Part shown: positions 1-64,000 of the stretch, one piece after another
How positions within the stretch are numbered: position 1 is the stretch's first letter
How the letters are laid out: each line of letters opens with the position of its first letter
Source: Microcoleus sp. AS-A8
GTDB taxonomy: Bacteria > Cyanobacteriota > Cyanobacteriia > Cyanobacteriales > Coleofasciculaceae
DNA length: 64,000 nt
Direction of reading: 5' to 3'
NCBI GenBank assembly: GCA_039962225.1
Contig: JAMPKV010000027.1
Location: 1-64,000, forward strand
The notes under the pieces: model-generated
The model's input: the letters and a program-made list of their open reading frames with translations, nothing else
Databases searched by the model: none
Told to the model about the DNA's origin: nothing
Made by a program: the position numbers and the translations under genes

Positions 1-319
1 ATAGAAAGTTACTTTTGGCTCCGAAAACTTTTGATTTCCGGAATCCTCTTCTTTTTTTCAGCCTTGGGGGTTAACCCAAAACTTGATTGATTTCTGACGA
101 GGATTGGTACTTATTTTGGCTTTCAAACTATTGGTTTTTCTAGGTTCGGGCGCGGTCGGGGGCGTTGGCCTCTTTAGCGCGCATTTACCAATATATCGAT
201 AATCTCCCCTACTGTCAACCCCTCCTCCATTTTTTTTCTCGAAGGCTCCAAACTCAGCTTTGGCTTGGTCTTTGAGCAAAAATGAATATACGATTTAAGT
301 CTCTTGCACGGAGGTCGGC
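1..319. other. Region upstream of glyQ, no gene recognised
   Basis: No credible coding sequence is seen. A 73-codon open frame on the minus strand (58-279) has low-complexity, basic composition and no family resemblance. A GGAGGT ribosome binding site at about 310-315 belongs to glyQ. Confidence 0.5.
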
Positions 320-1201
320 GTGAATTTTCAGTCAGTTATTACTACATTGCATCAGTTTTGGGGCGCTCGCGGTTGCCTGATTACCCAGCCCTACGATACA
401 GAAAAGGGTGCAGGTACGATGAACCCCCACACCTTTTTGAGAGCGATTGGTCCAGAGCCTTGGTCAGTTGCTTATGTTGAACCTTGCCGACGGCCAACAG
501 ATGGACGCTATGGCGAAAATCCTAATCGCTATCAACATTACTATCAGTACCAAGTTCTGATCAAACCGTCACCCGATAATATTCAGGAAATATACTTAGA
601 CTCCCTTAAAGCCCTAGGCATTCATCCTGAAGACCATGACATTCGATTTGTAGAGGACAATTGGGAGTCCCCTACACTCGGAGCTTGGGGTGTGGGTTGG
701 GAAGTCTGGTTAGACGGAATGGAGATTACCCAATTCACTTATTTTCAACAGTGCGGTGGAATTGATTGTCGCCCGGTCTCGATTGAGATTACCTATGGAC
801 TAGAGCGGCTGGTGATGTATCTTCAAGATGTTGATGCTTTTACGAAAATTCGCTGGAATGACCGTATTAGTTACGGAGATGTTCACCTTCAGGGCGAAGT
901 TGAACAATGTATTTATAACTTTGAGGCATCTAACCCAGATTTGTTATTTACGCTATTTTCTCTGTATGAGCAGGAGGCAGAACAACTCAGCAAGCAAGGA
1001 CTGGTTCTACCTACACTTGACTATGTTTTAAAGTGTTCTCATACCTTCAACTTACTGGACGCTAGGGGGGTTATTTCGGTTACAGAGCGGACTCGCTACA
1101 TTGGTAGAATTCGCAACCTAGCGCGGCAAGTCGCTCATCTATACTTACAGCAAAGAGAAACTCTTGGTTTTCCGCTCAAGAAGTTAATTACGACCGATTG
1201 A
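320..1201 (+). CDS. glyQ: Glycyl-tRNA synthetase alpha subunit
   Basis: Catalytic alpha subunit of the alpha2-beta2 glycyl-tRNA synthetase, which charges tRNA-Gly in the cytoplasm. The 293-residue product is the usual full length. It shows family hallmarks throughout: the N-terminal GCLITQPYD stretch, [15 protein letters not shown] near residues 34-48, the central [18 protein letters not shown] segment and the class II motif-3-like YGLERLVMY near residue 160. The start is GTG at 320, chosen because GGAGGT lies about 5 bases upstream and the family N-terminus ([13 protein letters not shown]) begins there. The beta subunit glyS is not in the window, which is normal in cyanobacteria where glyQ and glyS are often unlinked. 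Confidence 0.97.
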
Positions 1202-1245
1202 ATCTAAACCATCCAAAGTTTGTAATTAGTAAGGTTCTAATATAG

Positions 1246-1728
1246 ATGACAAATCTGAGTGAAGTGCTAGAGCCGATCGCGAGCCAATTTCGGAGTATGG
1301 GAATTCCTGAACCCATTGTCCATTGGGGACATCCAGGGATGATGGGGATTGTAGTATTTGTCATGGGAAGCTTTGTGGGATTGGCAGGATGGCGAGGAAG
1401 AATGATCACTGATACGGCATTAGCGATGAAAAGTCGAACCGAGCATCGTAAAATTGCCCCTTGGATGTTTCTTTTTATCGCGACTGGGTACACAGGAGGA
1501 GTTCTATCACTAGTGATGCAAAATCAGCCTATTCTGGAAAGCCCACACTTTTGGACAGGCTCAATCGTGCTGATCTTGTTAGCAACCAATGGTGTGATTT
1601 CCCTGGCTGGTTTTGGAAGTAACAAATCTGTGATGCGTACTATCCACGCCTACTTAGGCAGTGTGGCACTTTGCCTACTGTTTCTTCATGCAGTACTAGG
1701 ATTGAAGCTAGGTTTAGCAATCGGATGA
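1246..1728 (+). CDS. DUF4079 family four-helix membrane protein
   Basis: Cyanobacterial integral membrane protein of the DUF4079 family, function not established. The 160 residues contain about four hydrophobic segments (roughly 33-50, 68-85, 100-118 and 130-155). Several histidines sit at helix edges (HWGHPG near 26-29, RTEHRK near 63-66, RTIHAY and LFLHAVLG near the C-terminus), an arrangement that could bind haem as in cytochrome b561-like folds; that is inference. The stop overlaps the comEC start by 4 bases (ATGA at 1725-1728), which suggests translational coupling and one transcript. Confidence 0.8.
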   Translation: MTNLSEVLEPIASQFRSMGIPEPIVHWGHPGMMGIVVFVMGSFVGLAGWRGRMITDTALAMKSRTEHRKIAPWMFLFIATGYTGGVLSLVMQNQPILESPHFWTGSIVLILLATNGVISLAGFGSNKSVMRTIHAYLGSVALCLLFLHAVLGLKLGLAIG

Positions 1729-4058
1729 GTCCTGCCAGTGGTGCTTTACTGAGTTTGGCTTATATTTTTGGCCTAGTGTTGACAGCGCTTCTCGGCTCAC
1801 CAACTCGTGCTAGTCCTTGGACAGAATATGGTTTACTGAGCTTAGGAGTCCTTGTCTTAGGCGTAGTGGCAGCAATCGCCATCCCTCGATTCTGGCGAAC
1901 CGGACCCAAAGCGAGACTTTGGCTAGTGGCTGGACTGGTTGGGGCTCTAGCAATCGTGTATTTTCAATCGCGAGTGCCAAAACCAACGTCGAATGATGTC
2001 AGCCAGTTTGTTCGCTCCGCTCATAACCTTGTGCAGGAGCAGGTAGTTACAGTTCAAGGCAAGGTCAAGAGTGTGCCTCGTCTTACCCGCTCCTCTAAAG
2101 CCCAGTTTTGGCTGGAAGCAACGCAATTGAGTGAGGTGGAAAGCCGCGATAAGACCGGTGCTATTAGTAAGGAAGTCACGGGTAAGTTGTATGTGACAGT
2201 ACCCATCCTCCAAGCAACGGGTCTTTATCCAGACCAAACTATTTCCATCACAGGAGTTTTATATAAACCCAAACCCGCCTCGAATCCAGGTGCTTTTGAT
2301 TTTGAGACTTATCTGACAAAAGAGGGAGCTTTTGCGGGTTTCAGCGGGCGGCAAGTTAGCTTATTCGAGGAAGGGCAAGGGCAGCCGTGGGGATGGTGGA
2401 AGCTACGGCAGCGTATCATCCGTGCCCAAGTTCGTCATTTAGGTAGTCCAGCCGGACCGATTGTGAGTTCTTTTGTGTTGGGAAATCGAGCGGTAGATAT
2501 CCCCTACGATATCCGTGACTCCTTTATTCAGACAGGATTAGCTCATGCTTTAGCCGCTTCTGGAACCCAAACTTCTTTGATTCTGGGTTTGGTATTGGTG
2601 CTAACCAAGCGTCTTTCGGTGAGAGCTCAGTTAGGGTTTGGGACGACAGCTCTAATTATTTTTGTCTGTCTCACAGGATTACAGCCTTCGGTGATGCGAG
2701 CTGCGATTATGGGGTTTGGAGCGCTAGTTGCTCTAGTGACCCAACGGAAGGTTAAACCATTAGGCTCACTGTTGGTTGCTGCAACCTTACTGCTACTCTT
2801 CAATCCCCTGTGGGTTTGGGATTTAGGATTTCAGTTGAGCTTTTTGGCAACGCTGGGATTGTTAGTCACAGCACCTCCTCTGATCAAGCAACTGGATTGG
2901 ATGCCACTGGCAATCGCCTCCTTAATAGCCATTACTATTGCTGCTTCTTTATGGACATTACCTCTACAACTGTATGTTTTTAACATGTTTGCGCCCTATA
3001 GCATAGCCGCAAATATTATTGCTGCCCCATTGATTGCTGTTATCAGTATCGGTAGCATCATTGATGCACTGGTTGCCTTAATCTCGCCAGTTGCTGGCAG
3101 CGCTCTAGCTTGGTTGGTCTACTATCCCACTCATTTCCTGATAGGACTGGTGGAATTTTTCAACGCCTTGCCGGGAAGTTCAGTGGCAGTTGGAAAAATC
3201 TCCTGGATGCAACTGTTGATACTATACGGTTTGATTGGGTTCAGCAGTATTAACCATAAGTGGCAACGTCGATGGTGGCTAGTGGGCTTGGTGGCTGTAA
3301 TGTTAGTAGCACTGCCCGTTTGGCAGACCAAAATATCACAGTTCCAAGTTACGGTATTAGCTACAGACCAAGAGCAAGTTTTAGTGGTTCAAGATCAAGG
3401 ACAAGTGACACTAATTAATAGTGGGGATGCCGATACCGTCAGTTTTACAGTACTACCATTTCTCCAAAAGCAAGGAATTAATCAAATTGATTGGGCAATT
3501 GCACTCGATAGTGAACCTCGTCTCAGGAGTGGCTGGTTACAAATATTGCCAAGTTTGCCAGTTAGGACCCTTTACGATAGCGCAGCTCCCCAGTCCCCAC
3601 CTGCTGAAACCAAGACAATTGTCAGTACCATTCAAACTCAAAAAGGTAACTATCAGCGAGTATCCACTGGGCAACGGATGTTTGTGGGTTCTACACCTTT
3701 ACAATTAATCAACGCTGATCCCCCGGTGCTACAGTTGCAAATTCGCTATCAAAGTTGGTTGCTCTTGGGAGAAATGAAGCAAGAAGTTCAACAAAAGTTA
3801 GTCTCAAGCCGTAATCTTCCACAGGTGCAAATCCTGTGGTGGTCTGGAGAAAGTTTAGCACCAGAGTTTTTAAAGGCTGTCCAACCAAAAGTTGCGATCG
3901 CTTCTTCCAAAACAGTGGACTTGGATACAGCTAAGCTTCTGCAAAATGCCAAGATACCCCTTTATTGGACAGGTCGCGATGGGGCGATTCAGTGGACGCC
4001 TCAAGAGGGTTTTCAAACAACCATTGAGGCAACCCATAAAGACGCACAACTTCTGTAA
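1725..4058 (+). CDS. comEC: ComEC/Rec2 family DNA-uptake channel, degenerate C-terminal MBL domain
   Basis: Inner-membrane channel for single-stranded DNA entry in natural transformation. The frame is open from 1671, but ATG at 1725 overlaps the upstream stop in an ATGA pair and leads straight into a membrane segment, so about 777 residues are expected. An N-terminal soluble OB-like region (about 85-230) follows two membrane helices. The Competence core follows (about 240-540), with motifs such as GNRAVDIP, HALAASG and PSVMRAAIMG. The C-terminal part aligns with the metallo-beta-lactamase-like domain (VTVLATDQEQ, LINSGDAD). The expected HxHxDH metal cluster is absent: after INQIDWAIALDS comes EPRLRSGW. 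Channel function is likely and nuclease activity of the tail is unlikely. Confidence 0.9.
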   Translation: MSPASGALLSLAYIFGLVLTALLGSPTRASPWTEYGLLSLGVLVLGVVAAIAIPRFWRTGPKARLWLVAGLVGALAIVYFQSRVPKPTSNDVSQFVRSAHNLVQEQVVTVQGKVKSVPRLTRSSKAQFWLEATQLSEVESRDKTGAISKEVTGKLYVTVPILQATGLYPDQTISITGVLYKPKPASNPGAFDFETYLTKEGAFAGFSGRQVSLFEEGQGQPWGWWKLRQRIIRAQVRHLGSPAGPIVSSFVLGNRAVDIPYDIRDSFIQTGLAHALAASGTQTSLILGLVLVLTKRLSVRAQLGFGTTALIIFVCLTGLQPSVMRAAIMGFGALVALVTQRKVKPLGSLLVAATLLLLFNPLWVWDLGFQLSFLATLGLLVTAPPLIKQLDWMPLAIASLIAITIAASLWTLPLQLYVFNMFAPYSIAANIIAAPLIAVISIGSIIDALVALISPVAGSALAWLVYYPTHFLIGLVEFFNALPGSSVAVGKISWMQLLILYGLIGFSSINHKWQRRWWLVGLVAVMLVALPVWQTKISQFQVTVLATDQEQVLVVQDQGQVTLINSGDADTVSFTVLPFLQKQGINQIDWAIALDSEPRLRSGWLQILPSLPVRTLYDSAAPQSPPAETKTIVSTIQTQKGNYQRVSTGQRMFVGSTPLQLINADPPVLQLQIRYQSWLLLGEMKQEVQQKLVSSRNLPQVQILWWSGESLAPEFLKAVQPKVAIASSKTVDLDTAKLLQNAKIPLYWTGRDGAIQWTPQEGFQTTIEATHKDAQLL

Positions 4059-4159
4059 CATTCCCAAAGCGAGTTTGACGGTAGTGGATTTACTGTGTCA
4101 ATCACGGTAAATGTTTGCAGCAAAAAGTTGTCCTTGCTTGCTTGATTCTTTATTTGAAC

Positions 4160-4245
4160 GGAGAGGGGGGGATTCGAACCCCCGGAAGGTGTGACCCTTC
4201 AACAGATTTCGAGTCTGCCGCATTCAACCGCTCTGCCACCTCTCC
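4160..4245 (-). tRNA. tRNA-Ser (CGA)
   Basis: Read on the minus strand this is an 86-nt class II tRNA with GGAGAGG paired to CCTCTCC as acceptor stem, an 11-base AGCGGTTGAAT-type D loop, anticodon CGA within ACTCGAAATC, a long variable arm (GAAGGGTCACACCTTC region) and a T arm with GGTTCGAATCC. The CCA end is not encoded, as is common in cyanobacteria. It is convergent with comEC. Confidence 0.96.
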
Positions 4246-5091
4246 AAATAGGGTTTTGATTGTTTTGTTTATTCTAGACGGACGTTAATAGGCATCTGGA
4301 TAGTTAGTGTCACACCACTATAGAAGCCAAGATTCTATAGTAACTCAGTGCCTACGAAAGGGCAACCAGCGTGAAAGAACATATCTGTACCCAATAGGAG
4401 GTTGTGTATCAAGCACAAGCGGCTATTGGTTCTATATTTAATTGGCATAATTTGGGACGGCTCAGATTTCCATGCCTTAAGAAAGGAGAAGGTTTACATC
4501 GGGTATTTAGGGATGCCTCTCACTGAGCAATGCACAGGAAATGGATGGGCATAGACTGTGGGCCAATGGAAGTACTCTGGTCTCAAATTCTTAGGTTGCG
4601 CGGATTTATCATATCCCTGGAATGAGTAATTACTTCACCTGTGGTGTATATCAGCAACAGGAACATACTCAGAAAAAAGCCTGTCTCTATAATTTGTTGG
4701 ATGGAATTTTCTTGAGCGTTATAGGGATTTACTTAAATCGCTATGTCCAAGAAGGTTAATTTGCTCACGGGAAGCGAATTTATACTAAAGAATAAAAAAA
4801 AACACCAGAATTCAGCCGAATAGCACGCTAAAATAGCTTCAAACATGTAAAGTATTAATCAAGTTTTTCAAACCTGAGAGCGAAGCGTCCGGTCAGGGTG
4901 AAAATAAGAGTATGGCTGATGACTTTCCTGAGTTGGGTGCATAGATCCGCAGTTTTATGAGCAACCTAACCAGGCTTTAATTCAATTATGGATAAACCCG
5001 CCGCTCACATCTGAGTCGTACCAGGCAAAGCCTTCAACGACTCGAACAATCCATGAGTACCCATCACTAGTGATTTATCCGTCAAACCTTC
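4246..5091. other. Gene-free stretch of about 850 bases
   Basis: No open frame over 60 codons and no RNA family that I recognise. It holds a small inverted repeat near 4320-4342 (TATAGAAG / ATTCTATAG) and an A-rich run at 4790-4802. It may contain the promoter of the GAF/HD-GYP gene, but no clear -10/-35 pair stands out. Confidence 0.4.
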
Positions 5092-6792
5092 ATGACACCC
5101 TCTTACTCCCCGATTCTGACCCTTGAAAGCCAAGAACTTTTACAAGAAGCCTCTGCTGAAAGAGTAGAACTCATCGAACAGCTATTGGCCATTGGCACAG
5201 CCCTTTCCAGCACCAATAATTTAGATGAATTATTGCATCTTATTTTATCCAAGAGCCGAGAAATTACCTGTAGTGATGCCGGTAGTGTTTATCTGATCAA
5301 CCGCAACGAAGAGTCCCCGACCTTACTCTTCAAGGTTGCCCAGAATGATTCTATACCGAATAATCCTTTTCAGGAATTTGCGATGCCCTTGACCCGCAAA
5401 AGTTTAGCGGGCTATGTGGCACTCACCGGTGAAAGCCTCAATTTGCCGGATGCTTATAATTTACCACCGGATGTCCCTTACCAGCTAGACCGTAGTTTTG
5501 ATACTACCATGCCCTATCGCACTTGCTCGGCGTTAGTGTTGCCTATGCAAGACCAAGATGGGGAAATTATTGGTGTGCTACAGCTAATTAATCGGAAGGT
5601 GAAACCCGATCTCGTTCTCACCACTGAGAATGCGATCGTGGTAACCCAGCCTTACTCACAATGGGAAGAACGAATTGTGCGATCGCTCGCTTCTCAGGCG
5701 GCAATTTCCATTGAACGCAATCACCTACAAAAAAGCATTGAGAATCTGTTTGAGGGGTTTGTTAAAGCCTCTGTACAGATTATTGAAGCACGAGACCCGA
5801 CGACCTCTGGTCACTCGGAACGGGTGGCTGAACTCACGGTGCGCCTCTCGGAAGAGGCCAGTTCGATTACCAGTGGGCCACTGCGGTTAATTCAGTTTGG
5901 CGATCGCCAAATTCAAGAAATTCGCTATGCTGCCCTACTGCACGACTTTGGCAAAGTTGGAATCCCCGAAGCTATTCTCGGCAAACGAAAAAAGCTCTAT
6001 CCCGACCAGCTTGAAATCATTCGCCACCGCTTTGCTCTGGCACGCCGCACCTTAGAAATGGAATGCGCTCAAAATAAATTTAAGTACTTACTTGAGCATC
6101 CAAGCCATAAGCATGGGGATGACACTACCAATACAGGTTGTTCTCACTGCCAGAAACTCGAACAGTTAGATAAGCAGCTAACTCAAACGATTGAAGCAAT
6201 CGAATACTATTGGGAGTTTATCCGAGAACTAAATGAACCTGATGTTGTCATCCGGAGAGATTTTCAGGCGTTTTCTGAAGAAACTTCGGCACAATTGGCT
6301 GCTCTCACTCAATATACTTATCGAGATATTGACGGGGAAACTAAACCTCTGATTACAGAAGCAGAGATGACTCAGTTGCTGGTGCCTAGAGGGAACCTAA
6401 CCAACCAAGAGCGTTTAGGTATTGAGGCACATGTTACCCACACATACCACTTTCTCCGGCGGATTCCCTGGACAAAGCATCTCAAAGATGTGCCTACCAT
6501 TGCTTACGGACATCATGAAAAGCTCGATGGTAGTGGTTACCCTCAGGGGTTAAAGCAAGAGGAAATTCCACTCCAAACACAGATGCTCACGGTTGCAGAT
6601 ATTTACGACGCTCTCACCGCTAGCGATCGCCCCTATAAACGCCGCCTACCTTTAGAGACCGCCCTCAAAATCTTGCGGCAAGAAGCTGCCAAAAACAAAA
6701 TCAACGGGGACTTGGTCGAATTATTTGAGCAACGACAGGTTTTTACGGTTTTGGGTCATAGCCTACCCGTTGATGCTCACTCAGTAGCATAA
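5092..6792 (+). CDS. GAF and HD-GYP domain phosphodiesterase
   Basis: Likely cyclic-di-GMP phosphodiesterase with a sensory GAF domain. The GAF domain covers about residues 20-205 (TCSDAGSVYLI, then LVLPMQDQDGEIIGVLQLINR). The HD-GYP domain starts near 220 with HSERVAELTVRL and carries the HD pair in LLHDFGKVGIPE. It ends with YGHHEKLDGSGYPQGL and VADIYDALTASDRPYKRRLP. The metal-binding HD, HH and GYP signatures are all present, so catalysis is plausible. About 150 residues separate the HD and GYP halves and include a CSHCQKL cysteine pair; the insert resembles a long helical spacer. It stands alone with no adjacent response regulator. ATG 5092 has no strong ribosome binding site. Confidence 0.9.
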   Translation: MTPSYSPILTLESQELLQEASAERVELIEQLLAIGTALSSTNNLDELLHLILSKSREITCSDAGSVYLINRNEESPTLLFKVAQNDSIPNNPFQEFAMPLTRKSLAGYVALTGESLNLPDAYNLPPDVPYQLDRSFDTTMPYRTCSALVLPMQDQDGEIIGVLQLINRKVKPDLVLTTENAIVVTQPYSQWEERIVRSLASQAAISIERNHLQKSIENLFEGFVKASVQIIEARDPTTSGHSERVAELTVRLSEEASSITSGPLRLIQFGDRQIQEIRYAALLHDFGKVGIPEAILGKRKKLYPDQLEIIRHRFALARRTLEMECAQNKFKYLLEHPSHKHGDDTTNTGCSHCQKLEQLDKQLTQTIEAIEYYWEFIRELNEPDVVIRRDFQAFSEETSAQLAALTQYTYRDIDGETKPLITEAEMTQLLVPRGNLTNQERLGIEAHVTHTYHFLRRIPWTKHLKDVPTIAYGHHEKLDGSGYPQGLKQEEIPLQTQMLTVADIYDALTASDRPYKRRLPLETALKILRQEAAKNKINGDLVELFEQRQVFTVLGHSLPVDAHSVA

Positions 6793-7346
6793 AAAGCCTG
6801 AATTAGAAAGGATGAAGTACGAAAACCTTCCTTTTCACTTCATGCTTCATTCTTTTTCAATCCCCATACCTGTGTTTGCAATTCTTATCTTTCGCTTCCG
6901 TTTTCCCCACAAATTCCCCAGCATTTCCACACAGGTATGGAATATTTTCCACAGGTTGCTCCTGATTTTCCACAGGCAGATACGGTAGGATCAAGTCTTC
7001 CTGTTTTCCTGGGGATTTTCCCAGGCGAGTCTCTAATCTGGGGGAAAAGACGAGTTTAGATGAATATATGTAACGGAGATCAGCTTCAAACCCTGATTCT
7101 CTGGTGACTATTTTTGGCATTTGAGAAAGGTTGTAATATTTCGCAGCATTGACAACCCCACCCCATCTCAGCCGACAATGGTGCGACCAACCCTTAAAAG
7201 TTTCTCTTGGAAAAGAGCCCAACGGGAGTTAGAGAGGGTGCTTTTTCAAGCTCATTTTCCGTGGGCTTTCAGCTGTAAAGCCGAAGGTAAAAGGCGCTGA
7301 AAGCCAAGCTACTTTGTCCCCATACGCCATGAAACGAGAGGTACAC
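6793..7346. other. Intergenic region with a cluster of DnaA-box-like sites
   Basis: TTTTCCACA, the DnaA box form used in cyanobacteria, occurs exactly at 6945-6953 and 6966-6974. One-mismatch or related copies lie at 6923-6931 (ATTTCCACA) and 6901-6911 (TTTTCCCCACA). All are in the same orientation within about 75 bases. A 121-codon minus-strand frame covers the region but looks like nothing known. The beginning (6815-6855) has a GATGAAG / CTTCATGCTTCATTC inverted repeat that is a likely terminator-like dispersed element. Near 7260-7312 is a CTTTCAGC / GCTGAAAG hairpin. Confidence 0.45.
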
Positions 7347-7571
7347 ATGAACGCAACCGTCAGCATCCTGGCCGAAATTCCTGAAGATCTGCACGAATCC
7401 CTCAAGCGCTACTTAGAAAATCATCCTACGTGGGATCAAGATCGGGTCTTTGCCGCAGCCCTATCTCTGTTCTTGCTTCAAAACGGAAATGGTAAAATGC
7501 CAGAAACTTCCCAAACATATCGCGCCTGTGCTCGTGTCTATCTAGAATCTCTGTTTCAGTATCCGGCTTGA
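7347..7571 (+). CDS. DUF2811 family small protein
   Basis: A 74-residue cyanobacterial protein starting MNATVSILAEIPEDLHESLKRYLE, typical of DUF2811, whose function is unknown. The frame is open from 7314, but ATG 7347 has GAGGT about 7 bases upstream and gives the family N-terminus. The N-terminal strand followed by two helices (PEDLHESLKRYLENHPTWDQDRVFAAALSLFLL shows the pattern in outline) resembles a ribbon-helix-helix fold, so a DNA-binding role is possible but unproven. Confidence 0.75.
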   Translation: MNATVSILAEIPEDLHESLKRYLENHPTWDQDRVFAAALSLFLLQNGNGKMPETSQTYRACARVYLESLFQYPA

Positions 7572-7843
7572 GCCAGAGACGAGGTATTGATTCGGAGCTT
7601 AAGGGTAATGAGGGTCCAGTTTCAGACCGCTTACAATTGATCTTTCTCCTACCTAGTTATGAAGAAACCCGTCGCTCAACTTCTCACTGTCTCTTGGATG
7701 CAGAAGTGGCGAGCGATGGGTTACTCCCTGGGTTGCTAAAATCACAAGTGTTCTCTGTTCACGCGCCTGCTCGTTGGCAGAAACTCAATTAATGTGACAA
7801 CAAAGCAATTGCTCCTAAAGTGATTAAAATTTTTTGAATATTA

Positions 7844-8464
7844 ATGGCAGAGAGCATCACAACATCTAAGTTGGTTATTCCTCAGCTCATTGTGGGTTTA
7901 GGGAATCCTGAACCCAAATACGATAAAACAAGGCACAACATTGGCTTTGAGGCTGTTGATGCGTTGGCGAAAACCTGGCAGATTTCTTGGAGCGAAAATC
8001 GCCGATTTCAAGCCTTGATTGGAGAAGGGCGGGGTGTGAACGGAGATAAGGTGCGTTTGCTCAAGCCACTCACCTATATGAATCGCTCAGGCCAAGCGAT
8101 TCGTAGCGCGACAGATTGGTACAAGCTGCCGCCTGAGTCAACGCTAATTATCTACGACGATATGGATTTATCCGTGGGGCGTCTGCGACTCCGTCTTTCG
8201 GGATCAGCTGGCGGACACAATGGTATGAAGTCGGCGATCGCACATTTGGGCACACAAAATTTTCCCCGCCTGCGGATTGGTATCGGCAAGTCTGGGGCTG
8301 AGAAAGACAGTGTGTCCCATGTCCTAGGAAAATTTTCACCGCAAGAAACTCAAATGATGTCCGAAGTTCTCCAACTTGTGGTTGATGCCGTAGAACTGGC
8401 ACTCAAGCAAGGTGTCGAAAAGGCGATGAGTCTCTACAATAATCGCACCGTAGAGTTGGGTTGA
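7844..8464 (+). CDS. pth: Peptidyl-tRNA hydrolase
   Basis: Releases tRNA from stalled peptidyl-tRNAs in the cytoplasm. The 206-residue product has the family signature VGLGNPEPKYDKTRHNIGFEAVD, in which the His of RHNIGF is the catalytic base, followed by LLKPLTYMNRSGQA, IYDDMDLSVGRLRLR and GSAGGHNGMKSAI. All expected active-site residues (Asn of the GNP loop, His, Asp of DDMD, Asn of GHNG) are present. The N-terminus has about 12 extra residues before LIVGLGNP, so an internal start is possible. It is convergent with the next minus-strand gene across an inverted repeat. Confidence 0.96.
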   Translation: MAESITTSKLVIPQLIVGLGNPEPKYDKTRHNIGFEAVDALAKTWQISWSENRRFQALIGEGRGVNGDKVRLLKPLTYMNRSGQAIRSATDWYKLPPESTLIIYDDMDLSVGRLRLRLSGSAGGHNGMKSAIAHLGTQNFPRLRIGIGKSGAEKDSVSHVLGKFSPQETQMMSEVLQLVVDAVELALKQGVEKAMSLYNNRTVELG

Positions 8465-8545
8465 AGGTTGAAAGTTAAGAGTTGAAAGTTGAAAAGTTAA
8501 ACGTTCACACACAACCTTTAACCTGTTAACCTTCAACCCTTTTTA
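8458..8545. terminator. Inverted-repeat terminator between convergent genes, built from GTTGAAAG-type repeats
   Basis: GGGTTGAAGGTT at about 8458-8469 is complementary to AACCTTCAACCC at about 8529-8540, followed by TTTTT. The loop consists of short GTTGAAAGTT direct repeats. A closely similar arrangement occurs at 25493-25580 between pyrF and tyrS, so this is a dispersed repeat family serving as terminator or spacer. Confidence 0.55.
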
Positions 8546-9829
8546 TCACATAATTTGATTCAAGCAGGAAAGGTCTGCTGAACCGAAATGAACACTAAAA
8601 GCCAGATTCAGGTTTTCCAAGGATTTGACTAACCAAGGCACACCGTCTTTGCTGGAAGACTCGTAGTGGTTAAACAAAATAGAAAACCGTTTTTCCAAGT
8701 AAGGCTTGACTTTGCGGCATAGCAGCACAATCTTGAGTAACAAGCCAGTCGTGAAGGTTGCCCCCAAGTTGGTAATCAGATCAACAAAAATAAAGTGGTT
8801 AGGTCGTTGAGGACTTTCCACCACTAAGAAGTTCAATAGCTGGCTACAGGTTCGGACTAGCAAGAACTCCGTGGGTTTTTGGGAATTGCACTGAGGCAAG
8901 GTGTCGCTGAGATGAGTATACAAGCGATCATTAAACTGACGTTTTCCGTAGCTTGGATCGATTGAAAGAGTCAAGTACTCATACAAGTCGTCTTTAAAAG
9001 CTTTGTACGAAGTCGTCTGACTACTGTGAGTGAGGAAGCTTTGGGCGACATCTCGGTAAGTGTCAGAACCTTGCACTTTTCCAACAAACTGTTTGAGGGC
9101 CGTTGCCAATTCTCGTTCAGTTAACAGGGTGGGATTTCGAACAGGCTGAATGATTTTCTCCAAGGTGTCTTTTGGCTGGGAGCGCATCGCTTGGGCGCGT
9201 CGCACCTGATAGGTGACATACTGAGACAAATCTAACTCAAAGCGCCGCTGAAACCGTGATTGAATTTGCCGAACGGTCTGCTGATGTTCGTAACTGCTAT
9301 CTTCACTCAGGAGACAGTGTTCATAAAGATATGGATAGCGTTGAATAAGAGTCCCTACAGGTATCGAATCAGTGTTATAAGCCTCGGCTGATTCACTCAT
9401 CACCGTTGACAAACGCCGCAATGTTAAATATTGCTCTGTTTCAGTGAAAAGCTGTACGAGATGCCGCAGGCGTCTGGCTCCACGAGATTGAACTCTGGTG
9501 GGATCGGGTGGATTCTCGAATAACGCTACCAACTCAGGAATGGCCCTCTGTAGTTGTGGTTGTAGTTGCCAGCGATTAATGAGAATGTGGCAGCAGCGGT
9601 TGAGTACAAACTTGAACTCTTGTTCAGCTCGCTTGTTCATAGCAACCTTCTCTAAGGCCAACCAGACTTGCGGCTCTTCGTATCTCACTCCATCGAGAAA
9701 GAGAGCTCGGAAGCGCTCAATCAATTGGCTACATGACTCTACCTGTACGCAGTAGAGTAAATGATCGTACAGTTGCTGTTCTTCTAAGCTAGGTTGTCGG
9801 ATATCAGACTCTGTCCAAGTAGTAGTCAC
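8546..9829 (-). CDS. Conserved cyanobacterial hypothetical protein
   Basis: A 427-residue soluble protein that I do not assign to a named family. No signal peptide, membrane segment or catalytic motif is visible. It is predicted mostly helical, rich in Gln, Arg and Leu (for example the RFQRRFELDLSQYVTYQVRRAQAM region near 200). Size, intact frame and normal codon composition support a real gene. ATG 9829 has GAGGGCTCG-type purines upstream on its strand. It is divergent from murF with a 370-base gap. Confidence 0.7.
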   Translation of the reverse strand: MTTTWTESDIRQPSLEEQQLYDHLLYCVQVESCSQLIERFRALFLDGVRYEEPQVWLALEKVAMNKRAEQEFKFVLNRCCHILINRWQLQPQLQRAIPELVALFENPPDPTRVQSRGARRLRHLVQLFTETEQYLTLRRLSTVMSESAEAYNTDSIPVGTLIQRYPYLYEHCLLSEDSSYEHQQTVRQIQSRFQRRFELDLSQYVTYQVRRAQAMRSQPKDTLEKIIQPVRNPTLLTERELATALKQFVGKVQGSDTYRDVAQSFLTHSSQTTSYKAFKDDLYEYLTLSIDPSYGKRQFNDRLYTHLSDTLPQCNSQKPTEFLLVRTCSQLLNFLVVESPQRPNHFIFVDLITNLGATFTTGLLLKIVLLCRKVKPYLEKRFSILFNHYESSSKDGVPWLVKSLENLNLAFSVHFGSADLSCLNQIM

Positions 9830-10200
9830 TTCACACGAGCCCTCCTACGTGCAGACGCTAGGGCGATTTATACAGGGTTTTTTTGAGAAGATGTCATTTA
9901 GAGCTGACCTAGTCTCTGGTAGGCATCAAACAAAAAAGATGATGCACTACAATATTACCCAGCCTAAGCGGGTATACTCAAGGCTAACCTATCTTAAAGT
10001 AGGTTATGCCACTGACTAGGATATCCTGCTCAAATCTTCACCGGGATGAAAAGATATGGGAGAAAATTGTAAAGATTTAGTAAAGGCATAGCGCAGTTAT
10101 CAAGATATTCGGTAAAGCAATCCTTACGACCCCCTTCTCATAGATTACAAAACTTTATTCCAGCAAAGCATACATTTATTAAATTTGGAAAGATAGACCG
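9830..10200. other. Divergent intergenic region upstream of murF
   Basis: About 370 bases between two divergent genes, with no open frame of note. An inverted repeat AACCTATCTTA / TAAAGTAGGTT sits near 9984-10005. It probably holds both promoters, but no convincing boxes were identified. Confidence 0.4.
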
Positions 10201-11562
10201 ATGCCTTGTCACCTGTCTGTGACTCAACTCGTTGATGTGATTGCCGCCATACCCCTAAATCTTTCGGATGAAGCGGCTTGTTCACACTGTACTGGTATTA
10301 CCACGGATACCCGTAATCTCCAACCCGGTCATCTGTTCTTGGCGCTGCGAGGAGAAAACTTCGATGGGCATGACTTCGCCCGTGTGGCGATCGAGAAAGG
10401 GGCGATCGCCGTCATTTCGGAGCACAGCCAAGAGGCTCAGCTTAACGGGGTTCCGCAATTACAGGTAGAAAACACGCTCCAAGCCTACCAACAGATTGCC
10501 AGATGGTGGCGCGACCAGTTCAATATCCCAGTGATTGCCGTAACCGGCTCGGTGGGCAAAACGACAACAAAAGAGCTGATCGCGGCTGTTTTGTCAACCC
10601 AAGGAAACGTCCTGAAAACTCAAGCTAATTACAACAATGAAATTGGCGTGCCGAAAACCTTGCTGGAATTGGGGCCAGAGCATGACTATGCCGTGATTGA
10701 AATGGCGATGCGCGGTTCTGGACAAATTGCGGAGTTGGCTCAAATCGCCCATCCGACAGTAGGTGTGATCACAAATGTGGGGACAGCCCATATCGGCCTT
10801 TTGGGTTCTGAGGAGGCGATCGCCAAAGCCAAGTGTGAACTCTTAGCGGAAATGTCGGATACAGGTGTTGCAGTTCTCAATCACGATAACCAACGCTTAA
10901 TGAACACGGCTGCGACGGTTTGGCAGGGGCAAACCTTGACCTATGGGCTAGAAGGGGGTGATTTCCAGGGGCGCTTACTCGACTCAGAAACGCTAGAACT
11001 TGAGGGAATGCAGTTTCCTCTTCCCCTTGCGGGTCGCCACAACGCCTTGAACTATCTGGCGGCACTTGCTGTGGCGCAACTCCTGAAGGTGGATTGGGTA
11101 CCCCTGACTCAGGGGCTAGAGGTGGAACTACCCTCTGGGCGATCACGGCGCTACGAGTTGCCCAATGATATTGTGATTCTAGATGAAACTTATAATGCTG
11201 GGCTGGAATCCATGCTAGCCGCGCTGCACCTACTGGCTCAAACTCCTGGTAAGCGGCATATTGCGGTGCTAGGGACAATGAAAGAATTGGGAGAGCGATC
11301 GCCTGAATTTCATCAGCAAGTTGGTAAGACGGCGCAGGAACTCAATCTTGATGCCTTACTGGTTTTAGTTGATGATTTGGAAGCCGAATCGATTGCTACT
11401 GGCGCGGCTCCTTTGTCAGCCGAGTGCTTTTCCAGCCACAATGCTGTAGTTCAGCGTTTGCTAGAACTGGTGCAACCGGGCGATCGCCTTTTGTTCAAAG
11501 CCTCACGTTCCGTTGGCTTGGATCGAATTGTCAATCAATTTCGGGCAGAACATTCTGGTTGA
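10201..11562 (+). CDS. murF: UDP-N-acetylmuramoyl-tripeptide--D-alanyl-D-alanine ligase
   Basis: Last cytoplasmic Mur ligase, adding D-Ala-D-Ala to UDP-MurNAc-tripeptide with ATP. The 453 residues match the family length. The N-terminal UDP-binding domain (ITTDTRNLQPGHLFLALRGENFDGHDF near 30-60) precedes the ATP loop VTGSVGKTTTKELIAA near 120. The metal and substrate segment NYNNEIGVPKTLL follows near 143, and VITNVGTAHIGLLGS near 190. The C-terminal domain begins with SGRSRRYELPNDIVILDETYNAGLESM. The carbamylated-lysine region AIAKAKCELL is present. It stands alone, not in a mur cluster. Confidence 0.97.
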   Translation: MPCHLSVTQLVDVIAAIPLNLSDEAACSHCTGITTDTRNLQPGHLFLALRGENFDGHDFARVAIEKGAIAVISEHSQEAQLNGVPQLQVENTLQAYQQIARWWRDQFNIPVIAVTGSVGKTTTKELIAAVLSTQGNVLKTQANYNNEIGVPKTLLELGPEHDYAVIEMAMRGSGQIAELAQIAHPTVGVITNVGTAHIGLLGSEEAIAKAKCELLAEMSDTGVAVLNHDNQRLMNTAATVWQGQTLTYGLEGGDFQGRLLDSETLELEGMQFPLPLAGRHNALNYLAALAVAQLLKVDWVPLTQGLEVELPSGRSRRYELPNDIVILDETYNAGLESMLAALHLLAQTPGKRHIAVLGTMKELGERSPEFHQQVGKTAQELNLDALLVLVDDLEAESIATGAAPLSAECFSSHNAVVQRLLELVQPGDRLLFKASRSVGLDRIVNQFRAEHSG

Positions 11563-11713
11563 AACACCTTTTACCTTTTTGACATCATTGTCCAATCGTT
11601 AAGGTTTGACGCAGCTCTAACTATGTAGGTTTCAAACCTTGAATTTGTGTCAGTCCGTCCTGACTAAAGCTTCGGCGGCGGACTTTCTAGCGCTAGCGGC
11701 GGTAAGCCCTAGA

Positions 11714-11875
11714 TTATTCTTTCTTGTCTTTCGGTTGTTGGCGGTCTTTCACAGCCTGAGTCAGTAGATAGGTAGCGAGGCTACTCAATGAGCGACTTTC
11801 TTCTTCTGCCCACTCTTCTAAGGCTTTCTGGATTTCTTCGGGTAAATAGGCTGTGACTCGCCCACGATTTTTCAT
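11714..11875 (-). CDS. Small ribbon-helix-helix-like protein, 53 aa
   Basis: A short minus-strand gene: ATG at 11873-11875, TAA at 11714-11716. The product begins MKNRGRVTAYLPEEIQKALE and continues through EEWAEEESRSLSSLATYLL to a lysine-rich tail. A basic strand, then LPEEIQKALEEWAEEE, then SLSSLATYLLTQAV is the classic strand-helix-helix layout of CopG/Arc-type DNA-binding proteins or antitoxins. No toxin gene is adjacent, so it is an orphan. An AT-rich stretch with TATATAAC at about 11911-11918 lies upstream on its strand. Confidence 0.7.
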   Translation of the reverse strand: MKNRGRVTAYLPEEIQKALEEWAEEESRSLSSLATYLLTQAVKDRQQPKDKKE

Positions 11876-13449
11876 AGCTTATATAGTTTAATAGGTTATT
11901 GTATTACATTATATAACTTAGCAAATTTTTTTGTGGGTTAACAGCATTAAAGAATTTAATTTAGTGCAGAACAAAACATAATGGACAAGTTGCAAGCCAG
12001 AAATTGACAGACGCTCACTTCACCAGAACGACAGTGAAGCATAAATCTTCTGGCTATTGCTCAGGCAGACAAGTTCCCTCATGAACTCACCAGTTGGTTC
12101 TCTCCCCGGCTTTTGTGAGCGGACAAAGGCAGCTATAGCAAAAGGCAAAAGGCAGAAGGCAGAAGGCAGCTATAGCAGAAGGCAGAAGGGAGATGAGAGT
12201 GAGGACAGAAGGCAGAAGGGAGATGAGAGTGAGGACAGAAGGAGCTGTTCAGGGGAGCCTGTCAATTTTCCCAAAATACTGACGAAACAGTCCGGATAGT
12301 TGCAACTGTGGTTGTAAGTAGTGTTGGTATTACGACGTAATATCCACAAAGCAGGAGTTTTGTAATTAGAAGTTAAATGCGCTGTGGCTGACGGGAAGAA
12401 ACTTTATTGTAGTAAGAATGTTTGGATTGTCTGCCTAATCGTAGAAACGCTCCGGCGGAACGTCTCTACAAGATTGTGCAGGTTGGCAGAAAAAGGGGGC
12501 ATTAACCCCAGATTTGGTATCAGTAAAAGAGTTGTAAATAATAAAGTGTTCTTGTAACTCCTCACCTGATGCCATATTTTAACCACATGAAGATGAACGC
12601 GACTCCTCGCACCCGCCCTTACCCAATGTAAGTATTAAATATTTTATTTTTGTACCTCATTAACTAGGTAGGCATCAATAAACATAACACCTCCTGTAGT
12701 CTTTTAAACTTTGACGAAGAGACAAAATGAGGGGGTATTTATTGTATTTTTAATGTGCCTATACTAATAATTTATTCAGACTTATGTAGGACTATCAGGA
12801 AGATTTCGACTATTTTATTTTTTCTTAAGCCCCTAAACAAATTAATCTAAAAAACTCTCTTCAATGCTTACAAAATAATTAATAAAACTCTTGCTGTATT
12901 AATTAAATACAAAAAAAAGATAAATTACTTAACTAGCAGACCCACCCGATTTAATCAAAATATCTGAGGCTAAATGCCTGAAAAGCTTGCAAATTAAAGC
13001 AATAAACTAATTCTGTCGGCCGATGCTTGCTGAATTATAAACATTAAAATATGAATTTAGATTTATAAAACTTCACATTATTTTTATCTCTGAATGAAAA
13101 CTAAAAGCTTCATCAAACCCACATATAAATTAGGTAAATTCACTCAAAAAAACTAATGACATTTAGGAACGATAGCTGCTAAAAAAGATATGTAATACAC
13201 CAGCGTAAGACAGCCACAGGGAAGGAGGCTTTAATGACTTAAATGATTAAATAATTCCTAGGCCAAAGAAAAATATTGCCTTAACAGATGAAGATGCATA
13301 TCTTCAACAAATCTTAGTTAGTTAGGGAAAAGCGATCGCTTCAGAAAAGACAGAGTATTTCTATACCGAATTAGGTATTAGTAGATATCGTCAAAAGTGA
13401 GAGTCCCCCTGAATCATGATGTACTGTAGTCCTACGTAAGGAATAGAAA
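11876..13449. other. Long AT-rich gene-free region
   Basis: About 1.57 kb with no credible gene. It carries the imperfect AAGGCAG-rich repeats at 12125-12242, and from about 12600 it is strongly A+T rich with scattered stop codons in all frames. The last 130 bases (from about 13320) resemble the sequence upstream of the second V4R gene and belong to the duplication. The only longer frames (12057-12299, 12404-12586) are repeat-derived or without features. Confidence 0.5.
12181..12240. repeat. Two exact tandem copies of a 30-bp unit
   Basis: The unit at 12181-12210 is repeated exactly at 12211-12240, preceded by shorter AAAAGGCAGAAGGCAG-type degenerate copies from 12125. Part of the unit, GGAGATGAGAGTGAGGA, recurs at about 26850-26866, so it belongs to a dispersed family. 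Confidence 0.85.
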
Positions 13450-13917
13450 ATGCCACTCGATATCAAGCGCGATAAACTCGGACAATTTAGTAGTGTCGAT
13501 GCCTTTCGCTCAGTGGTTGAAGGGATGTCAGAAGCCCTAGGAGAGAAGGCGACAGGGGTCACTCTGGTTGCGGCCGGTCGGATGCGTGGTAAAAAACTAG
13601 CCGATGAGTTGGGTTTGAAAGGTGCAACGCAAAATTTAGAAGAGGCGACCCAACAAATCACCAAAGTTTTGGGTGCAGAAGGCTCTCGTCTGTGCATCAT
13701 TGACAAAATTGAGATAACTGACGAGGTGGTCAAGGTCTACACCTCAGAAACCCTCTGTGCTGTCGGTGGCAATGGAACACCGCCCCGGTGTACCTTTACC
13801 TTGGGTATTGTTTGGGGAATTATGAGCGAACTGCTGCAAAAGAAACTCAAGGGTACCCATACCGAATCAGTACTCCATGGTGGCGCTTACGACGTGTTTG
13901 AATTTACTCAGATTTGA
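13450..13917 (+). CDS. V4R-like protein, copy 1 of duplicated cassette
   Basis: A 155-residue protein resembling V4R (4-vinyl reductase/hydrocarbon-binding) domain proteins that accompany Roadblock/GTPase modules; this assignment is moderate. Recognisable features are the N-terminal helix VVEGMSEALGEKATGVTLVAAGRMRGKKL and the C-terminal TSETLCAVGGNGTPPRCTFTLGIVWGIMSELL, whose glycine and cysteine pattern is typical of V4R ends. ATG 13450 has AAGGA about 9 bases upstream. The second copy (15463-15933) is about 95 percent identical over most of its length. It precedes a Roadblock/LC7 gene by 232 bases and is probably co-transcribed with it. Confidence 0.75.
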   Translation: MPLDIKRDKLGQFSSVDAFRSVVEGMSEALGEKATGVTLVAAGRMRGKKLADELGLKGATQNLEEATQQITKVLGAEGSRLCIIDKIEITDEVVKVYTSETLCAVGGNGTPPRCTFTLGIVWGIMSELLQKKLKGTHTESVLHGGAYDVFEFTQI

Positions 13918-14149
13918 GCGCAAGCACATCTAAATAGAGCATTGCCTTGCCATTCGTGAACGGCAAACAATGTCTTCCCCTCACCTTGTTCATCGAAAAA
14001 AAACTGGGAGGCGTTGCTGCATTAAGTAATGAGCGGCGACCTCATAGCGAGATAATCTCTACTGAATCCGCCGCCACATCAGCAACACCTTTCCCAGAAA
14101 TACCTATTAACCGAAAGCCAATCTTGGATAGTTAAGGAGAAATATTTCA
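13918..14149. other. Spacer inside the duplicated cassette
   Basis: A 62-codon frame (13947-14135) has a counterpart in the second copy (15963-16148), and both end just before the Roadblock gene. Over the last 40 codons the two copies differ mostly at first and second codon positions and nearly all changes alter the amino acid. The flanking genes differ far less, and largely silently. I therefore read it as a diverging non-coding spacer. Confidence 0.6.
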
Positions 14150-14521
14150 ATGGCAATCGATACTCGCAAACTTGGGATGATTGTACAAAAATTTGTCGCC
14201 ACCACCCCGGAGGTTCAAGGTGCGGCAGTAGTCACCCCAGACGGTTTACCCCTAGCGGCTAGCTTACCCGGTAGCATGGATGAAGAACGAGTTTCCGCCA
14301 TGTCTGCCGCCATGCTCTCCTTGGGTGAGCGCATTGGTAAGGAACTCTTAGCCGGTGTAACCGATCGCATCTATGTTGAGGGTGACGAAGGTTTTACGAT
14401 TTTGACCAGTTGTGGTGACGAGGCGGTGTTTCTTGTCCTAGCTAGCAAGGAAGCAAAGCAAGGGGTGTTGCTCTTAGAAATTAAGCGCACTGTTGCTGAT
14501 GTCAAGCCCGCTTTGTTGTAA
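14150..14521 (+). CDS. Roadblock/LC7 domain protein, copy 1
   Basis: A 123-residue Roadblock/LC7 (MglB-like) protein. Members of this family dimerise and act as GTPase-activating or scaffold partners of small Ras-like GTPases. The fold is visible as helix (MIVQKFVATTPEVQGA), strand pair (AAVVTPDGLPLAASLP), helix (DEERVSAMSAAMLSLGERIGKEL), and strands IYVEGDEGFTILTSCGDEAVFLVLA. GGAGAAA lies 8-14 bases upstream of ATG 14150. The partner is likely the GTPase at 17280. The second copy at 16163 differs at only a handful of residues. Confidence 0.9.
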   Translation: MAIDTRKLGMIVQKFVATTPEVQGAAVVTPDGLPLAASLPGSMDEERVSAMSAAMLSLGERIGKELLAGVTDRIYVEGDEGFTILTSCGDEAVFLVLASKEAKQGVLLLEIKRTVADVKPALL

Positions 14522-15462
14522 TCACATTCCTTGGATGTCTATCTAGCTAGTGAAGTGCTTTTTAAGACCACTCGCTCCTTTCTTAGCAGTAGTTGTAACG
14601 CGAATACCAAGAGTGCCCAGGATGGCAGGTATTCCCAGTCCAAATAAAAGATTATGAGTGGCTCAGCCTTTAAATTGTAGGCTTACTCTAAGCCAGAGAG
14701 TATGCAATTTAAATGTGCAATCGCTGAGGGCGGTGCTTTTCACTCCCCCAGACCCCGACAAATCCCTAAAAATTTGGAAAATTCTGTGGCAGACATTGGT
14801 ATGTGAGTGCATCACTAAGTAAGTAAACATCAATAAATGCAAAACCCCCTGTAGCTCGCCGAAGCTCAACGGACAGCAAAACAGGGGGTTTTGCTGTTAT
14901 TTATTTTTCCGTTCATTTACATACAAGTATTCTTTAAGTATGTACAGTTATCTCCCAAATATGGATTTTATTAGTTTTCAAATAAATTAATTAAATAAAT
15001 TTAAAAGGGAAACAAAATTAATTAGATATTTTGCTGAACCCTGATTTCAGTTAATTTTGTTTTTTTATTTAATAAACATATTTGCTATAAAAATTAATGC
15101 GTTTTTAATCCGGATAAGTAACTTAAAGCCAATATAAAACAAATATAAATTTAATCAAAATACTCAAGAAATATAGCCACATTCTTTGTATATAGATGCT
15201 ATAAAAGAAAGAGATAAAAACAACGCTGAACAAACAGCCAAAGGAGAGTAATTCAATCTAGATTTTCTCCAAAAAACAGCCAACGCCTAAAAATGTGTTT
15301 GCTTGACGACTGAAGACAACGTCTTCAAAAATCCCAAAAAATTAGGGAAAAACAATCGCTTCTAAACGGTAGATTATTTTTAGGCCCTTATGGATATTAG
15401 TAAATGCCTTGAAAAGTGAGAGTCACATCCTTAATCGTGACAAACTCTAGCTCTAAACAAGG
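14522..15462. other. AT-rich spacer between the two cassettes
   Basis: About 940 bases with no credible gene. It contains one strong terminator (14841-14892), then very A+T rich sequence to about 15340, then the duplicated upstream sequence of the second V4R gene. Confidence 0.5.
14841..14898 (+). terminator. Rho-independent-like terminator
   Basis: AAAACCCCCTGT (14841-14852) and ACAGGGGGTTTT (14881-14892) form a 12-bp stem around a 28-base loop, followed by a T-rich run. It is placed to end the first V4R-Roadblock transcript. Confidence 0.75.
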
Positions 15463-15933
15463 ATGAATATGATAGATATCAAGCGCGATAAACTCGGACA
15501 ATTTAGTAGTGTTGATGCCTTTCGCTCAGTGGTTGAAGGGATGTCAGAAGCCCTAGGAGAGAAGGCGACAGGAGTCACTCTGGTTGCCGCAGGTCGGATG
15601 CGGGGCAAAAGACTCGCTGATGAGTTGGGTTTGAAAGGTGCAACACAAAATTTAGAAGGTGCGACCCAACAAATCACCAAGGTTTTGGGTGCAGAAGGCT
15701 CTCGTCTGTGCATCATTGATAAAATTGAGATAACTGACGAGGTGATCAAGGTCTACACCTCAGAAACCCTCTGTGCTGTCGGTGGCAATGGAACACCGCC
15801 CCGGTGTACTTTTACCTTGGGTATTGTTTGGGGAATTATGAGCGAACTGCTGCAAAAGAAACTCAAGGGCACCCATACCGAATCAGTACTCCACGGTGGC
15901 GCTTACGACGTGTTTGAGTTTGTTCCTCTCTAA
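15463..15933 (+). CDS. V4R-like protein, copy 2 of duplicated cassette
   Basis: A paralogue of the gene at 13450, with the same length and nearly identical sequence from IKRDKLGQFSSVDAF through GGAYDVFEF. Only the first few and last three residues differ clearly (MNMID against MPLD, VPL against TQI). ATG 15463 is directly preceded by AAGG with no spacing. ATG 15469 (MIDIKRDK) keeps AAGG at 6 bases and is the better start. Both copies are intact, so neither is decaying. Near-identity with silent changes suggests recent duplication or gene conversion. Confidence 0.75.
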   Translation: MNMIDIKRDKLGQFSSVDAFRSVVEGMSEALGEKATGVTLVAAGRMRGKRLADELGLKGATQNLEGATQQITKVLGAEGSRLCIIDKIEITDEVIKVYTSETLCAVGGNGTPPRCTFTLGIVWGIMSELLQKKLKGTHTESVLHGGAYDVFEFVPL

Positions 15934-16162
15934 TTCCAGGCGCATCTCGATAGAGCATACCTTTGCATCCGCGCTGCAAGGCTAACTCTTCCCCTCACGT
16001 TGTTCACATAGAAAGGACTTGGGACGTTGCTGCATTAAGGGATGAGCGGTTACTTCAAACCGAGAAACTCTCTACTCAATCATCCCAAAAATCAGCAACG
16101 CCTTTCCTAGGAATACCCATTAATCAAATGCCAATCTTTGATAGTTAAGGAGAAATATTTCA

Positions 16163-16534
16163 ATGGCAATCGATACTCACAAACTTGGGATGCTCGTACA
16201 AAGATTTGTCGCCACCACCCCGGACGTTCAAGGTGCGGCAGTAGTTACCCCAGACGGTTTACCCCTAGCGGCTAGCTTACCCGGTAGCATGGATGAAGAA
16301 CGAGTTTCCGCCATGTCTGCTGCCATGCTCTCCTTGGGTGAGCGCATTGGTAAGGAACTCTTAGCCGGTGTAACCGATCGCATCTATGTTGAGGGTGACG
16401 AAGGTTTTACGATTTTGACCAGTTGTGGTGACGAGGCGGTGTTTCTTGTCCTAGCTGGCAAGCAAGCAAAGCAAGGGGTGTTGCTCTTAGAAATTAAGCG
16501 CACTGTTGCTGATGTCAAGCCCGCTTTGCTGTAG
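16163..16534 (+). CDS. Roadblock/LC7 domain protein, copy 2
   Basis: A paralogue of the gene at 14150 with 123 residues. Differences are few and conservative: RKLGMIVQKF to HKLGMLVQRF, PEVQG to PDVQG, ASKEAKQ to AGKQAKQ. The ribosome binding context (AAGGAGAAATATTTCA before ATG) is identical in both copies. Two near-identical LC7 subunits could form homo- or heterodimers on one GTPase; that is inference. Confidence 0.9.
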   Translation: MAIDTHKLGMLVQRFVATTPDVQGAAVVTPDGLPLAASLPGSMDEERVSAMSAAMLSLGERIGKELLAGVTDRIYVEGDEGFTILTSCGDEAVFLVLAGKQAKQGVLLLEIKRTVADVKPALL

Positions 16535-17279
16535 TCAGGACTTACGCGATCAATTCTCACTAAGTAATACCAATTTCATAAAATAGCGCTACAAATTGAC
16601 CTCCTCACTAAAGCTCCGGCTAGCCCCCCTTATCAAGGGGGGAACATAGAGAAGTATCTGTAGCAACGATTTAGGAAATCGGTATAAGGGGGTGCAGTTG
16701 GAAACTCTTCACAGTGATAGCGTTTGCGATCACTTCGTGCTGCCCGCTTGGGGCGATCGCCTAGACTCGCTAGTGCTGTGAAGTAAGTGATTGCCTTCCC
16801 CTTTGGGGTAGCGACTCCTGTGGGGCGTTGCCCGTCTGCTTTGCTAATGCGCCACTTCGCTAACACCAACGCTTCACGGCACCGCCTAAAGGGGGATTGC
16901 CGTGAAGCGTGTGCCCCCGCAGTTGTAGCCGAATACGGTGAAAGCGTCCCCTACTCCTCCAGGAGAACCGTAAGGAAAGAGAAGGCAACGCCAAAGGGCG
17001 ATCGCAAGAGCCAATTGAATGCTTAGCAGCCTAGCAATCTTTTTATATAGTACAGTTTCTGTCGCAAACCCTGCTTTGAGATAAGTCAAATTTAACACCT
17101 CAGAACGACCCTACCTCCTGCAAAGTTTCAAGAGTAAGACTTTAGCAAGAGGCATTAACTCACATCAGTGGATGGACGAAACAAGCAGGGGTCGAATTCA
17201 GTTGATTTTATGGATACGAGAGACCCCAACTTATCTTTCATGGTGTAATTTCGCTTAGTTTTTTAGGAGCTTTGAGCCA
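16535..17279. repeat. Dispersed-repeat-rich spacer upstream of the GTPase
   Basis: About 745 bases without a credible gene. It contains ACTAAAGCTCCGG (about 16607), the reverse complement of a motif found at about 42888 and 43737, and GCCCCCCTTATCAAGGGGGG, a hairpin at 16624-16643. It also contains HIP1 sites and GC-rich GCGCCACTTCGCTAAC/CTTCACGGCACCGCC segments with an inverted repeat (CGCTTCACGG at about 16870, CCGTGAAGCG at about 16900). These are the kind of short interspersed repeats common in large cyanobacterial genomes. Confidence 0.6.
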
Positions 17280-17852
17280 ATGAAAATCATGCGTTTAGTA
17301 GTAGCAGGAGCCCCAGGATCTGGCAAGTCCACCTTTGTCCGAACGATTAGTGAAATTGAAGTCATAGAAACAGAACGCGGTGCTACTGATCACACAGCCC
17401 TGCTAAAGAAAAAAACCACCGTTGCCTTTGACTATGGTCGATTTACATTTGGTTCTTCCCTGGAGGTGCAAATCTACGGTACCCCTGGTCAATCTCGCTT
17501 TAATTTTATGTGGGATTATTTGATTAAGAGCGCTCATACTTATATTGTGCTGGTAGCAGCCCATCGACCCAATGATTTTCACTACGCTCGCCAGATAATA
17601 TCCTATATGAACCAGCGAGTGGCAATCCCGATGATCATTGGTCTAACCCATACGGACTGCCCAGGAGTCTCTTCTACGGAGGAAATTATGGCAAAACTGG
17701 GCTACATGAATCAGAGAAATCGACCCTCAGTTATGAACGTTAATCCCAATGAACGGGGTTCAATTATTGAAGTTCTAATGGCTTGCATGACCCTTGTGGT
17801 TGAACGTACTGGTAGCAATCAAGCTCTAAAAAGGAATCAGAGAAATAAGTAA
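17280..17852 (+). CDS. Small Arf/MglA-like GTPase
   Basis: A 190-residue Ras-superfamily GTPase, the expected partner of the Roadblock/LC7 proteins upstream. The P-loop GAPGSGKST lies at residues 9-17, the switch II G3 motif is YGTPGQSRF near 66-74, and the G4-like motif is THTD near 121-124. G3 has Gly-Thr-Pro-Gly-Gln rather than Asp-Thr-Pro-Gly-Gln, and G4 has His in place of Lys. Both are departures from the classical consensus but are seen in bacterial MglA/Gtr-like groups. ATG 17280 has TAGGAG about 12 bases upstream. In other bacteria such modules set cell polarity and motility; the role here is unknown. Confidence 0.85.
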   Translation: MKIMRLVVAGAPGSGKSTFVRTISEIEVIETERGATDHTALLKKKTTVAFDYGRFTFGSSLEVQIYGTPGQSRFNFMWDYLIKSAHTYIVLVAAHRPNDFHYARQIISYMNQRVAIPMIIGLTHTDCPGVSSTEEIMAKLGYMNQRNRPSVMNVNPNERGSIIEVLMACMTLVVERTGSNQALKRNQRNK

Positions 17853-18025
17853 TGCCAGCGAACGCAAAAGTTTTCGGATGGCTGAAATTAAAGGCGCAAC
17901 AGTTTCACTTGAAACTTAAAAACAGTTGGAGCACCCCTCTCAATTCAATATTATTTAAATTGGGGAAATAGCTGTCAAAAGCGAAAAAATATTTTCCCAA
18001 CAACTAAAGTACTATTATTCCTTAG

Positions 18026-18142
18026 CTTAATCAGGTTATTGCTTATTTTGATAACAGGACTACGACTGTTGTTGTCGAGGGAATTAACAACAACCTCAAG
18101 TTGATTAAACCCTATGCCTACGGCTTTAAGAATTTTGATAAG
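18026..18142 (+). pseudogene. 3' relic of an ISL3-family transposase
   Basis: Translated in the frame of position 18026, after a TAG stop, this reads IAYFDNRTTTVVVEGINNN followed by LKLIKPYAYGFKNFD. This is the conserved C-terminal block of ISL3 transposases (family pattern YFxxRTTxGxVEGINNKLKLIKRxxYGFRNF). Only about 38 codons survive and no upstream part of the gene is seen. The relic stops where the tnpB element begins, so the younger element probably inserted next to or into it. Confidence 0.75.
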
Positions 18143-18193
18143 ACAGCGGAATTTATTCCGCAAGAACATGATACAATAATTAACAATAAGAAG

Positions 18194-19495
18194 GTGATTT
18201 TATTGTTTGGATGTCAACAAAGTTTAATTCATACAAGCAAAGATATTCAAGCGATAATTGAGTATCTTTGTCGTGAGTCTAACAAGGTATTTAACTGTGC
18301 GGTATATTATGCCCGTCAAATATACTTCAAGGCTCACAAGTACGTCACCAAAGCCGAATTGGATAACGAATTAAAGAATAATCGGCATTTTCAGGCTATG
18401 TACTCTCAAGCTGCCCAACAAACTTGTCACAGCGTCTTTGAAGGTTTTAAGTCTTTCAAGGCTCTCAATAAGTTATTTAGGCAAGGGAAGCTAGTAGAAA
18501 AACCTAGACCTCCCAAATACCGTAAGCGCGGTTTAAATATTGTCAGCTATCCCAAACAAGCTCTAAAGCTGATAGGCAACAATATTAGAATTCCGCTGGG
18601 AAGCAAGGTAAAAGCTTGGTTCGGCATGGATTCATTCACTCTTGCCCTGCCGAGCAACTTGGAGTTTAAGGACATCCGGGAATTGCGGCTACTCCCTAGA
18701 AATCAGTGCTTCTACGCTGAATTCGTGTACAAGTTAGAAACGGTAGAAGCTCACCTCAATCCCGACAACGCCTTGGGAATCGACCCAGGTATGGACAACT
18801 GGTTAACCTGTGTTTCTACGACAGGAACCAGTTTTATCATTGACGGGAAACATGTTAAATCCTTGAATCGCTGGTACAACAAAAAGGTTTCCACGATTAA
18901 AGATAATAAACCCCAAGGTTTCTGGTCTAAAAAATTAGCGCATCTAACGGAACAAAGAAACCGTCAGATGCGCGATGCTGTTAATAAAGCAGCAATATTG
19001 GTCATTAACCATTGCCTTGAGAATAATATTGGAACCATTGTTTTTGGGTGGAACCAAGGACAGAAACATGAATCCAACCTGGGTTCTAAGAACAATCAAA
19101 AATGGGTACAGGTTCCTACGGCTCGACTCAAAGAACGAATCTCTCAACTGTGCGAACAGTATGGGATTCGATTTGTAGAAACTGAGGAATCATACACCTC
19201 AAAAGCTTCCTTTGTTGATGGTGACTATCTTCCTTCATACGGTGAAAAACCCGATAACTGGAAGCCATCAGGAAAGCGAGTAAAACGCGGTTTATATAGA
19301 ACTGCCCTCAATTGGTACATCAACGCAGATTGCAATGGTGCATCCAATATCTTGAGGAAAGTAAGCGGAATGCTTGGAATAAATCTGAGCGGACTGTCTA
19401 GGGTGCCTTTGACAGCACCCCAAAGAGTTTCTCTTTGGTCAGCTAAGAAGACGCGGAGGGACGGTGTTTTAACCCGTCCCGAAGTATCCGCTTAG
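18194..19495 (+). CDS. tnpB: TnpB, RNA-guided nuclease family, no zinc-finger cysteines
   Basis: A TnpB-family protein; characterised members are guide-RNA-dependent DNA nucleases that help IS200/605 persistence. The RuvC residues are visible as Asp in LGIDPGMDNW, Glu in FVETEESYTSKASF, and Asp in NADCNGASNI. The zinc ribbon CxxC pairs normally found between the last two are absent: after YTSKAS comes FVDGDYLPSYGEKPDNW. The frame is open from 18101, but its first 30 codons are the ISL3 relic. GTG 18194, giving VILLFGCQQSLI, is the more likely start. The protein ends beside the right-end hairpins. Activity without the zinc ribbon is an open question, though some cyanobacterial TnpB proteins share this form. 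Confidence 0.85.
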   Translation: MILLFGCQQSLIHTSKDIQAIIEYLCRESNKVFNCAVYYARQIYFKAHKYVTKAELDNELKNNRHFQAMYSQAAQQTCHSVFEGFKSFKALNKLFRQGKLVEKPRPPKYRKRGLNIVSYPKQALKLIGNNIRIPLGSKVKAWFGMDSFTLALPSNLEFKDIRELRLLPRNQCFYAEFVYKLETVEAHLNPDNALGIDPGMDNWLTCVSTTGTSFIIDGKHVKSLNRWYNKKVSTIKDNKPQGFWSKKLAHLTEQRNRQMRDAVNKAAILVINHCLENNIGTIVFGWNQGQKHESNLGSKNNQKWVQVPTARLKERISQLCEQYGIRFVETEESYTSKASFVDGDYLPSYGEKPDNWKPSGKRVKRGLYRTALNWYINADCNGASNILRKVSGMLGINLSGLSRVPLTAPQRVSLWSAKKTRRDGVLTRPEVSA

Positions 19496-19524
19496 AATCC
19501 GCCGTAATTTATTCGGCGGAGTGT
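19456..19524 (+). ncRNA. Putative omega (guide) RNA 3' region of the tnpB element
   Basis: Two consecutive hairpins overlap the tnpB stop and the element's right end (19458-19480 and 19498-19520). Known omega RNAs lie in this position with the guide immediately downstream, which here would begin near GTGTCAAACC. The call rests on position and structure only. Confidence 0.45.
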
Positions 19525-19582
19525 CAAACCTCGAACACACTGACTCATCCCCATAAAAACAAAGCTATCGTTGATGAAGCGG

Positions 19583-20632
19583 TTACGCCCAGTCGGTTTG
19601 GCAGTAAGTGTTAAGAAGATGGATACAATTGGCGATCGCACCCAAATGAGCAATCTCATACCCATGAGTATTCTGAGTGGGAAAGCTCAAACAGGCGGCA
19701 CGCGCCACATGACCCAACTTCATGGCAATGGAAGCATCACTGCCAAATCCACTAATGGTTGCCAGTTGTAGGGGTACATTACAGGCTTTTGCGGCCTGCC
19801 GCAGCTCCCCATTTAAGCCCTCGTCATAAATGCCATAGCCATCCTGAGACAGCAACACGGGTGCTTCCCCCGCTTCTATGGGATACTCAGACGACAAAGG
19901 GCAAATTTCCAAAGCAATCAAGGCATCTAAGGGTTGATTTTGAGTAAAATACAGTGCCCCGATCGCGCCGACTTCTTCTTTTGCCGAGGCGACTAAATAA
20001 GTATCCACGCTGGGAGTCTTGAGTTGTTGTGCTAAGGCTAAAAGAATGGCTACGGATGCTTTGTTATCCAGCGTATAGCTGGCAATGTAATCTTTCAGGC
20101 GTATTGGTCGCTTCCGATGTTTCCCAATCACCATCCGGGTTCCCACGCGCACGCCAGCCGCTTCTAGTTCTTCTGGGGTACACTTCGTTTCTATCCAAAC
20201 ATCTTCCCAATGTACGGGTTTATCTTCCTGCTGGGCTTTTTGCGGGGATTCATGAGACACATGGCGCGACCCAAAAGAGAGAATACCGCTAATCGTTTGC
20301 TTGTCACCCAATAAATCAACGACACCCTCTCCATAAACCCAAGGAAAAGCACCGCCGAGTTTGCGGACTTCAACCCGTCCCTCATCGCCTACACTCTTGA
20401 CAATTGCGCCAATTTCATCTTTGTGCGCGGTAATGGCAATGGCTCGTTCGGAAGTGCGCCCCGGAATTTTGGCGATCGCATTTCCGGCTCTATCTTGCCA
20501 CACTTGGACTCCCAACGCTTGAAATCGACTGATCAGCAGTTGGTCAATTTCCCCCTCTACACCACTTGGAGAATGGTGTAAAACGAGTTCTTCAATCGTT
20601 TGGAAGAGTTGGTCGTAATCAAACGAAGACAT
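19583..20632 (-). CDS. M42 family metallopeptidase
   Basis: A 349-residue aminopeptidase/endoglucanase-type M42 enzyme with a di-metal centre. Metal ligands are recognisable in ITAHKDEIGAIV (His-x-Asp, with Lys between), SYTLDNKASVA (Asp), SAKEEVGAIGA (Glu-Glu) and ALEICPLS (Glu). The last ligand is the His near GYEIAHLGAI at the C-terminus. Family members form dodecameric cytoplasmic peptidases acting on peptide N-termini. In the first motif AHKDE replaces the usual AHxDE with Lys, within family variation. ATG at 20632. No operon partner. Confidence 0.9.
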   Translation of the reverse strand: MSSFDYDQLFQTIEELVLHHSPSGVEGEIDQLLISRFQALGVQVWQDRAGNAIAKIPGRTSERAIAITAHKDEIGAIVKSVGDEGRVEVRKLGGAFPWVYGEGVVDLLGDKQTISGILSFGSRHVSHESPQKAQQEDKPVHWEDVWIETKCTPEELEAAGVRVGTRMVIGKHRKRPIRLKDYIASYTLDNKASVAILLALAQQLKTPSVDTYLVASAKEEVGAIGALYFTQNQPLDALIALEICPLSSEYPIEAGEAPVLLSQDGYGIYDEGLNGELRQAAKACNVPLQLATISGFGSDASIAMKLGHVARAACLSFPTQNTHGYEIAHLGAIANCIHLLNTYCQTDWA

Positions 20633-20694
20633 ACTGGATTCTATCGCTGTTGCTTCTGCCAGTTAGTCTACTGCTTGCACACTTAATTGTTAAC

Positions 20695-21720
20695 TCAACT
20701 CACGGGTTGAGATTTTTTCTTCAGCCTCCAACCTGTAACCAAAGCACCGAAAATGACTGTACCCGCTATCGTCGCTGGTTCAGGGACGGATTGGGACTCT
20801 AATTCGTCAAAGGCTAATTTGGCAATTTGTTGATGAGTCTCGGTTGTGGGATGGATATTATCCCAAAACAAGTATTGATTTTGTACCGTTTGACCGCCAA
20901 TAACACAATTTAAGTTGTTGAGACAAGCATCAGTAACATTGGTGAAGCCAAATTGAGCAGGATTTGAGATAGCGCTCTTCAACAGGGAATTCACATCGAG
21001 CAATTTGATATTCAAATCAGAACCGGGCGCTTGACTTAACGTATTCAGGGTTGTGTTTAGGCTCGTGTTATGAAGGCTGACCAAATTATTGAGGCTATCA
21101 GAAATCGGGGTCGATCTGGTAGCCGGCAGACTTCCTAAATCGGGTAAGTTGGCAACTAAGAAATTTTTCGCACCCAGTGCCGCGAGAGTACTTAAAGCCA
21201 AGGATAAATTGCCGATGGTCGTATCCGGTGTGGTGAAGGGTGTAAAATTACTTTGCGTCGGCAGATAATCATTGGCACCCGCCCATAGAACATAAAGGGC
21301 ATTCGGATCAGCCGTTTGATTGGGTGGGATGAGGCTTGTAAATAAACCAATTTGCTGCTGTAATCCAATCAAATTTGGATTGAACGTGTTCTCTGTTCCT
21401 GTGGTAGAACCACCAAAAGCAAAGTTTATCCCTTGAGTTGGACTAGTTGCTGGACTAATTTCTGTATAAGGAGTTGGGTTTAAGTTTAGGTCTTGACCGA
21501 GGTAATCTATCCAATTGGGGCCATTAGAAAAACGTCCATCAAAATAAGGCGGTGGAGGAGAGCCAGCTCCTGTCGCTTGAAGCGTAGCATTGAATACATT
21601 CCCCGGATCTGAGAGGCTATCACCAAACACATACATTTGTGTAAACGTTGCCGCCGCCGCCTTAAGCGGCAACAGGAAAGAGAAGAGAACAAATCCTGTG
21701 GCTGCAATTTGCTTGTTCAT
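20695..21720 (-). CDS. Secreted GDSL/SGNH hydrolase with PEP-CTERM anchor
   Basis: An exported esterase or lipase of the SGNH family. The frame opens at GTG 21732, but ATG 21720 (MNKQIAATGFVLFSFLLPLKA) gives a clean signal peptide. The block I serine is in YVFGDSLSDPGNV, block III is AGANDYLP, and block V is WDNIHPT with the Asp and His of the triad. The C-terminus SVPEPATIAGTVIFGALV followed by Trp-Arg-Leu-Lys-Lys-Lys is a PEP-CTERM sorting tag, so the enzyme is probably processed by an exosortase/archaeosortase system and released or anchored at the envelope. Confidence 0.9.
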   Translation of the reverse strand: MNKQIAATGFVLFSFLLPLKAAAATFTQMYVFGDSLSDPGNVFNATLQATGAGSPPPPYFDGRFSNGPNWIDYLGQDLNLNPTPYTEISPATSPTQGINFAFGGSTTGTENTFNPNLIGLQQQIGLFTSLIPPNQTADPNALYVLWAGANDYLPTQSNFTPFTTPDTTIGNLSLALSTLAALGAKNFLVANLPDLGSLPATRSTPISDSLNNLVSLHNTSLNTTLNTLSQAPGSDLNIKLLDVNSLLKSAISNPAQFGFTNVTDACLNNLNCVIGGQTVQNQYLFWDNIHPTTETHQQIAKLAFDELESQSVPEPATIAGTVIFGALVTGWRLKKKSQPVS

Positions 21721-21833
21721 GGTAGGTTTCACCCTGGCTCGGTTTGACAGATTCTTTAGTTTGACATTAAATACATGGGCTGAAAATAGTAGGGGCAGCA
21801 GCGAGACAAGGGTAGAGAATTTGTCATTGCCTC

Positions 21834-23240
21834 CTATGGGCTATTGTCAGTAGAGGGTGTCGTTTCCAGTTTTGGGGATGGCTGACTGGGTTGATTCTTG
21901 AGCAGCAGCGCTTCTTTTGCTGATTGCCCTTCCCCTTGAGAACCAAAGTACCAAACCGCTGCCGCCGCCTCAGCGCGAGTCACGGTTTTCTTGGGTTGAA
22001 ACAAGGTTGTGTAACCAAATACACGACGGATATTGGATTGTTCACCATTCTGAAAATCGGCGACTACAGCCCGCCACGTCTTCGGGTCAATCTTGGCTAC
22101 ATCTTGAAAGCCCCAAGTTTGCTTAACGATGTCCAGTGAGGCTGTGGGCAAGGTTTGACGGGTATCTAAAGGTACCTTCCATAAAACCAGCGTTTCCCGC
22201 GTTAAGGGAGCATTGGGACGAAACAAGGCGGCTGTACTATCGCCACTCAAAGAACTGGGAATTAAACCCGCCTCTGCCAATGCCTGAATGCTGGAAAAAT
22301 CGCGATCGCTGCGGGGCACATCCCCAAAGGCGGGTTGAGAGGTTTCTGAGGCTAAACGGATTTGCTGTCCCGGACGATTGGCAAAAATCTGATTATTCGC
22401 GGCAACTAACCAACGCGCAAACTCACGACGTGTAATGGATTTATTGGCTTCAAAGGGAGTGCCGCTAGCATTCGAGTTTTGTTTGGCGGCAGATTTATCC
22501 ACCCTTAAGGCTTCCAATTCGACTAAATCCTCTATTTGCTGGCGCAAGGCTTGAGGGAGTTTCTCTAAGTCAGTGAATCCCTCGGATGGTGTGGATGAAG
22601 TCTGTGTGGGCGAATTGGTCACCTCTGGAGTTTTTTCAGGTTGCGCCACGTCTGGCTGACTCGGCGATGGGGACACTGATGTGGCATTCGCCTGAGTCCG
22701 AATGTACTCAATGCCAAATTCCGTCGTGCTGGCCGTAGACTTGTCCGTAACAGGTGGTGTTTCTGAAGGGGAGGGTTGAGTGTTAGCAGAGGGAATTGTT
22801 AGGGTTACTTCCAGATTGTTCTGACGTGCGACTAACTTCCCCCCGGCTGAATCCTGAGAGGTAATCTGCCATCCGTTTGAACTCAATACCCGTTGATAAA
22901 AGTTCCCAATATTATTGATGGGGTCAGAGGATGACCAACGGGTTCGGTAGCCTTGAGGCATCGACCCTGTTAACGGCTCAACATTCTGTAACTCAGCGTT
23001 GGGATAACGGGGAATCTCGGTGGGAAAATCGTTTGGCAATTGCACCGAAGTCACGGACTGACCATTACCCTGAGATGACCGACCAAAAAGAGTAGTGTCA
23101 TTCTTCAGATTCGGGTCTGCTTTCAAGGCATTCTCCAGTGCTGCGCCAGTTAGACCGGAGGCACAGGAAGTCAACACACTCAGTAAGCAAAGGGCGAAAC
23201 CAGCCAGTAGGACAGGGCGTTGAAAAGACTGCACAGGCAT
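21834..23240 (-). CDS. SLH-domain lipoprotein
   Basis: A 468-residue envelope protein. The N-terminus has a lipoprotein signal with the lipobox LTSC near residues 23-26. A domain with a DPxxN/FYQRVLSSNGW pattern (about 70-150) resembles a cyanobacterial repeat found with SLH proteins. A Pro/Ser/Thr-rich linker follows (about 155-225). S-layer homology motifs follow, with ITRREFARWLVAANN, FGDVPRSDRDFSSIQALAEAGLIP, LTRETLVLW and VTRAEAAAAVWYFGS. SLH modules bind cell-wall polymers in cyanobacteria. The upstream GDSL gene is on the same strand, but they are about 110 bases apart. Confidence 0.85.
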   Translation of the reverse strand: MPVQSFQRPVLLAGFALCLLSVLTSCASGLTGAALENALKADPNLKNDTTLFGRSSQGNGQSVTSVQLPNDFPTEIPRYPNAELQNVEPLTGSMPQGYRTRWSSSDPINNIGNFYQRVLSSNGWQITSQDSAGGKLVARQNNLEVTLTIPSANTQPSPSETPPVTDKSTASTTEFGIEYIRTQANATSVSPSPSQPDVAQPEKTPEVTNSPTQTSSTPSEGFTDLEKLPQALRQQIEDLVELEALRVDKSAAKQNSNASGTPFEANKSITRREFARWLVAANNQIFANRPGQQIRLASETSQPAFGDVPRSDRDFSSIQALAEAGLIPSSLSGDSTAALFRPNAPLTRETLVLWKVPLDTRQTLPTASLDIVKQTWGFQDVAKIDPKTWRAVVADFQNGEQSNIRRVFGYTTLFQPKKTVTRAEAAAAVWYFGSQGEGQSAKEALLLKNQPSQPSPKLETTPSTDNSP

Positions 23241-23315
23241 TGAAGTACAAAGCGTCTTATTTCTTACGCTAGCGCAAATTCCCCAACGGTTTGTGATTCA
23301 AGAAGTCTAAAGTGT

Positions 23316-23424
23316 AAACGATGAAGGATGAAAAAAAGTCTGAAGGATGAAACAATGAAGCATTTGCAAGGGAGGAATGCAGGAAAAACGCTATGCCTCC
23401 CACTTCATACTTCATACTTGGTTT
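23316..23424. repeat. GATGAAGGATGAA / CTTCATACTTCATACTT inverted dispersed repeat
   Basis: Short heptamer-like repeats (GATGAAGGATGAAAAA, then CACTTCATACTTCATACTTG) form an imperfect inverted repeat upstream of lepB. Close relatives lie at 6810-6855 and 37998-38062. It makes the first 16 codons of the longer lepB frame repeat-derived. Confidence 0.6.
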
Positions 23425-24063
23425 ATGACTTCAGAAGAAAAAAAATTGGCGGCGCATCCTAAGTCTCTCGGTTTGGCAGAGGCTACGCCAGACACCATGA
23501 CAGATGAAAAGTCAACGGTGGTGAAAGAACCACCGAACATTTGGCGACAATTCCGGGAAAATCTGCAAATTGTTTTAATCGCACTGGTTTTGGCCTTAAT
23601 CATTCGATCGTTTGTGGCAGAACCGCGCTTTATTCCTTCGGAGTCAATGTTACCAACGTTAGAAGTTGGCGATCGCCTAGTTGTGGAAAAAATGTCCTAC
23701 CATTTCCGAGCTCCTGCGATCGGAGAAATTGTCGTCTTCGATCCGCCCGAACAACTCCAGCTTCAGGGTTACGCTAAAGACCAAGCCTTCATCAAACGCG
23801 TAATGGCCACACCTGGGCAAATTATTCAAGTCAAAGACGGCAAGGTTTACCGCAATTATGTCCCGCTCAAGGAAGACTACATTGCCGAACCGCCAGATTA
23901 TCAAATGGAAGCAGTACGGGTACCGGAAGGCCATCTATTTGTGATGGGAGATAACCGGAATAACAGCAGAGACTCTCACGCTTGGGGCTTTTTGCCTCAA
24001 CAAAACGTCATTGGTCACGCTTGTTTCCGCTTCTGGCCTCTCAAGCGGATGGGTCGGGTTTGA
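23425..24063 (+). CDS. lepB: Signal peptidase I
   Basis: Membrane serine protease that removes signal peptides at the periplasmic or thylakoid-lumen face. One membrane anchor (IVLIALVLALIIRSFVAEPRFIP) precedes the catalytic Ser in PSESMLPTLEVGDRLVV. The catalytic Lys is in QAFIKRVMATPGQ, and the family box GDNRNNSRDSHAWGFLP is intact. The frame opens at ATG 23377, but that start has GGAGGA directly abutting it and encodes a dispersed repeat. ATG 23425 (MTSEEKK) is preferred and gives 212 residues, with ATG 23497 as an alternative. It is convergent with the next gene. Confidence 0.93.
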   Translation: MTSEEKKLAAHPKSLGLAEATPDTMTDEKSTVVKEPPNIWRQFRENLQIVLIALVLALIIRSFVAEPRFIPSESMLPTLEVGDRLVVEKMSYHFRAPAIGEIVVFDPPEQLQLQGYAKDQAFIKRVMATPGQIIQVKDGKVYRNYVPLKEDYIAEPPDYQMEAVRVPEGHLFVMGDNRNNSRDSHAWGFLPQQNVIGHACFRFWPLKRMGRV

Positions 24064-24068
24064 CAAGA

Positions 24069-24755
24069 TCACCTTTTCTCTATGTTTCCTGCCCCTGGAT
24101 TCCTCTGTGGAGATGATGAGTTTCGGATGGCTCCAGCACGACAATCTCGTAGCCAGATGCTCACAGCCTGACCAACAACGCCTTTACTGCTTTCCTGGGG
24201 CGGCGTCGGGGGGCGTCCTGAAGAAGAACCAATTCGAGAAAACATGGTGGCTACACGCCAGCCCTGTGGGGTTTGAGTCAAAAATAACCAGTGGTAAAGC
24301 TGCATGTAAGACGCTTTGCCTCCTCGATACTGCCGCTCTAAGGTGGTAAAGAAGACTTGCTGTGGGGGTTCTAAGTCAATGGCTGAAGCGGGAGGAGTAT
24401 AAGGCCCTGGCCCTAAAGTCAGAGGTTCAAACTCTGGGCGGCCTGCCACAAGAACGCTGCTGGCGCTTGCAGGTCTTCTGAGTGAGCGTCGAGAGCGTTG
24501 CAATACCCGGTTGGCGTAGCTGGGTAAATCCTTGAGCATGAGGGAGGTTAAGGTTTCCACGTCCCCTGGGCATTTTGAGGAGGGAGGGGAAACTGGGGAT
24601 TGAGCCGTGAGCAGAGGAGGAGAGGGAGATGGGGGCAGAGGTTTGGCAGGTAGGGCGATGGCTGTGCCTTGTATCCCCAGCCAGCCGATCATCATCAGCT
24701 TCATATAAGCAAGATTTCTTGCCTCACCCCTTGTGGGCAACCCCATATTTTTCAT
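24069..24755 (-). CDS. Cyanobacterial hypothetical secreted protein
   Basis: A 228-residue product that I do not assign to a named family. The likely start is internal, at ATG about 24704 (MKLMMIGWLG), giving a signal-peptide-like hydrophobic stretch ending at ALP. A Pro/Ser-rich linker follows, then the globular part KCPGDVETLTSLMLKDLPSYANRVLQRSRR, with LERQYRGGKASYMQLYHWLFLTQTPQGWRV near residue 140. This composition is known from conserved cyanobacterial proteins of unknown role. It precedes pyrF's downstream end, ending 6 bases from lepB. Confidence 0.65.
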   Translation of the reverse strand: MKNMGLPTRGEARNLAYMKLMMIGWLGIQGTAIALPAKPLPPSPSPPLLTAQSPVSPPSSKCPGDVETLTSLMLKDLPSYANRVLQRSRRSLRRPASASSVLVAGRPEFEPLTLGPGPYTPPASAIDLEPPQQVFFTTLERQYRGGKASYMQLYHWLFLTQTPQGWRVATMFSRIGSSSGRPPTPPQESSKGVVGQAVSIWLRDCRAGAIRNSSSPQRNPGAGNIEKR

Positions 24756-24764
24756 CCTCAGTCT

Positions 24765-25487
24765 TTAGACACCAAGTGCCCCTAGTTCCTCGCAAATCTT
24801 CTCCCAAGCGGCAACGGGTTCCGGCGCTGCCGTAATGGGTCGCCCGATGACGAGGTAATCGGCACCGGCTTTGATGGCGTCTGATGGCGTCATGGAGCGT
24901 TGTTGGTCATCAGCTTGTGCCCAACTCGGTCGCACCCCTGGACAAACCAGCAAAAAATCATCCCCACAAACGCGGCGCAGTTGAGCCACTTCCACAGGAG
25001 AACAAACGGCTCCGTTCAAACTCGATTCTTGAGCCAATAGTGCCATTTGCAGGGCATATTCGGGCAGTTCCACAGGCACTTTTAGGTCAAAGGCTAAATC
25101 CCGTGAGGTGAGACTCGTCAGCAGGGTAATGGCGATTAACTTCGGGGACGCGTAACCGGCCTGTTGTGCCCCATCCCTCGCTGCCAGATTCACCGCTTCG
25201 AGCGCACGGCGACCCGCTGTGGCATGAATGGTGATTAAATCCACGCCATAAGTTGCCGCTTGACGTGTCGCCCCTGCCATGGTATTAGGAATGTCATGAA
25301 ATTTTAGGTCGAGAAATACCCGCTTTTGTTGATTTTTCAAAAAACGAATAATTCCAGGCCCTGTGCTGACAAACAGTTCCAGCCCTACTTTCCAGAACGT
25401 GACTTGCGGCAACTGTTCGACGAGTGCGATCGCCTCTTGCTCAGTCGGAACATCTAAAGGAACAATAATCCGGTCTTCTACAGGCAT
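24765..25487 (-). CDS. pyrF: Orotidine 5'-phosphate decarboxylase
   Basis: Final step of de novo UMP synthesis. The 240-residue protein opens with [20 protein letters not shown]. It contains the catalytic signature [17 protein letters not shown], in which Asp-x-Lys-xx-Asp supplies the charged network, near residues 58-72. The phosphate-binding end [17 protein letters not shown] and YLVIGRPIT are intact. The gene follows tyrS on the same strand across a 94-base repeat-containing gap, so the two may be co-transcribed. Confidence 0.96.
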
Positions 25488-25492
25488 CCTGA

Positions 25493-25580
25493 AGGGTTGA
25501 AAGGTGAAGGAAGGTGGAACGTTGAAGGCTAAAGGTTGAGAAGATAACTTTTAACCTGTCAACCTGCAACGTACAACCCC
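25493..25580. repeat. GTTGAAAG-type repeat between tyrS and pyrF
   Basis: Same repeat style as at 8458-8545: GGTTGAAAGGTGAAGG on one side and AACCTGTCAACCTGCAACG on the other, forming an imperfect inverted repeat. It may attenuate or process the tyrS-pyrF transcript. Confidence 0.5.
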
Positions 25581-25581
25581 T

Positions 25582-26775
25582 TTATGGTACTAGACGGACA
25601 AATTTCTTTTTCCCAACTTGTAACACTTTGCCATTTAAGGCATCTGGGGAATCAAAGGTGAGGTCAACCGTAGAAATGCGATCGCCCTCTAGTTTCACCC
25701 CCCCATTTTGAATCTGTCGCCGCGCCTCTCCACTCGATTCACACAGTCCACTGGCATTCAGGATATAGAACAACTTAGCGGGAAATGTAACCGCAGCCAA
25801 AGAGAATTCAGGGATAGCCCCCCCTTGTTTGGCTTCATCCGCCGCTTTCTTGCCGTGGTAATGAGAGACAATTGTCCAAGCGAGCAGTTGTTGGCGATCG
25901 CGTGGATTGGTCGGTAGTTCGTCCAAGGCTAAATCCGTCAGCAACTCAAAATACGAATCCACCTGATTGTCTTTCGTCCCTTCCAGCTTCTGATACATCG
26001 TCAAGGGTTCATCCCTTAACCCAACGTAGTTATTGAGCGACTTGGACATCTTCTGCACCCCATCTGTCCCGATTAAAATCGGCGTCAAGAGTCCAAACTG
26101 AGGCGTCTGCCCAAAATGCCGTTGCAAATCTCGCCCGACAGCAATATTAAATTTTTGGTCAGTTCCCCCCAACTCAACATCAGCCTCTACCGCTACCGAA
26201 TCATACCCTTGCATCAGTGGGTAGAGGAATTCATGCAGGTAAATCGGATTTTCTTGCTTATAGCGCTCCGCAAATCCCTCCTTCGCCAGCATCTGCCCCA
26301 CTGTCATGGTCGCCAACAATTCTAGAATTTTCGCCAAGCCCAGCGGTTCTAACCACTCCGAGTTGTAACGAATTTCTAAACGTCCTGGTGTCTCAAAGTC
26401 CAGAATCGGGCGTACCTGATCCAAATACGTTTGAGCATTGTACTTAACCTCATCCACAGAAAGCTGACGGCGCACGTCAGATTTACCGGTCGGGTCACCA
26501 ATTCGTGCGGTAAAATCCCCAATAATCAGGACGGCGGTATGACCCGCATCCTGGAAAGCCCGCATCTTACGGACTGGAATACTATGACCAAGATGGATAT
26601 CGGCTCCTGTTGGGTCAATTCCCAACTTTACCCGTAAGGGACGGTCGGTTTGCCTTAAACGCTGAACTAAATTTTCGTTAGCATCTTGAGAATCGGCTTG
26701 ATTGGGAAAAATTTCACTGATACCTCGATAGAGCCACGCTAGCTCGTTGGGAATGGCGGATTCAAAATTTGACAT
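25582..26775 (-). CDS. tyrS: Tyrosyl-tRNA synthetase
   Basis: Class I aminoacyl-tRNA synthetase charging tRNA-Tyr. The 397 residues include the HIGH-type motif as [14 protein letters not shown] near 58-71. The tyrosine-binding [22 protein letters not shown] follows near 190-212, and the KMSKS loop is [14 protein letters not shown] near 240. A C-terminal S4 RNA-binding domain ([21 protein letters not shown]) is present. This arrangement, with HLGHSIP, is the TyrZ-like/long-variant class widespread in cyanobacteria. No T-box is evident upstream. Confidence 0.96.
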
Positions 26776-27646
26776 TCGTCTGAGACATCTTTAAGGATTG
26801 AATAGCAGGATTTAACGTACTCTACCCCGCAACCTATGGCTATAGAGCTGGAGATGAGAGTGAGGAGATTATTAAGAGATTTTCACCCTTAAAGGCTGCG
26901 CTTGCACAGCCTCTATCCAGTCCACAGCCATAATGAAGTGTTAGCAGGGGAACGAAGTGAGCATTTTTGAGGGTTAATGGATTCTGGCTAGTTTCTAAAT
27001 ATTGCTGCAAGATTCACACAACTATGATGGCAGAGCGTGACAAGTTCCCGTTTGTTATACATAATGCAAGGCACTAAAATTAACCAGTTTTGCCTACAAT
27101 GCCAAACAGCCATGATAGCTCAGCTTACCCTTATCCCAGAATGCACCTAGTATGATGAAGCAATGCTTACTTTTAGCCAATGCTTTGGCAGTCGTTACTG
27201 TATGACTTCTCTTTCAGAATACACAAGAGCGACAATAAGTATTGGCGCAGCCAAGGTTCCTAAGCAGGCTAGCGCAAACGCATCGAGTCCCGTACTGTGC
27301 CCCATGGCTTGGGGGCAACAGCCGTATCGTCCTCATTGCCCTAGATTTTATGGCTTACGTACCCACGCTGTATGGGAGCTATTAAGACTCGGACTTAAGC
27401 ACCAACTCGCTATGATTCACGAAAGTTCAGTATCACAAGTCCTCAAACAGATTCTTCGCTGGGCTCACAAGGTCAGCATACCGTCTCAAGGCATCAGTAG
27501 TCCTCAAGAGGCTTTTTGGGAAATTCACCTTCTCTGTCATCCTGCTATTGCTATAAATTTCTGTAATTATCTATAGAAAGTATTGATATAAAGTTACTTT
27601 CCCTTGTGCGTTCAGTCTTTTTTTTGAGTGAGGAAGTGAAATCGCC
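26776..27646. other. Divergent intergenic region of 870 bases
   Basis: No gene is supported. A 137-codon frame (27163-27576) has no recognisable domain, and its stretches (many Cys, His and Ser) look non-coding. It contains one copy of GGAGATGAGAGTGAGGA at about 26850 shared with the 12.2-kb tandem repeat, and an imperfect hairpin GGCTGCGCTTGCACAGCC near 26894-26911. Confidence 0.45.
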
Positions 27647-29563
27647 GTGTCATCTAGCACCGTTCAACAAAAACAAGATACCAAAAGCGGCTCATCATCC
27701 GTTTTCCACTTTGTACAGGGAGTTGCTCAGGTCGCAGGTGGAACCATCCTCGGCATCACCATGCTAACGAGTTCAATCGTTGCCGGTGGGCTTGTTGGCT
27801 TGGCAACCAGCTTCCGCAATCTTCCAGATGTCAGAGTGCTACGGGGCTACGTGCCCTCAGAAACGACTTATATCTATGACATTAAGGGCAAGGAATTAGC
27901 CAGTCTCCACGGTGAAGCCAATCGCGAAGTTGTCAAGTTAGACCAAATCAACCCTGTACTCAAGCGAGCTGTACTCGCGATGGAAGACAGCCACTTTTAC
28001 ATGCATCATGGGATTAACCCCAATAGTGTGGGGCGGGCGCTCTTAATCAACTGGGAAAAGAATACAGTGGTTGAAGGTGGCTCAACCCTAACCATGCAGT
28101 TGGTGAAAAATTTATTTCTCAAGCCAGAGCGTAAGTTTAGCCGCAAAATTGCTGAGGCGGTGATGGCTATCCGACTTGAGCAAATCTTCACCAAAGACCA
28201 GATTTTGGAAATGTACCTCAATCAAATCTATTGGGGTCACAACAATTATGGGATTCAAACCGCTGCCCAAAGCTATTTTTCTAAAACGGCTGATCAACTC
28301 AACTTGGCAGAGTCGGCGATGCTAGCCGGATTGATTCAGTCTCCGGAAGAATACAGTCCTTTTGTGAACCTCAAAGTCGCCAAAGAACGACAAGGTATTG
28401 TTTTAAACCGGATGGAAACCCTAGGCTGGATTACAGCCACCGAAGCAGAAGCGGCTCGTAAACAAAAGCTGAATATAGGCAAGCTAACTTCTTGGCGGAC
28501 GAGTAAGCTTCCATTTATCACAGAAGCCGTTGTCAGTGAGTTGAATGAGCGGTTTGGTCGCGAGGCTGTCCTCAAAGGTGGGATGCGCGTCCAAACGACA
28601 ATTGACACCAAGTTCCAGGAGATGGCTGAACAAACTGTTGCCAGTTCCTATGCCAATATTCGTTACCGTGGGCTTTATGCGGGTCAAGTTGCCCTAGCTG
28701 CCGTCGATCCTCGGACACATTTTGTGAAAGCGCTGGTTGGCGGCGTGAGTTACAAAAAGAGCCAGTTTAACCGAGCGAGCCAAGCCAAACGCCAACCCGG
28801 TTCTGCCTTTAAACCCTTTGTTTATTACACAGCCTTTGCCACTGGCAAATATGGCCCTTCGTCCACCGTCATGGATACCCCAGTGAGCTATCGGGATGGT
28901 AGCGGCTGGTACTCTCCCCGAAACTACGGTGGGGGTTATTCGGGTGCAATGACCATTCGCACGGCTTTAACCGTATCGGCTAACGTTCCCGCCGTCAAAA
29001 TCGGGAGAGCTGTCGGACTAGATAAAGTGATTGAAACCTGCCGCACCCTGGGCATTAAAAGCCCCATGGAGCCAGTCACTTCCTTGCCACTGGGAGCCAT
29101 TGGCTTAACCCCCTTGGAAATGGCAGGAGCTTATGCCACCTTTGCCAGTAATGGTTGGTATTCTGACACAACAATTATTGTCCGAGTGACCGACAGCACG
29201 GGCAATGTTTTGTTAGATAACACCCCTAAACCCAGGTTAGTACTCGATCCTTGGGCTACTGCTTCTCTCACGAACGTGCTGCAAGGCGTGATTAATGGTG
29301 GTACCGGAAAAGCAGCACAAATCGGACGCCCAGCCGCAGGTAAAACGGGTACGACCTCATCGGAGCGAGATGTTTGGTTTGTTGGGTATACACCGCAGTT
29401 ATCGACCGCTGTTTGGATTGGCAATGATAACAACAGACCCCTCGGCGGTGGAGCAACGGGCGGTCAATATGCGGCACCCATTTGGCGAAACTTTATGCTA
29501 AAAGCGTTGAAGAACGAGCCAGTGCAAAGCTTCCCAGCCCCTTCTAAGTTTAATCGTCCCTAA
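27647..29563 (+). CDS. Class A penicillin-binding protein (PBP1A type)
   Basis: Bifunctional peptidoglycan glycosyltransferase and transpeptidase on the periplasmic face. One membrane segment (about 25-55) follows a Ser/Gln-rich start. The GT51 domain shows MEDSHFYMHHGINPNSVGRA, EGGSTLTMQLVKNL, RKIAEAVMAIRLE and EMYLNQIYWGHNNYG. The transpeptidase has the SxxK motif in PGSAFKPFVYY near 380, SxN in TVSANVPAVK and KTG in AGKTGTTSSERDVW. The start is GTG 27647 with GAGGAAGTG upstream. At 638 residues it lacks the long C-terminal extension of E. coli PBP1a. Confidence 0.95.
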   Translation: MSSSTVQQKQDTKSGSSSVFHFVQGVAQVAGGTILGITMLTSSIVAGGLVGLATSFRNLPDVRVLRGYVPSETTYIYDIKGKELASLHGEANREVVKLDQINPVLKRAVLAMEDSHFYMHHGINPNSVGRALLINWEKNTVVEGGSTLTMQLVKNLFLKPERKFSRKIAEAVMAIRLEQIFTKDQILEMYLNQIYWGHNNYGIQTAAQSYFSKTADQLNLAESAMLAGLIQSPEEYSPFVNLKVAKERQGIVLNRMETLGWITATEAEAARKQKLNIGKLTSWRTSKLPFITEAVVSELNERFGREAVLKGGMRVQTTIDTKFQEMAEQTVASSYANIRYRGLYAGQVALAAVDPRTHFVKALVGGVSYKKSQFNRASQAKRQPGSAFKPFVYYTAFATGKYGPSSTVMDTPVSYRDGSGWYSPRNYGGGYSGAMTIRTALTVSANVPAVKIGRAVGLDKVIETCRTLGIKSPMEPVTSLPLGAIGLTPLEMAGAYATFASNGWYSDTTIIVRVTDSTGNVLLDNTPKPRLVLDPWATASLTNVLQGVINGGTGKAAQIGRPAAGKTGTTSSERDVWFVGYTPQLSTAVWIGNDNNRPLGGGATGGQYAAPIWRNFMLKALKNEPVQSFPAPSKFNRP

Positions 29564-29746
29564 ATCTAGAGCGAGTTGACACACTCTACTTTTGGGTGAG
29601 CACACTCAGAAGTCACACATCAGACGAAACCCATAAATAAGGGTTAGCCAACAGCCACCTCATAGGAAGCGCTGAAAGTACTTCTTGGCACTACGCCTAG
29701 GCTACGGCGACAAAAGACTAGTGCTTAGGCACGGTATAGCTGAGTC

Positions 29747-30070
29747 TCAGGGTTGCTTTTTTAGCTCTGATTTCATTCGTTCCAGAGTCATGTTCATTTG
29801 GTCGAACATTTGCTGAGGTGTAATGCCAAACTGACCAAGCTGGGTCTTAAGTTGTTCCACTGTCATCTGAGCCATAAAGTCCTCAGATAACTCAAAGCGT
29901 TTCATAAAAATACGGTAGCGCTCCATCAGCGCTTCCATCTGCTCGATAAAAATCTTTTTCCCTTCGTGATCAAATTTGCCATAGCTGCCTCCCAGTTGGA
30001 TTAGGGATTGGTAATCTTCAAACAGCTGTTTAGCTTCTTGTTGGACAATATCTGAGTCAAAAAACCCCAT
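29747..30070 (-). CDS. DUF1825 family protein
   Basis: A 107-residue helical protein conserved across cyanobacteria (DUF1825), function unknown. It starts MGFFDSDIVQQEAKQLFEDYQ, the family N-terminus, and is Gln/Met/Glu rich, ending in a lysine-rich tail. No catalytic or membrane features. It is convergent with the PBP gene; the 180-base spacer has a CGCCTAGGCTACGGCG hairpin near 29694-29709. Confidence 0.85.
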   Translation of the reverse strand: MGFFDSDIVQQEAKQLFEDYQSLIQLGGSYGKFDHEGKKIFIEQMEALMERYRIFMKRFELSEDFMAQMTVEQLKTQLGQFGITPQQMFDQMNMTLERMKSELKKQP

Positions 30071-30278
30071 TGCTCTTATCTGTTCACCGATGAGTGGGTT
30101 ACACGGCTGCTGTTAGTCACATTCTAGTGCAGCACTTAACTTCCGCAAACTTCGGTTTACCGTATTCATAAGTGAGCGCTTACCTCACCCAGATGGCTGG
30201 GACCTAACGACACTGGGCAGCTAGGCATTATGTTATTTTGTAACTGAGTGCCAGTATTGCAGTAAATTGAGTGTCGGT

Positions 30279-30470
30279 ATGCCACGCAAACAACTAGGTA
30301 AAATACAGTCTCATTGGAGAATTGAACCTGAAACAAAGGAGGCACTAGACCAGATAGCGCAAGCTCTGGGTTATAAATATGGCACAGGTGGAGCGGTTGG
30401 GGAGATGTTAGATGCGATCGCCAAAGGTGACTTACTTTTGAGTAAGAATGTCTTGCCGCAAATCCCTTAG
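30279..30470 (+). CDS. Small hypothetical protein, possible RHH-like
   Basis: A 63-residue protein from ATG 30279 (MPRKQLGKIQSHWRIEPETK). A basic N-terminal strand precedes two short helices (EALDQIAQALGYKYG and AVGEMLDAIAKGDLLL). The layout is compatible with a ribbon-helix-helix regulator, but similarity is too weak to assert. The longer frame from 30267 adds four codons without a better ribosome site. No toxin-like partner is adjacent. Confidence 0.6.
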   Translation: MPRKQLGKIQSHWRIEPETKEALDQIAQALGYKYGTGGAVGEMLDAIAKGDLLLSKNVLPQIP

Positions 30471-30517
30471 CACTCGCCATTGTTTAAGCCAAGCCATTCC
30501 TAGGGGTAAAAGCAAGT

Positions 30518-30910
30518 ATGTTGAGCAAGCCGAAAAATCGAACAGTCGCTGCTGTCTTAGCGTTTAGTGGGATGGTGATACCTATTGCCGGGTTCCATAA
30601 GTTTTATCTGGGGCAGCCATTTTGGGGCATCGTGTATTTGCTGCTTTGGTGGACACCTGTTCCTCATATCGCCAGTGTAATTGAAGGATTTTGGTATCTT
30701 GCCCAAGGTGCAGAGGAGTTTGACAATAATTTCAACCTGGGCCTGAAAGCGGCTCCTTCGGTAGCTAATCAAACCGTAGCGGTTGACCCAGCGCAGGTTA
30801 GTGCGATCGCCGATGCCTTGAGAGAACTTGATCGACTGCGCCAAGATGGACTAATGTCCGAATATGAATTTGAGCAAAAACGCCGCCAATTACTGGATCG
30901 CATTGCCTAA
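30518..30910 (+). CDS. TM2 and SHOCT domain membrane protein
   Basis: A 130-residue protein. The TM2 domain (about 8-65) contains two membrane segments around GFHKFYLGQPFWGIVYLLLWW, with the Phe-x-Leu-Gly turn typical of the family. The C-terminal 35 residues (ADALRELDRLRQDGLMSEYEFEQKRRQLLDRI) match the SHOCT helix pair (short C-terminal domain). TM2 proteins are of unclear function in bacteria. It overlaps functionally with the next gene, only 5 bases downstream, suggesting an operon. Confidence 0.85.
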   Translation: MLSKPKNRTVAAVLAFSGMVIPIAGFHKFYLGQPFWGIVYLLLWWTPVPHIASVIEGFWYLAQGAEEFDNNFNLGLKAAPSVANQTVAVDPAQVSAIADALRELDRLRQDGLMSEYEFEQKRRQLLDRIA

Positions 30911-30915
30911 AACCC

Positions 30916-31464
30916 ATGGCACTATTTAACTGGCTGAGTCCCCCAGGACAACCTTCCCAAAATTGGCAGCTAATTCGGGCGCGACTGGAGAGTGACCCTT
31001 ATTATCGGCTGCAATCGGCAGAAGAAATTGTCGTGGCAGCCAAACTGGGTATTAAAATTGATGCGAATCAAGCGAGTGTGGATGACTGGTTGCGACTGCC
31101 AGGAATATCGATTCATCAAGCGCGATCGCTGGTTGAACTGACTCAAATGGGGGTTCAGTTTTGCTGTCTAGAAGATATTGCCGCTGCTTTAGGGATTTCC
31201 GTCGGGCGAATCAAACCATTGCAACCGATTCTCAGCTTTTGTTACTACGACTCGGATAGCGACTTAACCCCTGTACCGATTAATCCGAATACAGCTTCAA
31301 TTGAACAATTAACGAAAATTCCAGGAGTTGATTTGTTTTTGGCAAGAGCGATTGTACAGAATCGCAGTGAAGGGGGTAATTATCGTAATCTTGTCGATTT
31401 GCAGCGACGCCTTTCACTTAGTGCTCAGTTAATTTCTGATCTTATGTACTATTTAAGGTTTTGA
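30916..31464 (+). CDS. Helix-hairpin-helix (ComEA-like) protein
   Basis: A 182-residue soluble protein with two helix-hairpin-helix modules: IDANQASVDDWLRLPGISIHQARSLVE (about 52-78) and INPNTASIEQLTKIPGVDLFLARAIV (about 118-143). The pattern NxAxxxxLxxIPGIxxxxAxxI is that of ComEA-type non-specific DNA binding. It has no signal peptide or membrane anchor, unlike true ComEA, so a cytoplasmic role is likely. It is probably co-transcribed with the TM2 gene. Confidence 0.8.
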   Translation: MALFNWLSPPGQPSQNWQLIRARLESDPYYRLQSAEEIVVAAKLGIKIDANQASVDDWLRLPGISIHQARSLVELTQMGVQFCCLEDIAAALGISVGRIKPLQPILSFCYYDSDSDLTPVPINPNTASIEQLTKIPGVDLFLARAIVQNRSEGGNYRNLVDLQRRLSLSAQLISDLMYYLRF

Positions 31465-31611
31465 AGCGCAGGCACAGACTCCTGAGATCAAGGATTTTCC
31501 AACTTTATACTTTAGATAGATGCGTCTAATTTTTTTTAGCCTGAGCTGGCTGAGAGAAAAACGTAAATTGAATTAGCATAGCGTATACACAGAAATTCTT
31601 ACGGGGCTAGG

Positions 31612-31956
31612 ATGGTTGACGAATCCAACGTAGAGACAATTTGGATTGTTACGGATGATGCTTCTCAAGGTTCTGATCCACACAGAAGTTATCGAGAAGT
31701 TGCACAAGAAAAGGGAGTCAAGGTTTCTGTTCCCGCGCTAGAGCAAAAAATGTCTCGTTTCCTGAAGTCAGTGAGTCGGATATTCCACCAAGCTGAACAG
31801 GAAACTCAAAAGAACAACCCCGGAATGCAGTTGGATGAAATTGAGCTGTCAGTAGAAATTAGCGGCGAAGGTGAAATCAAGCTAATGGGGACTGGGGGTA
31901 AGGCTGCAAGCAAAGGCGCGATTAAACTTACGTTCAAACGAGCCGAACCCAAGTGA
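31612..31956 (+). CDS. Pepco-domain protein, conflict-system adaptor
   Basis: A 114-residue protein that resembles the Pepco domain described in bacterial multi-component conflict systems. The pattern is an N-terminal strand (ETIWIVTDD), a central helix (VPALEQKMSRFLKSVSRIFHQAEQ), the strand DEIELSVEISGEGEIKLMG, and ending GGKAASKGAIKLTFKR. Such proteins are thought to couple peptidase or CHAT effectors to upstream sensors. The immediate downstream neighbour is a CHAT protein, which supports the assignment. ATG 31612 has GGGGCTAGG just upstream. Confidence 0.7.
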   Translation: MVDESNVETIWIVTDDASQGSDPHRSYREVAQEKGVKVSVPALEQKMSRFLKSVSRIFHQAEQETQKNNPGMQLDEIELSVEISGEGEIKLMGTGGKAASKGAIKLTFKRAEPK

Positions 31957-31997
31957 GATAGCTAAGCACTCAGTAACAACTATCAAGATTCTCTGGA

Positions 31998-33359
31998 ATG
32001 AGCGATCGCACTTCAATGAAATCAATTCTACTGCTGGCAGCTAATCCTAAAGGCACAAAGAATCTTCGCCTGCAAGAAGAAGAGCGCGAAATTAAGGAAC
32101 GGTTACGTCTAGCCGGATACGGCAAGATACCCATAAATGCAGCAGGTGCAGTCCGTCCAATAGACATACAACAGGCTATGTTGGACTTCGATCCGCACAT
32201 TGTTCACTTTAGCGGACACGGAGCAGGACAAGACGGCTTAGTATTTGAAGATGCGATTGGTCAAGAAAAGTTAGTAGATTCAGAGGGACTGGCTGAACTT
32301 TTCGAGTTGTTTGCCGAGCAAGTTGAGTGTGTCGTTCTCAATGCGTGTTACTCAAAATTCCAAGCTGAAGCCATTGCACAACACATTGATTATGTAATTG
32401 CTATGAGCAAGGAAATTGGTGATAATGCTGCAATTAAGTTCTCAGTAGGTTTCTACGCGGCTCTGGGTGCTGGAAAACCTTTTAAATTTGCTTATAAACT
32501 TGGCTGTAATGCTATTCGACTAGAACTAGAACGTAGTCCCGAATATTTGACCCCTATAATCTGGGAAAAAGGTCAACTGATTGATACTCGTCAAGACAAT
32601 TTAACGTCGAAAACACAAGTTCCCAATCATAGAGGTAAAGATGTAGCACCCATTCAAGAACAGATTACTGCCGATAAAGAAGCGGAATATCAGCAGCAAC
32701 AGGAAGCACAAAGACAACAGCAAAATGAAGCACAGAGACAGCGACAACAGCAGCAATCTACTCCCACAACTCCATCCAAGCAACCATCTGAGACTGATGA
32801 CCTCAGATCTGAACGAGATGTAAACTACACTAAGCTGCGGGATTTACTAGCATCGGGGAAGTGGAAAGAGGCAGATCAGGAAACTGTAGCGGTCATGCTC
32901 AAGGCAGCTAATCGAGAACAAGAACGCTATCTCCAAATCGAGTCCATCGAAAAATTTCCCTGTACAGATTTACGTACCATCGACCAGCTCTGGGTAAAAT
33001 ACAGCAATGGACGCTTTGCATTTAGTGTCCAAAAGCGTATCTGGGAGAGCGTCGCTGGTAAACCGGACAAAGACAACTATGAAATATTTAAAAAGTTCGG
33101 CGAGCGCGTGGGATGGCTAAAGTGGGAAAGTAAATGGCTGGGGCTGAAGAAAGAGGAGCAATGGCTGAGCTACAGCGAAATCACCTTCACACTGAATGCG
33201 CCCCAAGGGCATCTCCCACTTGGGTGGGATCGTTCCGTGGAGATCCCACGTTCGTTGATTGCGCTATCCAACTATTTCGATATACCCTCAGCGGAGGCGA
33301 GTTCTCGTGGCTCTTTTTGGAGAAGTCTCTTCTCTCGCGTCGAGACTTGTCTACTGTGA
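31998..33359 (+). CDS. CHAT caspase-like protease fused to a GUN4-like domain
   Basis: A 453-residue fusion. The N-terminal CHAT domain (about 1-205) starts ILLLAANPKGTKNLRLQEEERE and has the caspase-type dyad: His in IVHFSGHGAGQDG near 70 and Cys in VVLNACYSKFQAEAIA near 115. A Gln-rich linker (about 225-265) leads to a GUN4-like domain (YTKLRDLLASGKWKEADQ, then FPCTDLRTIDQLWVKYSNGRFAFSVQKRIW, and GHLPLGW near the C-terminus). GUN4 binds tetrapyrroles in chlorophyll synthesis; in such fusions it may act as a sensor. The gene is 41 bases after the Pepco gene, so the two form an effector unit. Confidence 0.85.
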   Translation: MSDRTSMKSILLLAANPKGTKNLRLQEEEREIKERLRLAGYGKIPINAAGAVRPIDIQQAMLDFDPHIVHFSGHGAGQDGLVFEDAIGQEKLVDSEGLAELFELFAEQVECVVLNACYSKFQAEAIAQHIDYVIAMSKEIGDNAAIKFSVGFYAALGAGKPFKFAYKLGCNAIRLELERSPEYLTPIIWEKGQLIDTRQDNLTSKTQVPNHRGKDVAPIQEQITADKEAEYQQQQEAQRQQQNEAQRQRQQQQSTPTTPSKQPSETDDLRSERDVNYTKLRDLLASGKWKEADQETVAVMLKAANREQERYLQIESIEKFPCTDLRTIDQLWVKYSNGRFAFSVQKRIWESVAGKPDKDNYEIFKKFGERVGWLKWESKWLGLKKEEQWLSYSEITFTLNAPQGHLPLGWDRSVEIPRSLIALSNYFDIPSAEASSRGSFWRSLFSRVETCLL

Positions 33360-33458
33360 CGTGTTAGGGTTTCAGGTTTCTGTAAGTATTTGCTACCGAG
33401 ACGATTTCCACGAACCCATGCCCGTTCTAGCTTTCCGATACCTGGCACTGCGTCATCT

Positions 33459-34037
33459 TCATAACCCTGGAAACACCAAATTTAGATCCAGCAATAAGTC
33501 GGAAAAACCAGGGATTGTCACTATTCCATTCCGTAAAGCAATCTGTCTGATACGGTAACCAAAATTCCCTTGACTATCTTGATAAGGCTGAGTATAACGT
33601 TCTACTTGATTAGCCACCAAATTCATAATCCAGTAATTTTGAATCTGAGCTTCTGCATACAACGATAGCTTTACAGTCTGGTCATACACTAAAGTTGAAT
33701 CTGATACTTCAATTAGCAATAGAATATCCTTGGGATAGGGATGATTCAATAAATAATCATCAGGCTGTCCTCGTACAATTACAACATCTGGTTCTGGCTC
33801 ACTATTAGTAGCCAATATGATGGGTTCTTGTCCACGAATAACAGCGAGATTGTCTACTAACCGCTCCAACTCGCGTGCCAATTTAGTATTGCAAACTGAA
33901 TGGCGCGTGCCCTTAGCTGCTATTTGTACTAATTCTCCCCGAATCAACTCCACCCGATCATCTTCAGTTAAAAAACCTAATTCAATCAGGCGATGATATT
34001 CAGCTAATGTAAAGCGCTTAGTTGTAACTTGGGTCAT
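33459..34037 (-). CDS. Uma2 family (DUF820) putative endonuclease
   Basis: A 192-residue member of the Uma2/DUF820 family, greatly expanded in cyanobacteria and assigned a PD-(D/E)xK nuclease fold. Characteristic segments are FTLAEYHRLIELGFLTEDDRVELIRGEL, the acidic strand EPEPDVVIVRGQ, DILLLIEVSDSTLVYDQTVKLSLYAEAQIQNYWIMN (with Glu and Lys of the active-site type) and VERYTQPY. The natural substrate is unknown. It stands alone between convergent or co-directional genes. Confidence 0.88.
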   Translation of the reverse strand: MTQVTTKRFTLAEYHRLIELGFLTEDDRVELIRGELVQIAAKGTRHSVCNTKLARELERLVDNLAVIRGQEPIILATNSEPEPDVVIVRGQPDDYLLNHPYPKDILLLIEVSDSTLVYDQTVKLSLYAEAQIQNYWIMNLVANQVERYTQPYQDSQGNFGYRIRQIALRNGIVTIPGFSDLLLDLNLVFPGL

Positions 34038-34068
34038 GCTGACTCAACAGAACCTTTATTTAATTTAT

Positions 34069-34854
34069 TTAATTAACATCCTCCGGAAATTGTCGCTCTC
34101 GCACCTCACGACTATAATCCTCTACGGCTTGGGTAATCATCTGCCGCAAATTCACATAAGACTTGGCAAATGGCGGCATCCGATCTGAAAGTCCCAACAC
34201 ATCAGATGTTACTAATACTTGGCCATCGCAATGCGACCCCGCACCAATTCCAATTGTGGGAATGGGCAGCTTTTGCGTAATCCGCATTGACAAATCATCA
34301 GGAATATGCTCTAAAACGATAGCAAAAGCACCCGCTTCATAAAGTGCGATCGCTTCTTGCAAAATCCGCTCTCCCTCGTCCGCTGTTTTCCCCTGCTGTC
34401 GGTATCCCAACTGATGCACCGATTGAGGTGTCAACCCCACATGACCCATCACGGGAATTCCCACCGAGGTTAACTGAGCGACGGTTTGAGCCATGCGAGG
34501 ATATCCACCCTCTAACTTCACCGCCTGTGCTCCAGTTTCCTTCAACACGCGACCGGCTGAATGAATCGCTTGCTGAGGACTTTCCTGATAACTCAAAAAC
34601 GGTAAGTCACACACCACTAACGCCCGTTTAACACCTCGACACACGGCTTTAGTATGATGCAGCATTTCCTCCAGCGTTACGGGGAGTGTGGTTGGGTAAC
34701 CCAACGTGACCATTGCCAGCGAGTCTCCAACCAGGAGTATATCGACGCCAGCCGCATCCAACAACTGGGAAACCGCATAGTCCCAAGCCGTCAGCACCAC
34801 AATCGGACGCCCCTGTTGCTTCCATTGAATTAGTTGCTGGGTTGTAACTGCCAT
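34069..34854 (-). CDS. panB: 3-methyl-2-oxobutanoate hydroxymethyltransferase
   Basis: First committed step of pantothenate synthesis: transfers a hydroxymethyl group from methylene-tetrahydrofolate to ketoisovalerate. The 261 residues show [24 protein letters not shown] near 41-64 and [18 protein letters not shown]. Further on are [33 protein letters not shown] and [25 protein letters not shown]. The metal-binding Asp of GDS and the catalytic Glu of VLEHIP are in place. The family length is matched. Confidence 0.96.
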
Positions 34855-34900
34855 TTGATTTTAGTGCTGTGGTTGTGATGAAGCGAGTTAATCAGTCAAG

Positions 34901-36022
34901 TTAAAAACTTTCTCTAGGATTGTCACGAGTGAAGGCTAAATGCGGTCTGACCTGACCTGTGGTCTGACTCACCCAGGCTAATCCTTCGGTTGTTCCCACC
35001 CACAATTTGTTACCAGTGTCAGGCGACAAGACAAGAACACGACTAGAGGGAAGATCGGGAACTTCACCCAGTACGGCACCACTATCCGGTTTTAGTTTCA
35101 ACAAGCCGTTATCTGTCCCCACCCAAACAGTCCCATCTTTAGCAAAGCGCACAGAGGTGACATTGCGTCCTCGCAGTGGAGTAACGGAGCGTAGGACTTC
35201 TCGTGTTTCTGGGTCAATGACGAGTAAACTGTTGGGAGTTCCAGCCCAAAGTTTACCATCGGGTGATAGCGCTAAGGTTTGTACAGTGGTTCCAGGCAGG
35301 CTGGGGATGCGACCGATGACTAAAGCACTGGCGGTATCGACACGCACAAGTCCTTCTAGGGTACCCACCCAAAGCTGACCATCTTGATCTAAAGTTAGGG
35401 CGTTAGCGCTGACACCGGGGAGTTTTTGTACGGTCGTCATCAATAATCCTTGGTCGGGACTGATCAGGGTAAGACCGCGATCGCTTCCTACCCAAAGATA
35501 GCCCCGGCGATCGAGCAACAATGACAACACGCGGTTAGAAGGTAAGGTGAAATTCTGTGCCGTCACCTCATTACTGCGGGGGTCTACGCGCAACAATCCT
35601 TCATAAGTGCCCACCCAAATGCGTCCGACTTTATCTTGGGCTAACGCACCAATCGTGTAATTCGGCAGCGTTATGCGTGCTAACAAGCGTCCGCTATTGG
35701 GGTTAATTCTGGCTAACCCTGTCCAAGCTCCCACCCAAAGGTCGCCGGTAAAGTCGGGTTGCAAGGCACTGATGCGGAAATCAGTCGGCAGAGGTGCGGT
35801 GTCTTGGCGTAATCGTTCTGGGGACAATGGCTCATTTAATGGCGGTGGTGGGTCGCCCGTGTAGACGGGCGTCTGCCTGCCTGGGTCAGTGTAAGTTTCG
35901 GGAAAATCTGACTCACTATTCGTCTGCACCAACGTTTGAGCGATCGCTCTTGGGTGGGCTAAGCTCAACCCTAGTAATGTCACACTCATCAAAAAACGGA
36001 TATGGGCTGTTAAAAACGCCAT
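34901..36022 (-). CDS. Exported beta-propeller (Reg_prop repeat) protein
   Basis: A 373-residue secreted or periplasmic protein with a signal peptide (FLMSVTLLGLSLAHPRAIAQ). About seven repeats of 40-45 residues carry LWVGTxxGLxxxxP (for example GRIWVGTYEGLLRVDP, GYLWVGSDRGLTLISP, GTVWVGTDNGLLKLKP). They match the two-component-regulator propeller (Reg_prop) blades usually found in sensor kinases. Here no kinase or membrane domain follows, so it is a stand-alone propeller. A Pro-rich segment precedes the blades. The ligand is unknown. Confidence 0.8.
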   Translation of the reverse strand: MAFLTAHIRFLMSVTLLGLSLAHPRAIAQTLVQTNSESDFPETYTDPGRQTPVYTGDPPPPLNEPLSPERLRQDTAPLPTDFRISALQPDFTGDLWVGAWTGLARINPNSGRLLARITLPNYTIGALAQDKVGRIWVGTYEGLLRVDPRSNEVTAQNFTLPSNRVLSLLLDRRGYLWVGSDRGLTLISPDQGLLMTTVQKLPGVSANALTLDQDGQLWVGTLEGLVRVDTASALVIGRIPSLPGTTVQTLALSPDGKLWAGTPNSLLVIDPETREVLRSVTPLRGRNVTSVRFAKDGTVWVGTDNGLLKLKPDSGAVLGEVPDLPSSRVLVLSPDTGNKLWVGTTEGLAWVSQTTGQVRPHLAFTRDNPRESF

Positions 36023-36564
36023 CGCGGTTCTCTCTGCCTTCCTGAATAAGCTTGCTATTGTGCAAGTATTCCTATATTTACAAGTATCCCTATATTTAAT
36101 CGCTTCTGGATGCTTGATGAGTAGAAGGCCAAGCCTGATATTTTTTCTCTATCTCTAAACGGGACATCAATTCACTTTTTTAACAAAACTTTACAAGATG
36201 TGATGGTTCTTCTCATATATAAAAAAAGTTTATGAAAAACAACAGAAGATTTGAATTATAACTTATTGAATTCTTGCTATAGTTACAAAACAATTAAGAA
36301 ATTAAGCGCTACCTATCCAGTTAAGCCTTGTTTACAAAAAGATGCTCTTTAGTGGTCAATTTTGTGGTCAAATAGCATTGGGTTAGGTACTCCCAGGCAA
36401 CAGCCAAAACAAGGGAAAATTGGGTGTGGTGTTGCACCCTGAGCAGGGCTTATTAGGCAAGCCTTATTAAAAGATTTTTGTTCCAAAAATTCAGGGCAGA
36501 ATCTACAACCGTTGTCAATGCATATACCTGTTGCAACATTCAGTCGCTCCTAAGGAAGGAAAAC
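36023..36564 (+). promoter_or_regulatory. Leader region of the rbc operon with GTGGTCAA direct repeats
   Basis: About 540 bases upstream of rbcL. GTGGTCAA occurs at 36352-36359 and again at 36364-36371, twelve bases apart, which is about one helical turn and fits a regulator pair. Rubisco operons of cyanobacteria are controlled by LysR-type proteins, but no canonical ATTA-N7-TAAT site was found, so the regulator is unassigned. A long untranslated leader is likely. The ribosome site AAGGAAGG lies 6-14 bases before ATG 36565. Confidence 0.4.
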
Positions 36565-37995
36565 ATGTCTTACTCTAAAACCAGCACTCAGTCAAAAGCT
36601 GGGTACGACGCCGGGGTAAAAGATTATAAATTAACTTATTACACTCCGGATTACACCCCTAAAGATACTGATGTCCTGGCGGCTTTTCGCGTGACTCCAC
36701 AGCCTGGGGTTCCTCCAGAAGAAGCGGGTGCTGCTGTTGCCGCTGAGTCTTCCACTGGTACCTGGACGACTGTGTGGACAGACTTGCTGACTGACCTCGA
36801 TCGCTATAAGGGTCGTTGTTACGATATCGAGCCGGTGCCTGGGGAAGACAACCAGTACATCTGCTTTATCGCCTATCCTTTGGATCTGTTTGAAGAAGGT
36901 TCTGTCACCAACTTGCTCACCTCTTTGGTGGGTAACGTATTTGGTTTCAAAGCCCTGCGTGCACTGCGCTTGGAAGACCTGCGGATTCCCATCGCTTACA
37001 TGAAGACGTTCCAAGGCCCACCTCACGGGATTACCGTTGAGCGTGACAAGCTGAACAAGTACGGTCGTCCTCTGCTCGGTTGTACGATTAAGCCCAAGCT
37101 AGGTCTGTCTGCGAAGAACTACGGTCGTGCGGTTTATGAGTGCCTGCGCGGTGGTCTAGACTTCACCAAAGACGACGAAAACATCAACTCCCAGCCCTTC
37201 ATGCGCTGGCGCGATCGCTTCCTGTTCGTCCAAGAAGCCATTGAGAAAGCACAGGCTGAAACCGGTGAAATCAAAGGTCACTACCTCAACGTCACCGCCC
37301 CCACCTGTGAAGAAATGATGGAGCGTGCTGAGTTCGCTAAGGAAATCAAGACGCCCATCATCATGCACGACTATCTAACGGGTGGTTTCACCGCTAACAC
37401 CTCCCTGGCTAAGTGGTGCCGCCGCAACGGTGTCCTGCTACACATTCACCGTGCGATGCACGCTGTAATCGACCGTCAGAAGAACCACGGTATCCACTTC
37501 CGTGTTCTTGCTAAGTGTCTGCGGATGTCTGGTGGTGACCACCTCCACTCCGGTACCGTAGTTGGTAAGCTCGAAGGTGAAAAAGGTATCACCATGGGCT
37601 TCGTTGACCTGATGCGCGAAGACCATATTGAACAAGACCGCGCACGGGGTATTTATTTCACTCAAGACTGGGCTTCCATGCCTGGAGTAATGCCTGTGGC
37701 TTCCGGTGGTATTCACGTTTGGCACATGCCTGCGTTGGTGGAAATCTTTGGTGATGATTCCTGCCTCCAGTTCGGTGGTGGTACTCTGGGTCACCCATGG
37801 GGTAATGCTCCTGGTGCTACCGCTAACCGTGTGGCGCTAGAAGCTTGTATCCAAGCTCGTAACGAAGGTCGCAACCTGTTCCGTGAAGGCGGCGATGTGA
37901 TTCGTGAAGCGTGCAAGTGGAGTCCTGAGTTGGCGGCAGCTTGCGAACTGTGGAAGGAAATCAAGTTCGAGTTTGAAGCGATGGACACCGTCTGA
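36565..37995 (+). CDS. rbcL: Ribulose bisphosphate carboxylase large subunit, form IB
   Basis: Carbon-fixing subunit of Rubisco, housed in beta-carboxysomes. The frame is open from 36478, but ATG 36565 ([20 protein letters not shown]) has AAGGAAGG at good spacing and gives the usual 476 residues. Active-site motifs are intact: [16 protein letters not shown], the carbamylated lysine in [47 protein letters not shown] and [17 protein letters not shown]. Sequence type is form IB (plant and beta-cyanobacterial). The operon order rbcL-rbcX-rbcS is standard. HIP1 sites occur inside the gene. Confidence 0.99.
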
Positions 37996-37997
37996 TC

Positions 37998-38062
37998 AAG
38001 CGTGAAGTGTACAGTGTGAAGTATGAACTGTCATACTTCATACTTAATACTTCATACTTCAA
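37998..38062. repeat. TTCATACTT-type repeat between rbcL and rbcX
   Basis: GTGAAGTATGAA and TTCATACTTCATACTT-like units form an inverted repeat in the rbcL-rbcX spacer. It belongs to the same family as 23316-23424. Its stem-loop could modulate the ratio of rbcL to downstream messages. Confidence 0.5.
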
Positions 38063-38079
38063 AAGGCTGGGGTCAGAAG

Positions 38080-38469
38080 ATGGATTTAAAACGAGTTGCC
38101 AAGGACGCTGCCAAGACGTTGAGCAGTTATATGACCTATCAAGCACTGCGGGTCGTCATGGACCAACTAAGTGAAACTGACCCACCTCAGTCACTTTGGC
38201 TGCATGGCTTCTCCTCCAAGATTAGTGTCCAAGATGGAGAAGCTTTCATCCGGGCATTACTTCAGGAAAAGCAAGATCTGGCGCTTCGGATCATGACCGT
38301 GCGGCAGCACTTGGCGGAGGAAGTGGCAGACTACTTACCAGAAATGGTGCGTGCTGCCATCCAGCAGTCAAATATGGAACATCGACGTCAACATCTAGAG
38401 CGGATTACACAACTCACCGCTTCTGAACCCCCGTCCAGTTCCGAACAGCCAACGGACTCGGAAAGCTAA
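38080..38469 (+). CDS. rbcX: RbcX Rubisco assembly chaperone
   Basis: Homodimeric helical chaperone that binds the RbcL C-terminus and promotes L8 assembly before RbcS joins. ATG 38080 (MDLKRVAKDAAKTLSSYMTYQALRV) is the family start; the frame open from 38023 is repeat-derived. The 129 residues contain the peptide-groove region LSSYMTYQALRVVMDQL and the polar corner QEKQDLALRIMTVRQHLAEEVADYLPEMV. The tail is variable, as in the family. It lies 84 bases after rbcL and 72 before rbcS. Confidence 0.95.
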   Translation: MDLKRVAKDAAKTLSSYMTYQALRVVMDQLSETDPPQSLWLHGFSSKISVQDGEAFIRALLQEKQDLALRIMTVRQHLAEEVADYLPEMVRAAIQQSNMEHRRQHLERITQLTASEPPSSSEQPTDSES

Positions 38470-38541
38470 TTTAGGTGACCGATTTGGCGAATACCAAGGT
38501 CACCTGTTGCACACCCCTAATTCAAAAAACACACCTAACCC

Positions 38542-38886
38542 ATGCAAACTTTACCGAAAGAGCGTCGTTTTGAAACCCTTTCCTACTTACCCCCGCTGAC
38601 CGATTCCCAGATTGTCAAGCAAGTCCAATACATTTTGGATCAAGGGTATATCCCGGCTGTAGAATTCAGCGACAATTCAGAACCAGAGCATCACTACTGG
38701 ACATTGTGGAAGCTGCCCCTTTTCAAAGCTCGCAACACTCAAGAAGTGATGGCTGAAGTGGATGCTTGCCGTTCTGACTATCGCGATTCTTACATCCGTG
38801 TGGTGGGTTTTGATAATGTGAAGCAGTGCCAAGTGCTGAGCTTCATCATTCACAAGCCTAATACCAATGCCCGTGGTCGCTTCTAA
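38542..38886 (+). CDS. rbcS: Ribulose bisphosphate carboxylase small subunit
   Basis: Small subunit of form IB Rubisco, 114 residues. It begins [21 protein letters not shown] and contains [65 protein letters not shown]. Length and motifs are standard for cyanobacteria, which lack the plant beta-A/beta-B loop insert. It is the last gene of the operon, followed by a terminator and then by the CAST left end 89 bases after the stop. Confidence 0.98.
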
Positions 38887-38924
38887 GAGGCTTCTAGCTA
38901 GAGTAGTCTGAGGTAGAAATAAGA

Positions 38925-38956
38925 GGAGAGGTGGTGTAAGCTACCTCTCCTTTTGT
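38925..38956 (+). terminator. rbc operon terminator
   Basis: GGAGAGGT (38925-38932) pairs with ACCTCTCC (38943-38950) around a 10-base loop and is followed by TTTTG. The transposon end begins 25 bases further on, so insertion left the operon and its terminator intact. Confidence 0.8.
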
Positions 38957-38974
38957 AGAGCTTATGTACTCGTG

Positions 38975-39250
38975 TGTCCATTAAATCATTAATTTCCACT
39001 TTAAAGAATTAATTTCCCTTTTGCTGTTATAGCCAAAAAAGGCTGGAAACATTTTAAATGAAGGTTTCCAGCCTTTTTGCCTCACCAATGCCCCTCTTGT
39101 TATTTTTAAAGTAAACCACTTCCCAAATTTTTAGATGCCATCCTATTCTTTTGTCCATTAAACAGCTATTTGTCCAGTTTAAACACTTAGTGTCAATCTA
39201 GTTTTGTAGCCTGAAAAGCTTTGTGAAATTGAGCTTCAGGCTTTTTTGTG
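38975..39250. repeat. CAST tnsB-side end with TnsB-binding-like repeats and two hairpins
   Basis: Starts TGTCCATTAAATC. Related copies occur at about 39152 (TGTCCATTAAACAGC) and 39171 (TGTCCAGTTTAAACACTTAG), and AATTAATTTCC is repeated near 38990 and 39010. Two hairpins with T tracts lie in between: GGCTGGAAAC (39041-39050) with GTTTCCAGCC (39064-39073), and AGCCTGAA (about 39208) with TTCAGGCT (about 39235). They would block read-through from the rbc side into tnsB. Confidence 0.75.
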
Positions 39251-39351
39251 TCTTTTTTATCTACTTGCTAAGTTTAAATATTTATTTGCCTTTTTCCCAA
39301 AATCGACCAAAATAATTTTAAATAGATAACTGCCTTTTCCCCAGCAATCTT

Positions 39352-41253
39352 ATGGAATTAGCAGAAATATCGCCGGCTCAAGATGCCGAAACTTCTCAAA
39401 CAGACCAAGAACAGCCACCCACTCAGGAACACAAAATCCTGATTGAGCTGATTGAAGACCTGGATGAAAAACGGGAGGTAATGCGTAAGATTGAGGCGAT
39501 TGAGGAGATTCTCCAAGCTGCTGACGAACTCAAGCAAGAGAAAATCCAACAGTGGGCAGACCGACTAGAAAAGCATCCTAGAACGATAACGCGGTGGTTA
39601 GAGAAGGTTGAGAAGGAGGGTTTAGCTGCAATAGCTAGAACGACTCGATCTGATGCAGGTCAACTCAAAGGCTGTAAGCGCTGGAAGCATAGTGTTGAGT
39701 ACTGGATAGAGTTCATCACCAAGACTTATAAGCAGGCTAAAAAAGCAGGTCTAGGCATGACCCCAAACCTTGTCTATAACCAAGTCAAGGGACATGCTGA
39801 ACTGGAGTTAGGGTTGAAAGACGGTGAATATCCTTCGCATATGTTCGTTTACAAGGTCTTAGACCCGCACATCGAAAAGAAAAAGCGAAAGGTTCGGAAT
39901 CCAGGGCAAGGACCAGGACTCATCGTCAAAACAACTGATGGCGATATCGTCGTTACACGTAGCAATCAAGTTTGGCAAACTGACCATACCAAGTTAGATA
40001 ACTTACTGGTAGACGCCAATGGGGAGCTAATCAATTGTGCTTGGATTACCTCAGTCATCGATACCTTCTCAGGTTGTGTAATGGGCTATCACATGGGCTT
40101 TGAATCTCCAGGTTCCCATGAAGTTGCCTTAGCACTCCGACATGCCATTTTGCCGAAACATTACGGTGAAGAGTACCAACTCCGAGAAAAGTGGGACGTT
40201 TGTGGACTACCTGAGTATATTGTCACTGATAGAGCCAAGGAATTTAAGTCGGCACATCTAAGACACATTGCTGCCGATTTAGACTTTAAAATGCGCCTTC
40301 GTCTCTACACTGAGCAAGGTGGAGTGGTAGAGCGATTATTTTTAGGACTGAAAACCGAATTTGCCTCACTGGTACTGGGTTTTAAGGGAGGTTCCTTGAA
40401 GGAGCGCCCAAAGAATCCAGAGAAGAAGGCTTGTGTTGTCTACGAGGAGTATGAGAGAAGATTAGTGCGGCATTTTGTCGATCACCACAATTACCATTTT
40501 TATCCCAAAGTCCGAAAAGACCAGGAGAAAACACCTCGTCAAGAACGATGGTGGGTAGGCTTAATTGGTGGAAAGCTAAGAATGCCTAACCATGAGCGAG
40601 AACTCGATATCTGTTTAATGAAGGAGGCAAAGCGAAAAGTTCAAGAGCGTGGAAGCATAGAGTTTGTAGGGCTAGTCTATACAGCTAGTTTGAGCAGGGA
40701 TGAAGAGGGTTATTGGCGATACGACAAGGCAGCGAATTTCCTAAAGGATTACGAAGGCTACCAGGTTACTCTTAGATACAATCCGAGCAATATCGTTTAC
40801 ATTCTCGCCTACACGCGGGAGAAAAGCGGTCAACCCTCGAAGTATCTGGGCACTATCAGGGCTAGGGATTTGGAGGAGGAGCGGTTGTCTTTGAAGGAGT
40901 GGGAGGATAGGAAGAAAAAGATTCGTGATGAAGGTAAAGCGATCGATCAGTCCTCAATACTGGCACAGCAACGGGATTTGTACACCTCTTCGATTGAGCA
41001 AGCAAAAACTGTCAAAGGACGGCGAAAGTCTGAACAACGTCGCATTACAAGTAAGTCCACTCATTCCAAGATTGTGGAGTTACATCCAGAGGATTCTTCA
41101 AAAGGCAAAAAGAAGGGAAAAACTGTTACCGAAGCGATCGCCTCCTCACCCTCTGAGGGTGTAGAGTCTGTATATGAACAAACTGAAATGCCAGTCAAGC
41201 CTGCGCTGTTTGTAGTTCCTGACTGGGATGAGTTCATGGAAGACAACTGGTAA
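39352..41253 (+). CDS. tnsB: TnsB transposase
   Basis: DDE-family transposase that binds the element ends and joins them to target DNA. The 633 residues include an N-terminal coiled and HTH region (about 30-110, with HPRTITRWLEKVEKEGL). The catalytic core follows: first Asp in WQTDHTKLD (D211), second in YIVTDRAKEF (D293), Glu in GGVVERLFLGLKTEF (E327). A beta-barrel, a long basic helical tail (about 490-570) and the acidic C-terminus PDWDEFMEDNW follow; this terminal peptide is the usual TnsC-contact hook. It is slightly longer than the Scytonema V-K TnsB (about 584). ATG 39352 follows 100 bases after the end repeats. Confidence 0.95.
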   Translation: MELAEISPAQDAETSQTDQEQPPTQEHKILIELIEDLDEKREVMRKIEAIEEILQAADELKQEKIQQWADRLEKHPRTITRWLEKVEKEGLAAIARTTRSDAGQLKGCKRWKHSVEYWIEFITKTYKQAKKAGLGMTPNLVYNQVKGHAELELGLKDGEYPSHMFVYKVLDPHIEKKKRKVRNPGQGPGLIVKTTDGDIVVTRSNQVWQTDHTKLDNLLVDANGELINCAWITSVIDTFSGCVMGYHMGFESPGSHEVALALRHAILPKHYGEEYQLREKWDVCGLPEYIVTDRAKEFKSAHLRHIAADLDFKMRLRLYTEQGGVVERLFLGLKTEFASLVLGFKGGSLKERPKNPEKKACVVYEEYERRLVRHFVDHHNYHFYPKVRKDQEKTPRQERWWVGLIGGKLRMPNHERELDICLMKEAKRKVQERGSIEFVGLVYTASLSRDEEGYWRYDKAANFLKDYEGYQVTLRYNPSNIVYILAYTREKSGQPSKYLGTIRARDLEEERLSLKEWEDRKKKIRDEGKAIDQSSILAQQRDLYTSSIEQAKTVKGRRKSEQRRITSKSTHSKIVELHPEDSSKGKKKGKTVTEAIASSPSEGVESVYEQTEMPVKPALFVVPDWDEFMEDNW

Positions 41254-41259
41254 ACGAAG

Positions 41260-42231
41260 ATGAGCAAATCCAACGCAGCCATCCAGCCACCGGAGGAGGA
41301 ACCACGCCACTCGCCCCAGCAAAAAGTCGATGCTGAAGGGGCTGGCAATACTCAGGCGAATGTAGCTATCCAGCAGCCTGGGCAGCAACCAAGTCGATCG
41401 CCTGAACAACAAGCCGAGGTTGAGCGAATTGGTCGGATTGAGACGTATGTAGGAGTGCAACGAGATCAGGATTTATTTGACCGCCTGGATTACTGGCGTG
41501 ACCTCAAAATCTGTGCCCGTGTCACTACCTTTGATCGGTTGGGTTTATCAAAAGCGTTAGATTACTACACGAAGAAGCGTATAAAGCGTCGAGGTGATTT
41601 TTTACAGCTTCCTGCCCCAGTTGCGTATATTGAGATGGAACAACATGGCAGCCCTACCGATTTATTTCTCCTGATTCTGGAGTTTCTTTCCAATCCTTTT
41701 GATTGTAGACCCCTACGAGATTTGCGTGCGCGGACATGGGGAACCCTTAAAGGGTATGGGGTCAAAATATTGATTGTCAATCAGGCAGAGTTATTATCAT
41801 TTGCAGCTTTTAATGAGCTTGTAAGAATTTCGGAAAAACTGAAGATTTCGGTGATTTTGACAGGTCCTCCCTACTTAAACGATATTCTCGATCCAAACTC
41901 TAATAAAAAGAAAAGATACATCAATATACATAATACATTTTTGAAGTATCACCCGTTTAATCTACTGTCTCAGGATGATACAGCGACTGTAATCGGAGAG
42001 TGGGAAAAATCAGGGTTAAAGTGGACGAAGCCATTGAAATTGGACTCGAATGCTCAGATCGTTGCGCTGCTGCACGAGGCTTCTCAAGGTCAGCTCAGAC
42101 CCTTATATGAACATCTACGTGAGATTGCTATTTGGAGGCTTGACCATCCTAAGGCTCAAATTAACCCTCAAAATATATCCCAAGCATTAGGCATTCAATT
42201 TCAACCGATATCCAAACTTAAACAGGTTTAA
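41260..42231 (+). CDS. tnsC: TnsC-like AAA+ protein lacking Walker A and Walker B residues
   Basis: The position, 6 bases after tnsB, and colinear alignment over about 90-310 identify TnsC, the ATP-dependent filament that links Cas12k/TniQ to TnsB. In active V-K TnsC the P-loop reads GESRTGKT. At the matching place here is TTFDRLGLS (after KICARV), with no Gly-Lys-Thr. Walker B, normally LIIDEAD, is LIVNQAE, so both acidic residues are replaced by amides. The sensor-like strand VILTGPP replaces VLVGTDR. The first 60 residues are a Pro/Gln-rich extension with an internal repeat (AIQPPEEEPRHSPQQ and AIQQPGQQPSRSPEQQ). The frame is fully open over 323 codons, so this is not simple decay. Confidence 0.85.
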   Translation: MSKSNAAIQPPEEEPRHSPQQKVDAEGAGNTQANVAIQQPGQQPSRSPEQQAEVERIGRIETYVGVQRDQDLFDRLDYWRDLKICARVTTFDRLGLSKALDYYTKKRIKRRGDFLQLPAPVAYIEMEQHGSPTDLFLLILEFLSNPFDCRPLRDLRARTWGTLKGYGVKILIVNQAELLSFAAFNELVRISEKLKISVILTGPPYLNDILDPNSNKKKRYINIHNTFLKYHPFNLLSQDDTATVIGEWEKSGLKWTKPLKLDSNAQIVALLHEASQGQLRPLYEHLREIAIWRLDHPKAQINPQNISQALGIQFQPISKLKQV

Positions 42232-42273
42232 GTCAAAACATCTGTTGATTGAGAGTATTCGTAGGTTTAAGAA

Positions 42274-42846
42274 ATGGAAACTGAAGCCCCCCAACATCCA
42301 CCCTGGTATCTTGAGCCGTTTGAAGGAGAAAGCATTAGCCACTACTTCGGACGATTTCGCCGTCAGGAAATTGTGAATATATCGGCTCCGGGGAGTTTGA
42401 GTAAAAAAGCGGGGATTGGTACTGCTGTATCGCGCTGGGAGAAGTTCCGCTTCAATCCGCGTCCGACTCGGAAAGAGTTGGAGGCGATGAGTAAGCTGAT
42501 TGGTGTAGAAGTCAGTAAGCTTGAAGCCTTGTGTCCGCCAAACGGTGAGGTAATGGTGACTCGCTCAACTCGCCTATGTGCTGTATGTTACCGTGAAGCT
42601 CCCTATCACCGTATCCATTGGCAGTTCCAATCAACCGAATACTGTGAGAAACACCAACTACCACTGATATCTAGATGCCCTGCCTGTGATGAGAAATTTG
42701 CGCTGCCATTTGAGTGGGAACAGGGTTGTTGTAAGCGCTGTGGCATGAAGTTTACCTCCATGAAAAAGCGGCAGATAATAGCAAAGGAAAGGCGACAAGA
42801 ACGGGACAGAAAAGCACAAGAATTAGGCCGTAGTTCTTGTGAATGA
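42274..42846 (+). CDS. tniQ: TniQ transposition adaptor
   Basis: Short TniQ of the V-K type (190 residues), bridging the Cas12k-guide complex and TnsC. It starts with the family pattern PPWYLEPFEGESISHYFGRFRR, then SLSKKAGIGTAVSRWEKFRFNPRPTRKELEAMSKLIGV. A zinc-binding module shows CAVCYREAPYHRIHWQF, YCEKHQLPLISRCPACDEKF and CCKRCGMKF, with two CxxC knuckles plus Cys-His. The C-terminal 20 residues are a basic tail. It is about 43 bases after tnsC on the same strand, completing the tnsB-tnsC-tniQ operon. Confidence 0.95.
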   Translation: METEAPQHPPWYLEPFEGESISHYFGRFRRQEIVNISAPGSLSKKAGIGTAVSRWEKFRFNPRPTRKELEAMSKLIGVEVSKLEALCPPNGEVMVTRSTRLCAVCYREAPYHRIHWQFQSTEYCEKHQLPLISRCPACDEKFALPFEWEQGCCKRCGMKFTSMKKRQIIAKERRQERDRKAQELGRSSCE

Positions 42847-43253
42847 GTGCGATGAGCCGCAGGCTAGCGCTGGCGCGATTGCCCAAACCGGAGCTTTAGT
42901 GAGGATAGCGCCTGCCGTAAGATGCCCGTACAGCCCTACGGGCATGTTAGCGTTAGCTCTCTTCGAGGCGTTAGCCTAGCGGCACGTTAGCCTAGCGGGG
43001 CGAAGCCCAGTGCAAACCGCGTAGCGTCTCGTTCGCGGAGCGTCTCCGACAGGAGAAGAGAAGGGCTGTAAGGCGATCGCTCATTCCTGATCCAGAGAGT
43101 TGGTGTTGAGTGATGCCCCGGATTATCCGCTAGTTGTAGGATTAAAGCATTGAGGCTTCTCTCACCTATACTGATAAGCCTTTAGCACCTACGCTAACAG
43201 TATTGGGAAAACAGGAGTAGCTCTCATCCCATCCCTTACTTTGGTAAATAAAA
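42847..43253. repeat. Dispersed-repeat-rich spacer inside the CAST
   Basis: No gene. The segment GCGATTGCCCAAACCGGAGC at about 42877 with the following TTTAGTGAGGATAGCGCCTGCC recurs at about 43726 with few changes. Its core CCGGAGCTTTAGT also occurs inverted at about 16607, outside the element. The rest is GC-rich TAGCG/GTTAGC-type host-style repeats with HIP1 sites. Confidence 0.7.
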
Positions 43254-43688
43254 ATGGATGCAGCTCCCATTGAGCCAATACTCCGGTTTCAAGTCACCGC
43301 TATTAAGTACACAATTAACACTCCCCAAGATAAACGACGGATTAAAGCTAATAGCAGCCAAGACGAACAAGACAAGCTGTTTCCGCCAGAGGCAGTGAGT
43401 CAGGCGGCGGAGCGAGGCATTTATTTATATGAGAAGTATGGAGGGACGCAGAAATTTAGGATACCCCAACTTCTTGCCTCGGCAAGCCCAATCAGCATCC
43501 GAGATATATATGAGATATTAGATTATTTTGAAAATAACGAATTCAATACGAGAGAACGAGGGTGGGGATACGAAAACGAGCCTTCAATTGATTGGATTCG
43601 CTGGCTGATGATGGGAAGCGATTACGGTTGGACTTGGGCAAGGATTGTCAAGCGGATAAGAACTGCCAAAATTGAAACCCCTAAGTAA
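43254..43688 (+). CDS. Phage prohead-protease-tail-like protein
   Basis: A 144-residue protein whose segment from about 45 to 138 resembles the C-terminal domain found after many phage prohead proteases and in stand-alone phage proteins. It reads PPEAVSQAAERGIYLYEKYGG, PISIRDIYEILDYFENNEF, and the ending SIDWIRWLMMGSDYGWTWARIV. The pattern is PPxxVxxxAxRGLxLxxKxG, SPxTVRRMxxYFxRHE, IxWLLWGGDAGxxWA. No protease domain is attached. It could be a phage-derived passenger or a defence decoy; its role is unknown. It is flanked on both sides by copies of the dispersed repeat. Confidence 0.6.
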   Translation: MDAAPIEPILRFQVTAIKYTINTPQDKRRIKANSSQDEQDKLFPPEAVSQAAERGIYLYEKYGGTQKFRIPQLLASASPISIRDIYEILDYFENNEFNTRERGWGYENEPSIDWIRWLMMGSDYGWTWARIVKRIRTAKIETPK

Positions 43689-43981
43689 TTAACTGGGGCG
43701 ATTTGCCCAAGGCTTGCACGAAGCGATTGCCCAAACCGGAGCTTTAGTGAGGACAGCGCCTGCCGTAGGATGCCCCAAGGGCTGTCAGGCGATCGCACTT
43801 CGCGCTTTACTCTGAAGGCTGTTCGCTCACTCTTCCTATAGCTTTAAGGTAAAGAATCGAGTTTCATACTTTTGGCAAAAAGTCAAGACAGAAGCCATAA
43901 TAGTTGATTGTTACTCACGCCTTGGTAACTGGGAACACTAAGAGTAGCGCAGTTGCTCTAACCAGTTTTCGGAGATTCTGA

Positions 43982-46202
43982 ATGTCTCGCAATGAAGCGA
44001 ATACTCGAAAAGATTTAATCGATCCAGCGCTAGTGAAAGCGGGATGGAATCTAGATAAGGAGAAAAACCAGGTCGGAATTGAAGTTCCGGTAGATGGGTA
44101 CAATGCAGAGCTTTGGAATGGTGTTACGGATTATTGTCTCTATCGTGCTAACGGTGATGTAATCGCCGTTGTTGAGGCAAAACGACAGAGTTTCGAGCCA
44201 CAGATTGCTCAGACGCAGGTTGAGTATTACGTCAAGGAAATCGAGAAGCATCAGAGTTTTCGTCCATTTGCCTTTATGACCAATGGGCAGGAGATTTATT
44301 TTTGGGATGTGGGGAATACGGCTAAGCGGCAAGTGGCTGGCTTTTTCTCGCTAGACGATTTGGAGAATTTGCTTTACATTCGCCAGAACAAAATTTCGTT
44401 GATGAACGTGTCGGTTAATCTTCAGATTGCGGGACGGGTGTATCAGCAGGAGGCGATTCGACAAGTTTGTGAAGTATTTGATGAAGGAAAGCGGCGTGCT
44501 TTGTTGGTGATGGCGACGGGAACGGGGAAAACTCGCACCGCCATGTCAATCGTTGACCTGTTTTTGAGAGCGAACCAAACCCGAAAGGTGTTGTTTGTCG
44601 CAGATCGGAATAATTTGGTCGATCAAGCGTTGATGGATGGTTTTGAGGCTCATATCCCTAATGAACCTTGCGATCGCATCACAACCAATAACATTGATAA
44701 GACGAAACGACTCTATGTAGTAACAGATAAAACGCTGAGGAACTGCTTTAAACAGTTCACTCCTGCCTTTATTTGACCTGATTATTTTTGATGAGGTGCA
44801 TCGGTCAATCTTTAACCTCTTCCAAGAGGTGATGGACTACTTTGACGGACGGATGATTGGATTGACGGCTACCCCAGCGGGATTTGTTAATCGCAACACC
44901 TTCAACACCTTTCACTGCTTTGACCGTATCCCGACCTCTGATTACCCCTACAGTCAAGCGGTTAAAGAAAAGTACCTGGTTGACTTTAGACTGTATAAGG
45001 CTCAGACGAACTTGCAACGCGAGGGGATTCAAGGGGCAAGAATGAGCCAAGCCGATCGTAACGCCCTAATCGAGCAGGGGATTGACCCGGATGACGTTGA
45101 TTATTCTGGCTCAGAGTTAGAGAAAAAGGTTAGCAATGCAGATACCCTACGCAAGCAATGGGAAGAAATTATGGAGGTCTGCTATAAGGATGAGTCGGGG
45201 CAGTTACCGGGAAAAACAATCGTATTTGCTCTGAGTCAGTCTCACGCTTTGCGCCTGTGTAAGGTGTTTGAAAAACTATATCCTCAGTATTCCGACTTGG
45301 TGCGAGTCGTTACGCATAAAACGGAGTACAAAGGTAAGTTAACCAACCAGTTCAAAACTCAGAATATGCCTCGAATTGCCATCTCGGTGGATATGCTGGA
45401 CACCGGAGTGGATGTGCCAGAGGTGGTGAATCTGGTGTTTATGAAGCCAGTGTACTCCTACATTAAGCTGTGGCAGATGATTGGGCGGGGAACCCGCAGC
45501 CAGAAGACCTGCAAGCATTTAGAGTGGTTGCCTGAGCGCAGCAAGAAGGACTTTCGGATTATCGACTTCTGGGACAATGATTTTGAGGTCGAGCCTCAAG
45601 AAGATATAGCTCAGTCCCTGCCAATACTTCAGCGAATCTTTAACACGAGAGTGCAACTGCTGAAATCGTATCTGGGCGAGCAGGAATCAGAGGACTGTCA
45701 ACGGGTGATTGCTGACCTGCGATCGCAGATTGCTCAGATTCCAATTGACTCGTTTACAGTCAAAAAGCAGTTGAATGAGGTTGAACAGGCTTTGTCGGAT
45801 TCCTTCTGGAGTTACATCACCAAAGACAAACTCAAGTTTCTCAGCGTGAAAGTTGCCCCGTTGTTGAGGTTTATCCCAGAAGTCGATATGGCAGCAGCGA
45901 CCTTCACGGGTAAAGTGGAACGGTTGAAGCTTGAGATTCTGAGCGATGGGGCAAAACCGGAGACACTGGAATCAATTGCTAATGATGTTAGCCGTTTGCC
46001 TGATTTTGTACATCAAGACCCTCAACGGCAAGCAGCAGTAGAGTTGTGCCTATCGAAAAAGCTACAGACGGCGACAGCACAGGAGTTGAGTCAGGTGATT
46101 GCTTCCTTAGCTGACCAGATGAAGTATCGACGGGAGTGGATGAATTGCTGGCGTTTATCGACCAGTTGGCAGCATGATGGGCTGGTTCAGCAATCCTTCT
46201 AG
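43982..46202 (+). pseudogene. hsdR: Type I restriction enzyme R subunit, interrupted by a one-base frameshift
   Basis: An HsdR translocase-endonuclease split in two frames: 43982-44776 (264 codons) and a continuation through 46202. The N-terminal nuclease domain shows the PD-ExK pattern (YNAELWNGVTDYCLYRANGDVIAVVEAKRQ) and the helicase P-loop LLVMATGTGKTRTAM. At 44761-44776 an extra A in CCTTTATTTGACC creates TGA. Without it the protein reads continuously into FDLIIFDEVHRSIF, the DExH motif, then LTATPAGF and later MLDTGVDVPE and QMIGRGTRSQ. The slip site ATT TGA C resembles the RF2 (prfB) +1 site. Either a mutation, a sequencing error, or a programmed shift is possible; mutation or error is likeliest. 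Confidence 0.85.
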
Positions 46203-46268
46203 ATAGCAAGCTTTGAGTTATCGCCAAAGCTGTTCCTTCATTTCAGTTTCAGATAAAAAGGTTTGAAA

Positions 46269-48047
46269 ATGCTCACTGACCCCGACTTAAAATCAAAAGT
46301 TGACCAAATCTGGGACAAGCTCTGGACTGGGGGCTTGTCCAATCCAATGGATGCGATCGAGCAGTTTTCCTTTTTGCTGTTCCTGAAGCGGTTGGACGAG
46401 AGTGAAGACGACCGACAACGACAGGCAAGACTGCGAAACCAAGATTATAAGCCCCTTGTGCCACCAGAAATCCGCTGGCGGGAATGGACTAACAAAGAGG
46501 CGAAAGATGCCCTGGAGTATGTAAGAACTAAGGTTTTTCCCTGGTTGAAGGAAATGGGGAATGAGGGCAGTTCTTTTAAGCAGTACATGCAGGGTGCTGA
46601 GTTCAAAATCAATAATCCACGCTTGTTGATTGAAGTCTGCAACGCGATCGCAGCACTGAAAATCTCCGAACAGAATCAGGATGTTCAGGGCGATTTGTAC
46701 GAGTACTTGCTGTCAAAGCTGAGTATTGCGGGGCGTAACGGGCAGTTTCGCACGCCGCGCCACATTATCCGGATGATGGTGGAGATGAGGGAACCTAAGC
46801 CAAGGGACAGAATTGCGGATTTGGCAGCGGGAACCTGCGGCTTTCTGGTGAATGCCTATGAGTACATTTTAGAAACCCACACCAGCCCGGATATTTTGTA
46901 CGACGACAAGGGGCAAAAGCAGTTAATCGGCGATTTGCTTTCTCCTGAGCAAGGTGAGTTTCTCCAAAAGGAAGCGTTTACTGCCTATGACAACGATTCC
47001 GGCATGACCATGTTACGCATCGGCTCGATGAACCTGATGCTACACGGAATCGAGCATCCCCGGTTCTTTTACATGGATACCCTCTCGAAAGAATTTACCG
47101 ATAAGAAAAGCTATGATTTGGTGCTGATGAATCCGCCCTTTAAGGGAAAAATCGCGGAGAAAGTTGTTGAGGGGAAACCCGAAGACAAATCTGCTAATGG
47201 GAAAAGAGCCAAGCAGTCTGCTAAGGGTAAATTAGACCTGGGTCTAGAGTTGCCAACTAACTGCACGAAGTCAGAACTGCTATTTTTGCACCTGATTTTG
47301 CGAACGCTGGATATGGGCGGACGCTGTGCGGTGATTGTACCGGATGGGGTGCTATTTGGTTCGAGCAAGCAACACCAGGAGATTCGTCATAAGATTGTTG
47401 AAGAAAATCGCCTGGATGGAGTGGTGTCAATGCCATCTGGGGTGTTTCAGCCTTATGCGGGAGTATCGACGGCAGTGTTGTTCTTTACTCGTGGCGATAC
47501 GACGAATAAGATTTGGTTCTATGACATGGAACACGATGGGTTTTCCCTGGATCAAAAGCGGCAACCTGTAGCGGAGAATGATATCCCGGATATTCTCACC
47601 TGTTGGAAGAATCGGTTTAATCCTGATTTCACGACGCAAAGAGCGGAACGCTTGAGTGAGTTAAAATCTGAAATTGCGCCGATGAAGGCTGAACGGTTGA
47701 AGCTACTCAAGGAAATCAATCGCCTGACGTTTGAGAATGCGATCGCACCCGCCGATGATGAGCCGACCCGTGTCGCTTTGGAAGCGGATAGGCAACGACT
47801 GGCACAACTGCACGAGCAAATGGCACCCCTGCAAGCGGAAATTAATCAATTGAATCGGCAGTTTTGGGTGACAAAGGCGCAGGTGAAGGCGAATAAATAT
47901 GACCTTTCAGCGAGTCGTTACCGTCAGATTGAGCAGGATGAGCCTTATTATGAGTCGCCACAGGTGACGATGGAGAGGTTGTTGAAGTTAGAGCATGTTA
48001 TGGCGATGGAAGTAAAAGAACTGATGCTCTACATAGAATCCAAGTGA
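46269..48047 (+). CDS. hsdM: Type I restriction-modification methyltransferase (M) subunit
   Basis: An N6-adenine methyltransferase. The frame is open from TTG 46263; ATG 46269 (MLTDPDLKSKVDQIWDKLW) is the family start. An N-terminal helical domain (about 1-150) precedes the S-adenosylmethionine motif IADLAAGTCGFLVNAYEYI near 180, with PxxG replaced by AAGTCG as in the family. The catalytic NPPF is in YDLVLMNPPFKGKI near 285. A charged insert (about 300-330, rich in Lys, Glu and Ser) follows NPPF. The C-terminal coiled region (about 460-530) is the HsdS contact. The gene lies 60 bases after hsdR and 13 before hsdS, one operon. Confidence 0.95.
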   Translation: MLTDPDLKSKVDQIWDKLWTGGLSNPMDAIEQFSFLLFLKRLDESEDDRQRQARLRNQDYKPLVPPEIRWREWTNKEAKDALEYVRTKVFPWLKEMGNEGSSFKQYMQGAEFKINNPRLLIEVCNAIAALKISEQNQDVQGDLYEYLLSKLSIAGRNGQFRTPRHIIRMMVEMREPKPRDRIADLAAGTCGFLVNAYEYILETHTSPDILYDDKGQKQLIGDLLSPEQGEFLQKEAFTAYDNDSGMTMLRIGSMNLMLHGIEHPRFFYMDTLSKEFTDKKSYDLVLMNPPFKGKIAEKVVEGKPEDKSANGKRAKQSAKGKLDLGLELPTNCTKSELLFLHLILRTLDMGGRCAVIVPDGVLFGSSKQHQEIRHKIVEENRLDGVVSMPSGVFQPYAGVSTAVLFFTRGDTTNKIWFYDMEHDGFSLDQKRQPVAENDIPDILTCWKNRFNPDFTTQRAERLSELKSEIAPMKAERLKLLKEINRLTFENAIAPADDEPTRVALEADRQRLAQLHEQMAPLQAEINQLNRQFWVTKAQVKANKYDLSASRYRQIEQDEPYYESPQVTMERLLKLEHVMAMEVKELMLYIESK

Positions 48048-48060
48048 AGTTGTTTGCAGC

Positions 48061-49458
48061 ATGATGATAACTGAAGGGAAGAAATTGCCTAATGGTTGGC
48101 GTTGGGTAACGCTGGCAGAGGTGTGTCGCGATATCTCTGATGGCACCCATTTCACTCCCACTTATGTGTCGGAAGGTATTCCATTTCTTTCAGTCAAAGA
48201 TGTCCGAGAGACAGGTATCTCTTTCGATGACTGTCGCTTTATCACTGAGAAACAACACCGGGAACTTTGTAAAAGGTGCAAACCAGAACGAGGAGATGTT
48301 CTTTACACAAAAGTCGGGACAACAGGCATTGCCAAGGCTATAGATATTGAGCGAGAGTTTAGCATCTTTGTAAGTGTAGCTCTCCTTAAACTCCGTCCAG
48401 ATGTTATACCCGAATATATGGAGAGAGTGCTTAATGCACCTATTTGTCGCGTTCAAGCTGCCGAGCTAACACAAGGAGCAGCAAATCGCAATCTGGTCAT
48501 CCAAGATATAAAGCGAATTGTAATTCCCCTGCCGTCGTTAGCAGAACAAAAGCGGATTGCTGCGATCGCACAAAAAGCCGACAGACTCCGAGGCACCCGA
48601 CGCTACGCCCTACAACTCAGCGACACCTACCTGCAATCCGTCTTCTTGGAGATGTTCGGCGACCCCATCATTAATTCGATGGGATGGGACAGAGTAACAC
48701 TTTCAGATATAAAAACTGATTGTATATATGGAACTTCAACAAAATGTTATCCTGAACCGAATGGCTTACCAGTGCTTCGTATTCCAAATATATTAGGTGA
48801 CGAGATAGACATAAGTAACCTTAAGTATGCCAAACTATCATCAAAAGAAATAGAGCAGTTATCACTTCGCGAAGGTGATTTACTTTTTGTACGGACAAAT
48901 GGCAACCTTGATTATGTTGGACGCTCTGCTGTCTTTAATTTGAACGATTCATATTTATTCGCTTCATACTTAATACGAGCTAGGCTGAATTTTAAAAAAG
49001 TTAATCCCTGGTTTGTATCAGCCTATTTACGAACATCTGTAGGGCGGCAAGTAATGTCACCATTTATTCGCACTACTGCTGGTCAATTCAATATTAGTGT
49101 TGAAGGACTTAAACAGATTGTTCTTCCACTCCCACCCCTTCCTCTCCAAGAAAAATTTGCCCAAATTGTCCAGAAATTTGAACGCCTCCGCACCCAACAA
49201 CGGGAAGCCGAACGCCAAGCAGAGCATTTATTTCAAACCCTGCTGCATCGTGCCTTTCGGGGTGAACTGACTCCTCAAGGCTTCAATGATGAGCCTGCAT
49301 CCGTCTTATTAGAAGAGATTGGCGCAGAACAGACAAAAGCCGAAGCGGAAGCCAAAGCCGCTACGCAGGCGATGGGTGATGCTGCTGAGTATCTTGGCTC
49401 GAAAGCCAAACAGCAAGACAAAGAATTTATCCAGCTAAAGCTACCAGGAATAGAGTAA
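48061..49458 (+). CDS. hsdS: Type I restriction-modification specificity (S) subunit
   Basis: Defines the bipartite DNA target for HsdM and HsdR. The 465 residues contain two target-recognition domains. TRD1 spans about 10-165 (LPNGWRWVTLAEVCRDISDGTHFTP to IPLPSLAEQKRIAAIAQ) and TRD2 about 205-370 (WDRVTLSDIKTDCIYGT to LPLPPLPLQEKFAQIVQKFERL). Each is followed by a conserved helical spacer. The terminal helix is extended (PASVLLEEIGAEQTKAEAEAKAATQ). Either ATG at 48061 or 48064 could start it. TRD2 is clearly more A+T rich at the DNA level than TRD1 (48700-49080), suggesting recombinational exchange of that half. Confidence 0.93.
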   Translation: MMITEGKKLPNGWRWVTLAEVCRDISDGTHFTPTYVSEGIPFLSVKDVRETGISFDDCRFITEKQHRELCKRCKPERGDVLYTKVGTTGIAKAIDIEREFSIFVSVALLKLRPDVIPEYMERVLNAPICRVQAAELTQGAANRNLVIQDIKRIVIPLPSLAEQKRIAAIAQKADRLRGTRRYALQLSDTYLQSVFLEMFGDPIINSMGWDRVTLSDIKTDCIYGTSTKCYPEPNGLPVLRIPNILGDEIDISNLKYAKLSSKEIEQLSLREGDLLFVRTNGNLDYVGRSAVFNLNDSYLFASYLIRARLNFKKVNPWFVSAYLRTSVGRQVMSPFIRTTAGQFNISVEGLKQIVLPLPPLPLQEKFAQIVQKFERLRTQQREAERQAEHLFQTLLHRAFRGELTPQGFNDEPASVLLEEIGAEQTKAEAEAKAATQAMGDAAEYLGSKAKQQDKEFIQLKLPGIE

Positions 49459-49598
49459 GGCAATGAAGTGCTAACGCTCTGAACTCGAAAATAGCTTCCC
49501 TTTTGCAGAAGGAACCAGCACTCAACCAGAGGCTAAAACTAGAATGAGAGAAGGCAATCTTTGCTGCCTGGAGTGTCTACCACCTATTTTTCAATTGA

Positions 49599-51491
49599 AT
49601 GGATGTAGAAACGTTATTACAACGTCTAGACATCGGAGAAGACCAAGATATTGAGTTCAAGTCTGCCGATGGAGGATTACCAAAGGATTTGTGGGAAACG
49701 GTATCCGCCTTTGCTAATACAGATGGAGGCTATATTGTACTCGGTGTCAGCGAGAGTAAGGGCAGACTTGTAATCTCTGGGGTACGCAACCCCAATGGCG
49801 CACAGAAAAACTTCTGGGATATTCATAACAACCCACAAAAGCTCAATGCCCCAATCTGTTCCAACTCTAATGTGCAAGTTTCAAAGGTTGATGGACACAG
49901 CCTAATCACTATTTGGGTACCCAGAGCTGCACGTACCCAGCGACCTGTGTATATCGACCATAATCCCATGACTGGCACCTACAAGCGTAATTATGAGGGG
50001 GACTACCGCTGCACTTCAGAGGAAGTGCGGCAGATGCTACGGGATGCCAGTGATAACCCTCAAGACCTTCAGATTTTAGAGGGCTTTGACCTTGCTGATC
50101 TCGATCCAGAAACACTAAAATCATTTCGCCAGCGGTTTAGCTCTAGGGAACCCGATCACCCTTGGCTGGCACTAGATGATCGGGAGCTGCTCTGTCGGCT
50201 AGGTGGTTGGCGTCGCGATCGCAGCACAGGTACAGAAGGACTAACACTAGCTGGTTTGCTCATGTTTGGTCGTGAGCGTAGTCTTCTGGATGGTCTTCCT
50301 CACTACCAACTTGATTACCAGGAGCGATTTTCTGACGATCCAGAGACACGATGGACTTATCGCCTGACGCTCGATGGAAGATGGGAGCCAAATCTTTATA
50401 ACTTCTACTATCGGGTATATGGTCGTCTAGTTAATGATTTAGATGTCCCATTTCAACTTGACAAAGACGCTGTGCGCCGGGGTGAAACCCATGTGCATGA
50501 GGCACTGCGCGAAGCTTTGGTCAATACTCTAATCCATGCCGACCATCAATCTACACGTCCCATCGGAGTTGTTAAACTCTCAGACGGCTTTTTATTCTCT
50601 AATCCCGGTCGTTTGAGAATCCCTCTTCAGCGTCTTTATGAAGGTGGTGTTAGCGATGCTCGTAACCCCAACCTGCAAAAGATGTTTCAAATGTTGGGTT
50701 TAGGAGAGAAGGCAGGCTCTGGTTTTCAGAAAATCCTCCGTGCTTGGAGGGAGCAGCAATGGCTGATTCCCTTGGTTTCAGAAAAACTAGACCTAGAGGT
50801 GACATCAGTTGCTTTACCAATGGCAAGTTTCATTCCCGAAGATGTTGAAAGGGAATTAAAGGAGATAGTGGGGGATAACTACTGTAATTTGACAGAGCTA
50901 GACCGAACCGTCTTGATGCTAGCGCACCGCTTTGGGGAGATTAATAACATCGGTATTCAGCGTTACAGACATGAACACCCCAGAGAAATCGGTGAATGCC
51001 TTAAGCGTCTAGTGAACAAGGGTTGGCTTGAACAATTTGGTCGTGCTCGCGGCACCTACTATACTCTCCCCAGCCAGGGTCAATCAGACTTGCTTTCACT
51101 GTTCCCCAGCTCCGAACATTACGAGCCAAGCTCCGAACATTACGAGCCAAGCTCCGAACATTACGAGCCAAGCTCCGAACATTACAAACGTTTGCAAGAA
51201 ATTGCAGCTCCCGTCCGTCAGAAAGGTCGCGTAAACAAGAGCTTAGTAGAGAAAGTCATTTTAGAACTCTGCTCCGAACATTACCTATCACTCCGAACAT
51301 TAGCTGACCTGCTGGATCGCGAACCGGATAGCATCCGAAACCACTATGTAAATCCCTTGCTGTCACAAGGCTTGCTAGAACTTAAATATCCTGCTCACCC
51401 GAATCACCCTTATCAGGCATATAGAACCAAATCCCTTCCAGATAAGAGACTTGAGCGAGTTTCTGACACTTCGCAAATACCCCAAACCTAA
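49599..51491 (+). CDS. AlbA_2 / divergent AAA-4 domain ATP-binding protein
   Basis: A 630-residue member of the family often annotated as RecG-like or Schlafen/AlbA_2 putative DNA-binding protein. The N-terminal AlbA_2 domain includes EDQDIEFKSADGGLPKDLWETVSAFANTDGGYIVLGV. A GHKL-like ATPase follows with HVHEALREALVNTLIHADHQS, FSNPGRLRIP, NPNLQKMFQMLGLGEKAGSGFQKI. A C-terminal winged-helix region ends the protein. Between residues about 503 and 530 lie four SSEHYEP heptads, encoded by 21-bp tandem repeats. Such genes accompany type I R-M loci and may regulate or assist them; this is contextual inference. Confidence 0.85.
   Translation: MDVETLLQRLDIGEDQDIEFKSADGGLPKDLWETVSAFANTDGGYIVLGVSESKGRLVISGVRNPNGAQKNFWDIHNNPQKLNAPICSNSNVQVSKVDGHSLITIWVPRAARTQRPVYIDHNPMTGTYKRNYEGDYRCTSEEVRQMLRDASDNPQDLQILEGFDLADLDPETLKSFRQRFSSREPDHPWLALDDRELLCRLGGWRRDRSTGTEGLTLAGLLMFGRERSLLDGLPHYQLDYQERFSDDPETRWTYRLTLDGRWEPNLYNFYYRVYGRLVNDLDVPFQLDKDAVRRGETHVHEALREALVNTLIHADHQSTRPIGVVKLSDGFLFSNPGRLRIPLQRLYEGGVSDARNPNLQKMFQMLGLGEKAGSGFQKILRAWREQQWLIPLVSEKLDLEVTSVALPMASFIPEDVERELKEIVGDNYCNLTELDRTVLMLAHRFGEINNIGIQRYRHEHPREIGECLKRLVNKGWLEQFGRARGTYYTLPSQGQSDLLSLFPSSEHYEPSSEHYEPSSEHYEPSSEHYKRLQEIAAPVRQKGRVNKSLVEKVILELCSEHYLSLRTLADLLDREPDSIRNHYVNPLLSQGLLELKYPAHPNHPYQAYRTKSLPDKRLERVSDTSQIPQT
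51108..51190 (+). repeat. Four 21-bp in-frame tandem repeats
   Basis: AGCTCCGAACATTACGAGCC-type units, 21 bp each, occur four times in a row (the fourth diverges at its end) and encode SSEHYEP heptads. A fifth CTCCGAACATTA lies at about 51270 and a sixth at about 51290. The exact copies suggest recent slippage and possible length variation without frame loss. Confidence 0.9.
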
Positions 51492-51505
51492 TAAGCTTGG
51501 TGCAG

Positions 51506-52021
51506 TTAGCGCGATTGCCTTTTTTGTTGTCTCCGCTTCAAATCCTCAGCCAGTCGAATATCCACCAGTTCCCCTTCCTCCCACGCTTCACCATCCGGTT
51601 TAACCAGCCGTTGTGCGAGTTTTTGGAGTTCTACGTCTGAAGCGCGATCACCTTCTAGCAACTCATTAATCCGTTCCACAGGCATTTCAACATCCGCCGC
51701 AAGTTTCCCAAGCACCCAGTCCTGGTTACTCAGCGTTTCTTCAATCAAAGACGCGATCGTCGGTACGACTAGCGGCGCAGTCGTTGAAGCTTCAGCTACT
51801 GATGATTCAGATGGTGCTGAGTCTTCCTCTTTGTGCTGCTTTTCGATCCAGTCTTGTATCGCTTCCTCTAAGCCTAGATTGATATCCCGACCCAAGCCCT
51901 TACAAATTCCCTTGAATTTTAGAGAAAGCGTCTTGGGGACAAAACCGCGCAACTCCTGGTAATTCGGAGATTTCCTCTTATCGACCACAAATAAGCTAAA
52001 CACGGGAGTTTCAGGCTTCAT
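51506..52021 (-). CDS. Putative RHH plus HTH DNA-binding regulator
   Basis: The frame is open to 52114, but the first 31 codons read through palindromic and repeated DNA; ATG 52021 (MKPETPVFSLFVVDKRKS) is a better start, giving about 171 residues. VPKTLSLKFKGICKGLGRDI then LGLEEAIQDWIEKQ has the strand-helix-helix look of Arc/CopG proteins. A C-terminal part, LGKLAADVEMPVERINELLEGDRASDVELQKLAQRL, looks like an XRE-type helix-turn-helix. V-K CASTs are known to encode repressors of cas12k (CvkR, MerR type); this could play that part, but its family assignment is inferred. It is the only minus-strand gene in the element. Confidence 0.55.
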   Translation of the reverse strand: MKPETPVFSLFVVDKRKSPNYQELRGFVPKTLSLKFKGICKGLGRDINLGLEEAIQDWIEKQHKEEDSAPSESSVAEASTTAPLVVPTIASLIEETLSNQDWVLGKLAADVEMPVERINELLEGDRASDVELQKLAQRLVKPDGEAWEEGELVDIRLAEDLKRRQQKRQSR

Positions 52022-52049
52022 TCTCGCACAAACTCGTAAGAACTCTGAT

Positions 52050-52098
52050 TTTAGCAATATTGCTATTATTGCTAATTTCGCGTATATCGCGTATTTTT
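52050..52098. promoter_or_regulatory. Operator-like palindrome and direct repeats upstream of the putative regulator
   Basis: TAGCAATATTGCTA at about 52052-52065 is a perfect 14-bp palindrome. It is followed by TTGCTA repeated at short spacing and by TCGCGTAT twice (about 52077-52094). The cluster lies in the divergent gap between the minus-strand regulator and the plus-strand genes that lead to cas12k, as expected for autoregulatory sites. Confidence 0.6.
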
Positions 52099-52429
52099 GA
52101 GCATATTCATTCAACCCCCACTAATCGTGATTCCTGACTTGTTCTTAATCAGTCTGGATGCACCGCCTCTATCAGTCTGCCTCCCTCCAAACTTTCCAGC
52201 CGACGCGGAAACGCCCCGGTTTCTGTATGGCGATCGCGTCAAGTGGAAACCTCTCTCTGACACAGACAACACTGATACAGGCGTCATAATTGGGCGCTTT
52301 TATGCCTTTGCCCACCATTGCCATCAGTGGTCATGGAAATACTTAGTTTTCCTCGATACCGACTCCTACAGTCGCTGTTTCTGTAGTGCTGATACCGCTT
52401 GGGAACAAGACCTCGAACCGCTAGATTGA
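52097..52429 (+). CDS. Small cyanobacterial hypothetical protein
   Basis: A 110-codon frame starting at TTG 52097, or from GTG about 52127 (VIPDLFLISL). The conserved part begins FLYGDRVKWKPLSDTDNTDTGVIIGRFYAFAHHCHQWSWKYLVFLD and ends ADTAWEQDLEPLD. I know this pattern from plasmid and mobile-element neighbourhoods of cyanobacteria, next to a small HTH gene as here. The GVIIGR core suggests a small beta-barrel (SH3-like), function unknown. The start is uncertain because its 5' part overlaps the operator-like region. Confidence 0.6.
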   Translation: MSIFIQPPLIVIPDLFLISLDAPPLSVCLPPNFPADAETPRFLYGDRVKWKPLSDTDNTDTGVIIGRFYAFAHHCHQWSWKYLVFLDTDSYSRCFCSADTAWEQDLEPLD

Positions 52430-52440
52430 GAAAAATCCCT

Positions 52441-52743
52441 ATGAGTAATCCCCGCTCCCTAGAACAACGCGAAGTAGAGTTGATTGCTCTGCTTTCTCAT
52501 ACCCAACTCGGAATCTCACCCCGAACCTTCCTAACCAAATGGGACGTTAATTACGAACAGCTTGCTGCTATCTGCCATTGCACCATCGGCACCGTAACTC
52601 GTTGGTTTGCCAGAGGAGAAAACTATCGGCGTCCTGGTACTTATCCTTGCCTCAAACTCAAACTGGCAGATTTGCTCTTAGAAAATTATCAAGACATTCC
52701 AGAAGAATGGTTTCAATCCATTTTTCCTCCTGAAAGTCAATAG
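52441..52743 (+). CDS. Small helix-turn-helix protein
   Basis: A 100-residue protein from ATG 52441 (MSNPRSLEQREVELIALLSH), 11 bases after the preceding stop; the frame open from 52399 adds no useful start. The HTH is YEQLAAICHCTIGTVTRWFARGENYRRP, a sequence type common in cyanobacterial plasmids and islands. The C-terminal helix is LKLKLADLLLENYQDIPEEWF. It forms a pair with the preceding gene and probably regulates it or the surrounding cargo. Confidence 0.75.
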   Translation: MSNPRSLEQREVELIALLSHTQLGISPRTFLTKWDVNYEQLAAICHCTIGTVTRWFARGENYRRPGTYPCLKLKLADLLLENYQDIPEEWFQSIFPPESQ

Positions 52744-52862
52744 TAAATTAACGAACCTTCATAAAAACCTATCCTGGGGCTAGGTTTTGCAGTTACAGCT
52801 AATCCGCTGGAAATGAAGCGTTTTATGGTTGGTAAAGACTGCAACCACTTCTGAGCTAGACG

Positions 52863-54707
52863 ATGAACTCGATTAGCACCTTTGACATCACCAAATACCC
52901 CCTACTTGATATCCTCAAAGACATCAAAACAGGCAGAATTCAACTCCCCGATTTCCAGCGAGATTGGGTTTGGGATGACTTAAGCGTGCGTCGGCTCTTA
53001 TCTAGCATTTCTCTGGCTTACCCCGTTGGTGCAGTTATGCTACTTCAGCAAGAAAACTCCCATGTCCGCTTCAAACCCCGCCCAGTCGATGGCGCGACTC
53101 TACAGCAACCACCTGCCCCCAACTTATTAATCCTAGACGGGCAACAGCGTTTAACCGCTCTATTCATGGTGCTGCTATCCGAGCAACCTGTCCTAGTTAA
53201 AAGCTCAAACAGCAATAAAATCAGCCGTCACTGGTACTACCTGGATATTGAAAAAGCGCTCGACTCTAACAAGGAGCGACTAGAAGCCATCGTTACCTTA
53301 CCTGAATCAAGAAGACTACGAACGTTTAGCGGTGAACTAATTGATGCTTCTACCCCACAACAAGAATTTTTAGCCAGACTGTTCCCCTTATCAAAAGTGT
53401 TCTCTTTCTCACAATGGAGAAGCGAGTATTCTCAGTTCTGGCAGTACGACAGCAAAAAACTGAAACTCATCGATACGTTTGAGCTAGAAGTCCTGAAAAA
53501 GTTTGAACATTATCAGATGCCTGTCATCCAACTCCGGGACTCTCTACCCAAAGCCGCCGTTTGCCAAGTGTTTGAGGACACCAACACCTGTGGGTGTGAC
53601 CTTAATTACTTCGACCTGATGAGTGCTAGCTACTGTACGGATAACTTTAGCTTGAGAGATGATTGGAAGCACAGAGAGGCTCATCTCAAGTCCTTCAAAG
53701 TACTACGCAACTTGAGAAACACGGATTTTCTGCAAGCGGTTACCTTAGTTGCCAGTTACACCCGTCGCACATCAGCCATCCGTGCGGGTGTGAATATCGA
53801 GAGAATACCCGCCATTAGTTGTCGGCGAACAGATATCCTGAAGCTGTCAACCGAGGAATATACTACTTGGGCAGACTCCGTCACCAAAGGGTTTGAGGAC
53901 GCCGCTCGATTCTTGTACAGCCAGAGAATCTTTGACGCTAATCACCTAGCCTACCCAATCCAATTAGTGGCTTTAGCCGCCATTTTGACCGTAGTGGGAG
54001 AACAAGCAGAAGGCGCACAGGTTCGTTCGAGATTAGGACATTGGCTGTGGGCCGGAATGCTGGGAGAAATGTATACCCGTGGGTCTGAGACACGAGTCAC
54101 CCATGATTTACTGGAAGTGCCAAGGTTTTTATCCGGCAGTTTAGTACCCACGACCCTTACTTTTGCTCATTTCTCGATACAACGACTGCTCAGTGTCAGG
54201 AAACGTTACGGTGCTTTGTACCAAGGTTTATCAGCTTTGTTGCGGCTCCAAGGGGCCATTGATTGGAGTACGGGGGAAGAAATTAATGACGTGCTTTATT
54301 TTGAACAACGGGTTGAGTCTCACCACATCTTTCCAGTATCTTGGTGTAAAAAGCGAGGCATTAAGCCGCAAAAATACAACAGTTTGGTCAACCGCACACC
54401 TCTGGCGGCAAAAACCAACAAAAAAATTGGTGGCAAAGCCCCTTCGGTTTACCTCAAACAGTTTGAGATGTCTGGGACATCACCCACTCGACTTGATGAG
54501 ATGTTACGCTCTCATGCGATTGACCCAATGATGCTGCGCTCTGACGATTTTGAGGGATTTTACGTGGCACGAATTGAAGCGTTAATGGAGTTAATCGCCC
54601 AGGCAATGGGTAAGCATTTCCCTGTTAAACCCTTTGAAGGGAATTGTTGGAAGTACGAAAACGGCCACCACCATATACTCGAACGAATCACACCCCTTAA
54701 TTATTAA
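52863..54707 (+). CDS. GmrSD-like (DUF262 plus HNH/DUF1524) nuclease
   Basis: A 614-residue protein of the GmrSD family, whose members cut modified phage DNA in an NTP-stimulated way. The DUF262 half starts YPLLDILKDIKTGRIQLPDFQRDWVWDD and has the ParB-like nucleotide motif LILDGQQRLTALF near 90. The C-terminal half has an HNH-like motif VESHHIFPVSWCKKRG, with the following NSLVNRTPLAAKTNKKIGG (DUF1524-like). Both signatures are intact. As cargo it adds a modification-dependent restriction activity to the classical R-M locus. It ends 76 bases before cas12k. Confidence 0.88.
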   Translation: MNSISTFDITKYPLLDILKDIKTGRIQLPDFQRDWVWDDLSVRRLLSSISLAYPVGAVMLLQQENSHVRFKPRPVDGATLQQPPAPNLLILDGQQRLTALFMVLLSEQPVLVKSSNSNKISRHWYYLDIEKALDSNKERLEAIVTLPESRRLRTFSGELIDASTPQQEFLARLFPLSKVFSFSQWRSEYSQFWQYDSKKLKLIDTFELEVLKKFEHYQMPVIQLRDSLPKAAVCQVFEDTNTCGCDLNYFDLMSASYCTDNFSLRDDWKHREAHLKSFKVLRNLRNTDFLQAVTLVASYTRRTSAIRAGVNIERIPAISCRRTDILKLSTEEYTTWADSVTKGFEDAARFLYSQRIFDANHLAYPIQLVALAAILTVVGEQAEGAQVRSRLGHWLWAGMLGEMYTRGSETRVTHDLLEVPRFLSGSLVPTTLTFAHFSIQRLLSVRKRYGALYQGLSALLRLQGAIDWSTGEEINDVLYFEQRVESHHIFPVSWCKKRGIKPQKYNSLVNRTPLAAKTNKKIGGKAPSVYLKQFEMSGTSPTRLDEMLRSHAIDPMMLRSDDFEGFYVARIEALMELIAQAMGKHFPVKPFEGNCWKYENGHHHILERITPLNY

Positions 54708-54783
54708 GCCTTGCCAATTTCTGAGATGAGTGACTGTGGTGCCATTGAAAAACTAAATCCTGACGACTGGGAGTGTCTATCTG

Positions 54784-56970
54784 ATGAATATGTCAATGTA
54801 TACGATTCAATGCCGTCTTTCTGCCAGTGAACAGACACGTCGAGACTTTTGGCAATGGATGGAAAAATACACCCTTCTAGTGAATGAATTGCTCGAAAAG
54901 ATTGCTCAACATCTCCAGTTTCAGGAATGGCAGAAAAAGGGCGATATTTCTCGCGAAGCGGTACGAAAAATTCTCAATGCCCTCAAAGAGAATCCCCAAT
55001 ATTCAGGACTACCAAAACGGTTTTATACATCCGCTGAGTTAATCTCCTGTGACACCTATAAGTCTTGGTTAGCCTTACAGCAACAACGACAGCTTCGACT
55101 CCTGGGCAAGCAGCGTTGGTTAGAGGCAGTAGAAAGTGAATTGGAATTGTCAGCAACCACTGATTTTAATCCTGATGAGGTTCGTACTCAAGCTGGTGAA
55201 ATTCTGGAAAAGGCAATAGAGATGCTGAACAGGAACAGCAGTCAGCCGAGAAATCTCATAGGAATTTTGTTGAACATGCATGATGATACTGCCGAAGACC
55301 CTCTAAATCGTCGTGCGATTAATCATCTGCTCATTAATGAACTTCAAGTCAGCGAAGAAGAACCTAATCTCACGGCGCTTTCCGAGCGTCTAGACAAAAA
55401 AAGAGTACAAATTAAGCGACTTGAAGAGCAGCTAAAAAGCCGACTTCCAAAAGGAAGAGACCCAACCGGACAGCGATACTTACAGATTTTGGCTCACATC
55501 AGTACTCTTCCTGAATTGAGAGATGACCCCCAGAAGCTGGAAGCGGAACTAGATACACTGACTTTTCAAGAGCAACTGCCTCTGTTCAACGAATTACCTT
55601 ACCCAATTCTCTTTTATAGTTCGGGTGACTTGTATTGGTCTGTTCAGTCTCAAGATACATCCAATCCTTCTAACCCGGAAAATGGGATTCATTCAGAGTT
55701 ATTAAAGAGTAATAAGCCGCATTCTCCGCGACCCAAAGAAAGAATTTGCGTTAAATTCAAAGGAGCCGAACCCCAAAAAAACAAATCCGAGGAAGGCAAA
55801 AACTATACCTTTAAGATTCAGTGTGATCGTCGTCAGCTCCCCTTATTTCGACGGTTTCTGATTGATTATCAGACTTATACTCAATTGCCCACAGAAGAAC
55901 GTTTCTCTGAAGGACTCTTTGCTCTGCGCTCAGCCTGCCTAATTTGGCGTAAGGATGAAAGTGGACACAGGAGCAAAAAGAAAATAGGAGCAGACCAACC
56001 AGGAGACCAACTAGAGCCTTGGAATACTCATCGTCTTTATCTTCATTGCACTGTGAGCAGACCTCTGTTAACAGCCGAGGGAACCGAGCAAATACGAGCA
56101 GAAAAAAAACAGGCAATCATTAAAGAACTTAAAGGAAAAGAAAAGCTTGAACAGAAAGACTTGGATGAATTAGGACTAACTCAGCAACAGATTAGCTCCG
56201 TTAAACGCAAATGCTCCACATTAAACCGTCTGGAGAATCATTCACCCCCACCTCGGCCTCACACCGTACCTTATGAAGGGCAACCTGATATCTCAGTTGG
56301 AGTCAGTTTTAGTCGTCATCAACCTGTAGCAATTGCTGTTGTAGATATCGCCAAACAACAAGTTCTACAGTGCAAGAGTGCCAAGCAACTCTTGAACGGG
56401 GGAAAAGCCCAATTTATCTGGAGACATGGCTCGAAGGAACCGATGTTAAAAGATGGCATCGAAAAGCGGCATCCCAATGGCGGCAAGCTCTACATCAGGA
56501 AAAGAAAGCGCGTTCAAGGGAAACCCTATCGCCTGGTTCAGCAACTCCATCGACGACATCAACAGAATGCTCGACAAAGGGCTAAACAGCAGCAGCAAAA
56601 CTGTTATCGGGAGGACAACTCCGACTCCAATCTAGGACTCTACGTTGACCGACTCATCGCGGCTCAAATAGTCGAGCTGGCCCTGAAAAGTAAAGCAGGA
56701 ACCATTGCCATCCCCCAACTCAAGGGCATTCGTGAAAGCGTTGAGAGCGGCATTCGAGCGCAAGCACAGCGACTGTTCCCTAATGAGAAGGAACGCCAAA
56801 AAGAATATGCTTTGCATTATCGAGCCAGCTTCCATCGTTGGAGCTATGCAAGACTATGTGAGTGTATTAGAGAGTGCGCCAAAAGAGAGGGTATCGCCGT
56901 CGTCCAAAGGAAACAGTCCTCCCAAGGAGATTTGCAGCAAAAAGCAATAGCCATTGCTTTATCTTCCTAG
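54784..56970 (+). CDS. cas12k: Cas12k, RNA-guided target-binding effector
   Basis: A nuclease-dead class 2 effector directing V-K transposition. The protein aligns with Scytonema Cas12k from MYTIQCRLSASEQTRRDFWQWM through RLPKGRDPTGQRYLQIL, FSEGLFALRSACLIW and KRKCSTLNRLENHSP to the RuvC region. The first RuvC strand is ISVGVSFSRHQPVAIAVVD, without the catalytic Asp, as in active V-K elements. YASFHRWSYARL-like SFHRWSYARLCECI near the end is typical. At 728 residues it is about 90 longer than the usual 640. Extra segments lie near 290-330 (Asn/Pro/Ser/Lys rich) and near 545-590 (WRHGSKEPMLKDGIEKRHPNGG). It ends ALSS, some ten residues short of the usual C-terminus. Confidence 0.93.
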   Translation: MNMSMYTIQCRLSASEQTRRDFWQWMEKYTLLVNELLEKIAQHLQFQEWQKKGDISREAVRKILNALKENPQYSGLPKRFYTSAELISCDTYKSWLALQQQRQLRLLGKQRWLEAVESELELSATTDFNPDEVRTQAGEILEKAIEMLNRNSSQPRNLIGILLNMHDDTAEDPLNRRAINHLLINELQVSEEEPNLTALSERLDKKRVQIKRLEEQLKSRLPKGRDPTGQRYLQILAHISTLPELRDDPQKLEAELDTLTFQEQLPLFNELPYPILFYSSGDLYWSVQSQDTSNPSNPENGIHSELLKSNKPHSPRPKERICVKFKGAEPQKNKSEEGKNYTFKIQCDRRQLPLFRRFLIDYQTYTQLPTEERFSEGLFALRSACLIWRKDESGHRSKKKIGADQPGDQLEPWNTHRLYLHCTVSRPLLTAEGTEQIRAEKKQAIIKELKGKEKLEQKDLDELGLTQQQISSVKRKCSTLNRLENHSPPPRPHTVPYEGQPDISVGVSFSRHQPVAIAVVDIAKQQVLQCKSAKQLLNGGKAQFIWRHGSKEPMLKDGIEKRHPNGGKLYIRKRKRVQGKPYRLVQQLHRRHQQNARQRAKQQQQNCYREDNSDSNLGLYVDRLIAAQIVELALKSKAGTIAIPQLKGIRESVESGIRAQAQRLFPNEKERQKEYALHYRASFHRWSYARLCECIRECAKREGIAVVQRKQSSQGDLQQKAIAIALSS

Positions 56971-57024
56971 AAGACTGAAACTTGATGATTCTTTACATCA
57001 TCCAGCATTTGTACCTTGACAAGA

Positions 57025-57310
57025 TAATATTGATTCAATAGCGCGTCTCGTTCCTCGCGAACAGATGATAAGTGTAAGGGCAGTTTAATTGCTTTCCGCC
57101 CTTGGTAGTTGTCCGCTTCTCTCTGCGGAACTTGTCCGCAGATACGGTGCAGGGTCGCGCCTAGCATCAGAGGGCAATGTTTTTATAACAGTGGTTTAGA
57201 GCCTCTGGTTATAAGGATACAGGCTTACGTGTCGTGGCAGCTACCCCATCGCCTTCGAGCAAGAAGGAATCCTCCCTCATCTTTTTCTGACGGCTGAAAG
57301 CGGGGGCCAA
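57025..57310 (+). ncRNA. tracrRNA of the V-K system
   Basis: Lies between cas12k and the array. The start region (AATATTGATTCAATAGCGC, about 57027-57045) resembles the 5' end of the Scytonema tracrRNA (TTAATAGCGCCGC). Stem-forming GGTAGTTGTCCGC / GCGGAACTTG follows. The anti-repeat AATCCTCC is at 57268-57275 within GAAGGAATCCTCCCTC, and the region ends at CGGCTGAAAG with a GGGGGCC / GGGGTT-like hairpin near 57300-57320. TAATAT at 57025-57030 could be a -10 box. Ends are estimated from analogy, not mapped. Confidence 0.75.
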
Positions 57311-57474
57311 AACCCCAGAGAGCCGTCAAAACTTCAAAACCCTTATCTGATATTGATTTGAGGCTTTCACCGCAGTTAAATTTCTCCTTGGGAGAGAGCT
57401 GAAATGAACAATTTCAAATCAGCCGACAGTCAGGTATTTGTCAGCTTGTGTAGGTAAGGGTTTCAGCGGGCGCG

Positions 57475-57653
57475 GTTTCATTAACCCTCCCGCCTCTGGG
57501 TGGGTTGAAAGCTCCTCTATAATCAAGCTCAAGCTCTACTGAAAAAGTTTCATTAACCCTCCCGCCTCTGGGTGGGTTGAAAGCTCGTACTCTCCCTCAA
57601 AATAATCAGTAGACAGAGTTTCATTAACCCTCCCGCCTCTGGGTGGGTTGAAA
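57475..57653 (+). CRISPR. CRISPR array, three 36-bp repeats
   Basis: Exact 36-bp repeats start at 57475, 57547 and 57618. Each begins GTTTCATTAACCCTCC and ends GGGTGGGTTGAAA; the first two are followed by G (GAAAG). Spacers are 57511-57546 (36 nt) and 57583-57617 (35 nt), and both begin GCTC. A third spacer follows from 57654 to about 57688, leading into the truncated homing repeat. The repeat's CCTCCCGCC...GGGTGGG core is self-complementary. No spacer source was recognised in the window. Confidence 0.95.
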
Positions 57654-57688
57654 TACCCAGTTCATCAGTTGAAGTATAGATTCCGAGT

Positions 57689-57734
57689 TGGGACTTTAAA
57701 TACGGAGGATTGAAAGGCAGCAATACGGGATGCT
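57689..57734 (+). CRISPR. Truncated homing repeat-spacer targeting ffs
   Basis: A degenerate, shortened repeat (about 28 nt, ending ACGGAGGATTGAAAG at 57716) lies about 35 nt after the third array repeat. The next 18 nt, GCAGCAATACGGGATGCT (57717-57734), are identical to the minus strand at 58103-58086, inside the SRP RNA gene. Beyond 18 nt the two diverge. The match is preceded in the target by GTA, fitting the GTN PAM of Cas12k. This is the form of the delocalised guide used for chromosomal homing by V-K elements. Confidence 0.92.
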
Positions 57735-57904
57735 CACGATTGCTAATCTGAAGATAGACACGGGCTTGCCACTTTTTCTATGTCCTGGATCATCAACGCT
57801 CAGGCTCAATCGCTGTAATCCACCTATATAGTTTCTAAACTTCTGTTAGAACGTTAATCATCTCACCCGCGCTCAATTAGTGTACAAGTACTAAAAACAC
57901 CCCG

Positions 57905-58032
57905 GTTTTGGACATTAAGTGTTTAAAACTGTTTTTCCAGTAAAATCAAGTCGGCTATGAACCTGAAACGCCCAAGATGCGTAGTTTTGGACATTAATTG
58001 TTTAAAACTGACAAATAACTCTTTAATGGACA
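57905..58032. repeat. CAST cas12k-side end with TnsB-binding-like repeats
   Basis: GGACATTAAGTGTTTAAAAC at about 57910 and GGACATTAATTGTTTAAAAC at about 57989 sit inside 27-bp near-identical units (57905-57931 and 57984-58010), 79 bases apart. A third partial copy, GACAAATAACTCTTTAATGGACA-type, forms the terminus (58010-58032). Inverse copies are present at the other end of the element. Between the homing spacer and the first repeat (57735-57904) no gene is seen. Confidence 0.85.
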
Positions 58033-58059
58033 TCTTTAAAGTAAAAATATTCGTACAAA

Positions 58060-58157
58060 ATGACCCGGAGACTACGCCTGCCTCAAGCATCCCGTATTGC
58101 TGCTACCTTCCGGTCCTGACAAGATTTGGGCGTTGAAACCGCATAGTTCCAGGTCAT
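58060..58157 (-). ncRNA. ffs: Signal recognition particle RNA (small bacterial type)
   Basis: Read on the minus strand, the conserved domain IV is GTCAGGACCGGAAGGTAGCA followed by GCAATACGGGATG, with the GGAAGG loop that Ffh binds. ATGACCTGGA at the 5' end pairs with TCCGGGTCAT at the 3' end, fixing a length of about 98 nt. It is essential for membrane protein targeting. The CAST homing spacer matches the segment just after GGTA. The 3' end is 28 bases from the transposon end and the gene is intact. Confidence 0.95.
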
Positions 58158-58224
58158 AATTATCATAACATGATTGTGTGCGGTCTGACTCATCGAAAGG
58201 CAACAGACCTACTCCTGTCTTCAC

Positions 58225-58491
58225 TCACTCGACAATAATGCGCCATTCATAGAGAACATAGTTGACACAATGGTTTTGGATCAGTGGATCTTGGGCAACA
58301 AGGGCCTTTGCCTCATCCATTGAATCGGCCTCAAACAACAGCATTCCGCCTCCTCGTTCCGCCCAATAGCCCGTTTTTGCCTTGTGTCCCTTGGCAATCA
58401 AGTCTGCGACGTAGGCTTTATGAGCTGGTACGTATTGGTCAAAGCTAGCTTTATTGACGATGCCTTCTTCAATCTTTACAAACCAGGGCAT
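58225..58491 (-). CDS. YciI family protein
   Basis: An 88-residue YCII-related protein from an internal ATG near 58491 (MPWFVKIEEGIVNKASFDQY); the frame open to 58515 begins at TTG. The ferredoxin-like fold is suggested by PAHKAYVADLIAKGHKAKTGYWAERGGGMLLFEADSMDEAKALVAQDP. The conserved His (PAHKAYV) and the acidic DP near residue 65 match the family's presumed active site. The true substrate is unknown. It lies on the same strand, upstream of ffs. Confidence 0.85.
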   Translation of the reverse strand: MPWFVKIEEGIVNKASFDQYVPAHKAYVADLIAKGHKAKTGYWAERGGGMLLFEADSMDEAKALVAQDPLIQNHCVNYVLYEWRIIVE

Positions 58492-58551
58492 TTGAAATTT
58501 TGGATTATAGTACAAATCAAGAAAGTTTAGTAATTTGACGATTTTCTATCT

Positions 58552-59106
58552 TTGGATAACTCAAAACGTCGCTTTTTTATCGCACTCCTGCCGCCGCAGG
58601 AAATTCAAGATTACGCGAATGAGGTTAAGGAATACTTCGCGCAAAACTACAATAGCAGAAAAGCTCAGAACTCTCCGCCCCACATTACTCTGCAACCCCC
58701 CTTTGAATGGCATCTCGATAACGTACCCCTTCTGGAACAAACTCTCTCAACGTTTGCCGAAACCCAGACGTCAGTGCCAATTATCCTCAACGGGTTCGGA
58801 GCCTTTGTGCCGCGTGTCATTTATATCAATGTTGCCAGCACACCAGAACTGATGAGTTTGCAAGGCGATTTGATGGCACAAATGGAGGACTCGCTGGGGA
58901 TTGTTGACTCTGTTTCTAAAACCCGTCCCTTTGGTCCTCACATGACTGTTGCATTTCAAGATTTAACCAAGCAGAACTTTCGCGCTGCATGGCCTGAATT
59001 TCAGCATCGAGAGTTAAAGTTTAAGTTTACAGTTTCTCAACTCACGCTACTGATTCATGATGGTAAACGATGGAATGTGAGTAAAAATTTTGCTCTTCCA
59101 GTCTAG
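58552..59106 (+). CDS. 2'-5' RNA ligase / 2',3'-cyclic phosphodiesterase family protein
   Basis: A 184-residue 2H phosphoesterase with the two HxT/S-x motifs: HITLQPPFEW near residue 44 and HMTVAFQDLT near 126. This family (LigT/ThpR) opens 2',3'-cyclic phosphates on RNA or joins tRNA halves in vitro. The N-terminus RRFFIALLPPQEIQDYANEV is typical. The start is TTG 58552 with no nearby ATG, so translation initiation is weak or misassigned by a few codons. It is divergent from the YciI gene. Confidence 0.88.
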   Translation: MDNSKRRFFIALLPPQEIQDYANEVKEYFAQNYNSRKAQNSPPHITLQPPFEWHLDNVPLLEQTLSTFAETQTSVPIILNGFGAFVPRVIYINVASTPELMSLQGDLMAQMEDSLGIVDSVSKTRPFGPHMTVAFQDLTKQNFRAAWPEFQHRELKFKFTVSQLTLLIHDGKRWNVSKNFALPV

Positions 59107-59124
59107 CTGAATCAACTTTGAGTA

Positions 59125-59814
59125 CTACCTGTAGCAGTCATCGAGCTTTTGGGAATAGCCTGATTGCGATTTTGACATCGTCGAATCTCCTTGACTCAGG
59201 CTGGAATTCGTATAATTAGCATTGAGCCATAGGATAGCTCTTATACCATCCCGGAAACATTTTTCAGGCGGTTCAGGTGTACGTTTATTCGAGACAGGTA
59301 CGGGCTTTAACTGAATTCCTCGACTACCAAACACGATTTCTCCGATGACACGAGCACGGCGCATATGGTCTGATGAAGTAATTAAATATACGCGACTAAT
59401 CCCCTGGGATTGAAATTCATCCGCTAAACTCGTGAAGTTCGTTACTGTATCCACGGCTTGATAATCCAAGTGGACACGACTCTTTTTAATTCCTGCCCTC
59501 GCAAACACCTTTCGTGCATAAGCTTCGGGACTACCCGAAGACACCCAGATGGGGAGCCGGGGGTGCTGCTGCGCGAATTTAGCGGCAAATCGCTCTCGTT
59601 CTGTTGCTCCACCTAAGACGAAAATAGCTTCTTTTTGAGCCTTTTTTGTTGGTGATTGGAGTGAGGATTGAGCCGATTTCGTCGGTTTTGTAACACCAGA
59701 CGAATTCGATAATACAGGGGCTGTGGGTTGGGGTAAGCGGTTTTCTGTACAGCCTCCAGTTATTGAGATCATCGCTAAAGTCGAGCTAAGTGCTATACGC
59801 TTGAGTCCTGCCAT
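59125..59814 (-). CDS. YdcF family (DUF218) lipoprotein
   Basis: A 229-residue envelope protein. The signal segment LSSTLAMISITGGC has a lipobox-type Cys. The DUF218 domain shows IFVLGGATERERFAAKFAQQ, LPIWVSSGSPEAYARKVFARAG, DTVTNFTSLADEF and VYLITSSDHMRRARVIGEIVFG. YdcF-like proteins are of unclear enzymatic role, sometimes tied to envelope polysaccharides. Its stop is 19 bases from the convergent RNA ligase gene. Confidence 0.85.
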   Translation of the reverse strand: MAGLKRIALSSTLAMISITGGCTENRLPQPTAPVLSNSSGVTKPTKSAQSSLQSPTKKAQKEAIFVLGGATERERFAAKFAQQHPRLPIWVSSGSPEAYARKVFARAGIKKSRVHLDYQAVDTVTNFTSLADEFQSQGISRVYLITSSDHMRRARVIGEIVFGSRGIQLKPVPVSNKRTPEPPEKCFRDGIRAILWLNANYTNSSLSQGDSTMSKSQSGYSQKLDDCYR

Positions 59815-60066
59815 CTAAATGACCGTAAACGTTGAATAGGGACAATATTAGGCAGAAAGTGTACGCCTTTTACTGCCATTTCGTAGAACACGTCTTGAAC
59901 TGTCCTGATGATATCGAGTCACCTCTCCCCTATATTGCACCTTAACTCAAGTGTGATTTCCAATGTCCTTCGGACACGCTAGGCTAGTGCTAACTCGTTT
60001 TACCAGCTCAAAACTCAACTCTGTGCTAGCGATTTTTATAGAAGTGAATTCAAGGGGGATAACGCT

Positions 60067-60231
60067 ATGGTTTGGTTTGTCTTAATATTTTTGTTTATTT
60101 TGCTGCTTTCTGCTACTCCGCTCCTCGGAAGCCTCAATGTACCCTGGTCTTTGGAAATTATGATTGGATTATTCGCTGCTTTTTTTATCGCCAGTTGGAT
60201 TATCCTCATTTTTTACCCGCAATGGGGGTAA
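60067..60231 (+). CDS. Small two-helix membrane protein, 54 aa
   Basis: ATG 60067 to TAA 60231. The product is MVWFVLIFLFILLLSATPLL, then GSLNVPWSLE, then MIGLFAAFFIASWIILIFYP and QWG. It has two clear membrane helices with a short polar turn and no charged residues in the helices. CAAGGGGGAT lies about 6-13 bases upstream as a ribosome site. I do not recognise the family. A longer frame over the same bases (60072-60314) is a shadow. Confidence 0.6.
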   Translation: MVWFVLIFLFILLLSATPLLGSLNVPWSLEIMIGLFAAFFIASWIILIFYPQWG

Positions 60232-60416
60232 CAAGAGCAAGCACGTTAACCTCAACAACCTTGGGTTTTTGGAAAGAGGAATTAGACCCAACCTCGAATT
60301 TCAGCGTCAGTTAGCGATCGCTCTAACTTGACATATTCGCTCTTTGCCGGTTGTAGAATATGTTTCATCATGACTGCCTCTCCCGCATCAGCAGCGAGAA
60401 AGGCCGCATTTAACGC

Positions 60417-60737
60417 ATGACTAAGTCTGAGGTACTATACCCAAAGCTAAAATATTTCTTTAGTGCTTACTTCCATCAAGACTGGAAAACTATGTATGAT
60501 GGGGACGGGAAAAATGCATCATACAAAGAGGTTGTAAAAGATTTTAAAGCCAATAATCCTGCTGCAACAGTAAATCAAGCCATTCAAGAATTAGAATCGT
60601 TTCTAAACCAGAATTTGTCCGAGCAGGAGCTACACAAAATTGTAGTTCATGAACTCGGAGCTAATTTTCGTGCTGCTGGAGCAAGACTAACTTATCAACA
60701 ATGGTTGAACTCTGTTTTAGATATCCTCAAGACTTAA
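60417..60737 (+). CDS. CdiI-like contact-dependent inhibition immunity protein
   Basis: A 106-residue protein with the CdiI_2-type pattern YPKLKYFFSAYFHQDWKTMYDG, followed by QAIQELESFLNQNLSEQELHKIV and the C-terminal RLTYQQWLNSVLDIL. Immunity proteins of this family neutralise the toxin tips of CdiA or related effectors. No cdiA or toxin gene is in the window, so it is an orphan immunity gene, possibly protective against neighbours. The start ATG at 60417 has weak upstream purines. Confidence 0.75.
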   Translation: MTKSEVLYPKLKYFFSAYFHQDWKTMYDGDGKNASYKEVVKDFKANNPAATVNQAIQELESFLNQNLSEQELHKIVVHELGANFRAAGARLTYQQWLNSVLDILKT

Positions 60738-60966
60738 TCAATTACTGGGGTTGCCTATTACGGATAAATAGTCGCCCAACTCGCTTAAAATAATTTTTGT
60801 CATCAGTCAGTAGCGTACAGGCTATGAGCCTTAAACTTGAGTTCAAAGAGGGAGAACTAATCATACTCTCTCTCCGTTTTGGGGAGGGGTTCTTTAGATC
60901 TTTACAACAGGTCTAATAACCGATAGGGCACGATAATATCGTGCCCCTACAGCGAAACATTATCTA

Positions 60967-62280
60967 TCAGTTTGGTCGTTGGACAATCTTTTCCAAAACC
61001 CGCCGTTTGGCCTTGGGGTCGAAGCCAATCAATCGTACATATTCGCCGTTGTGTTCAGCTAGGAGTTCTGCCAAGTCGATGATTATTTGCGATGCTTCAT
61101 CTCCCTGGAATGAGGCACCACTTTGCCACGCATTATTCCGGACTCGACGGTCGTTGGCATGTTCGATACTTAGGCGATACCCTTGAGCCAAAAGCTCACG
61201 AATTTGCTCCTGAGTTTCTAAATCCAATGGCCCATTCGGTACGGGTTTGCTTGGCGTTCTGGAACTGTTTAATCCGTTGGAACCGTTAGCGCTGATTGGC
61301 TGATTGATTAACTCATTTTGAGTATCTGCTTGTGAGTTTTCTGGTCTTCGGCTAGCTGGACGAGATATATCTTGAGGCTGTTGATTTTTCTGCTGTGGAG
61401 ATAGAGCTTGATTGTACTCCCTGACAAGCCCCATATTTTCTACCTGCTTCTGTTCACCCCTCAACAGGTTCCCAAATTCAATTAAGCGAGACAGATTAAA
61501 ATTTGGTTTGGGAAACGTTGGCGCTTCTTCTGCACTATTCACGATACGGGAAGAGATGCGCTCAAACCCAATTTTTTGGATGAAATGCAGGATTTGTTCA
61601 TCGTAAATACGCGATCGCAACGCACTAAAGAAATCGATAGGTTGACCTGGAAAGGTATCAACAAGTTGTTCAATCTGTTGACGAGGTAGCCCATCTTCTG
61701 AAAAGATACCGCTAACAACACCAATTCTGTCTTCGCGATCGGGTTCCCAGTAAAACTTCTCCATCCGACCATCTCGGATTAACGGCGCATATAGAGTAGA
61801 AAAGTCATTTCCTGTTACCAAAATTGGTACGCGATGGAGTGGTGTTGAGTCATAACTACCAGGGAGTTGCACATCAGTTGGATTATCGGCAATATTCATC
61901 AATGTGCCGTTTACCAACTGGGTATTTACTGTGTATTGAGTCCCTTGATCGAAGCGCCCTGCCCCTGCATCTAAGTCGTTGATCATCAGGACAGCCATTT
62001 TGCCGCGTACCCGGATGAGTTCAGCCGCTTCTCGATAGCGCAGGCGGATTAAACGTGCTGGATCTCCTGCATCTGGGCTTTCTAATTCACCCGCCGACAT
62101 GTGGACGGCTTCAACTCCCATGCGCTCAAAGACTAACTCGCATTGAAAGGATTTTCCCTCTCCCTTGCGTCCATGAATACCGAGAATTAAGGGAACGCGC
62201 ACTCCTGGGAGGTCGAGATAATTTTTGGTGATGTGAACGGCAAGTTTGTTTAAAAAGCGGGGAGAAATGTAGTAGCTCAT
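60967..62280 (-). CDS. rca: Rubisco activase with SSU-like domain
   Basis: An AAA+ protein that remodels inhibited Rubisco. The ATPase domain (about 1-290) has Walker A LGIHGRKGEGKSFQCEL near 33, Walker B VLMINDLDAGAGRF near 97 and sensor IPILVTGNDFSTLYAPLIRDGRMEK near 150-175. An Asn/Gln/Ser-rich linker (about 290-345) connects to a C-terminal small-subunit-like domain (LDLETQEQIRELLAQGYRLS, EHANDRRVRNNAWQSG, and YVRLIGFDPKAKRRVLE), which docks cyanobacterial Rca to Rubisco in carboxysomes. It lies beyond the CAST from the rbc operon, so the element separates Rubisco from its activase. Confidence 0.95.
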   Translation of the reverse strand: MSYYISPRFLNKLAVHITKNYLDLPGVRVPLILGIHGRKGEGKSFQCELVFERMGVEAVHMSAGELESPDAGDPARLIRLRYREAAELIRVRGKMAVLMINDLDAGAGRFDQGTQYTVNTQLVNGTLMNIADNPTDVQLPGSYDSTPLHRVPILVTGNDFSTLYAPLIRDGRMEKFYWEPDREDRIGVVSGIFSEDGLPRQQIEQLVDTFPGQPIDFFSALRSRIYDEQILHFIQKIGFERISSRIVNSAEEAPTFPKPNFNLSRLIEFGNLLRGEQKQVENMGLVREYNQALSPQQKNQQPQDISRPASRRPENSQADTQNELINQPISANGSNGLNSSRTPSKPVPNGPLDLETQEQIRELLAQGYRLSIEHANDRRVRNNAWQSGASFQGDEASQIIIDLAELLAEHNGEYVRLIGFDPKAKRRVLEKIVQRPN

Positions 62281-62794
62281 CGGTCTATTTTCTGCGGCTG
62301 AGTTTGGTAGTGCGAGTAAAAGCGATCATGGAGATGCCTATTGTTAAGATTTTATAACAAAATGGAGGAGTGAGACGGTTTGAGGGGTGTGTTCGGCTCC
62401 CTTAATTTGAGATTTTTGTCTCTTGGCTTGCCCCAGTTGCTAGGCTAACGCCTCGCTTCACGAACATCGAACCAGTGTGCTTTGGGCAACTAGCTTGAAT
62501 AAGGGTTGCTTTCTCAATCCTTTAAAGAAAGCAAGGAAAAAATATAACTCTGAAATTGAAAAGTTTTACTGGAATCCGAAAGTCAGACTATGGCACGATT
62601 TTCAATGTATTGTATCTTGTGGGAGCGCACCCTGAGAAATAGTTAAACAATACACCAAACCACAATTAGGGGCTAGATTGAATAAATAAGAGGCATCGAG
62701 CCTCTTATTTATCATTGCGGTACCATCCCCATTGCCTAGCGGATGGGGAATTGCGCGAAATTCGTTAACACTATAAGCTCCTGTACCTCATAAT
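62281..62794. other. Intergenic region between rca and the SDR gene
   Basis: About 510 bases, no gene. It contains the SDR terminator hairpin at 62682-62712. The rca promoter should lie in the left part, near 62300-62400, where TTATAACAAAATGG offers no clear boxes. Confidence 0.45.
62682..62712 (-). terminator. Hairpin terminator downstream of the SDR gene
   Basis: ATAAATAAGAGGC (62682-62694) pairs with GCCTCTTATTTAT (62700-62712) in a perfect 13-bp stem with the loop ATCGA. The A/T arms provide a T tract on either strand, so it may be bidirectional. Confidence 0.8.
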
Positions 62795-63664
62795 CTAGGC
62801 GTTCACAACTTCACCACCATTGGGATGGAGAATTTGACCTGACATATAGGAGGAATCATCCGAAGCCAAAAACACATAGCAAGGAGCCACTTCTTCGGGT
62901 TGTCCAGCTCGCTGCATGGGTACTTGTGCGCCGAAGCTCTTCACCTTTTCCTCAGGAAACGTGGAGGGAATTAAGGGAGTCCAGATGGGGCCGGGAGCCA
63001 CACCATTCACGCGAATTTTCTTCTCAACCAAGGATTGCGATAGAGAGCGAGTAAAGGCAACGATCGCACCCTTAGTGGAAGAGTAGTCCAACAGTTGAGG
63101 ATTGCCCTTGTAGGCAGTGACGGACGTGGTATTGATGATGGTACTACCTTCCTTCAGGTGGGGTAGAGCGGCTTTGGCCATGAAAAACATACTAAAAATA
63201 TTGGTGCGGAAGGTGCGTTCCAGTTGCTCGGCTGTGATCTGTTCAATGCTCTCTTGGGGATGCTGTTCTGCGGCGTTGTTAATGAGAATATCCAGGTGCC
63301 CCAACTCCTGAACCGTTTGCTGTACCGCCTGTTGGCAGAACTGCTCGTCTCCTATATCCCCCTTGATCATCACACAGCGCTTGCCTTCGGCTTCCACCAG
63401 TCGCTTTGTTTCTTCTGCATCCTGGTCTTCGCTGAGGTACATGATTGCTACATCAGCTCCTTCTTTAGCGTAGAGGATTGCTACTGAACGACCAATGCCG
63501 CTATCACCACCCGTAATTAGAGCCACTTTGCCTTCTAGTTTCCCAGCAGCCCGATAATTAGAACCCTGTGCCTGGGGTTTGGGTGTCATTTCAGATTCAC
63601 TACCCGGTCGATGATCTTGGTGTTGTGGTGGTTGTAATTCCTGTTGTTGTTGAGCCTGAGTCAT
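62795..63664 (-). CDS. Short-chain dehydrogenase/reductase (YghA/YdaD-like)
   Basis: A 289-residue SDR. A Gln/His/Pro-rich leader (about 1-35) precedes the Rossmann fold with KVALITGGDSGIGRSVAILYAKEGADVAI near 45. The catalytic set is Ser in NTTSVTAYKG, Tyr and Lys in LLDYSSTKGAIVAF (YxxxK). The nucleotide motif NNAAEQHPQESIE and the C-terminus YMSGQILHPNGGEVVNA are typical of this stress-related subfamily, often called glucose/ribitol or aldehyde dehydrogenase. The substrate is unknown. Confidence 0.93.
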   Translation of the reverse strand: MTQAQQQQELQPPQHQDHRPGSESEMTPKPQAQGSNYRAAGKLEGKVALITGGDSGIGRSVAILYAKEGADVAIMYLSEDQDAEETKRLVEAEGKRCVMIKGDIGDEQFCQQAVQQTVQELGHLDILINNAAEQHPQESIEQITAEQLERTFRTNIFSMFFMAKAALPHLKEGSTIINTTSVTAYKGNPQLLDYSSTKGAIVAFTRSLSQSLVEKKIRVNGVAPGPIWTPLIPSTFPEEKVKSFGAQVPMQRAGQPEEVAPCYVFLASDDSSYMSGQILHPNGGEVVNA

Positions 63665-64000
63665 AGTTTTTTACCTTCTCTTGTCTATTAATTTTCAGAA
63701 TGTGTATGGTTTGTTCAGACCTCTAACACCTTAGAAAGAAGTTGCTCTTAGTTCTTGCCTCATTAGAAAGAAGTTTTTGCTATGCCTTTAGACTAGGTTA
63801 TTATTAACGACTTTAGTAATAATGCTTACAATTTAATAGTATTAAATACTTCTAAAATACTAAAAGATGTGGGCTGTTCAGTATACAAATTGGGTGCCAG
63901 ATGGCTCAACATAAATCTGATACCAAATTCCTATGAAATTTGGTATGACAAGAGATGAAAACTAAAAAATTACCCACAGAGTGAGTGGGTGTAGCTTTAC
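63665..64000. other. Right edge of window, no gene
   Basis: TTAGAAAGAAGTT occurs twice (about 63732 and 63763), and ATACCAAATTCCTATGAAATTTGGTAT near 63921-63947 (inverted arms ATACCAAATT / AATTTGGTAT) forms a hairpin. These are candidate regulatory elements for the SDR gene or for an unseen gene to the right. Confidence 0.4.

Follow-up and report, generated by a model that had tools for sequence, protein, structure and literature searches.

V-K CASTs are known to have an array-guided pathway to mobile DNA, and their insertion produces a 5-bp target-site duplication. CASTs of type I-F3b are found in Proteobacteria. The att sites of V-K elements are mostly tRNA genes (PMC11406308), and 46–82 nt separate the PAM from the left end of these elements, apart from a single case of 147 nt (PMC9938897). 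The gene ffs is described as the chromosomal att site of type I-F3b CASTs, for example AsCAST (PMC11406308, PMC12774636), in agreement with the initial annotation of the present locus, which had named ffs as a guide-selected site of type I-F3 elements. A V-K element at ffs is not reported in the literature searched, including the accessible text of PMC9938897, PMC10293859, PMC11656645 and PMC8649781; this search lay outside the main V-K att-site surveys and the supplementary tables, where a prior listing is possible.

The window, by which we mean the whole 64,000-nucleotide stretch of DNA that was analysed, is cyanobacterial and holds an element of ~19 kb between the rbcLXS genes and ffs (Table 1). 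By its annotated features this element is a V-K CAST with the att-site anatomy of the guide-directed kind. Its Cas12k matches the profile NF038191 with 649.5 bits against a cut-off of 150, Pfam matches confirm the gene order tnsB, tnsC, tniQ, and both the array with its three repeats and the predicted tracr region lie downstream of cas12k. Among the element proteins searched, a set that leaves aside some small ORFs, no member of the TnsA families is present. The marks of type I-F3, Cascade genes and tnsA, are likewise absent from the proteins searched, and the effector is Cas12k. The genes cas12k, tnsB, tnsC and tniQ are all open reading frames. Two ORFs (43982–44776 and 44796–46202) make up the hsdR-like gene of the cargo, which is probably broken. 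Elsewhere in the window, two near-identical ORFs of 155 and 156 aa lie ~2 kb apart (13450–13917 and 15463–15933), and a TnpB-type ORF of 464 aa (Pfam OrfB_IS605 and Cas12f1-like_TNB) occupies 18101–19495.

Table 1. Features of the V-K CAST and its att site in the window.
Feature	Position	Strand	Basis or remark
Right end of element	38964..39200 (inner limit approximate)		Starts TGTACTCG; transposase-binding repeats; TGTAC start; rbcS 3' flank homologous to G417 up to this point
tnsB transposase	39352..41253	+	Pfam Mu-transpos_C above cut-off, rve slightly below
tnsC AAA+ regulator	41260..42231	+	Pfam AAA_22, TniB
tniQ, 190 aa	42274..42846	+	Pfam TniQ
Cargo	43982..54707		Type I restriction-modification genes: hsdR-like in two ORFs, hsdM, hsdS
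Further cargo	within 43982..54707		AlbA_2/RecG-like gene, GmrSD-like gene, small ORFs, one of which weakly matches HTH
cas12k, 728 aa, divergent early-branching type	54784..56970	+	NF038191, tree
Predicted tracrRNA	57005..57330 (extent inferred)	+	Placed after cas12k; complements the truncated repeat
Anti-repeat AATCCTCC	57268–57275		Within the predicted tracr region; 8/8 complementary to the truncated repeat
CRISPR array	57475..57654	+	Three repeats, two full spacers
Truncated repeat GGAGGATTGAAAG	57704..57716	+	Begins ~50 nt past the last full repeat
Anchor (homing) spacer GCAGCAATACGGGATGCT	57717..57734	+	Matches ffs
Left end	57905..58057		Binding repeats at 57905–57931 and 57984–58010; outer boundary somewhere in 58047–58057
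ffs, SRP RNA gene, att site	58059..58155	-	Rfam RF00169
Protospacer in ffs	58086..58103	-	PAM GTA at 58104–58106

The initial annotation had claimed an 18-nt identity between the truncated spacer and the adjoining ffs, a GTN PAM in front of it and, from this, a V-K element homing to ffs. The identity is exact. Spacer GCAGCAATACGGGATGCT (57717–57734) is an inverted match over 18 nt to ffs (58103–58086, minus strand), and the PAM, given by the three minus-strand bases 5' of the protospacer (58106–58104), is GTA. The gene itself scores 61.8 bits with RF00169, for which the gathering score is 40. In the genome of 7.75 Mb and 54 contigs the 18-mer has exactly two copies, guide and ffs, and the reversed-pattern control has 0; with no third exact copy, the objection that it might occur at many unrelated sites falls away for this genome. 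An ffs copy carried as cargo has no support, as the window's genome and G564, the genome of the second element described below, contain one ffs match each and the gene is located beyond the element's left end. The distance from PAM to left end is 46 nt with TGTACG at 58057 taken as terminus and ~55 nt if the ffs flank reaches 58048. Insertion had been expected 60–75 bp past the PAM and is found closer, inside the published range of 46–82 nt. Homing to ffs is supported by Cas12k, by the anatomy, by the guide match and by a second element in the family with an equal guide. On the sequence evidence, ffs is confirmed as the att site matched by the element's guide.

The second element, L138 (G564:C695), comes from a different genus within the family. 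It carries the identical 18-nt guide, protospacer and GTA PAM with ffs alongside, and its Cas12k is 72% identical to the Cas12k of the window. The distance between its PAM and the candidate end (TGTGTCC) is 58 nt, compared to 46 or ~55 nt in the window. A pattern of repeat end and ffs guide with three loose positions was scanned against the contigs of at least 3 kb from 84,980 species genomes, a collection that may not include the window's own genome. It returned a single record, JAIUYC010000013.1 of the MAG Coleofasciculus sp. S288. The locus taken from this record (L214) is contained letter for letter within G564:C695 and is therefore the same element as L138, not a third case. Upstream of cas12k, the window and S288 elements have in common a GmrSD-like gene with 83% identity, from which it follows that the two elements are kin. 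Within the family, ffs was matched in 19 of 20 genomes, and at the 18 readable sites left-end repeats within the ~100 nt past ffs are seen by eye in the window and L138 only. G417, from the same genus as the window, has an ffs without CAST that is identical to the window ffs in 97 of 97 nt. The ffs guide is known from two elements only.

For a wider comparison, cas12k matches were taken from two overlapping draws, one of 386 genomes across the phylum (35 matched) and one of 388 genomes across the order (117 matched). Among the matches listed, 120 regions downstream of cas12k together with the window form a survey set of 121 loci, which leaves out many fragments that lack the C-terminus or lie at contig ends and in which some regions end early. 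An anchor was called where the 17 nt following a repeat end RTTGAAA[GAT] match the opposite strand within 700 nt, with at most three mismatches, the first six positions exact and, for all inexact matches, a PAM that begins with G. This rule yields anchors in 77 of the 121 loci and in 0/121 with reversed sequences, and the guide–target arrangement is therefore not a matter of chance. The match is exact in 44 of the anchors, contains one mismatch in 23 and two in 10. The PAM is GTN at 75/77 anchors, although the rule imposed G alone. Where a TGTAC end is visible 40–110 nt from the PAM (54/77 loci), the distances range from 42 to 86 nt, with 46 nt for the window. Looser rules give a candidate, never to ffs, in 13 of the 44 loci without a rule anchor (L055, L118, L119, L121, L123, L126, L132, L133, L173, L176, L104, L163 and L181), so 77 is a lower bound.

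Most anchors (68/77) fall in tRNA genes called by ARAGORN. Nine do not: two match ffs (window and L138), two the 3' end of mutS (L063 and L146), and five match other targets. By eye, the L174 target resembles an intron-bearing tRNA-Leu and the L178 target the 3' half of a tRNA; for L110, L114 and L142 (G600:C6, a weak anchor with two mismatches) no target gene is named. Scanning cas12k loci for ffs and comparing their spacers had been suggested as a check, with ffs-adjoining V-K elements that lack a matching spacer as the result that would speak against homing. Every one of the 121 regions was examined, ffs is beside cas12k in the window and L138 alone, and both of these carry the guide, so the counterexample was absent where it could be looked for. 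A search for degenerate ffs anchors with up to three mismatches in 388 class genomes without G564 returned the window as well as a single site in G121, which has three mismatches and an altered repeat end and is probably a chance match.

The survey also provides observations on other att sites. The V-K elements L063 and L146, whose anchors target the mutS 3' end, sit directly past the stop codon of this gene, and the target piece in L063 is Pfam MutS_V. Under the looser rules the mutS 3' end is probably the anchor target in L104 too. It is a recurrent non-tRNA V-K att site. The window's own genome contributes two more of the 121 loci, the V-K CASTs L057 (G000:C4:85000-97300) and L127 (G000:C10:3700-15000) with anchors to tRNA-Pro and tRNA-Val. 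Together with the ffs element, this makes a minimum of three V-K elements in one genome, with three att sites between them.

The expectation of the initial annotation was that the ffs target hardly varies, so that one guide could serve many hosts. For near matches this is borne out, since the 21-position ffs pattern GGNAGCAGCAATACGGGATGC is found within two mismatches in 140 of the 148 genomes of the order, but exact matches occur in 78/148 only, counted by eye as pattern matches and not as individually confirmed ffs genes. In 73 of these 78 the position N is T (by eye), hence a GTA PAM. Among the ffs genes of the family, read by eye against the 17-mer, 9/18 are exact, 8/18 share one common G-to-A change and 1/18 has C-to-A. 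The target had also been said to cover domain IV. In the SRP RNA structure this applies only to the first few bases, which lie in the domain IV loop; the remaining bases belong to the helix, on its 3' strand.

The relationship of the ffs guide to other guides can be followed in the Cas12k tree. A Cas12k ORF was recognised in 110/121 loci, and the 91 that are long enough, with L171 added, make up the 92 rows of a quick tree in which long branches were flagged, L169 and L053 among them. The window clusters with L138 and L171 in a clade with support of 100, which L053 and L055 join (98, 99). All five fall in a group of ten with support of 94 that stands on one side of the midpoint root and includes some of the long flagged branches. 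Compared to the nearest 27 sequences outside its clade, the window Cas12k is 34–39% identical. L171 (G564:C805), a Cas12k piece from the same MAG as L138, has an exact guide to tRNA-Cys, and L055 has a guide to tRNA-Cys with two mismatches; no anchor guide was found for L053. Because L171 and L055 both use tRNA-Cys, this gene is likely to have been the att site first, with ffs adopted later. We infer from this the direction of the change, with the ffs guide probably replacing a tRNA-Cys guide in a small early-branching clade. Over the shared C-terminal part, Cas12k identity is 79% between L138 and L171, 78% between L138 and the window and 73% between the window and L171. Such roughly equal distances would be compatible with an origin of the ffs guide once as well as twice.

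Pairing between repeat and anti-repeat bears on the predicted function of the guide. The truncated repeat (GGAGGATT) is a perfect complement of AATCCTCC in the predicted tracr region, and the array repeats of the window pair with AATCCTCC with a mismatch. For L138 the best complement of the truncated repeat is 7/8. Perfect pairing within the own locus is found in 37/77 loci versus 3.4% with cores swapped between loci. In the three clade members, with energies computed on stretches chosen by eye, the predicted duplex of the truncated repeat is stronger than that of the array repeat, by a small gain of 0.6 kcal/mol in L138, by 1.6 kcal/mol in the window and by 5.8 kcal/mol in L171.

We consider it very probable that the element is a V-K CAST that keeps a short crRNA for ffs and inserts past this gene, with a guide that probably replaced one for tRNA-Cys. 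The short crRNA would derive from the truncated repeat and the spacer outside the array that matches ffs. Together with Cas12k and the tracrRNA it would bind ffs at the GTA PAM, and TniQ, TnsC and TnsB would insert the element ~46–58 bp onward, directly past the ffs 3' end. As insertion would take place past the 3' end, the RNA gene would stay whole, and in the window ffs is intact. The array would supply a second pathway, to mobile DNA; neither of its two spacers (2/2) matched plasmids. Expression, transposition and guide-driven insertion of this particular element are what we infer from the sequence.

The flanks suggest that insertion was not the only event at this locus. The target-site duplication is absent, with the 5 bp GCTTA at the right end and AAATG at the left end. 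At TGTACT, where the rbcS homology with G417 stops, the right end adjoins the rbcS flank, and the locus therefore seems to have undergone a rearrangement, either during insertion or later. The gene order of G062 is a phasin-like gene (named by eye), 2.4 kb, ffs, YciI, LigT, rca and rbcL. In the window's genome the phasin-like gene is located on contig C6 and ffs on C27; by eye, no transposon end is found in the 1.5 kb past the gene on C6. A simple insertion between rbcS and ffs is not evident, and the flanks are ordered otherwise in G417 and G062. We give even chances to the alternative that the guide is real while the present place was reached by rearrangement, either an inversion or an adjacent deletion by replicative transposition. 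This alternative accounts for the right flank only. As the left end is still at a V-K distance from the PAM in ffs, this side has the look of the original junction, and a rearrangement is compatible with guide-directed homing to ffs. A target-site duplication is the mark of a single undisturbed insertion and not of family membership. Its absence is probably due to rearrangement, and the right flank is explained most simply by a subsequent inversion or adjacent deletion. The window's genome, G417 and G062 differ from one another by rearrangements around ffs, rbcLXS and rca (38950–38970 and 58048–58171; L213, L215), and one breakpoint is the transposon right end.

The missing duplication would also fit an ffs match that is a fossil, left in an immobile element with a decayed left terminus. 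The left-end boundary was placed by comparison with L138, L171 and the G417 ffs. The left terminus is unlike the L171 pattern, in which the distance between the terminal sequence and the first binding repeat is shorter than that of TGTACG here. It may lie anywhere from 58047 to 58057, given that the G417 ffs flank resembles the window up to 58048. A fossil nevertheless appears unlikely, given that cas12k, tnsB, tnsC and tniQ are open, the 18-nt guide is exact and the S288 element has an equal guide. Chance similarity or a repeat artefact, of negligible probability, is ruled out by the uniqueness of the 18-mer, by the reversed control (0/121) and by an exact 18-nt match within 400 bp in proper orientation, with PAM and spacing, that is found again in a second genus.

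For the V-K CAST homing to ffs, the mechanism is the known one; of interest are the convergence on ffs and a guide change that is visible within a clade. This suggests that for V-K homing conservation, PAM and a harmless insertion point may matter more than tRNA identity, and that unrelated CRISPR-guided transposons converge on ffs. We lean towards regarding ffs as a convergent RNA-guided safe site for Cas12k and I-F3b Cascade, reached in this Cas12k clade from tRNA-Cys by exchange of a 17–18-nt spacer, with V-K att choice extending beyond tRNA genes to the end of any conserved gene that offers a GTN PAM, such as ffs and mutS. Guides to ffs and tRNA-Cys in close relatives represent a natural set for studying a change of home via one short guide, and new insertion tools might be developed from the early-branching Cas12k.

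With AnCAST, ShCAST and AcCAST the element shares tnsB-tnsC-tniQ, cargo, cas12k, tracr, array and truncated repeat as well as the anchor spacer of ~17 nt and the GTN PAM. It differs from V-K elements of this type in its att site, which is ffs and not a tRNA gene, and in its early-branching Cas12k. The mutS elements L063, L146 and probably L104 likewise direct a V-K anchor guide to a conserved non-tRNA gene, but their target is protein-coding (MutS domain V), and L063 and L146 belong to a different Cas12k clade. The I-F3b elements at ffs, represented by AsCAST, resemble the window element in retaining a guide for a chromosomal att site and in the gene chosen, ffs. In contrast to the window element, they employ Cascade instead of Cas12k, have a published PAM of TC and represent a separate co-option.
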